Assembly: GCF_041146795.1 (NCBI RefSeq)
Contig: NC_135182.1
Span: forward strand, 312,501 to 376,500
Direction of reading: 5' to 3'
Length of the DNA stretch: 64,000 nt
Source of the DNA: Maylandia zebra
Taxonomy: Eukaryota; Chordata; Actinopteri; Cichliformes; Cichlidae
In this document: positions 1-64,000 of the stretch, piece by piece
Position numbering within the stretch: position 1 is the first letter of the stretch
Layout of the letters: the number at the start of each line of letters is the position of its first letter
Notes under the pieces: generated by a model
What the model was told of the DNA's origin: nothing
The model's database searches: none
The model's input: only the letters and a program-made list of their open reading frames with translations
Program-made: the position numbers and the translations under genes

Positions 1-281
1 CGGTTTTCGATACCCATCCCTAGCTGTTGGACTCATGAACAATAACCGTATGACTATTCGCACCACTAACACATGACCCTATACTGTATTCTCTGCATCC
101 GTTCCATTTTTGCACTGACCATCACCTGCGCACATGTATACATCAATCTGCTTAGCACTTTATATTTTTATGTTTATTTAAGCGTTGTCTGACAGTATGT
201 TTTGCACTAAGTACCGCAGCAATTTCCTAATGTTGTAAACCTGCTCAACATTTGGCAATAAAACCCTTTCTGATTCTGATT
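1..281 (+). mobile_element. 3' end of an L2/CR1-like LINE (truncated by window edge)
   Basis: The first 281 bases match, by eye, the 3' untranslated end of the LINE fragment at 7,120-7,614: both have the 'CAATAAA' block followed by a tail of CTGATT repeats (here two units ending at 281). The piece starts inside the window edge, so its upstream length is unknown. No open coding region is left. Clade naming (L2/CR1/Rex1 group) is an inference from the related coding copies at 23,564 and 29,938. Confidence 0.75.
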
Positions 282-319
282 GTGTCAGCAGTGTTTGATG
301 TTTTTTTTCTCTTACTGAC

Positions 320-551
320 CTTCTGTCAGCCTCCCTAAAATTGACCTCGCCACCTCCATCACATTGTCTGAATGCACCTGCACCATCACTTCTACTGTTT
401 TCAGTCTGTCTGCATTCTCCAGCTGGCACTTATAGATTTTAGGGAAGTCAGCTCCAGGTTCATACTGCAGGTAAAAGTGGAAAAGCTTCAGGTCCTCTTC
501 TCCCAATTTCTTCAACATTTCCAGGAGCTGCACAGGTGAGGGCTTCTCCAT
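320..551 (-). CDS. Pyrin (PYD/DAPIN) domain exon of an immune-type gene, partial
   Basis: Read on the minus strand from ATG at 549-551, this exon encodes about 77 residues opening with MEKPSPVQLLEMLKKLGEED and continuing with helices, a central LENADRL segment and a C-terminal amphipathic helix. This is the pattern of the pyrin death-fold domain, a homotypic interaction module that recruits ASC-type adaptors in inflammasome signalling in the cytosol. A 3' splice site (TTTAACAG) lies seven bases before the ATG and a 5' splice site (GTCAGTAAG) closes the exon at 320, so it is the first coding exon of a spliced gene. The remaining exons would lie to the left of the window, beyond the LINE tail at 1-281. 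In fish such exons open NLR, ASC-like, caspase and GBP genes; the exon alone cannot say which. No stop or frameshift is visible inside it. Confidence 0.75.
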
Positions 552-1029
552 CTTTGATCTGTTAAACATGATATCATGTGAACAGTCAGTCTCATCACAT
601 CTACTTTTTACTAATTTAATATATTTCACAGCAGATTACATGTTTGATTATTTAAGATTTACTTAGGATTGATTTTTTTTCTGGATGGATTCTTCTGTGA
701 TGGGAATAACATCACAAACTGCATGATAAAGAATCAATAATGAGACCTGATGTCTGTGAAGGTTCTCATGAGACCTGATACAATAAGAACTGACCCCAAA
801 ACACCAAAGGATCATTAAAAGAGAATTGTGCAGAACTAAGTGTAACATGTAACTTTAACTCTAACACTGCTGTTAAAATGTAAATGAAATAAAAACTGAT
901 TGAACTGATCAACGTGTCAACAGAATACAAAGAGAGCTTACAGACTTTAGAAAACTGTTTAAAATCAGCTGAGTGAATAAAAATGTAATATGAATTTAAA
1001 TAAAGAAAATAAAAGCAGAAGACTCCAGA
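552..1029. other. Non-coding stretch upstream of the pyrin exon
   Basis: AT-rich sequence with no reading frame of note. It presumably holds the intron or 5' untranslated part upstream of the pyrin exon. I see no repeat I can name in it. Confidence 0.4.
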
Positions 1030-1400
1030 AAAAAAATGAAGGTTCTCAGTCATCCAGGTCATTGTAGTCTAAGGAGCTTGAAAAGAAAACCATCTGGACT
1101 TTAAGTTGCTTGAAGATGTTTCACCTCTCATCCAAGAAGCTTCTTCAGTTCAAGATGGTGGAAAGTCCCAGATTTAAACCCAGTGGGAGTATCCCACTGA
1201 GAGGGACAATAGGCCCCCTAATGATCCTCTACCTAATCACATGAGCCAAGGTGTGAAAACGGGTGTGGGTCACAATCAGCCAAGGTTTCAGTTTCCTGAT
1301 TTTAGATGGCCCTCAATTAGCCCTATCAAGAGTTATTCTTGAGCCTGTTTAACATGAGGTTTCTAAATCAGGAATCTGGTACCAAGGAATTCATTATAAT
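1030..1400 (-). repeat. Dispersed fish repeat, probably a retrotransposon 3' end
   Basis: The block running from AAGGTTCTCAGTCATCCAGG to about 1,390 has the look of a dispersed fish repeat (the 'dropped intron' type that ends with a precise GAGAACC edge). It has no coding capacity here. I recognise the family only loosely and do not name it; a Penelope-like or LINE 3' end is possible. Orientation is a guess. Confidence 0.35.
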
Positions 1401-1651
1401 AACAGTTACAATATAATTATCTGATGACGGGTTAACTCTGGTTCTTGGAGATATTCTCAGGCTCCTGTTGAATCTAATGAGCTAGTTCGCCTCTGTCAGA
1501 GCAGACAAACACACAGCTGAGCTTAAACTTTGGCCACTGAGGGCTGCACTCACAGACTGGAGCTGATCACTCGCTCTAAAACACAAACACCAGTTTCACA
1601 CAAATCCTAATAACTAATAAATATCAGGTGGAAATGTCTCACACTCATTAA

Positions 1652-3492
1652 CAGTGTTGGGACTAACGCGTTATTAAGTAACGCGTTACAGTAACTACGT
1701 TATTATTGTGGTAACGAGCACGGTAACTAGTTATTATGCCAAAATCAGGAACGCGTTAGTCGTTACTGGGATTTAGATAGGGTCGTTACTCGTTACTTCG
1801 TGTGGTGGCTATCGCGGAGCTTCCACAGATTCAGTAACATTAGCAAGTGGTGGAGGCCAGCAGGTGGATGAGAGAAAGCAACACGTTCTCGGGCTGGAGA
1901 AAGGGGACGCAGAAGGAAAAGAGACCCGAGGCGGCCGCCGGTCCAAGTGTGAACTGAACTTCAGGTAAGAAGTTATGACCTGCAGTCTCTCTGGGTCAGA
2001 TATAAACCAAGTTTAGGTGGAGTTTATTTTCGTTATGCTGACTTTTTCCATACTGCGTGCTAGCTAGCATGACGGAGTTTCTATACAGCTGGGTGGGTGC
2101 TATGAAGTTAATGATGTTGAACTTTATTTTGTTCATAAGTTATTAGAGTTGTCAACCGTCCCGTCTGGTATTCAGAGAAAATATTACGCGTTTCTTATTG
2201 AGGTGAAAAGGAACAGTTTGTCCCGTAATTCAGCTACAATGAAAAAGGCACAAAGCTGGAGTTATTCTGTCTTTATGCTGCACAGCTGCCTCTTCTTCTC
2301 TCATTCTCCCCCCTCCCTCTCCCGTTTCTACTTCAATCATGAAAACTGATCAATGATCAGCTGATCGGCTCTCTTGTTTGTTTATCGCCCACTTTGCGCC
2401 GAAAGAGGAAACCAGCGGATGTCGCGCTAAACAACAGCAGCACGTTTAAGCTTGATCAGCTGTTGTTAGAATTTATTTAATATTAATTTCTAGTATCAGC
2501 TGATGTTTGCTGGAGCCACAGCTGCAAAAAAGCTGCTGGTCATGATATCGGTTTGTATATCTGGTGAGAGGGAAACATGAAGATGAAACCAGGAGATGTC
2601 CTTACTGAATCATCAGAGCTGTGATGGAGAAACAGGTTTACCTTTTAGGTGACATGAATGAGTTGAAGAGAAGTTATGAACTGTTTCTGAGAGACAAATA
2701 ACACCAGGATCCTTTTTTAGGTAGCTGACAGCTGGTAACTGTGCAGGTGCGGATCTAGCAAAGTTTTGCCAGGGGGGCCAGGTAGGGCATTAACAGGGAG
2801 AGGTGGGCTCAAAGAAATACTTTTCTATCTTATTCTCATTTAAAATGTCTAGCTTTTAAAAAATAATTATCTGAATCTTACAACAAACGATTGATAGATT
2901 GATGCATATATACCATCAAAACAGTGTACATCACTGTCACAACAGCGTTTGTTTTCATTCAAAGGCTTTATAATTTTTCCTATAATGGTGGGCCAGTCTC
3001 TAGTCAAAATGTCTGGGCCAATTTTCTGTCCCAGTCCAGCCATGTATGCAGCTCATCTGCAGTCTGGTGTTACCTACATCTTCCTATTCAGAAGGCAGAA
3101 TTTCCGAGTTCTGAGTACAATCAAAGCACCACGACTGCAGTTTTTGTGTTGGATGTAAAAGGCGCACATGACGCTGTGACGTAGGCTAGAATCATGGCAG
3201 CAGTCAATGACGGTCCAGGCGTGGGATTTCTCTCGTGGAAATATGCACATTATCTTTTCCTTTCTATTGGTAGGTGGCACAGTGCACTTGTGGCAAGTAA
3301 ACAAGCTAGAAGACTGGCAAAGTTATGGAAGCAACACATTAACAAGAGAATTCTGAGTAAAACCAAAGTTACTTTCCCTAGTAACTAGTTACTTTGAAAG
3401 TAACGAGTAACTTGAAGTAACTGAGTTACTTTTGAGAGAAGTAACTAGTAATGTAACTAAGTTACTATTTTAAAGTAACTTACCCAACACTG
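1652..3492. mobile_element. Non-autonomous hAT-type DNA transposon
   Basis: The ends are CAGTGTTGGG and CCCAACACTG, a perfect inverted pair typical of hAT elements. The element is flanked by an exact 8-bp duplication, CTCATTAA (1,644-1,651 and 3,493-3,500), the size made by hAT transposases. Both subterminal regions are rich in GTAAC/GTTAC words (for example 1,670-1,800 and 3,366-3,480), also usual for these fish elements. The 1.84-kb interior has no transposase reading frame, so it needs a transposase from elsewhere. The intact target duplication and ends show that boundaries are original. Confidence 0.9.
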
Positions 3493-3500
3493 CTCATTAA

Positions 3501-5390
3501 ACTATTCATCCTTGTCCATCCAGCAACACCTGAAACATCTGAGTGAAAGTTCCTCCCTACACTGTGTTTGAAGCAAAGCACAAAGGAGACACCTGCTGGA
3601 GCAGCTGGAGTCCTGCAGACACTCAGCCTCTTCACTACACAAACACCTCCCACAACATCCACCCTATACACTCTGACTGCTGTGTTTGTGGAAACACTCA
3701 AACACCCATTGCTTCACATATGACCATAGAAATGTGTGTGAAAAGGAGGTGAGCTGACATTAAACACGATGGAGGATTTATTCACAAACACTGAGTCACA
3801 ACAACATTTAGACACATATTACCTCTCTGCAGGAGGACCACCGCCCTTTAACTTGTCACTCTGTAAGGACACAGAGCTGGGTGGAGGTCCAGGCTGGTTC
3901 CTGTGAATAATGATGGAGCAGTGATGTGAGTGCTGAGCTGTGACGTGGAGAAGGGTCATGGACAGTTAGAGTTGGTCATCTCACCTCTGAGCTTTGGTCT
4001 GGCTCTCATGTTCCCCACACAGAGTGGTTTTAGAGGGAGGGACTCCCTCCTCTCTGTCCTCACACTGATCCATGCTGCTCAATTCACATCAGCTCACACA
4101 CACTTTCTACCTTCACCTGCAGAGGAAACACAAATCATTCATGTGCACATCAACTGAAATCCTCCTTTCCATCATGTGTGCTGTCCAAATATCAGCTGCT
4201 TCTTTCCTGCTTCATCTCAGTGTCAGCTGAGAGAATGACAAACCCACTATGTGTCAACATTTGATGGATGATGAAATGTGAAATGATACTGACCTAAATC
4301 TGTCCTAACGATAATGAGAAGCTTTGATGAGTTGTGACTCTCTGAGGTGTTACTAGGATGTAGAAGCACTGGAGCGCATCCCTGAAATCTTTGCTATTTT
4401 CACTTGATAACAGCAGCTGTTTAAAGTTATTGAGAGTATTTGACAGTAAAGTGAATGTAAATGTGAGACACTGTGTGCTCACAGCTAAAGGCTGCAGTCA
4501 GCTGTGTTAGAGCCTCTTTCACACAATGATCCTTTAATAAACACTCCATGAGCTCCATGTTGATGAAGCAGTCACGTGTGAGCTTGTGTGCTGACATGTT
4601 GACAGTGTGACTTCAGCTTTTACAGGCTTCCTGTTTCATATTACACTTCCTCCTCACAGTCAGCCTCATTTCACAGCTGTAACTAAATTTCCTGAAGAAA
4701 ATCCACAAACAGCTGAAAGTGAAGCATCACTTCCTGTATGAGGCGCCAACAGTCTTTTTACATGTCATGTCTAAGTTACATCTGGAATAAATCATCATTT
4801 ACAAAGGCTGCTGCTCTATAGCAGCAGACAGAGAGCTCTCTGTAACCATCTGACCATCCACTACCTCTGTGCTGCAGCTCTCATTCACACAGGGCTCAAT
4901 TGCATTTTTAACTTGTGTCTTTAAGAGCTCTGAGCGTTAGCATGCTGTCTGCTTAGCTTAGCGTTATTATGCTGTGTGGCTAGCTTAGCATCAGAGCACT
5001 GCAGGTGTCTCGTGTGTAAATATTAATCGGTAAAGGTCCTCTATGGACTCTGTGAACTCAAAAAGTACAAACTATAAGAACACAAACAAGAACGTAGCTC
5101 AGAGTGGCGGACACACTCGCCTCGTTGGTCCAGCTGTGAGTCCGTTACCGTGAACTATGGAGCGGCAGATTTGTGCCGGAACTAAGCTGCACACAGCTGA
5201 TGTTAGCCAGGAAACATTACACACTGACTTTAATGGAGAGACCGGAAAAACAAACACAGACAGTTTGTTGTGTAAAGAAATCAAACATGAGCTGAACAAA
5301 AAGTAAAGTTCTTAAAGAAAAACTGTTAAAGGAGGAAACAAAGCAAACTTACAGTTTCTTCACACACCAACAACAAGCTCCACTCCACAC
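3501..5390. other. No gene recognised
   Basis: About 1.9 kb with only short chance reading frames. It contains runs of AGCTTAGC-type words around 4,937-4,993 that are common in fish non-coding DNA. It may include upstream regulatory DNA of the pyrin gene, but nothing in it proves that. Confidence 0.4.
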
Positions 5391-5605
5391 CTGGGGCCCG
5401 TTCTTCGTACGTCGCTTACTACATCCAAGATCAAATGACACATCCAAGATCAAATCATCGCGCTAACCGTGAGCTCGCTAATCCGGTTCCCCGAACACAC
5501 CTGCTGTTGACGATTACTACAGCTGGACGCAGTAATGTGACATCACTGGGTGTCGTAAAAGGGGCTACGCATCGATAGTAGAAACATTGATCGGCAACCC
5601 TCTGA

Positions 5606-5788
5606 TTGGTCGGCGAAAATGTCGACGGAGCGCGCTCGGCTCGGTATTTTTCGGCAGCAGAGCAAGAACTCTTGAGTGAGGGATTTCAGGAGTTTCAGAG
5701 TTTAATCAGAACGCAAGGGAACACTGCAAAGGCTGCAAAAGCAAGGAGCGAGGGCTGGCAGGAAGTTGCTGACAAATTAAACTCGTAA
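5606..5788 (+). pseudogene. Harbinger Myb/SANT-like protein, first exon remnant
   Basis: The frame encodes a segment (YFSAAEQELLSEGFQEFQSL, then NTAKAAKARSEGWQEVADKLN) that has the helical spacing and tryptophan of the trihelix Myb/SANT-like domain found in the accessory gene of Harbinger transposons, whose product brings the transposase to the nucleus and DNA. A likely start, ATGTCGACGG at 5,619, lies in a different frame from the domain, so one indel has broken the start. The exon ends at a good splice donor (GTAAGT at about 5,785). The SINE piece begins about 15 bases later. Confidence 0.6.
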
Positions 5789-5797
5789 GTAACAATA

Positions 5798-5998
5798 ATA
5801 ATGGAGTGGATTGATATAGCGCTTTTCAAGGCACCCAAAGCGCTGTACAATGCCACTATTCAGTCACTCTCACATTCACACACTGGGGGAGGCAGCTACA
5901 GTTGTAGCCACAGCTGCCCTGGGGCAGACTGACAGAAGCCAGGCTGCCATATCGCGCCATCGGCCCCTCTGGCCAACACCAGTAGGCGGTAGGGTAGA
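5798..5998 (-). mobile_element. SINE fragment lacking its tRNA-like head
   Basis: This block resembles the body of the more complete SINE at 34,748-35,070: GATATAGCGCTTT, then CCCAAAGCGCT, the CACACTGG...GCAGCTACA stretch, GCCCTGGGGC and the AGTAGGCGGTAGGG end. The tRNA-like head with the promoter boxes is missing and is replaced by an AT-rich run to about 6,064. It sits inside the Harbinger remnant. Confidence 0.7.
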
Positions 5999-6203
5999 TT
6001 TATTATATTACACTATATTATCCAATATTATATTACATTATATTATAATATGTTATATTTTATCCTCTGTCACATTAGAGCCACGACAGGACCCACTAGA
6101 ACATGGGAACAGGTAAAAGTGAAATATAAGAATATTCTACAGAATGGTAATATTTATCACTTATATTGCTTTTAGTCTCTTGGAAAGAGACCCTGGAATA
6201 ATC

Positions 6204-6479
6204 TGTTTGTTTATAACAGCAACCAAGAAAAGGGCAGAGCAACAAAAGACAGGTGGTGGTCCTGCACCCCCTCGTCAACAAGTTGGTTAAGTAAATAATA
6301 CCCTCACGGGAAAATCGATATCTCTCTATGAGCACACTGTCGCGCTGAGCTAAAGGATCCTGTCTGTCCCGCAATATACGCTGAATTCTGAGGACTCTCC
6401 TTATCAATCTTGCACCTTCCGCAATGGGTGGCTCGCGTATACGGACAGGACATGGCTGCGACAGACTTCCCAAATCCAC
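6204..6479 (-). pseudogene. Harbinger transposase (HARBI1-like) N-terminal remnant
   Basis: On the minus strand the frame reads REPPIAEGARLIRRVLRIQR, RDRQDPLAQRDS and ERYRFSREGIIYL. This arginine-rich start followed by 'RYRFS..GI.YL' is the usual N-terminus of HARBI1-like DDE nucleases. The first residues are in another frame (start near 6,507) and the catalytic core is absent: the frame runs out around 6,204. It is a broken stub of the second Harbinger gene, convergent with the SANT-like stub. Confidence 0.65.
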
Positions 6480-7119
6480 CTTCGCTTTTATAGCCGTGGT
6501 CTCTCATCTTGATTACACGAAGTAATTTACAATTGCTACTCTGAAATATGAATTAAATCTGTAATAATCACATACATGTAATAGAATGTTAATAGTACAT
6601 TTCCCTTTTTTAGGAAATGACCTGTGTGAAATCAATAAATGGATCAGGTGCTGCATTGTCTTTAGTTACATTGATGTTATTTATTTATGGTGAAACAGTG
6701 GTGGAATATCGCTGTTGCTTTCGTATGAATGACGCGGACATACCTGCGTGGCCGCGATCTAATCCTGTTTACATAAAGTAAACCTGCTCCCGAGCAGGTT
6801 TACGCTTACGGCTCTGTTGCTATGACAGCAAGTCCCGGATGAGCTTCGGGGAACCGACTGATCCAGGATCACGCGAAATCGTCAACAATCTAATCCGGCT
6901 AACCTACTTAGCGAGGTACGAAGAACGGGCCCCTGGACACTAAACACTGACACACAGGTGAGCTGTTTCCTGGAAGGAGGCGGGACTTCACCTGTGCTGA
7001 GCTTCAGTGGGAGGGGCTCAGCTCTGTGTGTGCTGATGTGTTAACTTAAAAAATATGCCGTCTGACTGCTCAGACTGAGTCAGAGTAAAGTTCACATGCT
7101 GACGTGTGGAGACATGAAA

Positions 7120-7614
7120 CCTTGCAGACTCCCATCTCTGCAGGACCTGTACACCTCCAGGACACTGCGGCGTGCAGCCCGGATCTCAGCTGACCCTTCC
7201 CACCCTGGACACAGTCTGTTTGACCTGCTCCCCTCAGGCAGGAGGCTCCGGTCCATTCGCACCAGAACCTCTCGCCACAAGAACAGTTTCTTCCCCTCTG
7301 CTGTTGGACACATGAACAATAACCACATGACTGTCCCCGCCACTCACACATGACCCTACGCTGTGTCACTGCATCATTTCATGTCTGGCACTGATCACCA
7401 CCTGCACTCATGTATATATCCTTCTACGTAGCACTCTTAATTCTTATTCTCATGTATATATCTAATGTATATCTCATGCACATATCTTTCTTTCTACATA
7501 GCACTTTAATTCTTATTGTTTGCACTGAAGCACCGCAGCAAATTCCTAATGTTGTAAACCTCAACATCTGGCAATAAACCCATTCTGATTCTGATTCTGA
7601 TTCTGATTCTGATT
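7120..7614 (+). mobile_element. 5'-truncated L2/CR1-like LINE, last ~70 codons plus 3' end
   Basis: The plus-strand frame (to about 7,353) carries the end of the LINE reverse-transcriptase protein: DPSHPGHSLFDLLPSGRRLR followed by RTRTSRHKNSFFPSAV. This 'LLPSGRR..S.R....R..NSFFP.AV' signature closes the reading frames of the LINEs at 23,564 and 29,938. The untranslated end leads to a tail of four to five CTGATT units ending at 7,614. Short length and intact 3' end are the classic mark of 5' truncation during insertion. Confidence 0.85.
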
Positions 7615-8388
7615 GTTGTAGCTGCAGGTGTGAACACACTGATCCCAGATCAGCTCTGCTGTATTTGTAACATGAACATTTCTGCTGCAAAGCTTCAAAT
7701 GTTCAGCATGTTTCTCTGTTTCCAGTCTGTAGATCCAGTCACACTTTCTACCTTCACCTGTGCAATAAAGACTGAGAGCAGAGCTGAAACCAACCATCCA
7801 ATCAGTGAGCAGCATCAACACCTGAGCTTCATTCAGACTCTTTTATTGAAGATGTTGTTGGTACAAAGTTCATCTGCTGCTCACATGAATCCATGAAAGA
7901 TTTATTTCACTGAATGTTTCTTCAAAGCTCATTTCAACCTGTTGAAGTCATGAATGAAAGTGCAGACTGAGAGTGGATCACATGATGTTTAAGGTGTGTC
8001 ATGTGACATGTTCAGTATTGTCACACATGTCTAGATTGTCCCTGATATCATAACTGCTCAAACACTGATGATTATATTTGAAGAATTATTCCTGATGGCA
8101 GCAAAGTTTGAATGGAGCTCTCTGTCTGTGCTGATTTGTCGCCCTCTGGAGGTCAAAACACAAACTGCATGATGTCACTGTAACCACCACAGTGAGCATC
8201 AGTGATGCTGATAGTGTGTTCATCACAGACGTTGAGGCTTCATGTTGACATGAATCAAAGTGAAAGCAGAGAAACTGTGTCAGTGTCAGGTTTCATCAGT
8301 ATTTCAATGTTGTTTCAACATTGGTTTTGTGTTGACATTTCAATCCTGACGATTCTGATGGTTCAGATGGAAAATCAACATCTGTTCA
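7615..8388. other. No gene recognised
   Basis: Short frames only. The section 8,290-8,388 (repeated 'CAACATTG', 'TTGACATTTCAATC' words) looks like part of an older dispersed repeat but I cannot name it. Confidence 0.4.
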
Positions 8389-9329
8389 ATGTCTCCTTGC
8401 TATCTGGGAACTCATCTAATTGCGATATGCGTATTATGAGCTCGGACAACTTTGCTTTCCTTTGATTCGCCTCAAAACCAGCATAAGATATAATATGTCC
8501 CCTGATAAAAGCCTTAAACGTTTCCCACAAAATGGAGGGTGATATTCCGGGTGTAATGTTTGTCTCTATAAATAAGTCTATCTTGGAATTCACAAATGTG
8601 ATGAACTTATCATCTGACAGCAAGCGTGTATTCAAACGCCATGGAGCTGGTGGAGAACTTTAGCCCACTGCCAAATCTAGAGTCAACGGAGCATGATCTG
8701 AAATGACAATAACACTATGAGAGCAAGAGCGAATCTGTGAAGTAAGTCGACTGTCCAGTAGAAAGTAATCAATACGAGTGTATGTATGATGAACAGGGGA
8801 GAAAAAGGTGTACTCTCTACGTGTGGGGTTGAGAAAACGCCCGGCATCAATAACAGAAAATTCTTCAAGGAACATATTAATAATTTTGGAAGAGTTGGAT
8901 TGCCTACCAGGCTTATTTGAGGATCTATCCAGCGGCCCGAGCCAACAATTAAAATCGCCACCAAAAACCAAATAGTGGGAAGACAAGTCAGGAATTTTAA
9001 TGAAAAAAGTGCTAAAAAAAATTTGGATCGTCCCAATTGGGAGCATAGACACTGACAAAAATGAATTTAGTGTTCAAAATACTACCACTCACAATAATGA
9101 ATCTACCATTCTGGTCCGCTATAACATTAGAAGAAACAAATGGCACTGATTTGTGTATTAAAATAGCAGCACCACGAACTTTGGATTTAAATGTAGAGTG
9201 ATAGAGTTGGCCCACCCACCCCTTATGAAGTCTAAAATGATCTGAAATTTTTAGGTGTGTTTCTTGTAAAAACACAACCTGGGCGCCCAAAAATTGCAAA
9301 TAATGGAGGACCTTGCTCCTTTTAATCAA
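8389..9329 (-). pseudogene. L1 ORF2 endonuclease region (broken)
   Basis: Minus-strand frames hold AP-endonuclease motifs of L1-type ORF2: QVVFLQETHLK (catalytic Glu), FVSVYAPN, VFGGDFNCWLGPLDRS (the GDFN motif) and ISDHAPLTLDL (the SDH motif near the C-terminus). The frame shifts near 9,035 between 'NWDDPNFF' and 'SHYLVFGGDFN' and again near 8,650; it then ends at 8,389 in unrelated DNA. The endonuclease nicks target DNA to prime reverse transcription; this copy cannot act. Confidence 0.85.
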
Positions 9330-9467
9330 TCAATCTTTATTTATAAAGCACTTTTCATACAAAAAAAATGTAGCACAAAGTGCTTTACATAGTTAAAAGC
9401 AGCCCACCCCACCCTCCAATTCACTCCCCACACTCTCATTAACATAATTGATGTGAATACACACATA

Positions 9468-9468
<1 letters not shown>

Positions 9469-9512
<44 letters not shown>

Positions 9513-9522
9513 ACACACACAT
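9469..9522. repeat. Poly-C run of ~30 followed by (AC)n
   Basis: A run of about 30 C bases (9,469-9,498) passes straight into 12 AC units (to 9,522). It lies in the L2 3' untranslated region. Exact lengths of such runs are often assembly-dependent. Confidence 0.95.
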
Positions 9523-9905
9523 GCGCACACTTAAAGAGTAAAAATTGGGCTGGGTTCACATGAGCCAAGTGAGGAAAGACTATAACAGGGAGCCGTCTGC
9601 ACCGGGAGCCGGTCACAGACCGCAGCCTCCAGGCTGGGCACACAGCAGGAGGGAGGCAAAGGAGCCCCCCAGCCAGGCTGAGAGGACCCCCAGAGACCCA
9701 GCAGCCACGGTCGATCACATCCCCGGTGCAGAGAGCCCCCTCCGAGGAAACACTGGAGATAAGACACAATAGGCTATATACAGGGTAAAATGATAAAATA
9801 AATAAGAAAGGGATACAATATAAATATAAATATAAATAGAGTAAGAAGATTAAAAAAAATTAATAAGAATAAAATCAAAATAAATAAGCATAAAATAAAT
9901 AAACG

Positions 9906-11417
9906 TTAGGTGAAAGCTAAATTAAAAAGGTGGGTCTTGAGCCTGTTCTTAAAAACATGTACGTTCTCTGCGGCCCTGAGCTCCTCCGGCAGGCTGTTCC
10001 ACAGACGAGGACCATACCACTGAAAAGCTGCCTCTCCGTGAGTATGTGTCCTGACTTTAGGGACAATCAAAAGGCCAGTACCAGAGGACCTCAGGGTCCG
10101 CGAGGGGTCATATGGTAAAAGCAGATCTGAGAGATAAGAAGGCCCAAGACCATTAAGACATTTAAAAACCAATAAAAGAACTTTAAAATCGATCCTGAAA
10201 CACACGGGGAGCCAATGCAGCGATTCTAAAACCGGTGTAATGTGGGCCCGCCCTCTGGTCTTCGTCAGCACACGAGCTGCCGAGTTTTGCACAAGTTGTA
10301 AAGTTGAAATATTCTTCTTAGGAAGACCAGAGAGCAGGGCATTACAGTAATCAATGCGACTGGTAATAAAAGCATGCATCAGCATCTCCGTGTTGGCCCG
10401 AGAGAGAATAGGGCAGACTCTGACTATATTTTTTAGATGATAAAATCCAATTTTGGTTACATGTTTAATATGTGGGATAAAACCAAGCTCAGAGTCAAAA
10501 ATAACACCCAGGTTTCTCACTTGTAGCGAAGGATATAGTGAAAATGCCTGTAATTTAGACAAGAGTTTATCTCTCTGAGCCTCGGGACAGACGATTAAAA
10601 CTTCAGTTTTGTCCTGGTTAAGCTGTAAAAAGTTTTCTGCCATCCAAGATCTTATATCCAAGACACAGTTAAAAAGGGCATCCATTGGTCTGGTGTCATC
10701 AGGAGACACAGAGATGTACAGCTGCGTGTCATCAGCGTAACTGTGAAAGTTCACTCCATGCCTCCTGATGACACCGCCGAGAGGGAGCATATACAAATTA
10801 AAAAGTACAGGGCCTAGAACCGGCCCTTGAGGCACACCACATGTCATTTTATGGATCTTAGAGGAGCATGTATCCATACTCACCATAAAAGTTCTGTCAG
10901 AGAGATAGGAAGTGAACCAGTTGTGTACAGCACCAGAGAGGCCCACCATGTGTTTCAGTCTGTTTAAAAGAATAGCGTGGTCTACTGTATCAAAGGCTGC
11001 GCTTAGATCCAGTAGCACCAGGACTGAGAGCTTTTGGGTGTCCCAGTTACATCTAAGATCATTTAAAACCTTTAGGAGAGCCGTCTCTGTGCTGTGGTTC
11101 ACCCTAAATCCAGACTGGAATATCTCCAGGATCTGTCTATCATTCAAAAAGTCATTAATCTGAGTAAAAACAAGTTTTTCTAAGATTTTACTTAAAAATG
11201 GTAAGTTGGATACAGGTCTGTAGTTATTAAAATCATTACAATCCAAATTGCTCTTCTTCAGAAGGGGCCTCACCACCGCCGTTTTAAAGGCAGCAGGGAA
11301 GACACCCAACTGAAGAGAGCAATTCATCATGTTTAAAAGCTCAGCCTCAAAAAATCCATAAAGTGTTTTAAAGAGTGAAGAAGGAATTGGATCTAAAAGA
11401 CATGTGGTGGGTCTCAC
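9906..11417 (-). CDS. L2-like LINE reverse transcriptase (5'-truncated open frame)
   Basis: A 503-codon open minus-strand frame. It starts in the thumb-side of the endonuclease-RT linker (TTCLLDPIPSSLFK, PAAFKTAVVRPLLKK), then shows the RT fingers and palm in order: NYRPVSNLPFLSKILEK (motif 1-2), LLDLSAAFDTVDH (motif A, first Asp), GVPQGPVLGPVLFNLYM (motif B) and SYADDTQLYIS (motif C, catalytic DD), then NLGVIFDSEL and the C-terminal 'SRIDYCNALLSGLP' and 'RLWNSLPEELR' blocks typical of L2 proteins. The AP-endonuclease domain is missing because of 5' truncation, so the start codon seen is not the original one. The RT part itself has no stop, which suggests a fairly recent insertion; one oddity is QGPVLGP where QGSVLGP is usual. 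Confidence 0.9.
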   Translation of the reverse strand: MRPTTCLLDPIPSSLFKTLYGFFEAELLNMMNCSLQLGVFPAAFKTAVVRPLLKKSNLDCNDFNNYRPVSNLPFLSKILEKLVFTQINDFLNDRQILEIFQSGFRVNHSTETALLKVLNDLRCNWDTQKLSVLVLLDLSAAFDTVDHAILLNRLKHMVGLSGAVHNWFTSYLSDRTFMVSMDTCSSKIHKMTCGVPQGPVLGPVLFNLYMLPLGGVIRRHGVNFHSYADDTQLYISVSPDDTRPMDALFNCVLDIRSWMAENFLQLNQDKTEVLIVCPEAQRDKLLSKLQAFSLYPSLQVRNLGVIFDSELGFIPHIKHVTKIGFYHLKNIVRVCPILSRANTEMLMHAFITSRIDYCNALLSGLPKKNISTLQLVQNSAARVLTKTRGRAHITPVLESLHWLPVCFRIDFKVLLLVFKCLNGLGPSYLSDLLLPYDPSRTLRSSGTGLLIVPKVRTHTHGEAAFQWYGPRLWNSLPEELRAAENVHVFKNRLKTHLFNLAFT

Positions 11418-11475
11418 TGTGGAGAAAACTTTCTTAAGGTTCTCAGCATTAACCAGGACAAAGCTGTAATAGGTT

Positions 11476-11557
11476 GATTCAGACCTTTACAATTCCAGCT
11501 ACAGAACTTAAACGAGTGACCTGCTTGTTGATTATTAGTATTTAATTGCGATACCAT
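11476..11557 (-). pseudogene. L1 ORF2 N-terminus, cut off by the L2 insertion
   Basis: From ATG at 11,555-11,557 the minus-strand frame reads a short start and then FKFCSWNCKGLNQPI, the standard opening of an L1-type endonuclease ('..SWN.rGLN.p.Kr'). The frame is cut at the L2 edge; the next codons of the same motif (KRSKVLHYLQ) appear at 9,324 on the far side of the L2 insertion. Confidence 0.85.
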
Positions 11558-12004
11558 GTTAGAACATAGGTTGAAAAAAACCAAAGCTGACCAATGAAAA
11601 ACACAGAAAAAACAAAGTCAGTGAACAGAACAGTACAACATAAAAAACAAAGAACACCCAAACTTCCCCCTAAATGCTGAAGCATCTTCCCTAACAAGAT
11701 GCGCGCACCCCCCACCAAACACACCCTGAGCACTTTCTCCCAACCATTCGAAGTCCCAGTTGAGTTCAAGCTCCTTGCAATACAAGGCAGAGACAAATCA
11801 AGGATTGTATGAAAATTTATTAGAACAAGACACATCCTATAAATCAAGCTCACCTCAAATAAACATAAGTATGTTACTTAAAAAAAAAATACAATAAGAT
11901 ACAATAAAAAATAAAAAACAGTGAAGAAAGAGAAAAAAAAATAGAATAGAATATTTCACAGAAATTAACCAAGATGGACATATCAGCCCAATGGGCTAAG
12001 ACAC
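11558..12004 (-). other. L1 inter-ORF region
   Basis: A-rich on the plus strand, no coding frame. By position it separates L1 ORF1 from ORF2; it is longer than usual for an L1 spacer and may hold small insertions. Confidence 0.5.
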
Positions 12005-12879
12005 TTATGTGCCCTGAGAGGCAGGGCCCCCCAGGATCTTATTGGCAAAGTCCGTGGCAGACGCAGGATCAGTAAACTTACGTACAACTCCATCTGGAAG
12101 TGTCACCCTCAGTTCCGCAGGATAGAACAGGCCGAACTTGATCCCAGGACAAGAGTGCAGAAGGCGCTTGACCCCAGTAAACTGAACGTTTTTTAGCCAC
12201 TGCAGGTGTGAAGTCTGGAAAGATGGAGATCCTTCTGCCCTGGTAAAGTAGAGGAGAGTTTGCCCCTGCAAGACGTAGCAGCTGTTCCTTGACATGGAAG
12301 TAGTGGACTCTAATGAGGAGTGGGCGAGGAGGCGCTCCCTCTCTGGGCTTTGGTCCAAGGGACCTGTGAACCCGATCTAATAGAGGTGCTTCATTCAGCT
12401 TCAAAAGATCTTGCAGGAGATGGGAAATAAACTCCCTAGGGTTAGAAGTCTCCAAACCCTCGGGGATGCCAATAAGACGAATATTATTGCGCCTTGATCT
12501 TCCTTCTAGATCCTCACATTTAGCTTGCAGTTGTCTGACCTCCTCCGTTAGGACACTTACAGCACATTGAAGAGAAGTCAGGTCGTCACTGCAGGTTGTA
12601 GCTGAAAGCTCCAAATCTTTAATGGTGGTCCCTTGAGCATTAACTCAGTGTATGGGTAACCGTATCAATCTTGCATTCAAGCTTGTCGCAGATGTCCCGT
12701 TTCAGAACCTCCAATGCTCTGGTAAATGTGACTTCGCCGAGCGGTGCGCCCGCACCCTGCTCGTAGCTGCTCTCCGTGATAGCCGCGTCACGTTGAGATT
12801 CGCGACCCAGCTCCGGGCTCTGTGAACCACCCGCGCCGGCCTGACCCCGTTTTCGACGTTGCTCCCTCTTATCTGCCAT
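12005..12879 (-). pseudogene. L1 ORF1 (RNA-binding chaperone), frameshifted
   Basis: The minus-strand frame opens at 12,879 with a basic start (MADKREQRRKRGQ), a helical region that becomes a coiled coil (EEVRQLQAKCEDLEGRSRRN), then the RRM-like core signature RRNNIRLIGIPEGLE, LLDRVHRSLGPKP and PLLIRVHYFHVKEQLLR, and a C-terminal domain ending in the ELRVTLPDGVVRKF region. Three frames must be used: breaks lie near 12,630 and 12,200. In the family this protein trimerises and coats the LINE RNA in cytoplasmic particles. Leader sequence to about 13,203 lies upstream. Confidence 0.85.
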
Positions 12880-13203
12880 TGTGCAGAAAAAGAATAAAGG
12901 TTAAATGGTGGGACTTTTAGTGAGAGAACTTGATTGTCCGGACGGAGCCGCTAAGGTTACCACAGCCAACCAGGAAAGAAACTCCTGCGGCCTTTCCCAG
13001 AAGTTGTCAAAAGTAGCTTTCCCGACCTCAGAGAGTGAAAAAGTGAAAATAAATAAACAAGCGGGTGCCCAGCGGCAAAAAGGGTTATTTAGAGCCCACA
13101 GGGCTGATATAGAAAGTGCGGATGCATTTTAAAACAATATTTTTGTCACTGCGTTGCGGAGCCCCGGGAAACACGTCTTCACACCATAGTGTAGACGCCA
13201 AAT

Positions 13204-13720
13204 TTTGTTGTTTTCGTTCAACTTCCGGTGTTTTCATTCAAATTATATTCTTGTCATTTTAATTCTGTTGTTCTCATTCAAGTTCTGTTCTCTTTTTTTC
13301 TAATACTGCATTTTCAATCAAATTTTTTGTTTTCATTAAAATTCCGTTCTTGTCATTCTAATTCTGTTGTTCTTGTTCAAATTATGTTCTTTTCATTCTA
13401 ATTCAGATCTTTTCATTCTAATTCTGTTCTTTTCATTCTAATTCTGTTCTTTTGATTCTAATTCCATTCTTTTCATTCTAATTCTGTTTTTTTTCTTTCA
13501 AATTCTGTTGTTTTCCTTCTAATTCTGTTGTTTTCATTCAAATTTTGTTGTTTTCTTTCAACTTCCGGTGTTTTCATTCAAATTCCATTCTTGTCATTCT
13601 AATTCTGTTTTTTCATTCAAATGTTGTTCTTTTCATTCTAATTCTGTTCTTTTCATTCTAATTCAGTTCATGTCATTCTAATTCAGTTCTTTTCATTCTG
13701 ATTCTGTTGTTTTCATTCTA
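13204..13720. repeat. 20-bp minisatellite, about 26 imperfect units
   Basis: The unit is close to ATTCTGTTCTTTTCATTCTA, with period 20 clearest at 13,381-13,500. Variants change single bases (for example ATTCAG, TTCCGG, CTTTCA). The array starts just beyond the L1 leader at about 13,204 and is cut at 13,720 by Rex3. A single further unit-like stretch (CATTCAAATTCCGTTCT, 15,841-15,857) lies on the other side of Rex3. Confidence 0.9.
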
Positions 13721-15840
13721 TCCATCCATCCGCTTTATCCGAGGCCGGGTCGCGGGGGCAGCAGCCTAAGCAGAGAGGCCCAGACCTCCCTCTCCCCAGC
13801 CACCTCCTCCAGCTTATCCAAGGCGTTCCCAGGCCAGCCGAGAGATATAATCTCTCCAGCGTGTCCTGGGTCTGCCCCGGGGCCTCCTCCCGGTGGGACA
13901 TGCCTGGAACACCTCACCCAGGAGGCATCTTTGTCAGATGCCCGAACCACCTCAGCTGGCTCCTTTCGATGTGGAGCTGCAGCGGCTCTACTCTGAGCCC
14001 CTCCCGGATGGCCGAACTTCTCACCCTATCTCTAAGGGAGAGGCCAGCCACCCTTCGGAGGAACCTCATTTCTGCTGCTTGTATCCGCGATCTCCTTCTT
14101 TCGGTCACTAACCACAGCTCGTGGCCATAGGTGAGGGTAGGGACATAGATCGACCGGTAAATTGAGAGCTTTGCTTTTACACTCAGCTCCCTCTTCACCA
14201 CGACGGACCGGTGCAGCGTCCGCATTACTGCAGCTGCAGCCCCAATCCGTCTCTCGATCTCCGGCTCCCTTCTCCCATCACTCGTGAACAAGACCCCGAG
14301 ATACTTGAACTCCTCCACTTGGGGCAGGAACTCATCCCTGACCCGGAGTGGGCACTCCACCCTTTTCCGGCTGAGAACCATGGCCTCAGATTTGGAGGTG
14401 CTGATCCTCATTCCCGCTGCTTCACACTCGGCTGCGAACCGTTCCAGTGCGAGCTGGAGGCCCTCACCCGATGAAGCCAACAGAACCACATCATCCGCAA
14501 AAATCAGAGATGAGATTCTGAGGCCACCAAAGTGAAAGCCCACTCTGCCACTTGGCTGCGCCTAGAAATCCTGTCCATAAAAATTATGAACAGAACCGGA
14601 GACAAAGGGCAGCCCTGGCGGAGCCCATCACCCACCGGGAACGAGTCCGACTTATTGCCGGCAATGCGAACCAAGCTCTTACAACGGTTGTATAGGGATC
14701 GAATGGCCCGTAGCAATGGGCCAGACACCCCATACTCCCACAACACCTCCCACAGGACACCCCGAGGGACACGGTCGAATGCCTTCTCCAAGTCCACAAA
14801 ACACATGTAGACTGGTTGGGCAAACTCCCATGTACCCTCAAGTATCCTGGAGAGGATAAAGAGCTGGTCCAGTGTTCCGCGACCAGGACGAAAACCGCAT
14901 TGTTCCTCCTGTATCCGAGGTTCGACTAGCGGACGAACTCTCCTTTCCAGCACCCTGGCATAGACTTTCCCAGGGAGGCTGAGGAGTGTGATCCCCCTGT
15001 AGTTGGAACACACCCTCCGGTCCCCCTTCTTAAAGATGGGGACCACCACCCCAGTCTGCCAGTCCACAGGTACTGCCCCTGATCTCCACGCAACATTGCA
15101 GAGGCGTGTCAACCAGGACAGCCCTACAACGTCCAGAGCCTTCAGGAACTCGGGGCGGACCTCATCAACACCAGGGGCTCTGCCACCAAGGAGTTGTTTA
15201 ACTGCCTCAGTGACCTCGCCCCCGGAAATTGGCGGGTCATTCCCCTCATCCCCAGACTCTGCTTCCTCCTCGGAAGACGTGTCAGTGGGATTAAGGAGGT
15301 CCTCAAAGTATTCCTTCCACTGCCTGACAATTTTCTCAGTCGACGTCAGCAGTGCTCCGCCAGCACTATACACAGTGCAGGTAGAGCACCGCTTTCCCCT
15401 CTTGAGACACCTGACGGTTTACCAGAATCTCTTCGAGGCAGTCCGAAAGTCTTTTTCCATGGCCTCTCCGAACTCCTCCCACACCCGAGTTTTTGCTTCA
15501 GCCACTGCCCGAGCCGCATTCCGCTTGGCCTGTCGATACCTGTCGGCTGCCTCCGGAGTCCCACAGGCTAACCAAGCCCGATAGGACTCCTTCTTCAGCC
15601 TGGTGTCTCCCTTCACCTCTGGTGTCCACCATTTGGTTCGGGGATTACCACCACGGCAGGCACCAACCACCTTGCGACCGCAGCTCAATGCAGCAGCTTC
15701 GGCAATGGAGACGCTGAACATGGTCCATTCGGACTCAATGTCCCCAGTCTCCCTCGGAATGCTGTTGAAGCTCTGCCGGAGGTGTGCGTTGAAGATCTCG
15801 CGGACTGGGGCCTCTGCTAGACGTTCCCAGCACACCCTCA
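13721..15840 (-). mobile_element. Rex3: Rex3 retrotransposon (RTE clade), 5'-truncated
   Basis: Minus-strand LINE that ends at 13,721 in GGATGGATGGA-type repeats, the usual Rex3/RTE tail. The interior contains GACAAAGGGCAGCCCTGG (around 14,601) and CACCACCCCAGTCTGCCA (around 15,045), matching the well-known primer sites used to map Rex3 in fish chromosomes. It starts at about 15,840 in the linker between endonuclease and RT, so about 1 kb of the 5' part is lost. Confidence 0.9.
13914..15840 (-). pseudogene. Rex3: Rex3 reverse transcriptase, frameshifted
   Basis: Three minus-strand frames continue one another: linker (15,847-15,419; WWTPEVKGDTRLKKESYRAW), RT (15,373-14,504; VDEVRPEFLKAL, VVVPIFKKGDRR, NYRGITLLSLPGKVYARVLE, CGFRPGRGTLDQLF, FVDLEKAFDRVPR, GLRQGCPLSPVLF) and the RT C-terminal part (14,543-13,914; SSLIFADDVVLLAS with the catalytic DD, FKYLGVLFTSDG, and the closing RWFGHLTKMPPG). 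Breaks lie near 15,400 and 14,525. The RT order and the FADD box are intact in sequence but not in frame, so the copy is dead. Confidence 0.9.
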
Positions 15841-15857
15841 CATTCAAATTCCGTTCT

Positions 15858-18260
15858 ATAAATATTAATAAAGATTTCTATCAGAGCAAAATATCTGTCT
15901 CTCCTAAGTATTTGCTCCTAACCACGTCCTAACCTAGCAGTCATATTTAGCCTTTAATTAATCCTGCATTTTTTTTTGTCAAAGACATTTGTCACCATGA
16001 AATTACCCGATAGCTTAAAACGGCAACATATGAACAGATTCACTGAGTAATCAGAAAAGTTTAGCATGAATCTAGACATTAGATTTAAGCTTGAAGTTTT
16101 AACCTTATCAAATATCACTTGGTAGAAGCTCCTTACCGTTTGAAGAAATCTCTTCTCAATCTGCTGTCCTCTTTTTCTTGCATCTTTTTTTTTCCCATCT
16201 GAGACTGACGTTATTCCATGTTAATTATTTTTTCTCCATGAAAAACACAGCAGCTCATCTGATCCCAGGCCGCCAGGCCCACGAGCTCCGGATCTCAGCA
16301 GAAAAGTGCCAATAAAAGTTTCAGACTGATCCAGGTATCAGTCTGACACAGGTATGTGACGTCACTGTTGGAACACTGTTACGCCTCTGCGTAACCATGG
16401 TTACAGGGGAAGCTTTGGAGCTCTGCTGCTCAGCAGCAAAAGATTTCAGGTTAAACTCTAAAACCAAATAAAATCAATATACTGTATATGTGTACGGTGT
16501 ACCGTGTAAGCGTTCATTTTCTGTAAGAGGCTGTAAAACGGACAGTTAAAATGTGACCAATGGCAGCCATACTGAGGTGAGTTGTTGAGGATATGTCGAA
16601 CTGTCGAGCTGTCGATAAGCACGGCTGTTTTTGTGCTGTTATTTACTGTTAGCCTGTTTTGGCTTGCGTTACTGAAGCTCTTTTCAACTGGATGTCACAT
16701 TGTTGAACTCTGATGATTAATGAATAAACTCTCGATGTGACGATGGTAGAATGTAATTGTAACCCTGTGTTCATTTAGTCGTTTGATACCGTATAATATC
16801 CAGTCCATCTGTTTGGTGTTTTGTTTTTAACATGCCCTGGAATAATTTAAAGTTTTACAATGCCGGTGATTTACGACTCTTTCGCGACAGCCAGCTGGGG
16901 AGTAAACTCTCAGAGGTAGCTCATGTGAGCCAGCAGTGACATCTGTACATGCAGTAGCCTTAAAATACTGATTATTTATTCTCCTGCTAGGTAAGAATTG
17001 GTGTTTTATACGTATATTGTTTCTTTATATATGTTATCGTTTGGTTATGTTATGATGTGCTAATCGTGAATAAGCTAGTAAGCTTGAAAATTAGCAGCCA
17101 TGTTAAGCGGACTTTGGTGATCAAGTTCGTGTGTCACTGTTTGGAATATAAACCCATATGGCTTGCACTACTTTCAAGATGTAAGCTAAAGGGATGTGTT
17201 TTTAAAAAGGTGCAAGAAGGACCTAACTCAGTGAGTGATGTGTGTTCAGTGAACAGTAAGTTGTCATTTATGTTGTGCATTTGAACTAACTATATATAAA
17301 GCATATAAACAATCACAGCAATATGATGCAACAAACACAGCAGTGCTACTGATCCAAAATACTCAAAGCTTCATAGAACTGAAACAAACATTTTTTTTTA
17401 GCTCCATTCTGCTGCTGATACATACTTTAGGTTTCTGAACATTAAACTTGTTGCTGCCTTTCATAGTGTGTAACTTGAAGGCCCTGAGTACTTTCTCCCA
17501 CACTGGAAACACTGGGATGATAACATTATTTGAACATTACCTAATAAGACTGATTCAGCACAGACAGTTATGTTAAACTTTCCTAGCAGTCCTTCACAAA
17601 CAGGGAACAGTCTGTCTGTTCTCTCCATCTGTCAGCTGCTGCTGGCTCTTCCTCCTCCTCTTCCTCACACACTGCTGAGTTTGTCCTGGTGGATCATCAG
17701 GGGTGCAAAGCCTCACAGATGATGTGCAGCAGTGGGTCCCTCAGTCTGTCCTCACTCTGGACACTTGCAGTCGTCACACATGGAAATCAAATGTGTGATA
17801 AGCTGCAGGATTCAAACAAAAGTGTAACTTATAAACACATGTTCATACTTTTATTCCACAATCAGAGAGAAAGAAACAGAGAGAGAGTGCAGGACAGACA
17901 GACAGGTGACAGTCTCAGGTGTACACACTGCTACACAACAGCACCAGAGAAGCAGGATTTAGTGTTTGTGTTATTACGAGTGCTAAACAAGAAGAGTTCC
18001 CAGATGGTACAGTGGACACATGTGTGACTCCTGTGATTGAAGCATCTTTCTTTCAGCTTAACGAGTGAACTGTCAGCTCGTTCAAACACATGTTAAAGTC
18101 CGTTTGGCTCGACACCACCGAGGCAGCAATATAACATAGCTAACATTAACAGTGCAGTGGATCCTGCTTGTGCCGTGATGTTCAGGACTGCAAACCGAGC
18201 AGCATCACTGACTTTCAGCTTGTTGTGTTTGTGGATATATGACTGACTTTAATTATCCAC
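15858..18260. other. No gene recognised; possible regulatory DNA
   Basis: About 2.4 kb without a convincing frame. The piece 16,240-16,640 is richer in GC and CG than the rest. An 80-bp stretch at 16,915-16,993 recurs, diverged, at 18,719-18,815 (see findings). Purine-rich simple sequence occurs at 17,870-17,905. Confidence 0.4.
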
Positions 18261-18712
18261 AAAATCATCACATTCTCTGTAAGATTAAGGTCGACTATTG
18301 AACGGCGTATATTTAAAAGGCTTTAAAACCAAGTTAGTACAAACATCCCTAATGTCACATATCTTTGCCGACATGTGGCTAACAGCAATGTTTCAATGCT
18401 CTTCATTATTAAACATTGGCACATAATAAGTGACATCATATTCAGTACTTACTTTTGAAAGTTTACTCTTCGGCCGCTCCGCTTCTGCCCTCTGCCGTAT
18501 TTTTCGGGAAAATTATCCACACCCACCACCGCGCTATGAATTGTGGGATATATGGGACCATGAAGTGTACACCGGACCACACTTCAAATTTGGGGAAATC
18601 GATGGCACATTTGGAGTACACTTCGGATTGGGACAGCCGTCGTGTCGCTGTGAAGTAATAGGTCTCAAAATGTGTACTCAGGAGCGTGCGGTCGCTGGAT
18701 TGGGACACAGCC
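18261..18712 (+). mobile_element. Right half of an inverted-repeat DNA element (relative of 43,952-45,237)
   Basis: The section matches 44,802-45,237 along its length (AAAATCATCACATTCTCTGT, AAAACCAAGTTAGTACAAA, TTTGCCGACATGTGGC, ATTCAGTACTTACTT) and ends in TTGGGACACAGCC, the equivalent of that element's right terminus. I find no matching left terminus upstream, so only the right portion is present or the left is too decayed to see. Confidence 0.7.
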
Positions 18713-19578
18713 AAGGTCTGTAGCTGTGTCAGAGCAAGCTTGTGTGAGCCAACGGTGATATCTGTACACGCAGTACCTTTAAAATACTCATGTGTCATTC
18801 TCCTGCTAGCAGTGGAGGAGACTTTTCTGCTGAGGAAGAGGCCCTGCTGTCCTGCCGTCTTACTGGTGCCATTGAGGGATCAGCGGCTGCTGTATATTCT
18901 TCTCAACCTCGAGTATTTGGACTGAAGGACTCACAGACACGTTTCATATTTAGCTCTATACAATTTAAAAATTAAAAAAAAATTCCTGGCCACCCATTTT
19001 CTTATTCACGAAGGCTGTATGGAGACATTTTGGTTATTGCCACAGACGCTTTCTCTTACTACGGATGGAGGATGTTGCGGTTTTACAACCCATGGACTGA
19101 GAAAGGACTCAATAAGTAATCTGTTCACATATTCCAAGGTTAAACACAAGTGAGTCTCAATTAAGTGAAGTGTTGGAACTGATGCCAACATTTTCTTCTT
19201 TCTCCCTGTTTAAATCCCATTCATATAAGGGACCCTAATTTTATCCTGCTACAAACATATTCAGCCAGTGTTATTTAAGTTTCCTGTAAACTACACATGT
19301 GAAGCAGATGTGAGAGAGGCTGTGATGAAGTCCTGGAGTTTTTAAGGATGTACGTGCTCCAGTCCAGAAATTTGTATGATATGTTGGCCACAGGTGGTAA
19401 AGTGCTGTCACACCCTGAATAAACTGTCCTCTGTTCTTCTTCTAAGCTGACATATTTGTTACATAATCATGTGGTTTATCAGAGGGGAAGTGGGGATTTC
19501 AGAATACTGGAGCCCAAGGTTAGGTGCAATAATATTCAACCATAATATTAGCTTTTAACTAAGTCTTGTCAGTTAGCT
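18713..19578. other. No gene recognised
   Basis: Short frames only. The open stretch 18,790-18,975 has no recognisable protein signal. Confidence 0.4.
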
Positions 19579-19593
19579 GGTGTTGTGTCAAAA
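19579..19593. mobile_element. Left tip of an inverted-repeat MITE split by the giant element
   Basis: GGTGTTGTGTCAAAA here is the inverse of TTTTGACACAACACC at 35,484-35,498. The two are read as opposite ends of one small element whose remainder is at 34,650-35,498. Confidence 0.65.
19584..19593. repeat. 10-bp target-site duplication, left copy
   Basis: TGTGTCAAAA, repeated exactly and in the same orientation at 34,650-34,659, directly outside the other end of the giant element. Mutator-type transposases make duplications of about 8-11 bp. Confidence 0.7.
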
Positions 19594-19814
19594 GGACGAT
19601 CTGATATCCTCGTGTTGGCGTTGTTCCCACATCATCATAATTAATGTTGTTCCAGTTTCAACATTGCAGGTGACCAATCACCTTCTTGTGACGTCATTCC
19701 TTTGCGACTTCGAAATACCCGCCTTCGAGTATTTCGAAATACAAGTGAAGAAGCGAGAAACCGCCGCCTGTCCGCCGAATTTGAAGTCAATTTAGAATAC
19801 TTTTCTTTAATAAA

Positions 19815-19996
19815 CGGTAAGCATTATACATATGTTCCTCACTTGGCTTGCTGTTTGTTTGCTAGTGATAGACTACTTGACGACAGCATTAGCTAACCAG
19901 TGTTACGGTAAGCATTATACATATGTTCCTCACTTGGCTTGCTGTTTGTTTGCTAGCGATAGGCTACTTGACGACAGCATTAGCTAACCAGTGTTC
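19815..19996. repeat. Tandem duplication, 2 x 91 bp
   Basis: CGGTAAGCATTATACATATG... occurs at 19,815-19,905 and again at 19,906-19,996 with only a few differences (for example AGTGATAGAC against AGCGATAGGC). The right inverted end has just one counterpart, so the duplication arose in the left end. Confidence 0.9.
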
Positions 19997-20256
19997 TCTA
20001 GACCAGCGTTCCCCAACTTTTTGGGTGTTTCGTGGCCCGGGGGTTGGGTCAGGCAAAATTGCACTAGCTTCCCTGATCATTTTACAAACATAAGTGAAGA
20101 GAATCTGGACTAAAAGGCCTAGACTTATGGTTGTGTGCTGAATCTATGAATCAAACTATCACCTGGAAACATAATTAACTGGTCCATAGCTGTGAAACTT
20201 GACATGAGTTCTTGATTCTATGGAGATTAACAGTAATCCAGATATTTACAAATTTG

Positions 20257-20447
20257 TCCAGGGACATCGCGTAAATGTTGTCCCTGGGACATCGCGTAAA
20301 TGTTGTCCCTGGGACATCGTGTAGATGTTGTCCCTGGGACATCGTGTAAATGTTGTCCCAGGGACAAAGTGTAAATGTTGTCCCAGGGACATCGTGTAGA
20401 TGTTGTCCCAGGGACATCGTGTAGATGTTGTCCCTGGGACATCGTGT
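20257..20447. repeat. 25-bp minisatellite in the left inverted end (~7.5 units)
   Basis: Units of the form GGACATCGTGTAGATG plus TTGTCCCTG. Each unit begins GGGACA and ends TGTCCC, so every unit can fold on itself. The right inverted end carries the same array (33,809-33,987) in reverse. Confidence 0.95.
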
Positions 20448-20734
20448 GATAGCTTGTTAATAATGGAATGAAAATTATTGATTGTTATTAACTTGTGAAA
20501 AAGAAGTGTAACAAATCCACATGTTATGTTCTTACACCCTTACAGAAACTGTGACTCCTTCACAATGTCAGGTAAATGTCAACTCATGTTGAATAATCAA
20601 CCAATCAAGCCTTTTATTATCACATGCAATGTTACACGTACAACTGCAATGAAAATTTCACCCCCTTCTGACCATACATATATTGCTTAAACATCCCATT
20701 GGGAAGGAAGGTCAGAAAACAATTTAATTCATAG

Positions 20735-22873
20735 ATGAGGGGAGAGGAGGAGAAAAAAGAACTACAACCAGACAAAGCTCCTAGAAGACTGAAATGGATG
20801 ATGGTTGCAGCATGCAAAAAGAAAATGATATCTGTTGACTACAGCATATGCTTTCTCACAGATTACCTTGTGGGAGTAGCTGGACCAAACTCTATTGGTA
20901 TTTCAAGTTTGAAATCCCTGTTTGACCAGACAAACATTTCAGATGAGGTACCTCTTGACATAAAAATCCTTTTATGTTGTCATAAAACTAATGTTAAATT
21001 CTGCTTTAAATACACTTTATTGTACAATTTACTTAATGAATCGTATTCCTTAGTTCTGTTTTTATTTATATGTATTTATTTATTTGTTTTATAAGGTAAT
21101 AGATGGCCTAATCTATTTGCAGTGTGAGGTATGTTGAAAAGCTTGTTTGATCATAATGACATAGCATGTTTACGTTTTTTGTAATGTATTTGAAAACATA
21201 AGTGTATTTATGTTATTTTTATAGAATTTCCCTCACATTTATCCAATACCAAGCCAAATCACTGGAAAAATTTTGGATGGGTCCACAAGAGCACAAAGTG
21301 CATACTTTTTGAAGGTATGACTTGGACTGTGGTAACTATGTTCTTATCACAAAGGGTTTATAAGTTGCCACTATAAACAAACAGCGTTTTCCAAAATTGA
21401 AGCCTTGTCTGAAGAACCTGAAAAATACCTTTCTGAAACCTTTTCTGTGTAAAGACTTGCTCAAAAGCAATGCACACAGATTAAAACATTTCTGTCTTGG
21501 CCAACTGATAAAGAAAACCAAAAATTGAGTGGTGCGTGTTGAGTCTGTGGTCTTGATTTGTTTCGTACACACTATAGAACTTAATTAATGTAAACAAAAA
21601 ATGACACTTTCTATATGTTTGTGTATCTGCAGAATTAATTACAAGTCTCACCTGACAAGCTTTCGCAGTTTTGCAGTGTCATTCTTGACAGAAAAACATA
21701 CTTGTCACATTATTTTTATTTCCAGAAAAACATCTTTCAGATGTATGAGAAATTGATTGGAGCCTGTCTGGAAAACGGCAGCCACTGGACCTTGTTTGTA
21801 AGTTGCACAGATTTTGCACTCTCTCTAGTGCATGATACTTTTCAGTGTCCCTCATTAGGAAAGCTCAAGGCCCAAGCCTACCATATCCATCTTTTTACAA
21901 AACAGTTTTGTGACATACCCAAGAGGACCATAGCCTATATGAATTCATTTGGCGAGTCGGAGGTCAGAAAAAGTGCGGTGTTGAAAAACTGGAGGTAATT
22001 AATTAACATATTTAACATAACATATTTAATTTAATTGAAATCATTACCGAACGTGGTTATTGATTTCTCTATATGCTTTTTATTTGTAATAACTGCCATC
22101 TCTCAGCTCATTTGCTTCAGCAAGAGGCTGCACTGGAGAGTGGACTTTGTCACATGTGAGCCACCCACATCAACAGGATGGGAACTCATGTGGAGTGCAT
22201 GTCATAATGGTACTGAAAACTATAGCTTTAACCTATATAAGTAATGTTTACATTTTTGTCTATTCAGTTTTTAAAGCCTTAGAGGCAGGATGGTAAAATC
22301 TCAATTTTTGTTGTAGATTGAACCATTTCAGCAGTAATGCTTTGGCTTTGGTTGCTCTATTTTTTTTTCTCGGGGGGTGTAAAAAAAAAACCCATTTCTT
22401 TGTTAATCTAATTCTTTTTGTTCTTTTTTTTTTTTTCTTCGTCAATTATTAGTTTCCCCAATCTCTCATTGACGGTAAAACACAAGTGGAGGAGTACAAC
22501 ACTGAAATCACAAAGCTCAGGTCCCGACTTTGCCACTACTTATTTTCCTCAATAGGTAAAGATAAAATTAGCCGCCTTCTTTTTCTCTAACATTGGAAAA
22601 TGTAACTTGTACTTAAACAAATTATATTTTGCAGAACGAACTAGGAAGTGCAGTCAGTGCTGGTGTGTGATTGCAGCCAAAGACCGGGTACACTATGACA
22701 TGTCCTTAGCCATATAGATTGTTTATATAATGGACTTTGTTCATTTGTTTTTTGTTTGTTTATTTCTTCTTCTTTTTTTTTTTTTAATTCACAGGTGCAG
22801 TGCCAGAAATGTGGTGCATACAAGCACATGCGTTGTTCAAAGTCTGTTTGTGGCATCTGTATCTTCTGTGAGA
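20735..22873 (+). CDS. Ulp1-like (C48 family) cysteine protease with Cys-rich tail, 8 exons
   Basis: Exons with matching phases and GT-AG borders: 20,735-20,947; 21,225-21,314; 21,726-21,797; 21,906-21,994; 22,125-22,209; 22,453-22,555; 22,635-22,687; 22,795-22,873 (about 260 codons). Catalytic order of the SUMO-protease fold: GSHWTLF (His, 21,783-21,785), IAYMNSFGE (the usual Asp position is Asn, 21,942-21,944) and QQDGNSCGVHV (Gln and nucleophile Cys, 22,189-22,191). The last two exons add CSQCWC and CQKCGAYKHMRC-type cysteine clusters, probably a zinc-binding module. Such proteases cut SUMO-like or other Gly-Gly bonds; several transposon groups carry them, role unknown. The exon with the Cys uses the second AG of CAGCAAG. 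A start before 20,735 (ATGTCAG|GTAAAT near 20,565) is possible but its phase does not fit. The end is lost or displaced by the Tc1 insertion at 22,889. Confidence 0.75.
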
Positions 22874-22888
22874 GTAAGTCACAATATA

Positions 22889-23563
22889 CAGTTGTGGTCA
22901 AAAGTTTACATACACTTGTAAAGAATAGAATATAATGGCTCTACCGAGTGTCCCGTTATTTCTAAAACTCTGATTTTTCTCTGATAGAGTGATTGGAACA
23001 GATACTTCTTTGTCACAAAAAACATTCATGAAGTTTGGTTCTTTAATGACTTTATTATGGGTTAACAGAAAAAAGTGATCACATCTGCTGGGTCAAAAAT
23101 ATACATACAGCAGTGCTAATATTTGGTTACATGTCCCTTAGCCATTTTCACTTCAATTAGGCGCTTTTGGTAGCCATCCACAAGCTTCTGGTTGAATCTT
23201 TGACCACTCCTCTTGACAGAATTGGTGCAGTTCAGTCAAATTTGATGGCTTTCTGACATGGACTTGTTTCTTCAGCATTGTCCACATGTTTTCAATGGGG
23301 TTTAAGTCAGGACTTTGGGAAGGCCATTCTAAAACCCTTATTCTAGCCTGATTTAGCCATTCCTTTACCACTTTTGATGTGTGTTTGGGGTCATTGTCCT
23401 GTTGGAACACCCAACTGCGCCCAAGACCCAACCTTCGTGCTGATGATTTTAGGTTATGTTGAAGAATGTGAAGGTAATCCTCCTTCTTCATTATCCCATT
23501 TACTCTCTGTAAATCACCAGTTCCATTGGCAGCAAAACAGCCCCACAGCATTATTATGCCGCC
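22889..23563 (-). mobile_element. Tc1/mariner element, half only
   Basis: Begins at a TA with CAGTTGTGGTCAAAAGTTTACATACAC..., a Tc1-type terminal repeat. On the minus strand (23,563-23,160) it encodes the second half of a Tc1 transposase: GGIIMLWGCFAANG, SWVFQQDNDPKHTSK (second Asp of the DDE site), VLEWPSQSPDLNPIENMW (third acidic residue region). The first half and the other terminal repeat are absent: the element stops where the LINE begins at about 23,564. The coding part has no stop, but the element cannot move itself. Confidence 0.9.
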
Positions 23564-24811
23564 TACAGGGAGGAGGTGGATCGTCTGGCTGAGTGGTGCG
23601 ACACAAACAACCTGCTGCTTAACACCGAGAAGACCAAGGAGCTCATCGTGGACTACAGGAGGAATGCTGACCCACATCCACCCATCCACATTAAGGGGAT
23701 GGCTGTGGAGCGTGTGAGCAGCTTCAAGTTCCTGGGAGTCCACATCTCTGAGGATCTCATCTGGACGACCAACTGCTCCAAGCTGGTCAAGAAGGCTCAC
23801 CAGCGCCTCTTCTTCTTGAGGACTCTGAGGAAGAACCACCTGTCCTCAGACATCCTGGTGAACTTCTATCGTTGCACCATCGAGAGCATCCTGACCAACT
23901 GTATAACAGTCTGGTACGGGAACTGCTCTGCCTCGGACTGGAAGGCGTTGCAGAGGGTCGTGAAAACTGCCCAGCGCATCGCCGGAGCACCACTTCCTGC
24001 CATAAAAGACATCTACAGGAAGCGGTGTCTGAAAAGGACTGGGAAAATCATCAAAGACCCCAGTCACCCATCACATGGACTCTTCACCCTCCTGCCCTCT
24101 GGGAGGCGCTACAGGAGCCTCCGGACTAAGACCACCAGGTACCGGAACAGCTTCTTCCCCACAGCTGTCAGACTCCTGAACTCTGCCTCCTGACATCTGA
24201 CCCACGTTAAAACATGGACTGAACATACACACACCCACAATGGACAACTGTACCCTCAAACACACAATAATAACATGGACTGAACCACCACTCACAACCA
24301 CCAGCACTTTATATAGCCTCTGTAGAATTATCCACATATCTCACTTATCTTAACTGCACTACTGTATAGCTCTGTGTAAATAATCATTCTGTACATACGA
24401 TAATTTTTAACCCTACAACTGTTTACAACTTGCACAGTTCCCATTTCTGTATAGCTGTATATCTCAGATTCTGTAAAGTTATTTATTTCATATTCTGTAT
24501 AGTTTTTCATATTTATATCCTGTTCATAGCCTGTACATAGCTTGTACTCACTACAGCCTGTACATACTTATAGTTATAGAATATTCACAACATACTTCAT
24601 ACCGTGTACATTATAACATACCATAATAGACCCATTTCTGTAGTATACTCACATATCTATATTATTGCTAATATATATTGTAATATATCTATATCACTAA
24701 AGCACTTCTGGATGGATGCAAACTGCATTTCGTTGCCCTGTACCTGTGCATGTGCAATGACAATAAAGTTGAATTCTATTCTATTCTATTCTATTCTATT
24801 CTATTCTATTA
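23564..24811 (+). mobile_element. 5'-truncated L2/CR1-like LINE with (ATTCT)n tail
   Basis: Starts inside the RT coding region and ends in seven or so ATTCT units (about 24,773-24,811). The 3' untranslated part (24,194-24,772) is rich in TATA/TGTA words and carries ACAATAAAGTTGAATTC just before the tail, serving as cleavage signal. It sits against the broken Tc1 on its left. Confidence 0.85.
23573..24193 (+). pseudogene. LINE reverse transcriptase C-terminal part
   Basis: About 205 codons in one open frame: EEVDRLAEWCDTNNLLLNTE (just after the RT catalytic box), KTKELIVDYRRN, FKFLGVHISEDL, NCITVWYGNCSA, the QRVVKTAQRIAG helix and the closing LLPSGRRYRSLRTKTTRYRN and FFPTAVRLLNS. The catalytic RT motifs themselves and the endonuclease are missing by 5' truncation, so it codes for no active enzyme. 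Confidence 0.85.
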
Positions 24812-26344
24812 GTGGACCTCGTAGGTTTTTATTCTGTGCAATTGGTAATTGACTGGGTTTAATTTAGTGGCCTGGAAAACAGGCCGGAGGGGTCTGGTCA
24901 TTTTAACCCCCTAAGACCCGAAATCTTCCATGGCATGCATTTTTAATTTCTCTTTGATATTTGGGCCGATTGGAACCCGATGAATGTAAAAAGAAAGAAT
25001 TACCAGATTTTTTTTTTTTTTTACCTAATTTTTGTTTCTGAGAAAAATGAGAGCCACATATGAGGACATTCATTTGAAATTTCGATAGAACAGTTGCAGT
25101 ATAATGTCTTCGTAACTGTAACTCAGGCACTTGTTGATCAAGATTTAGTATTTTGGTCTAAATAACCCAAAATCTGATGTCCACATATGTGGATGCCAGG
25201 CTGGAGTAAAGTGTTAGAGCTATTTATACCTATGTAAACTTTTATACACTGGTTTTTACCTGTCTTGTTTCAGAAAGGTTTAAAAGGGTAATGTCCACAG
25301 TTTATTTGTTTATTTATTTATTTGTTTGAATTCAACATATTTTATTAAAGTAATTGAGCTTGAACACAGAAAAAACTGAATCAAATAATCATAAAATCAA
25401 ATCACTTGCACTATACTGAAGTCTAATCTACTCTGAGCTAATGCCGGTTTCCAACACTAATGATCGGGTGAAGGAGAGAGATGAGGGTGTGCACGGCCAC
25501 TGGTGCTCTTATCCCTGTTCTGTGTGATACAATCCAACAGGAAAGCAGTCAAACCCTTGGACATTAGCCAAGTTAACGTTCACAAATATATACACACAGA
25601 GGAACTCTGAGCCCCAATGTCAGCATTAGCACAAACATGCCACTTCATACCAAATCTCAGTGTGAGGTCAGGTGTTAGTCTCATTCCATTATTCTGGCTA
25701 TATTTTCTTACTCATCATTACTATTAAACTTATACTTAAGACTAACTATTAACAAAATCACACCCCAATAACTCATTTATTACACTTTGTATTTAATCAT
25801 AAAAAGGCTGGATGTTGAAACCTTTTACTTCTATTTTGTATGAGCCGGGGGTTCTCAACAGCTGATACTCTATGTCCAAAAAGTGACAGGTATCGTTTTA
25901 TGGAGCAAAAAACTTAAGAGCGCATATTTTATAAATAATACCAACAATTACAAATGCAGACCTTTAATAGTAATAAGTAATCCTTTATTTATAATGCATA
26001 GCAATATAAAAATAGTAACATATGAAAATATTACAATGGGCACAGATGAATTTGTATCAAAAACAGCAACCAAGCCAAAGTAATGAATAACACACATAAA
26101 TAACAACTGCTTGAGAGAGCAAACAATTTCTTTTCATCTGTTCCTTGGCAGAAAGTTAAGACAGCTATTCAGCTTTAGGTTTCAATAAACAGAAGTAATG
26201 GATGCAGTCCCTTTGAAATGTCACACAAAAGTCTACTTGTGCATATACTTAGCTTTAACTCTTCTCTTTTTTGTTTTGTATTCCAAAAGGTTTTCATTTT
26301 CTCCAGAGGATGTCTCTCTTTCAGTGGTTATCGACTGTTCACAT
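24812..26344. other. Non-coding space between the two convergent genes of the giant element
   Basis: No recognisable protein. A MITE-like edge, TTAACCCCCTAAGACCCG, occurs at 24,903, but I cannot find its partner end. The last exons or 3' ends of both convergent genes may reach into this area. Confidence 0.4.
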
Positions 26345-29300
26345 TCATTTTGTTAGGGTTGGAATGTCGATGCTGGCCGAACGTTTCTTGCTAGAATGCA
26401 ATGGCCTAATTTTGCGTGCATTATCTGTCGTCTTTATTTCGTACTGGCATATACTTTTGCCTACTTCTTGTTTTGTTTTTAAGACATTTGTATGCAGTTC
26501 ATCTATCATTGCAGTAATGCCCTCTGGAATGAATGCCCACTGTTTAACTGTGTCTAAAACAGCATTTAGTTTTCCAACCGCATCTTCTGTGCATTTTTTG
26601 TCTGTGCTTTCAACTACAGGAGTGTCATTCAAAGTTGATAGAGGACTTTTCAGAGAGTTTTTCATTTGTTTAAAATGGCTACAAGCCACCTTCAAGCAAG
26701 CACATGTGTTATAGTGAGAGAACGTACAACAAGTGCACTGAAGTGTTTCAGCCGATGCAAAAAACCACAGCTTTCCAAACAAACTTGGCATTTTTATCAC
26801 TTTCAAGTCCTCACAGTGTACAAAGTAATGCCTTTCTTTCACTGCAATTCTTGCCAAGGTAGAAATGTCTGTTTCCATGTTTGGATAGATGTCATTGTCA
26901 ACCTCTGCTAATTTTGCAAGTAACACTAGATGCTTGAAAAGAAGTCCTCGTAAGCCATATGTACAGTTGCAGTAGGACTCAACAGGGCAGACATCATACA
27001 CTATGTCTTCTCTTGACTCAGATGGGACTTGATATGCATTAACTCCATGGCTGTTCTTGACTGTAATTTTAAGAGCCCAACCACTTTCCATCAGTCTTGA
27101 AGCAGAGTCTGAAACTTGAGACAAGGTGTCAGCAAACCTGTTTTTCATGCGGCCCACATCTTGCAGGGTTTTTATGACTGAGAAGTAGTCGTCGGCCTTC
27201 CCTAGGAGCACTTCAATCAGATCATCCAGACGCCTATTCGTGTAGCCAGATAAAAACTGGTATTTCAGGCGGTGGAAAAATCTGAAAAACAGTTATTTGA
27301 AATGATTAGTAACTGTAATTGAAGGAATTTAAAGTTTAAATCAAGACTGTATTATTTTTTTAAAAATTGGAATACCTATTGCACAGGTCTTTTATAAAGG
27401 AATGCTCTGTGCCGGTTTAGCTGATTTAGGCAAATCCACCTACTCTGTTTTTTGTTGTGATAACATAAAAAACGCTGCTAGAATTTAAAGGATTTGCCTA
27501 AAACCTGTTCTGGCAATGACATGACGAACCTACTCAGTTTAGCCTCTTGGATTAAAGCATAATATCTTTTTTTCAGCAATACAATCGAATGAGGTCAAAA
27601 TAATAAATCATACCTTTCAATCACATTGTTTGTTTCAGAACGAGCGTGACTGAAGCGACGGCCGTAGTCACACCACATGTGGCCAATGCCTTCCCAGTGC
27701 TTCTGAAAATACTGGCACACCAAAGGGTATTGCTTAAATGTCTGGCAGAACTCTGCTGATGTGGCTTTAAAGTCGTCCTCCTAAGAGAATTGGATGCAAC
27801 AGAATATATTTCAATCCATTTAACAGACCTATTGAAATCTTTAATATTATGTATTGAAGCCCTTTTCCTTTTATTGAATAACATTAAGAATTTTAAGTTA
27901 TTAATAATATGTCGTCTTTTTGTATTAAGAAGCAATTATTTCTTACCTTACAATGGCTAAGAAGGAACACTAAACCTATAAGCATATTTGGTTTCAGCAT
28001 CTGTCTGTGAAAGAATCCCACTCACAAGTTCTCCTGCACAGTGGGTGACACAATGATGGTCTGCACAGCTTAAGTACTTGTTTTGATAAGCAAGATAAGA
28101 AGCCAGTTTTAGAAATTGTTTCAAAAATCTATTTTGTATCTCTCTGTAACTTTTTTTAGCAACTGAAAGTTATTATGCTCTTAGTGTAATCAAGAAATCA
28201 AAATGTGAAATAGACAAATTACACTTACAGATGTGCAAGCTTTCAGCTTACAAAAGAAAGAAATGATTTAATTTCTCTTTTGGGTGTTAGAAAGCCCATG
28301 GACCCCGGACTCTGATTTTGAAAGCCATCGATTAACAGCCTGTGAATGTAAGAGAAAAAAAGTTAATCTGGAGAGAGAGACAGAGGAGCAGCTGTACAAA
28401 AAGCATAAAAGAAAGCTGACGTCCAAAAATAACTTTGTCACTCACTGGACAAGAGGACCTGTGCATTACAGAAATCAACCAGGCAAACGTATTTTTAAAT
28501 GTTAAAAAGAGCTTTGGGAAGCAGCCACCAGAAGATGAGTGCACTGTGGTCTTAAATGGATGGACAAAGTCACTCAACATTTTATCCCTTTATATTCATT
28601 AACCTGAGTAGGTGAATATCACAATGAGGCAAATCATAACAACAGGACCCTGTTGTAAAAATGTGTTTCAGGTCCATCTTAGACAACGTGAAAAGAAAAC
28701 AATGTGGTTTACCTGCAAGACATGGTACCAGCATAGAAGGATAGCTGACTCTGGAAAAACCTTCTGCAAAGCATTTATTTCCGCAAAGTCTTTGTCAACC
28801 ATAAATGCTCTACAGAAAAAAAGAAAACACTAAATGAGATTAAACAGTATGAAAATGTTTTTGCTATCTCAAAGCACCACTTCAATGCCAAATTAAACAT
28901 TTCAACTCACAAGTAGATATATAAAATACTGCATACAGCCTATAGGAATAACTTTAACAACTGGAAAGGAAAGTTTTTGCAGCCCATGCTGCAGCTATAG
29001 CATTAGATTCTGGCATGTTATAACTTTTTTGAAAAGGAATTATTTCAAAATTAATAGCTGTCAATGTATTATTTACCTCGGGGAAGTTGTGAAAAGCTCA
29101 CAAACTATTCCAAGAACAGTTTCCAGGGTTTTCTGACTTTCGTTGCTGACAATAGCATAGGCCACAGGGACTCCATGCCCATGATCATCTCTTACAACAA
29201 GTGTGAATAAGGGAAATGAATACTGGTTAACGCAGTGCGTGGTGTCAACAAATACTAACTGTTTTGCATAGTTCTCCATGTTTGATTTCATTACAGGTGT

Positions 29301-29822
29301 CTGCAAAACAATCATTAGTTCTTGGTCAGATGTGTATGGTTGATAGAAGAGAACATGTTCTTGATGTTTTCCATTAAGTAAGGTATGTACACATTGACTG
29401 TCTCCACAGTTAAAGTGCTTCTTCCTCATCATGCAGGTTCTAACACTGTCAATGTCACGTGGTGTGACAAAATGCTCTCTGTTGTGAAGATCTCTGTGTC
29501 CATGTTCTTTGGCCCATTTATGACATTCGGTTAGTATGATGGCTGGCTTAGTTCCAAGGGAAAGCAGTTCCTCAATCTTCCTCCTCAAATCACTGGAAAT
29601 ATTGTTGAAATGTGCGTCTTTTGGGTCCGAAGGATCATGCCCATCATGCTTATCATATGTACGCTGCACGATGACTGTGTGGTCTTTCCAACATTTGAGT
29701 ACTTTAAATGAAACATAGGCCTTACAGCCCACTGCTCTGTAGCTGTTTCGACTTTTTTTTTCCAGCTCTGATGCAGTTGAATTTGTAATAGTCTCTTTTC
29801 CTGTCTTTACCTGAGGCCACAT
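26345..29822 (-). CDS. MULE transposase with SWIM-type motifs, multi-exon
   Basis: Minus-strand exons with compatible phases: 29,822-29,077; 28,809-28,713; 28,339-about 28,270; 28,004-27,947; 27,780-27,614; 27,281-26,345 (stop). N-terminal part resembles a FAR1/FLYWCH-type zinc domain (CKAYVSFKVLKCW, DKHDGHD). The DDE core is readable: VFVDTTHCVNQYSFPLF (Asp, 29,244-29,246), FMVDKDFAEINALQKVFP (Asp, 28,794-28,796) followed by LLCWYHVLQ, and SHARSETNNVIERFFHRLKY (Glu, 27,634-27,636). The C-terminal exon has SWIM-like clusters (SYCNCTYG...LFKH and LQCTCCTF...CSHFK). The enzyme would cut the element's ends. One donor (end of the 28,339 exon) is not visible and an in-frame stop follows, so this junction may be broken. 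The true N-terminus lies at 33,316, separated by a LINE. Confidence 0.8.
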
Positions 29823-29838
29823 TTAAACATTTATATTT

Positions 29839-32800
29839 CCAGTGCGCATGCGCCAACCAGCGTGCAGCCTGTTACAGTCGCTCCTGCTTTTCTCTTAGTT
29901 TAGCTCTTTTTTCTTACGTATTCTTTTTTTTTCTGACTTGTATTTTCCTCCGTTTTCTATCTCTTACTCAATCATGTGGATTGAGAGAGTTTTTGTTCTT
30001 CTGGTGGCCGTGGAACTGTTACTTTTATCATGGAACGGGACCGCGGCACATCTCCTACACGCACGGACTGTTTACTCCAGAGATCAGCTGATCGCCCTGA
30101 TGCCGGCCGGCTCGCTGGCCAGGCCCGCAGAAGTACCAGCTGAAATTTGGAGGAAAACACATCGGGGATGCAGAGGTCAAGGACAGAAGAGAAGAAAAAA
30201 GGTGACGGTGAGACAGCGGAGGCTCGAAGCGAGGAGGAGGTTTAAACCGTGTCTGCCGTCTATCGTGATGGGAAATGTGCGATCGTTGGCAATTAAAATC
30301 GACGAGCTCTCAGCACTGGTACGGAGTCAGAGGGAATACCGAGAGTGTAGCCTGATGTGTTTCACCGAATCATGGCTGCACCAGGTCATTCCCGATGAGA
30401 ATGCTTCCGTGGAAGGCTTCCACACTGTTCGGGCGGACAGGGACAGCATCGCTAGCGGTAAGCGTAAAGGAGGTGGGCTTGCTGTTTTAGTTAACAACCG
30501 GTGGTGTAACCCTGCCAACATAACAATCAAAGAAAGGATTTGTTGCCCGGACACTGAACTGTGTGCTGTTGGACTCAGGCCGTATTATTTACCCAGGGAA
30601 TTCTCTCACGTCATCTTGGTGGCTGTTTATGTTCCCCCCTCTGCTAACCCCACAGCTGCATGTGACACTATCCACTCTGCCATAGCTCGGCTACAGACTC
30701 AGCACCCGAGTGCCTTTATTGTGATCTCGGGTGACTTCAACCATGTATCACTGGACAATACACTAACAACATTCAAACAATATGTGGACTGTCCCACCAG
30801 GGGAGAGAAAACTTTAGACTTACTGTATGCTATCGTCAAGGATGCATACAGCTCCTCCTCCCTCCCCCCACTTGGTAGGTCAGATCATAACCTGATTCAC
30901 CTCACCCCCCGCTATGTGCCAATTGTGAGGAGGGAACCTGTGACCACCAGGACTGTCAGGAGGTGGTCAGAGGAGGCAATAGCGGAACTACAGGGCTGTT
31001 TCGAGGTGACCGACTGGGAAACACTCTGTGAGCCTCACGCCGAGGACATCAATGAGCTTACTGAGTGTATCACAGACTACATAACTTTCTGCACCGACTC
31101 CATTGTTCCAGCTCAGACTGTTCATTGTTACCCAAATAACAAGCCGTGGGTGACTAAGGACATCAAAGCCCTCCTCAACAACAAGAAGAGGGCTTTCAGA
31201 GGGGGCAACAAAGAGGAGGTGAGGAAGATCCAGGTGTTACTAAAGGACAAGATCAGAGAGGCTAAGGACAATTACAGGAGGAAGCTGGAGTGGAAACTCC
31301 AGCAGAACAGCATGAGAGAGGTGTGGAGGGGCATGAAGACCATCACTGGATTCAGGCCAACCAACAGCAGGGGAACTGAGGGAGGTGAGAATAGAGCCGA
31401 CGAGTTGAATCTGTTTTTCAATAGATTCGACACCACAGTGTCTGCTCCCACCCCCACAACCTCACCTGCAGTCAGCCTGGAATCCAGAGCCACACCACTG
31501 TGCCAGCCTCTCTCTTCACATGTTGCCTCCTGTGAGATTCCTGACACCCCTCCCCCACCCATCACCTTCACTCAATACCAGGTTGAGATGCAAATGAGGA
31601 GACTTCACTCAGGCAAGTCTGCTGGACCAGACGGAGTGAGTCCCCTCGTCCTCAAGACCTGTGCCCCCCAGCTGTGTGGAGTCTTTCATAAACTGTTTAT
31701 GCTGAGTCTGAGTCTGCAGAGGGTCCCGGTGATGTGGAAGACATCATGCCTCGTCCCTGTACCAAAGACGCCTCGTCCCAGTGGCCCCCAGGATTACAGG
31801 CCCGTGGCACTGACCTCCCACATCATGAAGACCCTGGAAAGGCTCATCCTGGACCAGCTGCGACCCATAGTAAGACCACATCTGGATCCCCTTCAGTTCG
31901 CTTATCAGCCTCGTCTCGGAACAGAGGACGCCATCATCTACCTGCTCAATCGTGTCTACACCCATCTGGACCAGCCGGCGAGCACTGTGAGGGTCATGTT
32001 TTTTGACTTTTCTAGTGCTTTCAACACCATCAGGCCGACCCTCCTGGGTGATAAGTTAGCAGCGATGCAGGTGGATGCTTCTCTGGTGTCCTGGATTGTT
32101 GATTACCTGACAGGAAGACCACAATATGTACGTCTCCCACAGTGTGTGTCTGACAAGGTGATTAGCAACACAGGGGCACCACAGGGGACTGTCCTCTCCC
32201 CCTTCCTCTTCACCCTCTACACCACAGACTTCAGCCACTGCACAGAGACCTGCCATCTTCAGAAGTTTTCTGATGACTCTGCGGTGGTTGGATGCATCAG
32301 CAGGGATGATGAGACAGAGTACCGGGCTGTGGTCGACTCCTTTGTCACGTGGTGTGAGCAGAATCATCTGCAGCTCAACGTGGCAAAGACCAAGGAACTG
32401 ATCGTGGACTTCAGGAAGACCAGGAAACACTTGACCCCTGTTTCAATCCAGGGGGTCAGTGTGGACATTGTGGAGGACTATAAATACCTTGGAGTACACA
32501 TTGACAATAAACTGGACTGGGCTAAAAACACCACAGCACTTTACAGGAAGGGCCAGAGTCGTCTCTATTTTTTGAGGCGACTGAGGTCCTTCAGCATCTG
32601 CCAGAAAATGCTGAGGATTTTCTATGAGTCTGTGGTGGCCAGTGCGATCCTCTATGCTGTTGCATGCTGGGGGAGCAGGCTGAGGGTCGCAGATGCCAAC
32701 AGACTTAATAAACTGATCCGTAAGGCCAGCAATGTTGTGGGGATGGAGCTGGACTCCCTCAAGGTGGTGTCGGAGAGGCGGATGCTGTCCAAGATAAAGA

Positions 32801-33165
32801 CAATGTTGGATAACACCTCCCACCCACTCCATGACATGTTGGTCAGCCACAGGAGCTCGTTCAGTGAGAGACTGAGATTACCGAAAAGCACCACTGAACG
32901 ACACAGGAAATCATTCCTGCCTGTGGCCATCTCCCTGTACAACGCATCCACTTAACACACGGTTTGCTGCTACAGCTACACATGTTTCTTTTCCAAATAT
33001 TTATTTATAAGTGACTTATGTATGTATGTATGTATGTATATGTATATATTGTACTATTCTTAGTTAGCATATTGTCTGTCTTGTCTTAATGTTGGTTTAA
33101 AATGGAGCACTGTAACAAAAAATAATTTCCCCCAGGGATCAATAAAGTATTCTGATTCTGATTAT
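29839..33165 (+). mobile_element. Full-length L2/CR1-group LINE, intact frame
   Basis: Starts near 29,839 after TTTATAT and ends in TCTGATTCTGATTATA at about 33,165; the flanks share TTATA, a short target duplication. A short leader (29,840-29,937) precedes one long frame; the 3' part has (GTAT)n at 33,018-33,040 and GATCAATAAAGTATTCTGAT before the tail. It is inserted in the 5' coding part of the MULE transposase gene, in the opposite direction. Confidence 0.85.
29938..32955 (+). CDS. LINE endonuclease-reverse transcriptase, 1,005 codons, intact
   Basis: One open frame. Residues ~100-330: AP-endonuclease (GNVRSLAIKIDEL, CFTESWL with the catalytic Glu, VAVYVPPSAN, ISGDFNHV, and GRSDHNLIHL). 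Residues ~570-800: RT (KSAGPDGVSPLVLK, MWKTSCLVPVPK, DYRPVALTSHIMKTLE, FAYQPRLGTEDAI, MFFDFSSAFNTI with the first Asp, GAPQGTVLSPFLF, FSDDSAVVGCI with the DD). The end is LRLPKSTTERHRKSFLPVAI. FSDD in place of FADD/YADD is seen in this fish group. A basic stretch at residues ~70-105 precedes the endonuclease; no separate ORF1 is present. The protein would nick DNA and copy its RNA at the cut. With no stop and a tail intact, the copy may be recent. Confidence 0.92.
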   Translation: MYFPPFSISYSIMWIERVFVLLVAVELLLLSWNGTAAHLLHARTVYSRDQLIALMPAGSLARPAEVPAEIWRKTHRGCRGQGQKRRKKVTVRQRRLEARRRFKPCLPSIVMGNVRSLAIKIDELSALVRSQREYRECSLMCFTESWLHQVIPDENASVEGFHTVRADRDSIASGKRKGGGLAVLVNNRWCNPANITIKERICCPDTELCAVGLRPYYLPREFSHVILVAVYVPPSANPTAACDTIHSAIARLQTQHPSAFIVISGDFNHVSLDNTLTTFKQYVDCPTRGEKTLDLLYAIVKDAYSSSSLPPLGRSDHNLIHLTPRYVPIVRREPVTTRTVRRWSEEAIAELQGCFEVTDWETLCEPHAEDINELTECITDYITFCTDSIVPAQTVHCYPNNKPWVTKDIKALLNNKKRAFRGGNKEEVRKIQVLLKDKIREAKDNYRRKLEWKLQQNSMREVWRGMKTITGFRPTNSRGTEGGENRADELNLFFNRFDTTVSAPTPTTSPAVSLESRATPLCQPLSSHVASCEIPDTPPPPITFTQYQVEMQMRRLHSGKSAGPDGVSPLVLKTCAPQLCGVFHKLFMLSLSLQRVPVMWKTSCLVPVPKTPRPSGPQDYRPVALTSHIMKTLERLILDQLRPIVRPHLDPLQFAYQPRLGTEDAIIYLLNRVYTHLDQPASTVRVMFFDFSSAFNTIRPTLLGDKLAAMQVDASLVSWIVDYLTGRPQYVRLPQCVSDKVISNTGAPQGTVLSPFLFTLYTTDFSHCTETCHLQKFSDDSAVVGCISRDDETEYRAVVDSFVTWCEQNHLQLNVAKTKELIVDFRKTRKHLTPVSIQGVSVDIVEDYKYLGVHIDNKLDWAKNTTALYRKGQSRLYFLRRLRSFSICQKMLRIFYESVVASAILYAVACWGSRLRVADANRLNKLIRKASNVVGMELDSLKVVSERRMLSKIKTMLDNTSHPLHDMLVSHRSSFSERLRLPKSTTERHRKSFLPVAISLYNAST

Positions 33166-33316
33166 AATGTCCATGAAGAGTTAATGAGTTCAATTTTTCT
33201 AACACAACACTGAATGGGTCCTCCTGGCATTGTGACACATGCACACAAAGTTGTGTATCTTTTCCAGTTCTTTTTTTTTCGTCATTCAGAACACTTCTTC
33301 TAATTATATCGTCCAT
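33166..33316 (-). pseudogene. N-terminal piece of the MULE transposase gene, cut off by the LINE
   Basis: From ATG at 33,316 the minus frame gives MDDIIRRSVLNDEK, then TQLCVHVSQCQEDPF and LEKLNSLTLHGHY, stopping at the LINE tail. Its place, strand and direction fit the start of the transposase gene that resumes at 29,822 beyond the LINE. The reading frame does not pass simply from one side to the other, so either an intron or an indel lies at the junction; I cannot decide which. Confidence 0.55.
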
Positions 33317-33431
33317 TTCTGGTGGAAAAATAACGAAGGTTTAATTAGTCAATATTCATTAATTCATTTTAACTTGTTTTGGGGTTTTTTGCAATACAAT
33401 GTAAATATTAAATAAAATATTAAAAATATAT

Positions 33432-33699
33432 TGTAACGGTGGACCCAAGAAATACCAGCCGGAGCGACTTTGACAATGCAGAACTTTTTATTAAACTCGG
33501 GGTTGTACGTGGACACATATACTCCCGCGCTCTCTTTCTCTGCTGTCACGTCCGTCTCCTCTCCGTCTGTCACTGCCAACATATAAAGAGACACAATCAC
33601 TGTCAGATCCCAGCACACCTGTTCACCCCGCCCCTGCGCCGCCCCGGGAGCTCACTGCGTCACCCCTCCTCTGCAGCTGGCCAAGGACCACACCCACGC

Positions 33700-33705
<6 letters not shown>
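33432..33705 (-). mobile_element. Solo LTR of a Ty3/gypsy-like retrotransposon
   Basis: Read on the minus strand the 274-bp block starts TGTGTGGCGTGGG and ends CCACCGTTACA (TG...CA), with a TTTATATG box and TTTAATAAAAAG as poly(A) signal in the right order. Both sides carry TATAT (33,427-33,431; 33,706-33,710), a 5-bp duplication. No internal region is present, so the two LTRs of the insert recombined to leave one. Confidence 0.65.

Positions 33706-33764
<59 letters not shown>
33706..33764. repeat. (AT)n microsatellite
   Basis: Nearly 30 AT units start exactly at the right-hand TATAT duplication of the solo LTR. Confidence 0.97.
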
Positions 33765-33808
33765 AAACAAACAGGGGCTAAAAGAAGCTAAACTTTCATA
33801 TGGTATGT

Positions 33809-34649
33809 CTCTGGCAACTTCTACATGATGTCCCAGGGACAACATCTACACGATGTCCCAGGGCAACTTCTACATGATGTCCCAGGGACAACATTTACAC
33901 GATGTCCCTGGGACAACATTTACGCGATGTCCCAGGGACAACATTTACGCGATGTCCCTGGGACAACATTTACGCGATGTCCCAGGACAAATTTGTAAAT
34001 TTCTGGATTACTGTTAATCTCCATAGAATCAAGAACTCATGTCCAGTTTCACAGCTATGGACCAGTTAATTATGTTTCCAGGTGATAGTTTGATTCATAG
34101 ATTCAGCACACAACCATAAGTCTAGGCCTTTTAGTCCAGATTCTCTTCACTTATGTTTGTAAAATGATCAGGGAAGCTACTGCAATTTTGCCTGACATTG
34201 TTATGACAGCTTTATTCACCTGTACATTTATTATATATCATAATATATTGACGGGGGAGGTATATTCACCTGTACTTTCATAATAAATCATAATACATTG
34301 ACACGCAATTCTCTGTCTGGAGAACACTGGTTCGCAAGTAGCCTATCACTAGCAAACAAACAGCTATCCATTTCAAGGAAAACATGTATTATGCTTACCG
34401 TTTATTAAAGAAAAGTATCTTGAGAGGAATTGAAATTGCTGGATTGGACGACAAAAGGTTGAAATTGCTGGATCGGCGGACAAAAGGCGATTTCTCGAAG
34501 AACATTTCTTTTTGTAAGGCGGGTATTTTTCGAAGTCGCAAAAGTATGACGTCACAAGAAGGTGATTGGTTACTTGTAATGTGGACCCTGGAACAACATT
34601 TATTATGATGATGTGGGAACAACGCTGACACGAGGAAATCAGATCGTGC
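33809..34649. repeat. Right long terminal inverted repeat of the giant element
   Basis: Inverse of 19,594-20,459 with indels. From the outside in: GCACGATCTGAT, the GTTGTTCCCACATCATCATA block, CTTCTTGTGACGTCAT, AATAAACGGTAAGCAT, GCTGTTTGTTTGCTAGTGAT, and at 33,809-33,987 the 25-bp array. A stretch at 34,190-34,310 is unlike the left end and holds two imperfect copies of an ATTCACCTGTAC...ATCATAATA unit. Confidence 0.8.
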
Positions 34650-34659
34650 TGTGTCAAAA
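34650..34659. repeat. 10-bp target-site duplication, right copy
   Basis: TGTGTCAAAA, the exact partner of 19,584-19,593, directly after the right terminus of the giant element. Confidence 0.7.
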
Positions 34660-34747
34660 AGTCATATCTGCCATAAACTCATTTTCGGTATTTGTCAAAA
34701 ACCAGTTGATCATATTTAAACTGCTATAGACAACTTTTTGGTCTATA

Positions 34748-35070
34748 ATGGTAAATGGCCTGTATTTATATAGCGCTTTACTAGTCCCTAAGGACCCCAA
34801 AGCGCTTTACATATCCAGTCATCCACCCATTCACACACACACACACACTGGTGATGGCAGCTACATTGTAGCCACAGCCACCCTGGGGCGCACTGACAGA
34901 GGCGAGGCTGCCAGACACTGGCGCCACCGGGCCCTCTGACCACCACCAGTAGGCAACGGGTGAAGTGTCTCGCCCAAGGACACAACAGCCGAGACTGTCC
35001 GAGCCGGGGCTCGAACCGGCAACCTTCTGATTACAAGACGAACTCCCAACTCTTGAGCCACGATCGCCCC
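34748..35070 (-). mobile_element. tRNA-derived SINE
   Basis: On the minus strand the element opens GGGGCGATCGTGGCTCAAGA; GTGGCTCAAGAGTTGG serves as A box and GGTTCGAGCCC (35,007-35,017) is a good RNA polymerase III B box, as in tRNA genes. The body (GTGTCCTTGGGCGAGACACT, then the ACTGGTGGTGG and GCTGCCATCACCAG sections) leads to a 3' end with CAAAGCGCTATATAAATACA. Two headless relatives are at 5,798 and 44,512. Confidence 0.85.
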
Positions 35071-35498
35071 ATTTGACATATGTGAAACATGTCAAATGTA
35101 TCCCTCATGAGTGATATCGAGTCATCTTGTGCCACAAACAACATTCCTGTCACAAGGTAGAAGCTGCAATCACTTTTTGGCAGTGATTTTTACTTCTTAT
35201 TCATTCATTTGACATTAAAATTACTTTTTTAAAGAGTAATCTGCCCAAGAGGACAGCAGAAATTACAATAAATATAATAATAGTTCTCTAAACATATTTT
35301 AAGTGTCCCAAAAGGACTGGGTTTGTTTTCATATAGTTACAATAACACAGAGTTATAAATATACTTGGAAACAATGGGTCGTTATTAAATTTGATATATA
35401 GCCTTTTGTAAATCATGTTCACTAAAGTCTATTTACCAATATAAGTAAAGACATTGGAAATCAGTTTTTGTCAGACGATCACTTTTTGACACAACACC

Positions 35499-36537
35499 GG
35501 AGGTAAAACAGGTATGATCCTTCATATCTGGAGTGGGAAGGTGCAGACATAAATTCAGACATCTCTGGATGTTTAAGAGTTTAGAATTTCTCTGGTTGAT
35601 TGGCTTTAGTCAGATAATTCAGTAATCACTCAAGATTAGTTCCCTAGTACTCCTGAATTCAAAGAAATATGTGCTTTCCCACAGGTGAACTCAGGTGACA
35701 TGAAAGAAGTAGTGGATGTCCTCCTCCTCTGGCACAATGGTAACTCAGAAAAGCTCCTTGGAGTAAGGAGATCTGGCTCAGAAGTGGTTCTTTCTAAGAA
35801 CGTATATCTGTATTTATAAATGACATACTAAGGATGAGTAATGCTTAAAGAATGAGGAAAGTAAGCAGTGACCAATGACACGTTTAACAATCTGTCATTG
35901 TTATCCACTATTCTATGTTTGTTTATGAGTACAAGATGCTTTTTTCTATCAGGTAACCTAAAAAATGACTGACTGCACCTTTAAAAATACTAACTTAAAT
36001 AAACCAAGATAACCCAGCAGTCCATAGGAAATAATTTATTTTAACTGCAAATGTAAAAGTAAACATAAATGAACCACAGAGGAAGTGACATGACTTTGAG
36101 GACAGATGTGATCGGGTGGAAAGTGCAGAAAGCTGACTGATGTCGATCTGTGGCTGCATTCAATGTTGGCCTGTCCTGTATCAGGCATTCAGGATTTTCT
36201 TTGATGGCCATTTAGCTCTTATGGCATGAACTTGCTCAGTGCATTATTATTGGCTTTTCTACAGTCTGATATTTGTTTAATAATTGATCGATACAATGTA
36301 TTAAATAAGTTGATAAATAAGATGTTAAAAACGTCATCATCATATCAAACATGATCGATTTGGAGCGAGTTTGTTTGGCACATGCTGACTGCATTCTAAT
36401 TGTAACCAGAAGAGGAGACGAGAGCAGAGAATAAGAGTGCAGCAGTTTGGTGAAAGGAACAGGAAAGGTGAAGAAGAGGTGAGCATCCAAAAGACGAGCA
36501 AGAGGACAGTTTCAAAGCAGACATCACGGCACAATAA
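35499..36537. other. No gene recognised
   Basis: AT-rich, short frames. The segment 35,686-35,753 is bordered by CCCACAG and a GTAACT but is too short to call an exon. Confidence 0.4.
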
Positions 36538-38764
36538 TATGGAATCAGAACGATGCCACCTTGAAACGAAACCGAAAAAAATATTGAAACCGAAAAAAAA
36601 TATTGTAACTGAAATAAATGTACTGAAAAATCTTGTATTGAAACCGAAAAAAAAATTGATAGTGAAAAACAATTAATTGAAACAAATTTTTTTGTTTTCG
36701 CTTACAATTTAATTTTATTTTTTCGGTTTCAAACCATTTTTCAGTTTCAATCTGCTGGCACTGTTTTGGCGTCCGGGGAGCGCTGGGGGGGGGGGGGGGG
36801 TGTTTCCGGCCCGCATGTATTTGCATACATTATAGAGGCCACTAGTGCTGACCAAGCTGCCATCTTTCTCTCTTCCCATCTTTCAATGGCTGCTTCAATT
36901 TCAGCTTGAACCTCCAAACCGCAAGTAAGTAATCATTTTTTGTCATCTTTTCTTGCTGTCCCACTGGGCTGGATATTAGTTTAGTTTTTTTTAGCTACAT
37001 CTGGTGAAGTTGTGGTAAAATGCTGGTATTAGCCTATTCGTCGTAGCAAGCTAGCCTGAAGCTAATATTTGCTAAATTTAGGGACACCCGTGTCTCTTCA
37101 GGAGTTGGAGGCCGGTGTTCTAGGAGCGGATCTCAGGATCTCAACAGGCAGTGTTGGGCAGTAACATAATACATGCACCGGCGTTACGTATTTAAAATAC
37201 AAAATATGAGTAAATGTATCCGTTACAGTTACTGTTCAATAGGTGATATTGAGAATACAGTTAGTTTGTTGAAATAAATGGATTACATGGCGGTATTTAC
37301 CTGTTTCATATGTTAGGCTATGGTCTCTCTATTTTTGGTAATTCCACCCCGGTGGAAACCCAAACAAAACACGCAATAAGAGCCTCTAAAAATTATTATT
37401 ATTTTTTTTATTTGTTTTAAAGGCCTTACTAACACATTTTCTAATATCATGTTTACCTTTGAGTTGTTGATGCTTTATAAATGGACATCTGCAAAGATGA
37501 GATGATGGAGCAGGTTTCAGTCGAGGTTCAGTCTGCTGCTGCATCCTGGTCACAACATACAGAGGTGTTATCAGCTCAGTATTGAACAAGAAATATTAAT
37601 GCTTCAAATTATTTGTCCTAAAGGATGCAAGCTGTACAGAGTACTGCACACGTGACTTTGTGAACATAATTCATTAAAAATAATTTGGACAGTTTTTTAA
37701 CCTGAATATTTGTAACAAACAGTAAAAAAAAAACAAAAGCTAAAAAAAATAATCAGGGGAAAAATGTAACATTTTAACTTAAGCTGCCAAGCGGAAGTAG
37801 TTGGTTTCAGTACATAAGTATCGGGCTTTGCTATTTAATCCGTAGCTATTGACTAATGAGGGGAATTTAAAAGTTGGCGTTAATGTCCTTCCACATGTGG
37901 AAAGCGACAGAAAACATGCTGCTGTTTGCACATATTTAATAATCAGGTCTGCACAGGAGCAGAAGCAGAGTCCAGCCTGTTGCTCTTACAGTATAATACT
38001 CATAATAAAAGTACAGTAACCGTGGTTAGTCACTGAGCAGCCCGGTGCGTTTCTCTTGATTTCTTTAGTCAGGGTAAATTCATTCACCTGCACGGGTTAG
38101 CTAAACGAACTTTACAAAACAAGTTTCCCCGACAGCCGAGTGCTCATTTTAGCTAGCTAGGTCCTTAGGTAGCTAGCTAAGGACCTAAATTACGGATTAG
38201 CTTAACACATTTAACTTACCAAAAATAATGCGGTGGGGCCTCAGGTCCTCCTGTCCGGTAGTCCAATTTACTGAAGAACACCTCAGGCTGTCACTTTGAA
38301 ATAGTTGGTAATGTAAACGCTGGACCTCTCGGCATCTGCCATTCCCGAACAGACACGTGCGAGTTTGTCCATGACCGCAGCCGCGTCGTCAGTGTTTTCT
38401 CCAGTCATTGGTCAGCATTATAATATATGCAAATACATGCGGGTCGGAATCCCCGCCCCCCAGCGCGCCCCCGTACACTAAAACAGTGCCAGCAGAGTGA
38501 AACTGAAAAATGGTTTGAAACCGAAAAGTGGATTGAAACCGAAAAGTGGATTGAAACCGAAAAATGGATTGAAACCGAAAAAAAAAAAAAAAAATTGTAA
38601 GCGAAAAAAAAATTTTTTTTTTCAATTACTTGTTTTTCACTATCAATTTTTTTTTCGGTTTCAATACAAGATTTTTCAGTACATTTATTTCAGTTACAAT
38701 ATTTTTTTTCGGTTTCAATATTTTTTTCGGTTTCATTTTAAGGTGGCATCGTTCTGATTCCATA
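36538..38764. mobile_element. Non-coding DNA element with ~300-bp inverted ends
   Basis: Left end TATGGAATCAGAACGATGCC and right end GGCATCGTTCTGATTCCATA are perfect inverse copies. The inverted ends continue for about 300 bp (to about 36,835 and from about 38,405) and are filled with GAAACCGAAAAA words, closing with a TTTGCATA...ATGCGGG block. Flanks ACAATAAT (left) and ACTATAAA (right) match in 6 of 8 bases, a weak hint of an 8-bp duplication. No transposase frame. The middle holds a hAT-type end (37,149) and a hairpin (38,158-38,187). Confidence 0.85.
37149..37260 (+). mobile_element. hAT-type MITE terminus fragment
   Basis: CAGTGTTGGGCAGTAACATA followed by GTTACGTATT and CCGTTACAGTTACTG, the end structure seen at 1,652 and 45,398. 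No matching right end was found. Confidence 0.6.
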
Positions 38765-39703
38765 CTATAAAAGCTGTAAGAGCAGAGATTCATTCATATC
38801 TTTACTATTTTTTCTTTAGCTTTTACTCCCGCTGCTTACAGTAAATCAAATATAAAGTACAAACAAGAAAAACTCAAATTGCATTGTTGTTCAGTATAAT
38901 TCTGTGACTTCAACCTTTAGCTAACGTATGATGTTTGACATTTTATATAAATGTGACTATAACATATAGTCAATAATATTAAAAAGGTGCTGTTACTGAG
39001 TGAAACAAAGATTTCAGGTCTGGATTTAGCCCCAGTGTTTTAAGATCCCAGCAGCGCTCGTATTTATGGCCACATTTTTCAAAGAGACGAGCTTTCTGGG
39101 TGCTGACTCAGAGGGACCACTTTAGTTCATTGAAGCTTTAATGCCAGTTTAGTTTAAGACATTAAACTGGACACGTTTCGAATCAAATTGATAATAACAG
39201 AGCGATGCTGGACATAAAATCGGGGCTGTATCAAGACATGAGGACTAAACCCCAATTCAACCAGACCCAGAACTGATCCGGAATTAAAAAAGGACTACAA
39301 CAGTTCAAAATCAGGACTACTGAGGATTTAACAAAGACAAAACCAGAATCAGAACTAGATGATAGTAGCACTAAAAATCATCATAGACCTGCACTACACT
39401 TATTTTTTTAATTCTACCAAAGTCCACTATTTAGATTTAGAAAAGTTTATATAATTATTGAGCCTTGTTGTGCAAACGAGCCTGCATAACTTAATAAATA
39501 TAGAATTTGAAAAATAGCAAACCTAAAAAGAAACACTAGGTACGAGATACATGAGTACCTGTGATACGGTGATACTTTTGGTAAACAACCATTTGACTAA
39601 CATGTGAGTCTCACCTGCTCTTGTTCCATCTCTGTTCTGTCCTCATTCTCCATCTCCCTCTCTGTTCCTCCCTCTCCCTCTTTGTGCTGACAATCATCAA
39701 ATA
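38765..39703. other. No gene recognised
   Basis: AT-rich sequence with short frames only; nothing I can name. Confidence 0.4.
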
Positions 39704-40303
39704 TACAGTTGAAACCAGATATTTACATACTCTTCAGATAAAAACACAAACACTTTTTTAATTGTAGCATCAAATCAGACTAAATGTTTATTTTTTTAGA
39801 TTGATAAATATAAAAAACATATTTGTTAACTTTAAGAGTAAAGAGAGAAACTGTCTGTATTTCTTAATTGTAAATGGCACCAAATTGTATTCAAAATTGA
39901 GCCACACTTATGGAGCTCCACAGTTCTTTTCCTGGTGTTTTGGTTGACATCTCTTGATTTTCCCATGTCAAAGAAACAGGCTCTGTGTTTTGCCTTATAT
40001 GCATCCACAGCTGTGCCACCAATTTACTCACATGGACTCTACTAACCTATCAGAAGCTTCTTCAGCTCAGAATGGAATCGTCTGCAGTTTTCTTATTAAT
40101 TAACAAACTTAGTGTATATGTACTCCTAAATTTGATCAAAGTGATAAAAAATAGACAGCTCTGTCTCTCTTTATTCTGACATTTAACTAATTCAAAAGAT
40201 ATTTCAATATTTATCTAAAACAAAAGTTTACTCTAAATTGATGTTGTACAGTAAAAATGTTTTATGTTTTCTCCCTAAAGTGTATGTAAATATCTGGTTA
40301 CAA
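39704..40303. mobile_element. Tc1-type MITE (transposase deleted)
   Basis: Left end TACAGTTGAAACCAGATATT then TACATAC, right end GTGTATGTAAATATCTGGTT: inverted Tc1-type ends. The interior (TTGATTTTCCCATGTCAAAG, GCATCCACAGCTGTGCCACC, CCTATCAGAAGCTTCT, ACAAACTTAGTGTATATGTA) parallels the stretch after the transposase gene in Sleeping-Beauty-like Tc1 elements. The last bases of the right end have drifted. Confidence 0.75.
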
Positions 40304-40395
40304 ATGTGAATATCCTGCTGTGTACTGAAATCCCTCTTGTTTTGCATAGAAATATACTGAACAACATACAAAGCATAATATATAAAATAACATTT

Positions 40396-40488
40396 ACCTG
40401 AGTTTTTTCTTTGAAAGAACCCTCTAATGTCCATTCTTATATTTCAGTACATAACTGAAACCGATTTAGTCGGGGAGGGTAAGAACTG
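40396..40488 (-). repeat. ~93-bp segment shared (inverted) with the outer provirus leader
   Basis: Read on the minus strand it is almost the same as 48,128-48,221 (CGACTAAATCGGTTTCAGTT, GTACTGAAATATAAGAATGG, ACATTAGAGG, TTCTTTCAAAG, ACTCAG) with a few changes. Here it ends ACTCAG|GTAAATG, like an exon with its splice donor; in the provirus the next bases are GCTGGG. Confidence 0.85.
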
Positions 40489-41142
40489 AAAATATGAAAT
40501 AAACACACGTAAGCTAAGACTCTAAAAAAAAATAGCATTTGTTCGGCTTTTCATTTCGCCATTTGTTGATTCACTTGAAGAGCAAGTAACGTAATATTGG
40601 TCAAGTGATCAGTTTGATATCAATCTTTCGTGATTCACCGTCATATTTACATTATTTGTACGGTACGAATGATTTGCTTTGGTACCTGCTCAAACTTAAG
40701 CTCTCCTTAGTATGGCTGGCTCCGTTTCTCCAACAGCGCACTCACTGCTGGCAGCAGCTGCCCCGCCCCCTCGCTCAGTCACTTAGTGCCTGAGCTCGGA
40801 TCATACCAATATCAGGGGGGATTCACGCACAGTCGTAAATTCCCACGGTGTGCACTATGTCCTTCGAATATTGTGTGTACTTTTTGTTTTATACAGTTGT
40901 CAGCCAGGCATCTAACTATGAAAAAATTACACTCCAAAAGACCCCGGGCTTCTGACAAAACAACCCAGTAAGCCACCCCCATGCTCCTTCCCTGGTGTTA
41001 GTGTGACGCCCTGCATATTTAAAGGATTAGGATAAACTTCCGTTCTTACTGAATCTGTAACATTGCCTTGATCTGCCTACATCATTTTTTAAATAGTTTG
41101 CGTTGTTAAATGAGTTTTGTGTCACTGTGCACCAGTGTTGGT
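40489..41142. other. No gene recognised
   Basis: Mixed sequence without a convincing frame or repeat that I can name. Confidence 0.4.
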
Positions 41143-41756
41143 CAAGTTACTTGAAAAAAGTAATCAGTAACTAATTACTGATTACTTCCCCAAAAAAGTA
41201 ATCCAGTCACTTTACTGATTACTTATTTTTAAAAGTAATTAATTACTTAGTTACTTAGTTACTTTTAAAAACACGATTTACAACCTGAATAGGTAAGAAA
41301 GCGATAGATCTTTCAGCCCAATTCTACTTTTTCTACATAATCCATCATACAAAATGTAATCAAATGGAAAAGTCTCTTTTTAAAACTTGTTTTATTAGTT
41401 TTAACCTTTTAACTTTATGCATCAAGCAAAAATTTAATTATATGCAACATTCTCTGACTGGAAGAAATTTGTTTAATATTTAAACCTATTTTCTGCACAT
41501 TCCAGCACATAAAATATATATTTTTTGTGTGTTTACACTCACTCTTTCAAATAGATGCAAGTAAAACACAGCAGAAAATAAATAAAATCAAATTTTTTGC
41601 TTACATAGAAAGTAAAGGAAAAATGTCTTTGAGGTCTTTCCAGTGTTTTCGAAATTGTGTTTTTCAGATACACATCAAAACTTCACACAGAGAAACACAC
41701 ACACAAAACAACAAAATAAGTCAAATTACACGTCTCATTCCTTTTTTTGAGAATCT
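41143..41756 (+). mobile_element. hAT-type MITE, left terminus and body
   Basis: CAGTGTTGGTCAAGTTACTT followed by many AGTAAT/ATTACT words to about 41,270, as at 45,398. The body is AT-rich; no right terminus was found before or after the next element, which begins at 41,757. Confidence 0.6.
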
Positions 41757-43227
41757 ATGGGCTCAAAATGTGGTCATAAATATTTTGTACTTGTAAAAAA
41801 GATTTGTGCGTGCGTAAAAAAGATTTGTATGTGTAAAAAAGATTTGTGCGTGCGTAAAAAAGATTTGTATGTGTAAAAAAGATTTGTGGGTGTGTAAAAA
41901 AGATTTGTGTGTGGACTTAGCCCAAAAAAACCCCTGCAAGTTACAAATACGAATTTTGACCCTATTTTTCTTCCTTTAAGCTGATTGGTCAATGTCATGT
42001 CAATCACAAATTAAACAATCCAATCAGAGAACAGATGGGTTTGGCTGTCGGAGGGGCACTTTTTTGAACTGCAGGTCTTTGAAGGGTAATCTCTATATAA
42101 ATATCCGATAGCAGTTAGGTCCCCTTACTTTCAGCAGCTGTTGAAAAGATAAAATTGTGGTATGTCAGTGGTTAGAAATACCATTATTACTTTAGGATTA
42201 GTTTAACACAAAGTCAGGGCTGACCCAGGACCATTGCTGTGAGTCACAGTGCGCAGCATAAAAGTCCTTTCACATCAGAGACAGGATGTGCTGCTAATGC
42301 TAACTGCTAACTAAAAGCCAAGGATCCAGAATTTGTTGCTGGCTGCTGAGCTCTGTGGGTTTTTGCAGCAGCTCTACCTGTACTAGATGCACCTGCTCCT
42401 TGTCGTTTTTATCGCTGACTTTATGTGAACTACAAGAGTTTCTGTTTTTTTTGCTAGTTCTTCAAATGTTCAATAAAATCATGTATGCTAATTCATAACG
42501 AAGAAAGCTTTGTAACAAAGACTGTCATTTCCAAAACACTGCCTGCCCCCCCTGCGTCCGCAGCGCTGTTGAAAAGGCTGTGGAAGTCCCTGTATTAAAC
42601 ACGTAGACCTGTGAAACAACAATCACCAAACTCGGACGACAACAGACTGTTTTCCTTCGTGGTGATGAAGGAAAACGCTGGGTTGGCATGTAAAAGGGCA
42701 TTTATTCCCTTCAAAGACCTGCAGTTCAAAAAAAGCGCCCCTCCGAGAGCCAAACCCATCTGTTCTCTGATTGGATTGTTACATTTGTGATTGACATGAC
42801 ATTTACCAATCAGATGAAAGGAAGAAAAATAGGGTCAAAATTCGTAGTTGTAACTTGCAGGGTTTTTTTGGCTAAGTCCACACACAAATCTTTTTTACAC
42901 ACACACAAATCTTTTTTACACACACAAATCTTTTTTACACATACAAATCTTTTTTACACATACAAATCTTTTTTACACACACAAATCTTTTTTACACACA
43001 CAAATCTTTTTTACACATACAAATCTTTTTTACACACACACAAATCTTTTTTACACACACAAATCTTTTTTACACACACACAAATCTTTTTTACACACAC
43101 AAATCTTTTTTACACATACAAATCTTTTTTACGCATGCACAAATTTTTTTACACATACAAATCTTTTTTACAAGTACAAAACCGATTTACAAGTACAAAA
43201 TATTTATGACCACATTTTGAGCCCATA
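41757..43227. mobile_element. Fold-back DNA element with minisatellite-filled inverted ends
   Basis: Ends ATGGGCTCAAAATGTGGTCA and its inverse TGACCACATTTTGAGCCCAT; both sides are flanked by AGAATCT (41,750-41,756; 43,228-43,234). The inverted arms run to about 42,095 and from about 42,695, sharing AAAAAACCCCTGCAAGTTAC-type, TGATTGGTCAATGTCATGTC-type and CCAAACCCATCTGTTCTCTG-type blocks. Near each tip are 16-20-bp units of (ACAC/ATAC)AAATCTTTTTT: about 6 on the left (41,795-41,910), about 17 on the right (42,880-43,170). Middle of 0.6 kb with no frame. Arm length and duplication size suggest a MULE-like or hAT-like non-autonomous element. Confidence 0.85.
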
Positions 43228-43234
43228 AGAATCT

Positions 43235-43951
43235 CCCCACTTTTAGTTTTCATGGAAACAAACTTGTGTAATTGATGACATCATTTAAAATAACTTTGTC
43301 AAGTCAGTGAATAGCTGCCACATAAGTATAAATCTAAATCATACATGTGGGTAGGGGTGCATAGTCAGTAAAAGTCACCAAGGCTCTGCAGAGCTCCAAA
43401 CCTGCTCTGCCACAAACAGAAGCATCAAAAATGTGCGCTGGGAGCTTCATGGCAAGGATTTCTACAGCCAAGAAAATCTATATGTATGTGGCCAAGAACC
43501 TTAGTCCATGTAGGGCATCTTAGCACAGTTTACTTGTGTCAGCTAGTGGGAGGGCAGAGAGCGCAGCCTCTTCATTGTTTTATTGTAGAGTGACAGGAAC
43601 TGCCTATGAGCTTCTAATCAGGCATTAGTGTTGACAGAAAATCTATCAAAGGAAATACATTGATGAAAATCAAAGAAGAGAAAATGTATGTGATGTTCCA
43701 TTTTCCTGAGAGCTGATTGGCTGTGATGACTCCTTCAAGTACCACATGCTACTTTGTCCTGCTAGTTAAGCCTGCTGTCTGTTCTCAGGCCTCCTCCTGT
43801 TTCACTGCCATATATCCATCACCAGAGGGCTCCACTGACCTGCCTGCTGACATCAGAGCACACCCCTGTGTCATGTGACCTGGCAAAGCTGGACTCAGAC
43901 CTGGCCCAGGCAAGTTCAAAGGCAGCTGTGGTAGAGAGAGCAGGGAGTATA
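43235..43951. other. No intact gene; possible Tc1 relic at ~43,369-43,500
   Basis: The stretch TCTGCAGAGCTCCAAACCTG ... GGGAGCTTCATGGCAAGGAT ... TTCTACAGCCAAG resembles, loosely, the middle of a Tc1-type transposase gene in nucleotide order but has no open frame. The rest is unassigned. Confidence 0.3.
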
Positions 43952-44511
43952 GGCTGCATCCCAATTCAGGGTCTGCAGCCTTAAAGTATGCAGCCTTAAC
44001 GGTCCACAAGGGCCGCGTACTCAAAGACCGCTAAGGCCGGAAGTGCGAGGCTTCTGAAATGGGACGGTCTAGCCTCTGTCGCGCTGCCCAGGTTGCCTAG
44101 CAACCATGATACTAACAGCTGGAAACGTTTCATACAGCTTTGTTTGACAGAAATGAAGGAGAAAATCTTTTGTTCATTTGTTTGTTTGTTTCTACATGAG
44201 CTTTGATTAGTTGAGTATCTGAGGCTGAGACCACAGGACTGTGAAATCATGATTATTGGGCGTCATTTCTGTACTGAACAGTCATTTAAGATTAGCTAGT
44301 AAATAACAATTAGCTCATGTTGCTCATGAGACTAAAGTCATCTTACTTTGGTAATGTAAATATAATATGGCCAATATAAAAAGTTATCATTTCAGTCATT
44401 ATTAGTTATTACAGCAGTGAATGACTCTGTTTCAAATACTGAGCTGCAGTAAAGATTCAAGCTGCATTTATTTACATTTCCTGTCACCTTAAATCTTCTC
44501 TGTGTATATAA

Positions 44512-44689
44512 ATGGAAAATGGTCTGTATTTGTAAAGCGCTTTACTTGGTCCTAAGGACCCCAAAGCGCTTTACACTATACACAATCATCCACACATTCA
44601 CACACTGGTGATGGCAGCTACAGTGTAGCCACAGCCGCCCTGGGGCGCACTGACAGAGGCGAGGCTGCCGGACACTGGCGCCACCGGGC
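44512..44689 (-). mobile_element. SINE fragment lacking its tRNA-like head
   Basis: Follows 34,748-34,935 closely (GCGCTTTAC, GGTCCTAAGGACCCCAAAGC, CACACTGGTGATGGCAGCTA, GCGAGGCTGCC, GACACTGGCGCCACCGGGCC) and then stops. At the break begins a perfect inverted copy of its own last bases. Confidence 0.85.
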
Positions 44690-44740
44690 CAGTGTCCGGC
44701 AGCTAGTGTCTTATATATAACTGTGTTATATATAAGACAC
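44664..44740. repeat. Two adjacent perfect hairpins
   Basis: Hairpin 1: arms 44,664-44,678 and 44,689-44,703 (15 bp, GC-rich, loop 10). Hairpin 2: arms 44,706-44,720 (GTGTCTTATATATAA) and 44,726-44,740, loop CTGTG. Only two bases separate them. Confidence 0.97.
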
Positions 44741-45397
44741 AAATATTGTTCTTTTAATATGTTTGCATTACTAAATTTGTCTCAGTGCTTACTTTAAAAA
44801 TAAAATCATCACATTCTCTGTAAGATTAAGCTCAGCTATTGAACGGTGTATATTTTAAAGTAAAGGCTTTAAAACCAAGTTAGTACAAATGTCACTAATG
44901 TCACATAACTTTGCCGACATGTGGCCAACAGGAATGTTTTCATGTTCTTCGTTATTAAACATTTGCACATAAATAAGTGACATAATATTCAGTACTTACT
45001 TAAAGTTTACTCTTTGGGCGCCCCTCTTCCGCCGTTTTTTGCGCTATGCATTCTGGGCTGTATTGGGCCATGAAGTCTACACTGCCACATCGATAAAATT
45101 CAGGGAAATGATGGACGCATTTTAGGGCCGCATTTCGAGCAGCCTTTGAATTGGGACAGCCTTCGTTGCGTCGCTGTGACGTAATCAGCCTTAAAATGCA
45201 GCCTTTAAGGCTGCAGACCCTGAGTTGGGATACAGCCATTGTAAAGCACTGGAAGGATGAGGTGGAAACAGGAAGTGTGTAGATTCAGTGGACTTGGCAT
45301 CCTCCATCTGCCTCCACGCTCTCTTTACTGGCCTTCTAAAACTTCTCCTGTAGCAGCTTTTGTTTAGATGTTTAGGATTCAACTTTACTGTCATTAC

Positions 45398-45449
45398 CAG
45401 TGTTGGGCAAGTTACTTTGAAAAAGTAATTAATTATAGTTACTAGTTAC
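45398..45449 (+). mobile_element. hAT-type MITE, left part (split by the provirus)
   Basis: CAGTGTTGGGCAAGTTACTT then AAAGTAATTAATTATAG and ACTAGTTAC up to the LTR. Its continuation (TTACTTCTTCAAAAAAGTAA, CTGAGTTAC, AAAGTAATTAATTACTTG) is found at 63,157 on the other side of the provirus. Confidence 0.8.
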
Positions 45450-46058
45450 TGTCAAGAAAAACATGTTATTTTACTGTCACTTTGTTATCATTTACATGCA
45501 CTGTCATTATTTCATCATTACTTCATTAGTCTGTATTAGTTTATCATCAGTATTATCATGTATCATTTATCATTGAGTAAATCTGCTTAATCTTGTATTC
45601 TAGAGCACGCAGAATAAGACACATTCCTCTGTAATATTCTATCATGCAAAAAACCACCAGCATAGCTGCAGCTCCAGGCGGACCACAGTAACCAATTGAT
45701 TACATCAGATTGTTGCAACATCCTCCTGGTTATATAAGGATACTTGGACTTTCTTTGGCCTGGACGACAATCTCACATAACTGCACACTCGATACACAAT
45801 TGTTTATGTTCTTAGATACTGATGATTGAAAACATCTGGTTGTAATTCTGGGAAAATGTTGTTGTTCTGGAGATAGAGGAGATAGGGGAATTCTTCTGAC
45901 GTCATAAATGGCTATAAAGTTTGCTGTAACAGGGCAGTGGGATGAAGACGTCTTCCCACACTTGTACTATCAGTGTGTGTTTAATAAATCACTTTTTTGG
46001 ACACTTCCGGGACTCCGTCTGTGCTTATTTTTCCTTCCAAACCAAAAGAACCTTTACA
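45450..46058 (+). repeat. 5' LTR of the outer provirus
   Basis: 609 bp, TG...CA, starting TGTCAAGAAAAACATG and ending CTTTACA. TATAAA at 45,913-45,918 and AATAAA at 45,983-45,988 are promoter and poly(A) signal candidates. It matches 62,559-63,156 at roughly 97% by eye; differences include a CA deletion, TTATATAAGGAT against TCAGATAAGGAC, and a changed stretch near 46,012. Confidence 0.95.
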
Positions 46059-46061
46059 TTT

Positions 46062-46077
46062 TGGTGCCGAAACCCGG
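46062..46077 (+). promoter_or_regulatory. Primer-binding site of the outer provirus
   Basis: TGGTGCCGAAACCCGG starts four bases after the 5' LTR, and begins with the TGG that pairs with the CCA end of a tRNA. I do not assign the tRNA. Confidence 0.75.
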
Positions 46078-49000
46078 TTTGGAGGGAAAGAAGGACGCGC
46101 TGTGAGCGGAGCTCCTCGGGAGGGAACCCAGGAGAGAGCCATCCATCTGAGTGAAATACCGCGGTATGAAAGGTTAGTACCACCTGTTGAATGCTTTTTA
46201 TCCAAAGGTACTAAATTGGAAGTTAAACTAAATTGAATGTTCACTCAGGGGGGCCTTCTGCTGAGTTCTGTCCATAGTGATTTTATTTAATTAGGATAAT
46301 TGGTGGTAAAAGTGCAGTTATTGCTGTTAATTCTGGGGTGAATTTTAAGATAATAGGTAGTGTGGTTAAGTGAACAAAATGGGCTTAAACTGATGTGTTA
46401 TATTTGTTGACTGTGGCGTCAGTCAGGCAAGTTTTAGTTCAGGGTACTCGGTTAAATTGTCCAGCAGAACGCGGTTCGGGCATCAAGGGATAACTGGAGG
46501 GCTGAGAGCTCACACGGATGCTTCTAAAAGTATATAAATTGATTTAGGACCGGAGCGCAGCTCCGTAGAGTGCAGTTTCGTTCAGCGTTTGGCACCGACT
46601 AATAGCTGCGGACGCGTGGTTATTTTTAGCCCGGAGTAGCCTTCCGCGGGGCTCGAACTCCCGTTAACAGGCGAGGCAAATCTAAGGGTGATGGCCTTAA
46701 TATACTGCATTTTTTGATTGAAAGGGTGAGACCCGGCCGTTACCATTCAAACGTAGGGGACTGGTGAGCTTTAAGTATAGCTGAAAGCGTGTGGCGCCGG
46801 ACGTGGAGCTCCTTCCTCTCTCACCTGCGGGAAGCGGTTATAAATTACTTTAGTGTTTAGAAATCTGACCGCGGCCGGAGAGGGCGTTCCCGACGCGGGG
46901 TTTATTGACCAGCAAGGCGAGGCCTGGGCTTGGAAGCTTTTAAATTAGTCAAAAAGTTAGGAATATCGGTATGGAAATAAAGAGAGAAATAAATGAGATA
47001 AGTTGTTCTGGCATGCGGTGTGTTTATGTCTATACTGGCCCGTGTATGTAAATAAAGTGTAAATACCGGTGGAGAAGTGTTTATATTGTTTAAAAAAGCT
47101 TGCATGTATAGACTTGGTTTTGTGTTTGTGGTGGTGCAGAAAAAAGAAAAGCGAGTCTCTCTCTGTCTCGAGCAGCTGCAAGGAGGGGGGCTTCTAACCC
47201 CGCAGTGTGTGGATGAGCAGAGAAAGAGAGAGAGGGGGGGCCGCGCATGTGCCCATTTAGTATTAAAGGAAAATGGGGGAAAACTGTTTTTCTCTATTTG
47301 TTTATATAAATAAAGTGTGAATCGGCTGTGTAAAGTGCTTACATTGATTATAACTGCGTGTGCTGTGAAAATGATTTAATGCAGAAGCTGAGTGTGTGAC
47401 GATTGAATAAAGAGTGTGTTTGGTTTTATATTTTTAAAAAAGTAGAGAAACTGCAGTCTGTGGCGCAGCTTGAGAAGTTGTGAAGTGCATGAGAGCCGCG
47501 GCCAAGAAAAGGTGGGGGCTGTGAGTGTGTGTGTGTGACAGGAAGTTTGCATGCCCATACAAGGAGAGAGATGAGTTCAACTCTAGGCAGATAAAGCGAA
47601 TGGAGGTTTTAAGAAAAAGAAATGAAAAGGATATTAATCGTATGTTTTAGTGCGTTAATACAGGTTACAGATAAATAAAGGTGGACTTCTCTCAACTTGG
47701 AATTTTGAGTACGGCGCCAAAACCAGTAGAGTAGCATAATTGGGAGAAAACAGGCCAGATTTTGGCTTAAAGTTTTAGAGCTTGACCTCGCACTTGTCCC
47801 CATCCTGAGAAGAAGCTCAAAGGACAGTTAATCTCCTGATGAAGACCAACAGAACATCGTGGACTGGAGAAGAATTTACAAGCAGCCAAAAGACAGTGCA
47901 ACTGAACCGTTAACACTGAAACCAAACTGAAGGGACCAGCAGCATGGAAGGAACTACGAGATGGGAACATGCACTGTGAATTACAGGCTGGGCAGTTGAA
48001 CGGTGGGAAAGCACTGGACACTGATTGTCAGATTTGCCATGCTTGGAGTAATCTTGAAAGAGACGACTGAAAGCATCAACAGAAAAGAAGAAACCACGTG
48101 ATGAAACATGGACGGCGAAAGTGCAAGTACCCTCCTCGACTAAATCGGTTTCAGTTATGTACTGAAATATAAGAATGGACATTAGAGGCTTCTTTCAAAG
48201 AAAAACTCAGGCTGGGACTTAATCCAAAAGGAAAATACCGAAGAGAAACAGAGAAGAAACGGACTGTGTTTGCTGGAGAATTCAAGACAACAAAAGGACA
48301 CTGAGAGAAGAGGACAGGGACCAGTGAGAGGTGAAGCCGGACGAGTTCGACTGCGAGAATACAGGGTATAATTGGAGTGAAATGAAAACCTGAACTCATG
48401 ATGGTGTTTAGAGATGTCCACCAGAAAACTAAAGAGGTAAACAAAAAGAAGGTAAAATGAAGAGAGAAAATAACTGACAATTACATGAATGAATGGAAAA
48501 CACAGATAGTTTTGAATTAAGAAATCAGTGAAATGATGCATGAATTAATCCTGACTATAACATACAGAGGCAATGAAGAAAGCAGCTTACACTCACTGAA
48601 CATTAACAAAAATACATAGGAAAAGCAATGAAGACCAGCTTACACTTATACACATGACATAAGCTGGTATGTCTGACCAGAGAGAGGGAAACTGGTAGTT
48701 TAAGTACTCGTGATAATAATAAAATGTCTCAGTTGTGTTTCTTCAGGTGCAAAACAGACCTGGATCGATTCTCCACATGCAGCGGTCGGAAGAAAGTTAT
48801 AGGTCAACATGATTGAATATGTTAAGGCAAGTTTCTGGTTGAATTGTTCACAGTGCCATGTCTCCATAAACCTGACAAGTGGGCCCTAACTTCTGGCTGA
48901 GGACCAGGAATGCTGTTAATAAGGTGGGGACTTAAAATTTGAGTTAGCAAATTTGGGAAAGAAAACTGACGGCTTAAGTGGAGAAATGTGCAGGAGTCTG

Positions 49001-50495
49001 AAACACTGCAAAAGTAACATATGCAAATTCACATACACAAGCAGAAAATGCATTTACCTTACAAGGACAAGCTCATAGAGATTAATGCAGAGACATTGAT
49101 TAAACCTGGCTAAGAACACAAACATACGCAATGAAGAACAGCTTGCTGTTTGTATGAGTGATAGAATGGTGTGAATGTTTAATAGAATGCATTTGAGTTT
49201 GAAGTTGAGGAAATTGCATGATTATATGTTGTCGTAAGGGGGGTTATGTCTTATGTTGAATCTAAGTATGTTAAAGTGCATAAAGGGGGTGATTGTTGTG
49301 TGCAAATTGTGTGGTTTTAACAAGACTTTCGGTGTATTGAGGAGGTGAAATTATGTGAGTTGACCCGGGAGTGTCAGGACTGCGGTGGCAATATTTGTGT
49401 GTTTGAGGTTGTTGAGGTTGTGGTGATGGGTTGATTCTGTCAGTGAGGTTCGGGTTGTTGTTGTTTTTGTTTTTAATAGAGGGAGTTTTAGGAAACATGG
49501 ACATGTCTGAGAGGGGCCCATTATTTTTGTAACAGTGCACTTAGAGAAAACCTGTCAGGTGATTTTGTTTTGTGTTTTTATGAGCTAATAATCAGCTCTC
49601 TTTTTTCTCGTTTTTGTTCTAAGCAGGCCTGCAACAGTGAATAACAGCGCTGACAAATTCTCGGGAAGAGCAAATATAAGGTGGGCTTTCCAGATTACAA
49701 CTGGCTGAGGAGAAAGCTACCTGTGGGGACCTGATCAGGTCGTAAGTCCCTGTCTAAAAGGATTGTAGCGAGTCAATCCAGTCCAAAACCTAAGGAACTA
49801 TTTTTACAGGAAAATAAAAATGAAGGAGCTCATTTTGCTGAGGGTGGAGAATCTGATCACTTGCGCGGGAGGCTCCGCTATTAGCAAAATATGGTGTGAC
49901 TGCATGTGAGTGAATGTGTGACTGGATGAAGGAGGGGAGGAATAAATGTGGACAAACAATTTGCTTTTACCAGAGAAAGTTTCTGTTTTATTGAGTTGGG
50001 TTAGATTATGGGATTATAGTATACTGGTATTGTTGGGAGAATGCCAAATGCTAAAGGGGGTATGTGTCAAAATAAAGGAAATGTGTCAAAATAAAGGGGG
50101 AATTTAGGGTTTAATAATTTAATTGTTTAATCATTTGGGATCATTGTATGACTTTTGGGTTTTTGGTCATTTGGATATGGTAAAACAGAAACTGTTATTT
50201 TTATGTTAAGGTTAAAGGAGTAAAGTGAACTGAATCCTGTTTATTAGATACAGTGCCAGTGGTTTTAAAGCTGTATGCAAATCTTAGAGGGAAATTGTGG
50301 GACACGTTGACAAAAAGATATGCTTTGGGGAAAATGAGTGAGGGTTGAAGAAGGAGAACAGGTTTGATTTCTTTTTTGATTTTTAGAAGTAGTGGTTATA
50401 AGGTAGGCTTACACATACAGATATTACATAGATTTATTTTTAGGATAAAGGGGAGAGCTTATAAATAGAGATGATTTTTATACATATTGCATTTT
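46078..50495 (+). other. Long non-coding leader of the outer provirus
   Basis: 4.4 kb without a convincing gag frame. It holds loosely repeated AATAAAGTGT...TTTATATT blocks (47,048-47,110; 47,305-47,370), a segment shared with 40,396-40,488 (48,128-48,221), and a region (about 49,560-49,960) related to 59,560-59,900. Many small frames are interrupted; this may be decayed gag or captured sequence. Confidence 0.5.
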
Positions 50496-50500
50496 GTGCC

Positions 50501-51200
50501 TGTTAGGTATTTTAGTACCATGGGAGCATTTACTGGATATTGTTTTATAGTGACATTATGCAGGAAAACTCTGTCATTCAATAAGGCCCCTTTGTTTCAG
50601 TGTTTTTCTCTTTGACCCAAGAATTGATGTGTGAGAATCACAGGCTGGTACAAGGTTGAAATACCACAGAGATCACTTCCTCAGCTACATTAGTTTCTTA
50701 ATCTTTTAGACGCCTGTTGAAGGCCAAATGGTTTGTTTCAGATTTCACTAATGTAAGAACTCTTCGTTTTGTGCCTTGAAAATATGTCGCTGAGATAATC
50801 ACAATTGTAGCTGAACTAATAAACTACACAAAGGATGCTTCTTCACCCAAGGGCAGGAAGACGCTGCCTTATCTTGGTCTGTACTGGTTTAAACTGATAA
50901 ATCTGCTGTCTCATGAATTTTACCCTCTATATAAACTGTTGTACTTGTGAATAAAGTTGAGTCACTTTGGGAAGACAATCTAAAGCAGTCTCTGTTTTCT
51001 TGTTCTCCCAAGCTGCTCCCGAGCTGCTCGTACTAACACGCTGAATGGCATGCTTGAATATTACTTGAGAATATATTTGACTGTGTTACAGACTAAGGGA
51101 CATTCTCTGCTGATAGGTGAAGGTACATTCTCTGCTGATAGACGTCCACGCCTCGGAGGAAGCCGATCCACGGAGTAGGCCCTGGAAACAGTTTCCTTCA
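50501..51200 (+). repeat. 5' LTR of the inner provirus
   Basis: 700 bp, TGTTAGG...CTTCA. TATAAA lies near 50,929 and AATAAA at 50,950-50,955. The poly(A) signal is so close to the TATA box that it probably lies in U3, upstream of the RNA start, so it would only appear at the 3' end of the RNA (inference). Compared with 58,301-59,000 the changes are at 50,511 (T/A), 50,645 (C/G) and 50,820 (T/A). Confidence 0.97.
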
Positions 51201-51204
51201 ATTT

Positions 51205-51222
51205 TGGTGTCAGAAGTGGGAT
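51205..51222 (+). promoter_or_regulatory. Primer-binding site, tRNA-Leu type
   Basis: TGGTGTCAGAAGTGGGAT follows the LTR by four bases and is the complement of the 3' end of vertebrate tRNA-Leu (CAG) plus CCA, as I recall it. Confidence 0.8.
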
Positions 51223-51659
51223 CCTGACGAAGGTAGGCACTTGTCTTTTTATTTTATAAGACTGTGTTATGCCTTTCTCAGTGATCCACATAGAAACGGG
51301 ATACGCTGACGAGGCCTTCTTCAGTGGCCCACATAGTAACAAGTGGGATACACTGAGGAGCCTTCTTTAGTGGCCCACATAGAAACACAGGAAGTTGCCT
51401 GTTGTTTTGTAAATAAAAGCAGAAAGGACACAGGAAGTTGCCTGCTGTCATAAACTAAGAAGTTGCTCACCAGCAGAAAGGACACAGGAAGTTGCCTGGG
51501 GTCATAAAACGAGAAGTTGCTCGTTAAAAAGTGAGAAGTTGCTCACTAAAAACATAAAATTGCTAGCAAAAAATCAAGTAACCTCAGGTGTGCCACAGCA
51601 AAAATAGAAACTAACTTAAATCCTTCAAAGCGTCTAAACCCCTCTGGAAATCACTGACC
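51223..51659 (+). other. Leader of the inner provirus with internal repeats
   Basis: Contains repeats of CACAGGAAGTTGCCTG (three times between 51,389 and 51,500), AAGTTGCTC (several) and GTGGCCCACATAG (twice). RNA packaging signals would be expected here, but none can be proven. Confidence 0.7.
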
Positions 51660-53687
51660 ATGGGTCAGAATAATTCAAAGACCTTAGACGGGTCCGATAA
51701 AAACTCAAAATTAACTGTAAAACCGAAAAAAATAAAATATAAAATCACAAATAGCGGCTCAGTACGACTCCCACTTCCGGTTACGTTTAACCCACGCTCG
51801 CGAACCAATGAAGACTTCCATGATTACGTATCCAGAACATGCGGAAGTGCTTACGTGACTGATTTCGTCTCGAACTTAAGAACTATAACTTTAATGCATC
51901 CTAATGTATTTCCGGAGCCCTATCCCGAACGATTATCGCCAGAAAACAGGTCAGTAGAAATGTTAAATACTATTTGTGATAAGAAAAGTAGGCTGATTAA
52001 AAAGTCCTGTAAAAAATATATGATAGAATGTCGTGATGTGACCAATCGCATGCTACCACTATGGAAAAAAGGACCCGAGCCAGACGTAAATGCTTTAAAT
52101 CAAGCCAGTGTAGGCTCTAGTAAATCCACTGCAGAAAAAACTAGCCTTATATGCCCATCCGTTCAACCTACGGCTCCGCCGCCTTATGATGAAAAAACAG
52201 AATTAATAGCTGCTGCGGCGGCTGCACGTCATCAGCGCGTATATCCTGATTTAACAGCAGAATCCCAAAAGAGTGAGGAAGGCACTGAAATGACACCTAA
52301 ATCAGAAGAAGATGACTGGTTTAACTTAGATCAAAGACAGGAACGAGAATACACTGAACGAGAAAGAGAGTTACAGGAACATAAAAAGCAAACAAAACAG
52401 TTAATGACAGAGTGTGAGGAAATCATGAAAGATCCTTTAACTGAACGTACGGAAGCTGAACTGCAGGAAGCCGTTTCCGTCATAGATAATCATGTTCAGC
52501 GCCACACTAGAGTAGCGAATGGTTTGACTGTGCCAAAAACAATAACTAACACCAGAAATTTAATAAGGAACTACTTAAAGCAGAAAAAAGAGGAAAAAAC
52601 TCAAGAGGGCCCCCACAAAAACACCCGTTATAAAGAAAAGCAGGGATCACAATTTAATGACGTCAGCACCTCCCTCCCGTTCATGATAATAGGGGACATG
52701 TGTTGCATTCAACCCCCTAAAATTTCAGAGTTAGCAGCAACCATTAAAGAACTTCCCGATCCTCTACAAAATCCTACAGCCTTTGTTTCTGCATTACAGA
52801 GAAGTACCAGATACCACCACTTGGGTGGGCCTGACTATAGATATATATTATGTCAACGAATCCCAGGTGTGACTGAATCTCAGCTTATTGAAGAAGTAGA
52901 GGAACTAGACCCTAAAAATGACCAAGCAGCCAACACCACCTCGTTTTTGTGGATAAACGATGACAAAATCACAGCCTTTTTTCAAAATCTAAAGAGATTT
53001 CTGCTCACAATGTCTAGAGATAAAATTGATTTAAATGCAGTAACCATGTGTAAGCAAAAGCCAGATGAATCCATTCTAGTGTTTATGAAACGTTTCACAC
53101 ACTGCTGGACTAATGAGGCATGCATGCCTGAAGGAGGAAATGATCAGATTTTCATAACAACATTCTTAAACAACATTCATCCAGAATGTTCACAACTATT
53201 GAAGCTGACTGCCACTGATAATCTCTATGACATGAAAATAAAGAACTTTATCACACTTGTCAAAACAAAAGCTGGTGCAGATCTTTTCCCCAACAGCACG
53301 AAGGCTAAAACTGTTAAGATGATGTTGAACTTTGATGTTGAAGGCTCAGAGGAAAGTGAAAAAATGATGTATGCAGGGGCCCCGTCCCCTCAACAAGCGC
53401 AGCAGGGAGATTTTAGAAGGAGAGATAGGAGTGGAGACGTATGTTTTTATTGTAAAAAAATAGGACACTGGAGGAGGGAATGCAAATCAGCAGCAGGTAG
53501 ATCTCAACCACAAAACACAGGACCAGCTCCTGCCACTAGGCGTCAGCAGAGCTCTTACAGACAAGGTAACTGGCAACGCAGACAGGAATCACATCAAAAT
53601 AATGGCCCCTTTGCACTTAGGCAGCAACCTTATAATCCACATTTTAATCCCCACCCATATGATAACGAAAGACTGGACCGACAATAG
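51660..53687 (+). CDS. gag: Gag polyprotein of the inner provirus
   Basis: 675 codons from ATG at 51,660 to TAG at 53,685-53,687. Gly at position 2 with Ser at 6 suits N-myristoylation and membrane targeting. A proline motif combining PTAP and PPPY (about residues 168-175) is a late domain that would recruit the cellular budding machinery. A Lys/Glu-rich charged stretch (residues ~205-320) precedes the capsid-like part (residues ~340-560). One zinc knuckle of the form C-X2-C-X4-H-X4-C lies near residue 595 (53,440-53,482), followed by an Arg/Gln-rich tail suited to RNA binding. The frame is open throughout. The stop is directly followed, in the same frame, by pol. Confidence 0.93.
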   Translation: MGQNNSKTLDGSDKNSKLTVKPKKIKYKITNSGSVRLPLPVTFNPRSRTNEDFHDYVSRTCGSAYVTDFVSNLRTITLMHPNVFPEPYPERLSPENRSVEMLNTICDKKSRLIKKSCKKYMIECRDVTNRMLPLWKKGPEPDVNALNQASVGSSKSTAEKTSLICPSVQPTAPPPYDEKTELIAAAAAARHQRVYPDLTAESQKSEEGTEMTPKSEEDDWFNLDQRQEREYTERERELQEHKKQTKQLMTECEEIMKDPLTERTEAELQEAVSVIDNHVQRHTRVANGLTVPKTITNTRNLIRNYLKQKKEEKTQEGPHKNTRYKEKQGSQFNDVSTSLPFMIIGDMCCIQPPKISELAATIKELPDPLQNPTAFVSALQRSTRYHHLGGPDYRYILCQRIPGVTESQLIEEVEELDPKNDQAANTTSFLWINDDKITAFFQNLKRFLLTMSRDKIDLNAVTMCKQKPDESILVFMKRFTHCWTNEACMPEGGNDQIFITTFLNNIHPECSQLLKLTATDNLYDMKIKNFITLVKTKAGADLFPNSTKAKTVKMMLNFDVEGSEESEKMMYAGAPSPQQAQQGDFRRRDRSGDVCFYCKKIGHWRRECKSAAGRSQPQNTGPAPATRRQQSSYRQGNWQRRQESHQNNGPFALRQQPYNPHFNPHPYDNERLDRQ

Positions 53688-56600
53688 GGAGGCCCAGGTG
53701 ATGATGAGGGACAGTGTGAAGCACTACACACGATGCTGCATTTGCAATTGTCCCGTAACACAGAAAGCTTGCCCATGTTAGATATAGAGATAGGTGAAAA
53801 GACTTATTCCTTTTTAGTTGACAGTGGAGCCACTAAAAGTTCACTGTCTGGAAAATTCTATAGTGGGCCTGTTTCCTCTGTGTGCATCAACACCATGGGA
53901 ATAAACGGAACTCTAGTGCAATGCCCCAAAACTCATTCTCTAAAAACACGCTGGGGCCCAAAACCAGATGAAATTACATATCATCCATTCATAATTATTC
54001 CAAACTCGCCTGTGAATCTATTAGGCAGAGATTTAATGGCAAAAATGAACTTGTGTATTTCATTTAACACAAAGGGTGAAATGTTTGCAGATACTGATAA
54101 CAGCTATGTTTTCTCTGCCCTATGCACCGACACCATGGAGAAGGAACATCCTCTGTGTCAGCTGGACGCCTCAGCGGAGAATGAACTCAATATCCATCTG
54201 ACTGGTATCCCACGTCACACACTGTGCCAAACACGTGTACAGACACCACTACCAGGTAGCCCCATGCCTGGAAGCCACATATTTGTTTCTCTCACACTGT
54301 TCAACAACATGATAACTGCTCACACCAGTGAAGGCCAAACAGTTGTTTTGTCACATAACTCAGACATAGGCTATGACATCACTGCACCATGTCGACACAC
54401 AGATCTAACCTACCCCATACACTGTACTATCTCTGCTGTCACATTGCCAGCTGAATATCAAAACATGACATTATGGTCAAGAGGTGAGAATGATGTAGGA
54501 TTTATCGACTGTACACCTTATCATGCTCAGCTGAAAAACAACAAGCCGGTATATGTCAAGCAATATCCCATTTCCGCTGAAAAAGCCGCAGCCTTAGACA
54601 TCATCATAGGAGATTTATTGACAGCTGGAGTAATAAAGCCCACAGTATCTCCATATAACACTCCTGTCAATCCTGTGCCAAAGCCTAACAAACCTGGCGT
54701 ATGGCGTTTCACACAAGACTTAAGGCAAGTTAATGCAGTCATCATGCCTCTGCCACCTCTGGTTCCAGATGTTCCCAGCATACTGACATCTATTCCAGCA
54801 ACAGCTACACATTTTACTGTGGTGGATTTGTGCTCCGCCTTTTTCTCAGTACCTGTGCATGAAGACACACAGCCGATATTTGCTTTTACACATAGAGATA
54901 AGCAGTACACATGGACTCGCTTACCCCAAGGCATGGTAGACAGCCCTGCGGCTTTCTCAATGGTAGTACGTGCTACCCTGGACGGCTTCACTCCTCCAGA
55001 GGGCTGTACTCTGATCCAGTATGTAGATGATCTCCTCCTCTGTGCTGAAAGTGAAAAACTATGTCAAACTGCCACACACATGCTACTCCAGCACCTCCAA
55101 CAGACTGGCCACAAAGCATCAGCAAAGAAAATGCAGTACTGTCAGACTTCTGTTCAATATTTGGGATTTACACTGTCTCACGGACAACGTTCTATGACTA
55201 CAGACAGGGTCAAAGCTGTGACCTCTGTCCCTAAGCCCACTACACAGAAAGAAATGCTGTCTTTCCTAGGCATGGTGAACTATTGCAGACAGTGGATACC
55301 AGACTGTTCTTTTCATGACCACATTCTGCGTGAATGCTGCAAAAAAGACAAGCCTCCTCGAATACTGTGGTCCACAGAAATGACTGCCTCTTTCAATGCA
55401 TTACAGGGAGCGCTGACCTCCGCCCCTTGTTTGGGTCTGCCTGACTACCACTTACCGTTCCACCTGTTCGTCACAGAGAACGGCACAACCTGTGCAGGTG
55501 TATTGGCCCAAGAGCATGGCTGTGGCTACCGTCCAGTAGCCTTCTACTCAAAGGTGCTGCCAGCAGTAGTTCAGGGGATGCCGGCCTGCCTGAGAGCAGT
55601 AGCAGCTTGCTCTATCATGATAAGGGACTGCGAGAAGCTCACACTCTCACATGACACTATTCTACACACCAATCACCAGGTCACGACCATTCTAGCAAAC
55701 ATAACTACACAACACATGACCGCACAACGTCGCTCAGGTTATGAAGCTACACTGACTTCAACAGCAAATCTCACTATAAAAGCAAGCAGCACACCCAATT
55801 CGCCAGCACACTTACTCATTCGTATGCTGTGTTCCTCTGACCGACAGGATGGTTCAGACGACCCTGACGATCATGATTGTATGACACGTATACAGGAATC
55901 CACAGCACCACGCCCAGACTTAGAGCAGACACCAATCCCAGACTCAGTCATTGTTTATGTGGACGGGTCCTGTTCAAAACCAAATGACAACTTATTTCTT
56001 TGTGGCTATTCGGTGGTGACATTGCCTGACATCATACTAGAGGCTCACTCATTACCATTTCACTCAGCACAAAAAGCAGAGCTCATGGCTTTAATACGCG
56101 CCTGTGAGTTACATGTGGATAAGCGGGTAACAATTTACACTGATAGCCGTTATGCATTCGGTGTGGTGCATGACTTTGGCACATTGTGGAGACAAAGAGG
56201 ATTTAGATCTGCTGATGGAAAATCGATCGCTAATTCTGACCTTGTTCAAAGACTTTTGCAGGCTATACAGCTGCCATCGGCAATTGCAGTTGTTAAAACG
56301 AAGGGGCACAGCACGGCTGACACAGACGAAGCAGTGGGAAATGCTCTTGCAGACGTAACCGCGAAAGCAGCTGCTGCCTCACAGCAACCACCCAGAAGGG
56401 AAGTATTATCTTTGCCTTTACAGCTGCCACTTGTCACGCTCCCAGACTATTTAGAAACAAATGTTGACCTAAAATTCATACAAGAGCAAGCCTCTGCCTT
56501 AGATTACACTTACTGGGAAAGTAATGATTGTACCTTAGATAACAGAGACGGCTTATACAAAAACCTTGAGGGTTTGATTGCCCTCCCATCTTCACTACTG

Positions 56601-57803
56601 CCAATCCTTGTCCGCCATTTTCACGGTGTGAGTCATGTCGGACAAAGAGGGGTAATAGGAGCAATAAAATCAAGATTTGTAATCAAGAAAACATCACACG
56701 CAGTAAAACGCATATTAGCAACCTGTCTAACATGTGCACGAACTAATGTAGGAAAACCAAAAGCAAAACATCAGCATTTACCACAACCAGATTTCCCATT
56801 TCATACATTACAAATTGATTTTACACACATGCCAGCACAAGGAAGCATCAAGTACTTACTGGTAATAGTGGACCAATTTAGTAAATGGGTAGAAACTTAC
56901 CCAACATCAAAAGAAACTGCAGAAGTAGTCTGTCAAAAGTTGTGCAATGACATAATACCCAGATTTGGAATACCTCACCAAATTAACAGTGATAGAGGAC
57001 CTTCATTCACATCAGAAGTAATTCAAAAGTGTGCTAAAACTCTAGCAATAGACTGGAAATATCATGTGCCATACCATCCTCAGAGTTCAGGAGTTGTAGA
57101 AAGAATGAATAGGACCATAAAAAATCGCCTGACTAAAGCAATGATAGAAACAGGAATGACCTGGATCAAACTACTTCCTCAAATCCTCTGCGAGATTAGA
57201 ATGACTCCATCCGCAGCAACCAAATTATCTCCATTTGAAATAATCATGGGAAGACCGTTTCCAACACCATGGTCAGCCTCCAGAGGGGCACCGCTATTGG
57301 AAGGGGACATAGACACTGCATTGTCTGACTATGTTCATAACCTGGTAGAAACACTGAATAATAACTATCAGAAAGTTTGTCTCTCTCAGCCTCTCCCTTC
57401 CATAGATCCAACCCATCCGTGGAAACCAGGAGATGCGGTATTGGTAAAGTCGCTAAAACCAAGGGCACTCGGGGAGGCCGCGTGTTCCAGCCCCCAGACT
57501 GTACTTGCAGTGACGAGAACCAGCATCCTAACAGACGGACAACCTCAGTGGATTCATGCCAGCAGGGTTAAGACCAGCCCCACCAAACCACCTAAGGCGT
57601 CGGATCAAGTAGATGACGTCTCCGGCGAGCCAGCGCCCGGATTCAATACACCTATAGATGACGACTCAGGCGAGCCAACGCCCGGATCCAATACACCTAC
57701 ACACACACAATCACTGATTAACACACAACGCCTGAAAGAACAACAACAAGGTACTCGAACATCCAGCAGGAACAGAAAGCCTAGAGTACCACACAATGTC
57801 TAA
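53688..57803 (+). CDS. pol: Pol polyprotein (protease, RT, RNase H, integrase) of the inner provirus
   Basis: Open from directly after the gag UAG to TAA at 57,801-57,803, in the same frame as gag; first ATG at 53,733. Domains by residue from 53,733: aspartic protease (LVDSGAT near 30), reverse transcriptase (about 185-520; WRFTQDLR, LPQGMVDSPAAF, YVDDLLLC near 428-435), RNase H (about 738-890; VYVDGSCS, then a DSRYA box and ending GNALADVTAK), integrase (HHCC zinc part near 960-1,010; core Asp near 1,028, Asp near 1,088, Glu near 1,124) and a C-terminal tail with two copies of a short SGEP(A/T)PGFNTP-like unit. Expression as a gag-pol fusion by UAG readthrough is inferred. No stop breaks it. 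Confidence 0.94.
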   Translation, partial: GGPGDDEGQCEALHTMLHLQLSRNTESLPMLDIEIGEKTYSFLVDSGATKSSLSGKFYSGPVSSVCINTMGINGTLVQCPKTHSLKTRWGPKPDEITYHPFIIIPNSPVNLLGRDLMAKMNLCISFNTKGEMFADTDNSYVFSALCTDTMEKEHPLCQLDASAENELNIHLTGIPRHTLCQTRVQTPLPGSPMPGSHIFVSLTLFNNMITAHTSEGQTVVLSHNSDIGYDITAPCRHTDLTYPIHCTISAVTLPAEYQNMTLWSRGENDVGFIDCTPYHAQLKNNKPVYVKQYPISAEKAAALDIIIGDLLTAGVIKPTVSPYNTPVNPVPKPNKPGVWRFTQDLRQVNAVIMPLPPLVPDVPSILTSIPATATHFTVVDLCSAFFSVPVHEDTQPIFAFTHRDKQYTWTRLPQGMVDSPAAFSMVVRATLDGFTPPEGCTLIQYVDDLLLCAESEKLCQTATHMLLQHLQQTGHKASAKKMQYCQTSVQYLGFTLSHGQRSMTTDRVKAVTSVPKPTTQKEMLSFLGMVNYCRQWIPDCSFHDHILRECCKKDKPPRILWSTEMTASFNALQGALTSAPCLGLPDYHLPFHLFVTENGTTCAGVLAQEHGCGYRPVAFYSKVLPAVVQGMPACLRAVAACSIMIRDCEKLTLSHDTILHTNHQVTTILANITTQHMTAQRRSGYEATLTSTANLTIKASSTPNSPAHLLIRMLCSSDRQDGSDDPDDHDCMTRIQESTAPRPDLEQTPIPDSVIVYVDGSCSKPNDNLFLCGYSVVTLPDIILEAHSLPFHSAQKAELMALIRACELHVDKRVTIYTDSRYAFGVVHDFGTLWRQRGFRSADGKSIANSDLVQRLLQAIQLPSAIAVVKTKGHSTADTDEAVGNALADVTAKAAAASQQPPRREVLSLPLQLPLVTLPDYLETNVDLKFIQEQASALDYTYWESNDCTLDNRDGLYKNLEGLIALPSSLLPILVRHFHGVSHVGQRGVIGAIKSRFVIKKTSHAVKRILATCLTCARTNVGKPKAKHQHLPQPDFPFHTLQIDFTHMPAQGSIKYLLVIVDQFSKWVETYPTSKETAEVVCQKLCNDIIPRFGIPHQINSDRGPSFTSEVIQKCAKTLAIDWKYHVPYHPQSSGVVERMNRTIKNRLTKAMIETGMTWIKLLPQILCEIRMTPSAATKLSPFEIIMGRPFPTPWSASRGAPLLEGDIDTALSDYVHNLVETLNNNYQKVCLSQPLPSIDPTHPWKPGDAVLVKSLKPRALGEAACSSPQTVLAVTRTSILTDGQPQWIHASRVKTSPTKPPKASDQVDDVSGEPAPGFNTPIDDDSGEPTPGSNTPTHTQSLINTQRLKEQQQGTRTSSRNRKPRVPHNV

Positions 57804-58113
57804 CCTGATAAAGATAGACTCGTTTCATCCTGATAATGGAGAAAATGAAATGCCCATTGTCATCACACGACGCTTATACGGTGTCTCTCGAACTTGGGAC
57901 CAGGCCAGGAGACGACTAAAGAACTGTCTTTTTTATATATTTAGGTTATTAATCATATCTACTGCATTAACCTTAGGATTTTTATTTACTATTTCGTATT
58001 CTAAAGTGCAACCCTGTTCACATTTCTGCAAGCCACATTTTGCTGACAATACCTCATGCTCCACTTGGCAAGACACCCACCTAGTACAGCTACTTCAATG
58101 TATTTGCAATTAG
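57796..58113 (+). CDS. Short membrane protein, likely env leader stub
   Basis: 105 codons; its ATG overlaps the pol stop by 8 bases, the position at which env begins in many retroviruses. A charged N-terminal part with RRRLK is followed by one hydrophobic segment (about residues 51-69, LLIISTALTLGFLFTISYS) and a short Cys-rich end, as in an env leader with signal-anchor. No surface or transmembrane subunit, fusion peptide or furin site follows; the 3' LTR begins 187 bases later. It is therefore an env stub or a small accessory protein. No function can be assigned. Confidence 0.55.
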   Translation: MSNLIKIDSFHPDNGENEMPIVITRRLYGVSRTWDQARRRLKNCLFYIFRLLIISTALTLGFLFTISYSKVQPCSHFCKPHFADNTSCSTWQDTHLVQLLQCICN

Positions 58114-58284
58114 CACAAATTGATCCTGAGGATGTGCCAGATGTTACCAATGATGTTCCTGATGTGTATATTGAACATTAGGTTGTGAACTATTACATTT
58201 TATGATTTGCTTTTTATATTATGTTATTACATTTGTGATTTTTCCTTTCTATTTGAATTATTATTTTTTTTAAAAAATAATAAT

Positions 58285-58297
58285 AAAAAAAGAGTGG
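58285..58297 (+). promoter_or_regulatory. Polypurine tract of the inner provirus
   Basis: AAAAAAAGAGTGG lies three bases before the 3' LTR; it is the expected primer for plus-strand DNA synthesis. Confidence 0.7.
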
Positions 58298-58300
58298 AAC

Positions 58301-59000
58301 TGTTAGGTATATTAGTACCATGGGAGCATTTACTGGATATTGTTTTATAGTGACATTATGCAGGAAAACTCTGTCATTCAATAAGGCCCCTTTGTTTCAG
58401 TGTTTTTCTCTTTGACCCAAGAATTGATGTGTGAGAATCACAGGGTGGTACAAGGTTGAAATACCACAGAGATCACTTCCTCAGCTACATTAGTTTCTTA
58501 ATCTTTTAGACGCCTGTTGAAGGCCAAATGGTTTGTTTCAGATTTCACTAATGTAAGAACTCTTCGTTTTGTGCCTTGAAAATATGTCGCTGAGATAATC
58601 ACAATTGTAGCTGAACTAAAAAACTACACAAAGGATGCTTCTTCACCCAAGGGCAGGAAGACGCTGCCTTATCTTGGTCTGTACTGGTTTAAACTGATAA
58701 ATCTGCTGTCTCATGAATTTTACCCTCTATATAAACTGTTGTACTTGTGAATAAAGTTGAGTCACTTTGGGAAGACAATCTAAAGCAGTCTCTGTTTTCT
58801 TGTTCTCCCAAGCTGCTCCCGAGCTGCTCGTACTAACACGCTGAATGGCATGCTTGAATATTACTTGAGAATATATTTGACTGTGTTACAGACTAAGGGA
58901 CATTCTCTGCTGATAGGTGAAGGTACATTCTCTGCTGATAGACGTCCACGCCTCGGAGGAAGCCGATCCACGGAGTAGGCCCTGGAAACAGTTTCCTTCA
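58301..59000 (+). repeat. 3' LTR of the inner provirus
   Basis: 700 bp, same as 50,501-51,200 except three single-base changes. Confidence 0.97.
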
Positions 59001-59005
59001 GTGCC

Positions 59006-60872
59006 TTTAAAGGAGTTGTGGCTCAATTCGTCTCTTGAGGGTCACGAGCCTTTGGCCAGCGCTATGATTGGCCAATCTACTGTGAGGATGATATGAGTTA
59101 TTGAAGGATTGCACACGCTTACAGACACAGAGTCCAGAAACACACATGAGAGTATTGATTCCAGGCAAGAGGCCTCAAATTCGTTTAGCTTTTAACTGAA
59201 CTTAAAGACGGACCAAAGAGGAAGGAAAGCATATATTTTGGTTACGTCTGATAAACTAGAATTAGAAGGTATTTTTACCTTAAAAGGAGCAAAATGAAAT
59301 AAAAAGAGCTATATCAAAAACAGGTTATAACATAGGAAATGTGAGGGTAAAGTGAAGTTAGTGTTAACACACAGGAGTTGGTTGTAGGCAGCATTTAGCT
59401 ATGATGAAATTTATGCAGGAGTAATTGCTTATATGTTTAAACTCAATTGATTAAAGTGGAAATGGGGTTTTGTTTCCGTTGTAGAAGATCTCTGGATCAC
59501 AAGAGGGCTTCTTTTTATTTAATTTTGTTTTAAAGCTTTATTTTTGATTTTTGATTCATATTTTGAACAGTGCACTGATTTTTGGTTGTGAATCTTTTCT
59601 TTAAGCAGATCTGCACATCGGAAATTACAAGCATTACACGTCGGCGAGAAAATTGTTGCAAGTGAGTTTCTCCACATTAAAATGGGCTCTGGTGAAAGCC
59701 ACTTATTGGGACAATTAGAAAATGAGGGCCCCTGCCTAAGAAGGATTCAGCGAGGTAATCCGATCTAAAGTTCTTGTTTTTTTTTTTGAAATGACGTCAT
59801 TTTGCTGAGGGCGGAAATCTAAATGCGGCGATGGTTTCCACTATCAGCAAAGAAAGAAAGAATGGATGAATGAATGGGTGAATGAATGAAAGACTGGAAA
59901 TAAAAACAAACGGACTGACTGGTAAAAGCTGACAAGACTTGACCACGACTCAAGGTTAACCTCCACCTAGATAGGACAAAAGGGTGGATGAATTTAGGTG
60001 TGTTTCTTTTTACAGGAGCAGAAAGATGACAGCGACATCTGAGGTTGCATGACGATTTAACTTTTAAATGTTCCTTTCTGTGTTTGTGAATCTACCAGGG
60101 TGGTTGTTCAGGGGTTTGTGTTGTGTTGCTCACAGAGATAACTGTGAGAAAGTGTGTACACACCTGCGCAGCGCTAACATTTCCATTTTTTCTACAGCAT
60201 TACAGTTCTTCATGTGATTTGATGATGTGATTTCTAACAGAACAAGTGGTGGATGTTTGTTTCTTTATTACAGGTTATGAGTTGCTGATGCTGCTACACT
60301 GTGTTGTTGGGAAAATGTTGAAGGTTAGCATTCTTTCTACAGCTATGGATGGCTAACTTTATGGTGTTTTTATGGCACCTCTGGAATGTGGATGGCCGAC
60401 GCCTGCCCACCACACGATCAATGTGGTTTGATAATGTTTGTTTTGCTTTTGTTAAGAGTGCATGCGGAGGATTCAGTAGAAAACAGACAAGTGACATGAG
60501 AAAACAAATAAGGGATGCAGTTTCTATGGAACAGTTTACTAGGGGGCTCATAGTGATAAAACAAGTGGAGTGACATTGCTTAAGGGAAGTCACTAATTAA
60601 ATTCGGGATAAAATAAATTGCGGCAATAATAGTGATGTAATGATTTGGGAAATCCTGAACGTGATACTTGTCTGTCGTGCTGAGTACTTTGTCACTTTCA
60701 TGATCTATAGTTGGTTATAAATAAGATGTTTGATTTAACAGATTAGTTTTCCAGGATACAGGTTCCAGGTGGAGCTGGGAGTTAAATGAGCTTAACATGT
60801 AACTGCTGACTGATGTTTTACACAAGCTTACAGGTTGGCAGGAGATTGTTTTAGAGAGAATGTGTAACGTTC
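59006..60872 (+). other. Outer provirus interior, no recognisable gag, protease or RT
   Basis: Resumes the outer provirus after the inner insertion. The part 59,560-59,900 is a diverged repeat of 49,560-49,960. ATG at 59,683 opens MGSGESHLLG, which looks like a myristoylated gag start but stops within 30 codons. A 74-codon frame (60,349-60,573) has no recognisable domain. Confidence 0.5.
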
Positions 60873-62204
60873 TTGTACAGGTCTCAGTGGGGAGACCCAG
60901 AGGAGGTGAGTATCATAAAGTGTAAAGGTCACTCCTTGGGGACTGGCATGGTGGCCAGAGGAAATCAGGAAGCCGATCGAGCGGCGAAAGAGGTAGCCGG
61001 CTATAAAGCACTACGGCAAGAACTAGGAATCAACATGTTAGAGGAGGCCAGGAAGGCCCAAGAGGAGGCGGCCCCGGAAGAGAAGGGGGTCTGGAAGACT
61101 CGAGGAGCATGGGAAGAAGGAGGTCTTTGGCGAGGACCTGACGGACGACCGGTATTGACAGCCAACCTAGCGGAACAGAAGATTGCAGAAGCACATGGGC
61201 TTGGCCATGTGGGTGTGGCCCAGATGGAGAGACATCTGTGCCATTGGTGGCATCCCTTTTTGAGGGATATGATTAAGGAAAAAGCTAGGACGTGCCTGAT
61301 CTGTGGGAGGCACAATCCAAAGCCAGTGATTAAACCAGAGGCAGGTAAATTCCCCATTCCAGAAAGACCAGGGGAAGAGATTGTCATTGATTTCACTGAC
61401 ATGATTGATGTGGGACCGGGAGGAGTCCGGTATTTGCTGGTAAGTGTGGATGCGCTGACAGGGTGGCCCGAAGCGTGGCCAACAAAGAGGGAGGATGCAA
61501 AAAGTGTGATTAAGTGTTTAATCAATCATTACATCCCCCGGCATGGTTTTCCCAAAAGAATTAGGTCAGACAATGGAACTCACTTTAAAAATAAAGATTT
61601 GGCAGAAGTAGAACAGAAGCTGGGGTTGCAGCACCGATTTGGGACGGTGTATCATCCTCAGTCCCAGGGGAAGGTGGAAAGAATGAATCTAAACCTGAAA
61701 AACAAAATAGCCAAAATTTCTGCTCAGACGGGGCTAAATGGGGTTGCAGCCCTGCCAATTGCATTGATGATAATAAGATGTTGTGTTAATCAATCCACAG
61801 GTTTCACACCATATGAGCTGTTGACAGGACGACAGTTTCCAGGTCCTTGGACAACAGTCCCGGCGGAAGAAAGTATAAAAAGTAATAGAAAGCATGCTGA
61901 ATGTTGGAAAGAATTAAAAGCTCTTGTGTCTAGTTTCACACAACAGGTTGGAGCAGGGGTGAATGCGGTGGAGAGGTCCGTCCCCGACGCCAAGGCGGTG
62001 TGGCTGAAGGTCATTAAGCGAAAGTAGAGAGACCCGAGGTGGACGGGGCCATTCGAGGTGACGGCTCGAACCACCAGTGCGGTTCAACTGAAGGGAAAGG
62101 GGGAGACCTGGTTCCATTGGTCTCAATGTGCAGGGGCTGACGAAAGCTTACTCGAGATAAGCTCCGCCCAAAGTAACACAGGGGGGAACAGAGAAGCAGA
62201 ATAA
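60873..62204 (+). pseudogene. RNase H end and integrase of the outer provirus
   Basis: The frame starts in the last part of RNase H (KCKGHS, GNQEADRAAKEVAG), goes on to the integrase zinc region (AHGLGHVG, then CLICGRHN) and core (VIDFTDM first Asp; IRSDNGTHF second Asp; GKVERMN with the Glu). An in-frame TAG at 62,025-62,027 breaks it; the following codons still read as the C-terminal integrase domain (RWTGPFEVTART, WFHWSQCAGA) to a TAA at 62,202-62,204. With no RT, protease or gag in front, the copy is dead. It is clearly different from the inner integrase. Confidence 0.9.
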
Positions 62205-62546
62205 TCCTCTCCCCCTGTGCAGCGGTTCTTCCCAGTAGTCTACCTGGGGAGACGAAGAAAGAAGAGGAGTGTCACGAGCTAAGCATCAATTCATTCCAGG
62301 CTCCTTATAGGCTAGGGCTCTAGTCTAAAGTAATTGATAGTTTAAAGGAATCGTAATAGTTTGTACGTTAATCGCATACTATTATACTCATAACTTTATA
62401 CGCTTATCACGAAGTTTAAAGTAAAAGTAAAAGAGCCTGGGTACAGTGATCATGAAACTGTAGGAAAATTGGAAAATAACGGGGATGTTGGGGTTGATAA
62501 GTGTTATAACGTGTTTGTTTGTTAGGTTGGACTCGCAAGCGAGCCC
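62205..62546 (+). other. Outer provirus 3' untranslated region
   Basis: Non-coding between the integrase end and the purine tract. There is no room for env, which must have been lost. Confidence 0.6.
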
Positions 62547-62558
62547 AAGAGGAGGAGT
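62547..62558 (+). promoter_or_regulatory. Polypurine tract of the outer provirus
   Basis: AAGAGGAGGAGT directly before the 3' LTR. Confidence 0.75.
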
Positions 62559-63156
62559 TGTCAAGAAAAACATGTTATTTTACTGTCACTTTGTTATCAT
62601 TTACATGCACTGTCATTATTTCATCATTACTTCATTAGTCTGTATTAGTTTATCATCAGTATTATCATGTATCATTTATCATTGAGTAAATCTGCTTAAT
62701 CTTGTATTCTAGAGCACGCAGAATAAGACATTCCTCTGTAATATTCTATCATGCAAAAAACCACCAGCATAGCTGCAGCTCCAGGCGGACCACAGTAACC
62801 AATTGATTACATCAGATTGTTGCAACATCCTCCTGGTCAGATAAGGACACTTGGACTTTCTTTGGCCTGGACGACAATCTCACATAACTGCACACTCGAT
62901 ACACAATTGTTTATGTTCTTAGATACTGATGATTGAAAACATCTGGTTGTAATTCTGGGAAAATGTTGTTGTTCTGGAGATAGAGGAGATAGGGGAATTC
63001 TTCTGACGTCATAAATGGCTATAAAGTTTGCTGTAACAGGGCAGTGGGATGAAGACGTCTTCCCACACTTGTACTATCAGTGTGTGTTTAATAAATCACT
63101 TTTTTGGACTTTTTTTTTTTGCTTATTTTTCCTTCCAAACCAAAAGAACCTCTACA
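62559..63156 (+). repeat. 3' LTR of the outer provirus
   Basis: 598 bp, partner of 45,450-46,058; shorter by about 11 bases, mostly from the change near 63,111 where a T-run replaces the equivalent of 46,011-46,021. Confidence 0.95.
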
Positions 63157-63245
63157 TTACTTCTTCAAAAAAGTAACTGAGTTACAATATTCTAAAAGTA
63201 ATTAATTACTTGAAAAGTAACTATTGCATTACTTTTAAAAAAACA
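63157..63245 (+). mobile_element. hAT-type MITE, right part of the split copy
   Basis: Carries on the AGTAAT-rich pattern from 45,398-45,449 after the provirus. It fades into A-rich sequence at about 63,245 without a CCAACACTG end. Confidence 0.7.
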
Positions 63246-64000
63246 TTTAACCCTCTGGGGTCCAGGGTATAATTGTCCATTTTAACTACTTTTGATCTTC
63301 CCTCCACATTTTACCTTTAAAAACTATTTACTTTGTTTGGTCTCATCCTTTTCAGCACAACCTCACGTGTCTGAATTTACAGTCATGTTTTCATTTTGAC
63401 AAACTGTATTAACACAATTGATCTACAATCAGTCAAAACACATAAAACCAGAGTAGAAAAAGTGATATTTTTTACTGTAACAACCACAAGCATGTTTAAT
63501 GAATCATATTTCATAACTTTAAATGCAAATATAAATTATATAAATTGTCAAAGTTATTTGCATTCATTTACCTTCTACCTTGATTTTTCGATAACCATTT
63601 CAAACTATTTACAGAACAATCAGCTGTTCTTCAATAAGATGCCACAAATTATTTGTGCCACTGTGAGAACATCACAGCCTGATACCTGCAGGTCTGACAG
63701 CAGCAGGTGCATCACTCCTGTTTTACCTGGAGACAGCAGTCGCCTCATTGTTCTGACACACAACACAGAACTACACACTTACTACACAAGAAAACACATT
63801 AACTACACACTCCAAACACGCTAAACGTCACAAATCTCACATCTCAAAACACTTTCTCTCTCTCTCTCCCTCTCTCTCTCGCCGTTACTCCTAAAACTTC
63901 CCTTGGTTTTTTTTGTTTTGTTTTTTTTTCCCTCATAAGCAGAGAGTGCTCGCTGCGCAGTCCTTAGACAGTAAACGTGACGAAACTATTGAGGAAAAAA
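63246..64000. other. Likely piggyBac-type MITE edge and unassigned DNA
   Basis: TTTAACCCTCTGGGGTCCAG at 63,248 resembles the TTAA-bounded ends of fish piggyBac-type MITEs. A 142-codon frame (63,396-63,824) has no recognisable domain and an amino-acid mix of translated AT-rich DNA. A CT-rich simple repeat lies at 63,855-63,881. The other end is outside the window. Confidence 0.4.

What the first reader, a model, noticed from the sequence alone, without database searches (positions are those of the whole stretch)
19594..34649. A 15-kb two-gene Mutator-type transposon in a fish, with 0.85-kb inverted ends
Seen: long inverted ends, a perfect 10-bp direct repeat TGTGTCAAAA immediately outside both ends, and inside them two convergent spliced genes, a MULE transposase with all three DDE residues readable and a Ulp1-like protease. 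Known: Mutator elements have long inverted ends and 8-11-bp duplications; some plant MULEs also carry Ulp1-like genes. Inference: this is an autonomous or recently autonomous giant MULE of teleosts in which transposase and protease travel together. I do not know a description of this pairing in fish.
Basis: partly seen in the sequence, partly recalled or inferred. Interest (0 to 1): 0.92.

Follow-up and report, generated by a model that had tools for sequence, protein, structure and literature searches.

The report
Cichlid Mutator transposon with AP-2 protease
A fish genome carries a recently active jumping gene of the Mutator kind, poorly documented in backboned animals, which encodes both the enzyme that moves it and a protein-cutting enzyme joined to a piece that resembles a gene-control protein of its host.

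Summary
Long inverted ends at 19594 and 34649 are flanked by TGTGTCAAAA; the insertion interrupts a dispersed repeat, and three other copies of that repeat are uninterrupted with one TGTGTCAAAA. It is a Mutator-like element (MULE): Pfam MULE 4.7e-19, D-D-E present. The genome (most likely Maylandia zebra) has 27 loci with transposase sequence; 11 of 14 insertion sites read have perfect 9-10 bp duplications. The genes travel together: Ulp1 lies beside the transposase at 22 of 27 loci; another exon of gene 2 is found at four of the other five. One 11,177-bp copy has both genes open.

Corrections: the native element is about 11 kb. The window copy is swollen by nested inserts, its transposase is split by a LINE, and it lacks the end of gene 2. 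In complete copies gene 2 is a Ulp1 protease, a zinc finger and a TFAP2-like (AP-2) domain that shares one exact intron position with host TFAP2 genes.

Ulp1-bearing MULEs are known in plants, hydra and lancelet; my searches turned up no AP-2 fusion. What gene 2 does is inferred.

The parts
19584..19593 (.). left target site duplication TGTGTCAAAA
   Evidence: single in three uninterrupted copies of the target repeat
34650..34659 (.). right target site duplication TGTGTCAAAA
19594..20456 (+). left terminal inverted repeat (about 0.86 kb), starting GGACGATCTGAT
33790..34649 (-). right terminal inverted repeat
20250..20447 (+). eight 25-bp units with palindrome TGTCCCWGGGACA inside the left repeat; number varies among copies; candidate transposase-binding array (inference)
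33815..33994 (-). about seven 25-bp units inside the right repeat
20565..20571 (+). gene 2 exon 1 (ATGTCAG)
20735..20947 (+). gene 2 exon 2; the form in most NCBI proteins read starts at 20862 (MSDYLVG...)
21096..21128 (+). gene 2, 33-bp exon (VIDGLIYLQCE)
21225..22209 (+). gene 2 Ulp1 protease exons 21225-21314, 21726-21797, 21906-21994, 22107-22209; His, Gln and Cys of the active site in place, Asn where Ulp1 has Asp
22453..22873 (+). gene 2 exons 22453-22555, 22635-22687, 22795-22873 with the Cys/His-rich zinc finger
22889..24805 (.). Tc1 (DDE_3) and LINE pieces standing where other copies have the TQT-repeat and AP-2-like exons of gene 2; those exons are missing here
26233..27281 (-). transposase exon 5 with SWIM-like CxC...CxH (one Cys is Phe in this copy); ends early here relative to open copies
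27614..27780 (-). transposase exon 4, catalytic E (ETNNVIERFF, completed by exon 5)
28229..28339 (-). transposase exon 3
28713..28809 (-). transposase exon 2, second D (MVDKDFAEINAL) and CWYH
29077..29841 (-). transposase exon 1, 3' part, with first D (FVDTTH)
33162..33316 (-). transposase exon 1, 5' part with the start codon, cut off from the rest by the LINE
29842..33161 (+). nested LINE with a 1018-aa frame containing reverse transcriptase; not part of the native element
33427..33708 (.). further insert absent from the other copies

Best explanation
A recently active two-gene Mutator-like (MULE) DNA transposon of a cichlid fish. Shown: the ends, 9-10 bp duplications, paralogous empty sites, a MULE transposase with D-D-E, physical linkage of the two genes, copies about 1% apart, and one copy with both genes open. 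Inferred from MULE biology: the transposase binds the long inverted ends (the 25-bp palindromic units are candidate sites), cuts the element out and joins it to a target cut with a 9-10 bp stagger. Shown by sequence: gene 2 combines a Ulp1/C48-type cysteine protease, a zinc finger and a TFAP2-like domain whose last intron sits exactly where host TFAP2 genes have one, as expected if the domain was captured from host genomic DNA. Inferred, with lower confidence (about 0.35): gene 2 helps transposition or escape from silencing by removing SUMO from proteins at places to which its AP-2-like part brings it. The window copy is inactive for both genes.
For: Ends and duplications; uninterrupted target repeat with one TGTGTCAAAA in 3 of 4 copies fetched; MULE and ZSWIM1-3 RNaseH-like domains at 4.7e-19 and 6.7e-22, D247-D308-E427; linkage at 22 of 27 transposase loci, 26 of 27 with the AP-2 exon probe; transposase open in 3 of 11 copies and gene 2 in 2 of 10, both in the C12:31.08M copy; its gene 2 protein is identical to one recorded from Astatotilapia calliptera; C48 5.9e-7 and yeast Ulp1 as best solved relative; AP-2 above Pfam's cut-off in 7 of 7 proteins tested; alignment scores 83-105 against host TFAP2 with shuffle maxima 47-61; same Lys-Gln intron, same phase.
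Against: 3 of 14 sites lack a perfect duplication, one of them showing none. The SWIM match is below cut-off. The AP-2 match is remote: no AP-2 structure was hit by sequence, the middle host intron is absent and the first is displaced by 2 nt, and a PF03299 scan of the genome listed only host TFAP2 loci. Asn replaces the catalytic Asp. Ulp1 exons show 9 nonsynonymous to 2 synonymous unique changes, so no sign of constraint there. No expression, transposition or structure data; structure prediction never ran.
Confidence: 0.9

Rival explanations
1. It is a Zisupton/KDZ element, the fish DNA transposon superfamily that also carries a Ulp1 domain, and not a MULE.
For: Recalled: Zisupton is about 11 kb, occurs in fish and encodes zinc fingers and a Ulp1 domain.
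Against: Pfam finds MULE and ZSWIM1-3 domains in the transposase and lists no KDZ model at E up to 1; duplications are 9-10 bp, not 8; two separate convergent genes, not one. The Zisupton paper is not held, so its features are recalled.
Confidence: 0.02
2. Gene 2 is a captured passenger (Pack-MULE style) without a role for the element; it is carried because it lies between the ends.
For: MULEs are known to carry gene fragments (PMC6431247, passages; recalled). Gene 2 is open in only 2 of 10 copies; Ulp1 exons show 9 nonsynonymous and 2 synonymous changes; Asn replaces the catalytic Asp.
Against: Gene 2 sequence accompanies 26 of 27 transposase loci and an old relic with 71-81% identity already has the AP-2 exon; one copy's gene 2 protein is identical to one recorded from another species; relatives are recorded in Oreochromis, Sarotherodon and Simochromis with AP-2 still above cut-off in those tested.
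Confidence: 0.3
3. The AP-2-like domain is not homologous to TFAP2; the similarity and the shared intron are chance.
For: Remote similarity; no PDB hit for this region; only one of three host introns matches exactly.
Against: Pfam E-values 3e-8 to 5e-6, all above cut-off; scores 11 to 15 standard deviations above shuffles against four host genes; exact intron position and phase.
Confidence: 0.06
4. The flow went the other way: TFAP2 genes arose from an ancient element of this kind.
For: A shared intron fits transfer in either direction; relatives of the transposase occur in hemichordates.
Against: TFAP2 is old and conserved in animals (recalled), whereas the AP-2-bearing element protein was found under cichlid names only, bar one record labelled ferret.
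Confidence: 0.03

Closest known systems
Ulp1-carrying MULEs of plants (KAONASHI of Arabidopsis; MULEs of melon, rice, grapevine)
   Same: MULE transposase and a ULP-type protease gene in one element, in opposite orientation in KAONASHI and in some grapevine families (PMC2528002, passages)
   Different: Plant hosts; KAONASHI lacks inverted ends; no AP-2-like domain is mentioned in the passages seen; here a vertebrate and about 0.8-kb ends
Ulp1-encoding Mutator elements of hydra and lancelet (Repbase reports)
   Same: Animal MULEs with a Ulp1 domain; a PHD finger is shown beside Ulp1 in the cited alignment (PMC2836005, passages)
   Different: Known to me only through that citation; no AP-2 part mentioned; the 2019 survey could not find a MULE transposase in the lancelet sequence given in another report (PMC6446971)
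Phantom and the other animal MULE groups of the 2019 survey
   Same: MULE transposase, 8-10 bp duplications, ends up to 613 bp, some with SWIM (PMC6446971, section 6)
   Different: No Ulp1 in the table and none in vertebrates; the present element is longer and has a second gene
Zisupton (KDZ superfamily) of fish
   Same: Fish DNA transposon of about 11 kb with a Ulp1 domain (recalled)
   Different: Other transposase family, 8-bp duplications and a single gene (recalled) against 9-10 bp and two genes here
Ginger1 transposons
   Same: Ulp1, sometimes with PHD, joined to a transposon (PMC2836005, passages)
   Different: Integrase-like transposase in one protein with Ulp1
TFAP2 (AP-2) transcription factors of the host
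   Same: AP-2 domain and one exact intron position
   Different: Remote, shortened, fused to a protease, inside a transposon
ZSWIM1/ZSWIM3 host proteins
   Same: The model PF21056 of their RNaseH-like domain is the best Pfam match of the transposase
   Different: Host genes; whether they derive from this lineage was not tested

Membership tests
MULE / Mutator superfamily | MULE-type DDE transposase | tested here: met
   PF10551 4.7e-19, above cut-off; D247, D308, E427
MULE / Mutator superfamily | 8-11 bp target site duplication | tested here: met
   11 of 14 distinct sites perfect (five of 10 bp, six of 9 bp), two with one mismatch, one without; empty-site copies
MULE / Mutator superfamily | long terminal inverted repeats (frequent, not universal) | tested here: met
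   787 columns at 96.7% in the C22 copy
MULE / Mutator superfamily | SWIM zinc finger (frequent) | tested here: inconclusive
   CxC...CxH motif at residue 532 but SWIM 10.1 bits, below 19.6
MULE / Mutator superfamily | transposition by the encoded transposase | not testable with these tools
   needs an assay
Zisupton / KDZ | KDZ transposase domain | tested here: not met
   no KDZ model among Pfam matches at E up to 1
Zisupton / KDZ | 8-bp duplication (recalled) | tested here: not met
   9-10 bp
Ulp1 / peptidase C48 | C48 catalytic domain | tested here: met
   PF02902 5.9e-7, above cut-off; yeast Ulp1 4.7e-7 with a profile
Ulp1 / peptidase C48 | His-Asp-Cys triad with Gln | tested here: inconclusive
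   His, Gln and Cys present; Asn at the Asp position in the alignment to 1euv
TFAP2 (AP-2) domain | sequence match to the family profile | tested here: met
   above cut-off in 7 of 7 proteins tested, E 3.2e-8 to 4.8e-6
TFAP2 (AP-2) domain | intron positions of host genes | tested here: inconclusive
   one of three exact with phase, one within 2 nt, one absent
TFAP2 (AP-2) domain | AP-2 fold, DNA binding and dimerisation | not testable with these tools
   structure prediction never ran; binding needs an assay

The most novel reading that the evidence does not exclude
A vertebrate MULE has taken a piece of its host's TFAP2 developmental transcription factor and fused it to a SUMO protease, making a self-encoded factor that is brought to TFAP2-type DNA sites or to TFAP2 dimers and strips SUMO there, so that the element can be expressed or can insert where TFAP2 acts (germ line, neural crest).
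Probability: 0.25. Interest if true: 0.93.

Novelty: new variant of a known kind. Interest (0 to 1): 0.77.

Why it matters
A 2019 survey judged vertebrate MULE reports misidentified and listed as open whether MULEs are absent from vertebrates (PMC6446971, section 6 whole and a conclusions passage). Against that, automated teleost surveys do list MULE-MuDR in zebrafish, medaka and stickleback and MuLE consensus sequences in FishTEDB (PMC4746887 and PMC6404401, passages). The present family answers the question for one cichlid with transposase, ends, duplications, empty sites and a copy with both genes open. It also joins a SUMO-pathway protease to a host transcription-factor domain inside a transposon, so the suspected role of Ulp1-type proteases in transposition (PMC2836005, passage) becomes testable in a vertebrate, in a fish group with many closely related species.

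Tried and rejected
Zisupton/KDZ: rejected on transposase family and duplication length. The first gene-2 model, without the 33-bp exon and with a longer exon 2, gave an open frame in one copy; it was replaced by the form of the NCBI proteins, under which that copy is not open. A possible extra transposase exon between exons 3 and 4 was set aside because the frame meets a stop before exon 4. A suspected 12-bp duplication around the nested LINE was dropped after reading the junctions. The AP-2 region found no solved structure. The relic at C21:33.49M shows no recognisable AP-2 or DDE motif in its frames with the patterns used. Paper searches for fish or cichlid MULEs, Ulp1 in MULEs, ZSWIM, Zisupton and AP-2 fusions: in the listings I saw no description of this element; most listed papers were not opened and the library lacks most subscription papers. 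Not held: two papers asked for by DOI. Not answered: genome searches, of which the Ulp1 exon, transposase protein, AP-2 family, AP-2 exon and empty-site queries were answered later; structure prediction 54, 60, 67, 71, 74, 78, 81, 85, 89, 91, 95, 97, 100, 102, 105, 110, 111, 115, 118, 120, 122, 125, 127, never run.
Full report
What was checked. The two ends, the inverted repeats and the direct repeat are at the stated coordinates. The element's first and last bases are 19594 and 34649, with TGTGTCAAAA just outside both. Joining the two flanks and searching the genome found other copies of the same dispersed repeat without the element: at C1:36.10M the match runs through the junction over all 214 bases at 94%. 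Of four such copies fetched, three hold exactly one TGTGTCAAAA and one is altered at that place. So 19594-34649 is one insertion with its target duplicated.

The family. The window lies in a 962-Mb genome in 63 contigs. Two contig lengths equal those recorded for Maylandia zebra proteins, so it is most likely that species. A 750-base transposase exon has 29 matches, 22 of them full-length at 98-100%, the window included. An outer-end probe has 41 matches, with only 40 of 552 candidates scored; a Ulp1 exon has 29. Grouping the matches within 20 kb gives 33 clusters: 22 with transposase and Ulp1, 5 with transposase only, 3 with Ulp1 only, 3 with an end only. By inspection all 22 contain a convergent pair; three (C11, C12:31.05M, C18) have an extra Ulp1 copy. 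A probe for the AP-2 exon has 25 matches, all within these clusters by inspection, and adds gene 2 to 4 of the 5 transposase-only loci. The fifth is at a contig end (C49), as is one of the three Ulp1-only clusters. Two gene-2-only loci remain; one, at C21:5.34M, has two inverted Ulp1 copies, no transposase match and a perfect 10-bp duplication, which suggests movement in trans.

Insertion sites. Of 14 distinct sites read at both ends, 11 have perfect duplications (five of 10 bp, six of 9 bp); C8 and C6:5.94M have one mismatch in nine; C3:53.65M has none (those compared by eye). The other loci were not read at both ends. Two pairs of copies (C3:56.66M/60.78M, C12:31.05M/31.08M) share both flanks and the C15 pair shares at least the right one; each pair counts once.

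Native size and state. Comparison with nine copies and one contig end shows 29842-33161 and 33427-33708 to be extra in the window copy, and 22889-24805 to replace about 1.86 kb present in most others. Six copies with paired ends and no large excess measure 10.7-12.0 kb; all paired ends lie 9.4 to 17.8 kb apart. In the window the transposase is split in its first coding exon by a LINE with a 1018-aa frame, the frame before SRNSYRAV differs from that of open copies, and gene 2 lacks its last three exons. In the family the transposase is open in 3 of 11 copies (the cut-off C49 copy not counted) and gene 2 in 2 of 10, one of which (C4) was not fetched to its end. The copy at C12:31.08M has both genes open, is 11,177 bp long and carries a perfect 9-bp duplication. 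Mean pairwise divergence of the transposase exons is 1.2% (0.13-4.18%) over nine copies.

Gene 1. Five exons with canonical borders code for 776 aa. Pfam: ZSWIM1-3 RNaseH-like 6.7e-22 and MULE 4.7e-19. D247, D308 and E427 fit a DDE triad; a CxC...CxH motif at 532 resembles SWIM but scores below cut-off. Of 19 protein relatives, one is from Maylandia zebra (99% over 61% of the query); Alosa has 64% over 61%; most ostariophysan fish (loaches, carps, a characin, a knifefish) 41-51%; hemichordates 31-37%. In a tree the cichlid protein pairs with Alosa (98/98) within a fish group; Alosa's branch is flagged as long, so this is provisional. A search with the translated exon found 34 matches, all to this family or to decayed pieces, hence no second MULE family at that sensitivity.

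Gene 2. In the form of the NCBI models it has 13 exons and 508 aa in the C12 copy, letter for letter the same as a protein recorded from Astatotilapia calliptera. Its parts: a Ulp1/C48 domain (PF02902 5.9e-7; yeast Ulp1 the best solved relative) with His, Gln and Cys in place but Asn for Asp; a Cys/His-rich finger whose spacing resembles a short PHD (my reading; no Pfam family above cut-off); one to five RDEGTQTE units, which resemble LC8-binding motifs (recalled); and an AP-2-like C-terminus. PF03299 is above cut-off in the C22 protein and in all six cichlid proteins tested; two of those six lack a C48 match because an exon set is skipped. Local alignments to four host TFAP2 sequences score 83-105 with shuffle maxima of 47-61. 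The last AP-2 intron falls at the same Lys-Gln junction and in the same phase as in two host TFAP2 genes read on both sides; the first is within 2 nt; the middle host intron is absent. This points to capture of host genomic DNA. Against it, the region hits no solved AP-2 structure, and a PF03299 scan of the genome listed the host TFAP2 loci only, not the element's single exons. Searches with the whole protein and with its first 245 residues found relatives under cichlid names only, apart from one record labelled ferret within a tilapia cluster (the first scored only 7,999 candidates). A relic at C21:33.49M, 71-81% identical in pieces, has the AP-2 exon and transposase pieces in the same layout, so the pairing is older than the present burst; no clear protein motif is left in it.

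Selection. Unique changes among nine copies: transposase 36 nonsynonymous and 17 synonymous (ratio 0.55); gene 2 31 and 16 (0.52); Ulp1 exons 4-7 9 and 2 (1.15); AP-2 exons 19 and 10 (0.54). The numbers are small and mix decay with selection.

How it probably works. Shown: it moved as a unit, makes 9-10 bp duplications, and a copy with both genes open exists. Inferred: cut-and-paste by the transposase acting on the long ends; the palindromic 25-bp units, 3 to 18 per end where the end was fetched, are candidate binding sites. For gene 2 I favour a helper or anti-silencing role through SUMO removal, placed by the AP-2-like part (about 0.35); a passenger role (0.3) is not excluded.

Comparison with what is known. 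ULP genes in MULEs are known in plants, also in opposite orientation (PMC2528002, passages), and Ulp1 domains in hydra and lancelet Mutators (PMC2836005, passages). The 2019 survey found no MULE transposase in vertebrate reports and lists the matter as open (PMC6446971, section 6 whole and passages), while automated surveys list MULE-MuDR in teleosts (PMC4746887, PMC6404401, passages). An arthropod survey gives lengths of 1.4-10.0 kb (PMC13359780, abstract start in a listing; one passage). In the listings of my ten searches I saw no description of a fish MULE with Ulp1 or of an AP-2 fusion. It is a MULE by transposase, duplications and ends, and a new variant of the Ulp1-bearing MULEs.

Noticed in passing
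window 51615-57803 (+) and 60855-62027 (+): Long open frames that read like retroviral gag and pol; listed only, nothing done with them.
   Followed up: no
window 9906-11486 (-) and 13914-15418 (-): Reverse-transcriptase-like open frames of LINEs (my reading).
   Followed up: no
window 29899-32955 and 23513-24193; P0034, P0035: Pfam's ALKBH8_N model (PF09004) matches the C-terminal part of LINE proteins, and UniRef names such proteins AlkB homologue 8; probably a naming error.
   Followed up: partly
P0022, P0029, P0026: Transposon-encoded proteins are recorded as 'dystrophin' and 'epidermal growth factor receptor kinase substrate 8' in Sarotherodon, and one cluster includes a record labelled ferret.
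   Followed up: no
G000:C21:5337592-5348269: Element with two inverted Ulp1 copies, no transposase match and a perfect 10-bp duplication: a palindromic derivative that seems to have moved in trans.
   Followed up: partly
gene 2 in L009/L010 (C22) and L060 (C12): The 24-bp coding repeat RDEGTQTE varies from one to five units among copies; TQT resembles LC8-binding motifs (recalled).
   Followed up: partly
G000 C3 (56.66M, 60.78M), C12 (31.05M, 31.08M), C15 (3.02M, 3.09M): Pairs of copies with shared flanks, i.e. segmental duplications of the insertion.
   Followed up: partly
window 19814-19995: A 91-bp tandem duplication in the left end, 97% alike.
   Followed up: no
P0014-P0018: A second, distant transposase lineage shared by hemichordates and Astyanax; the join is on long branches.
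   Followed up: partly
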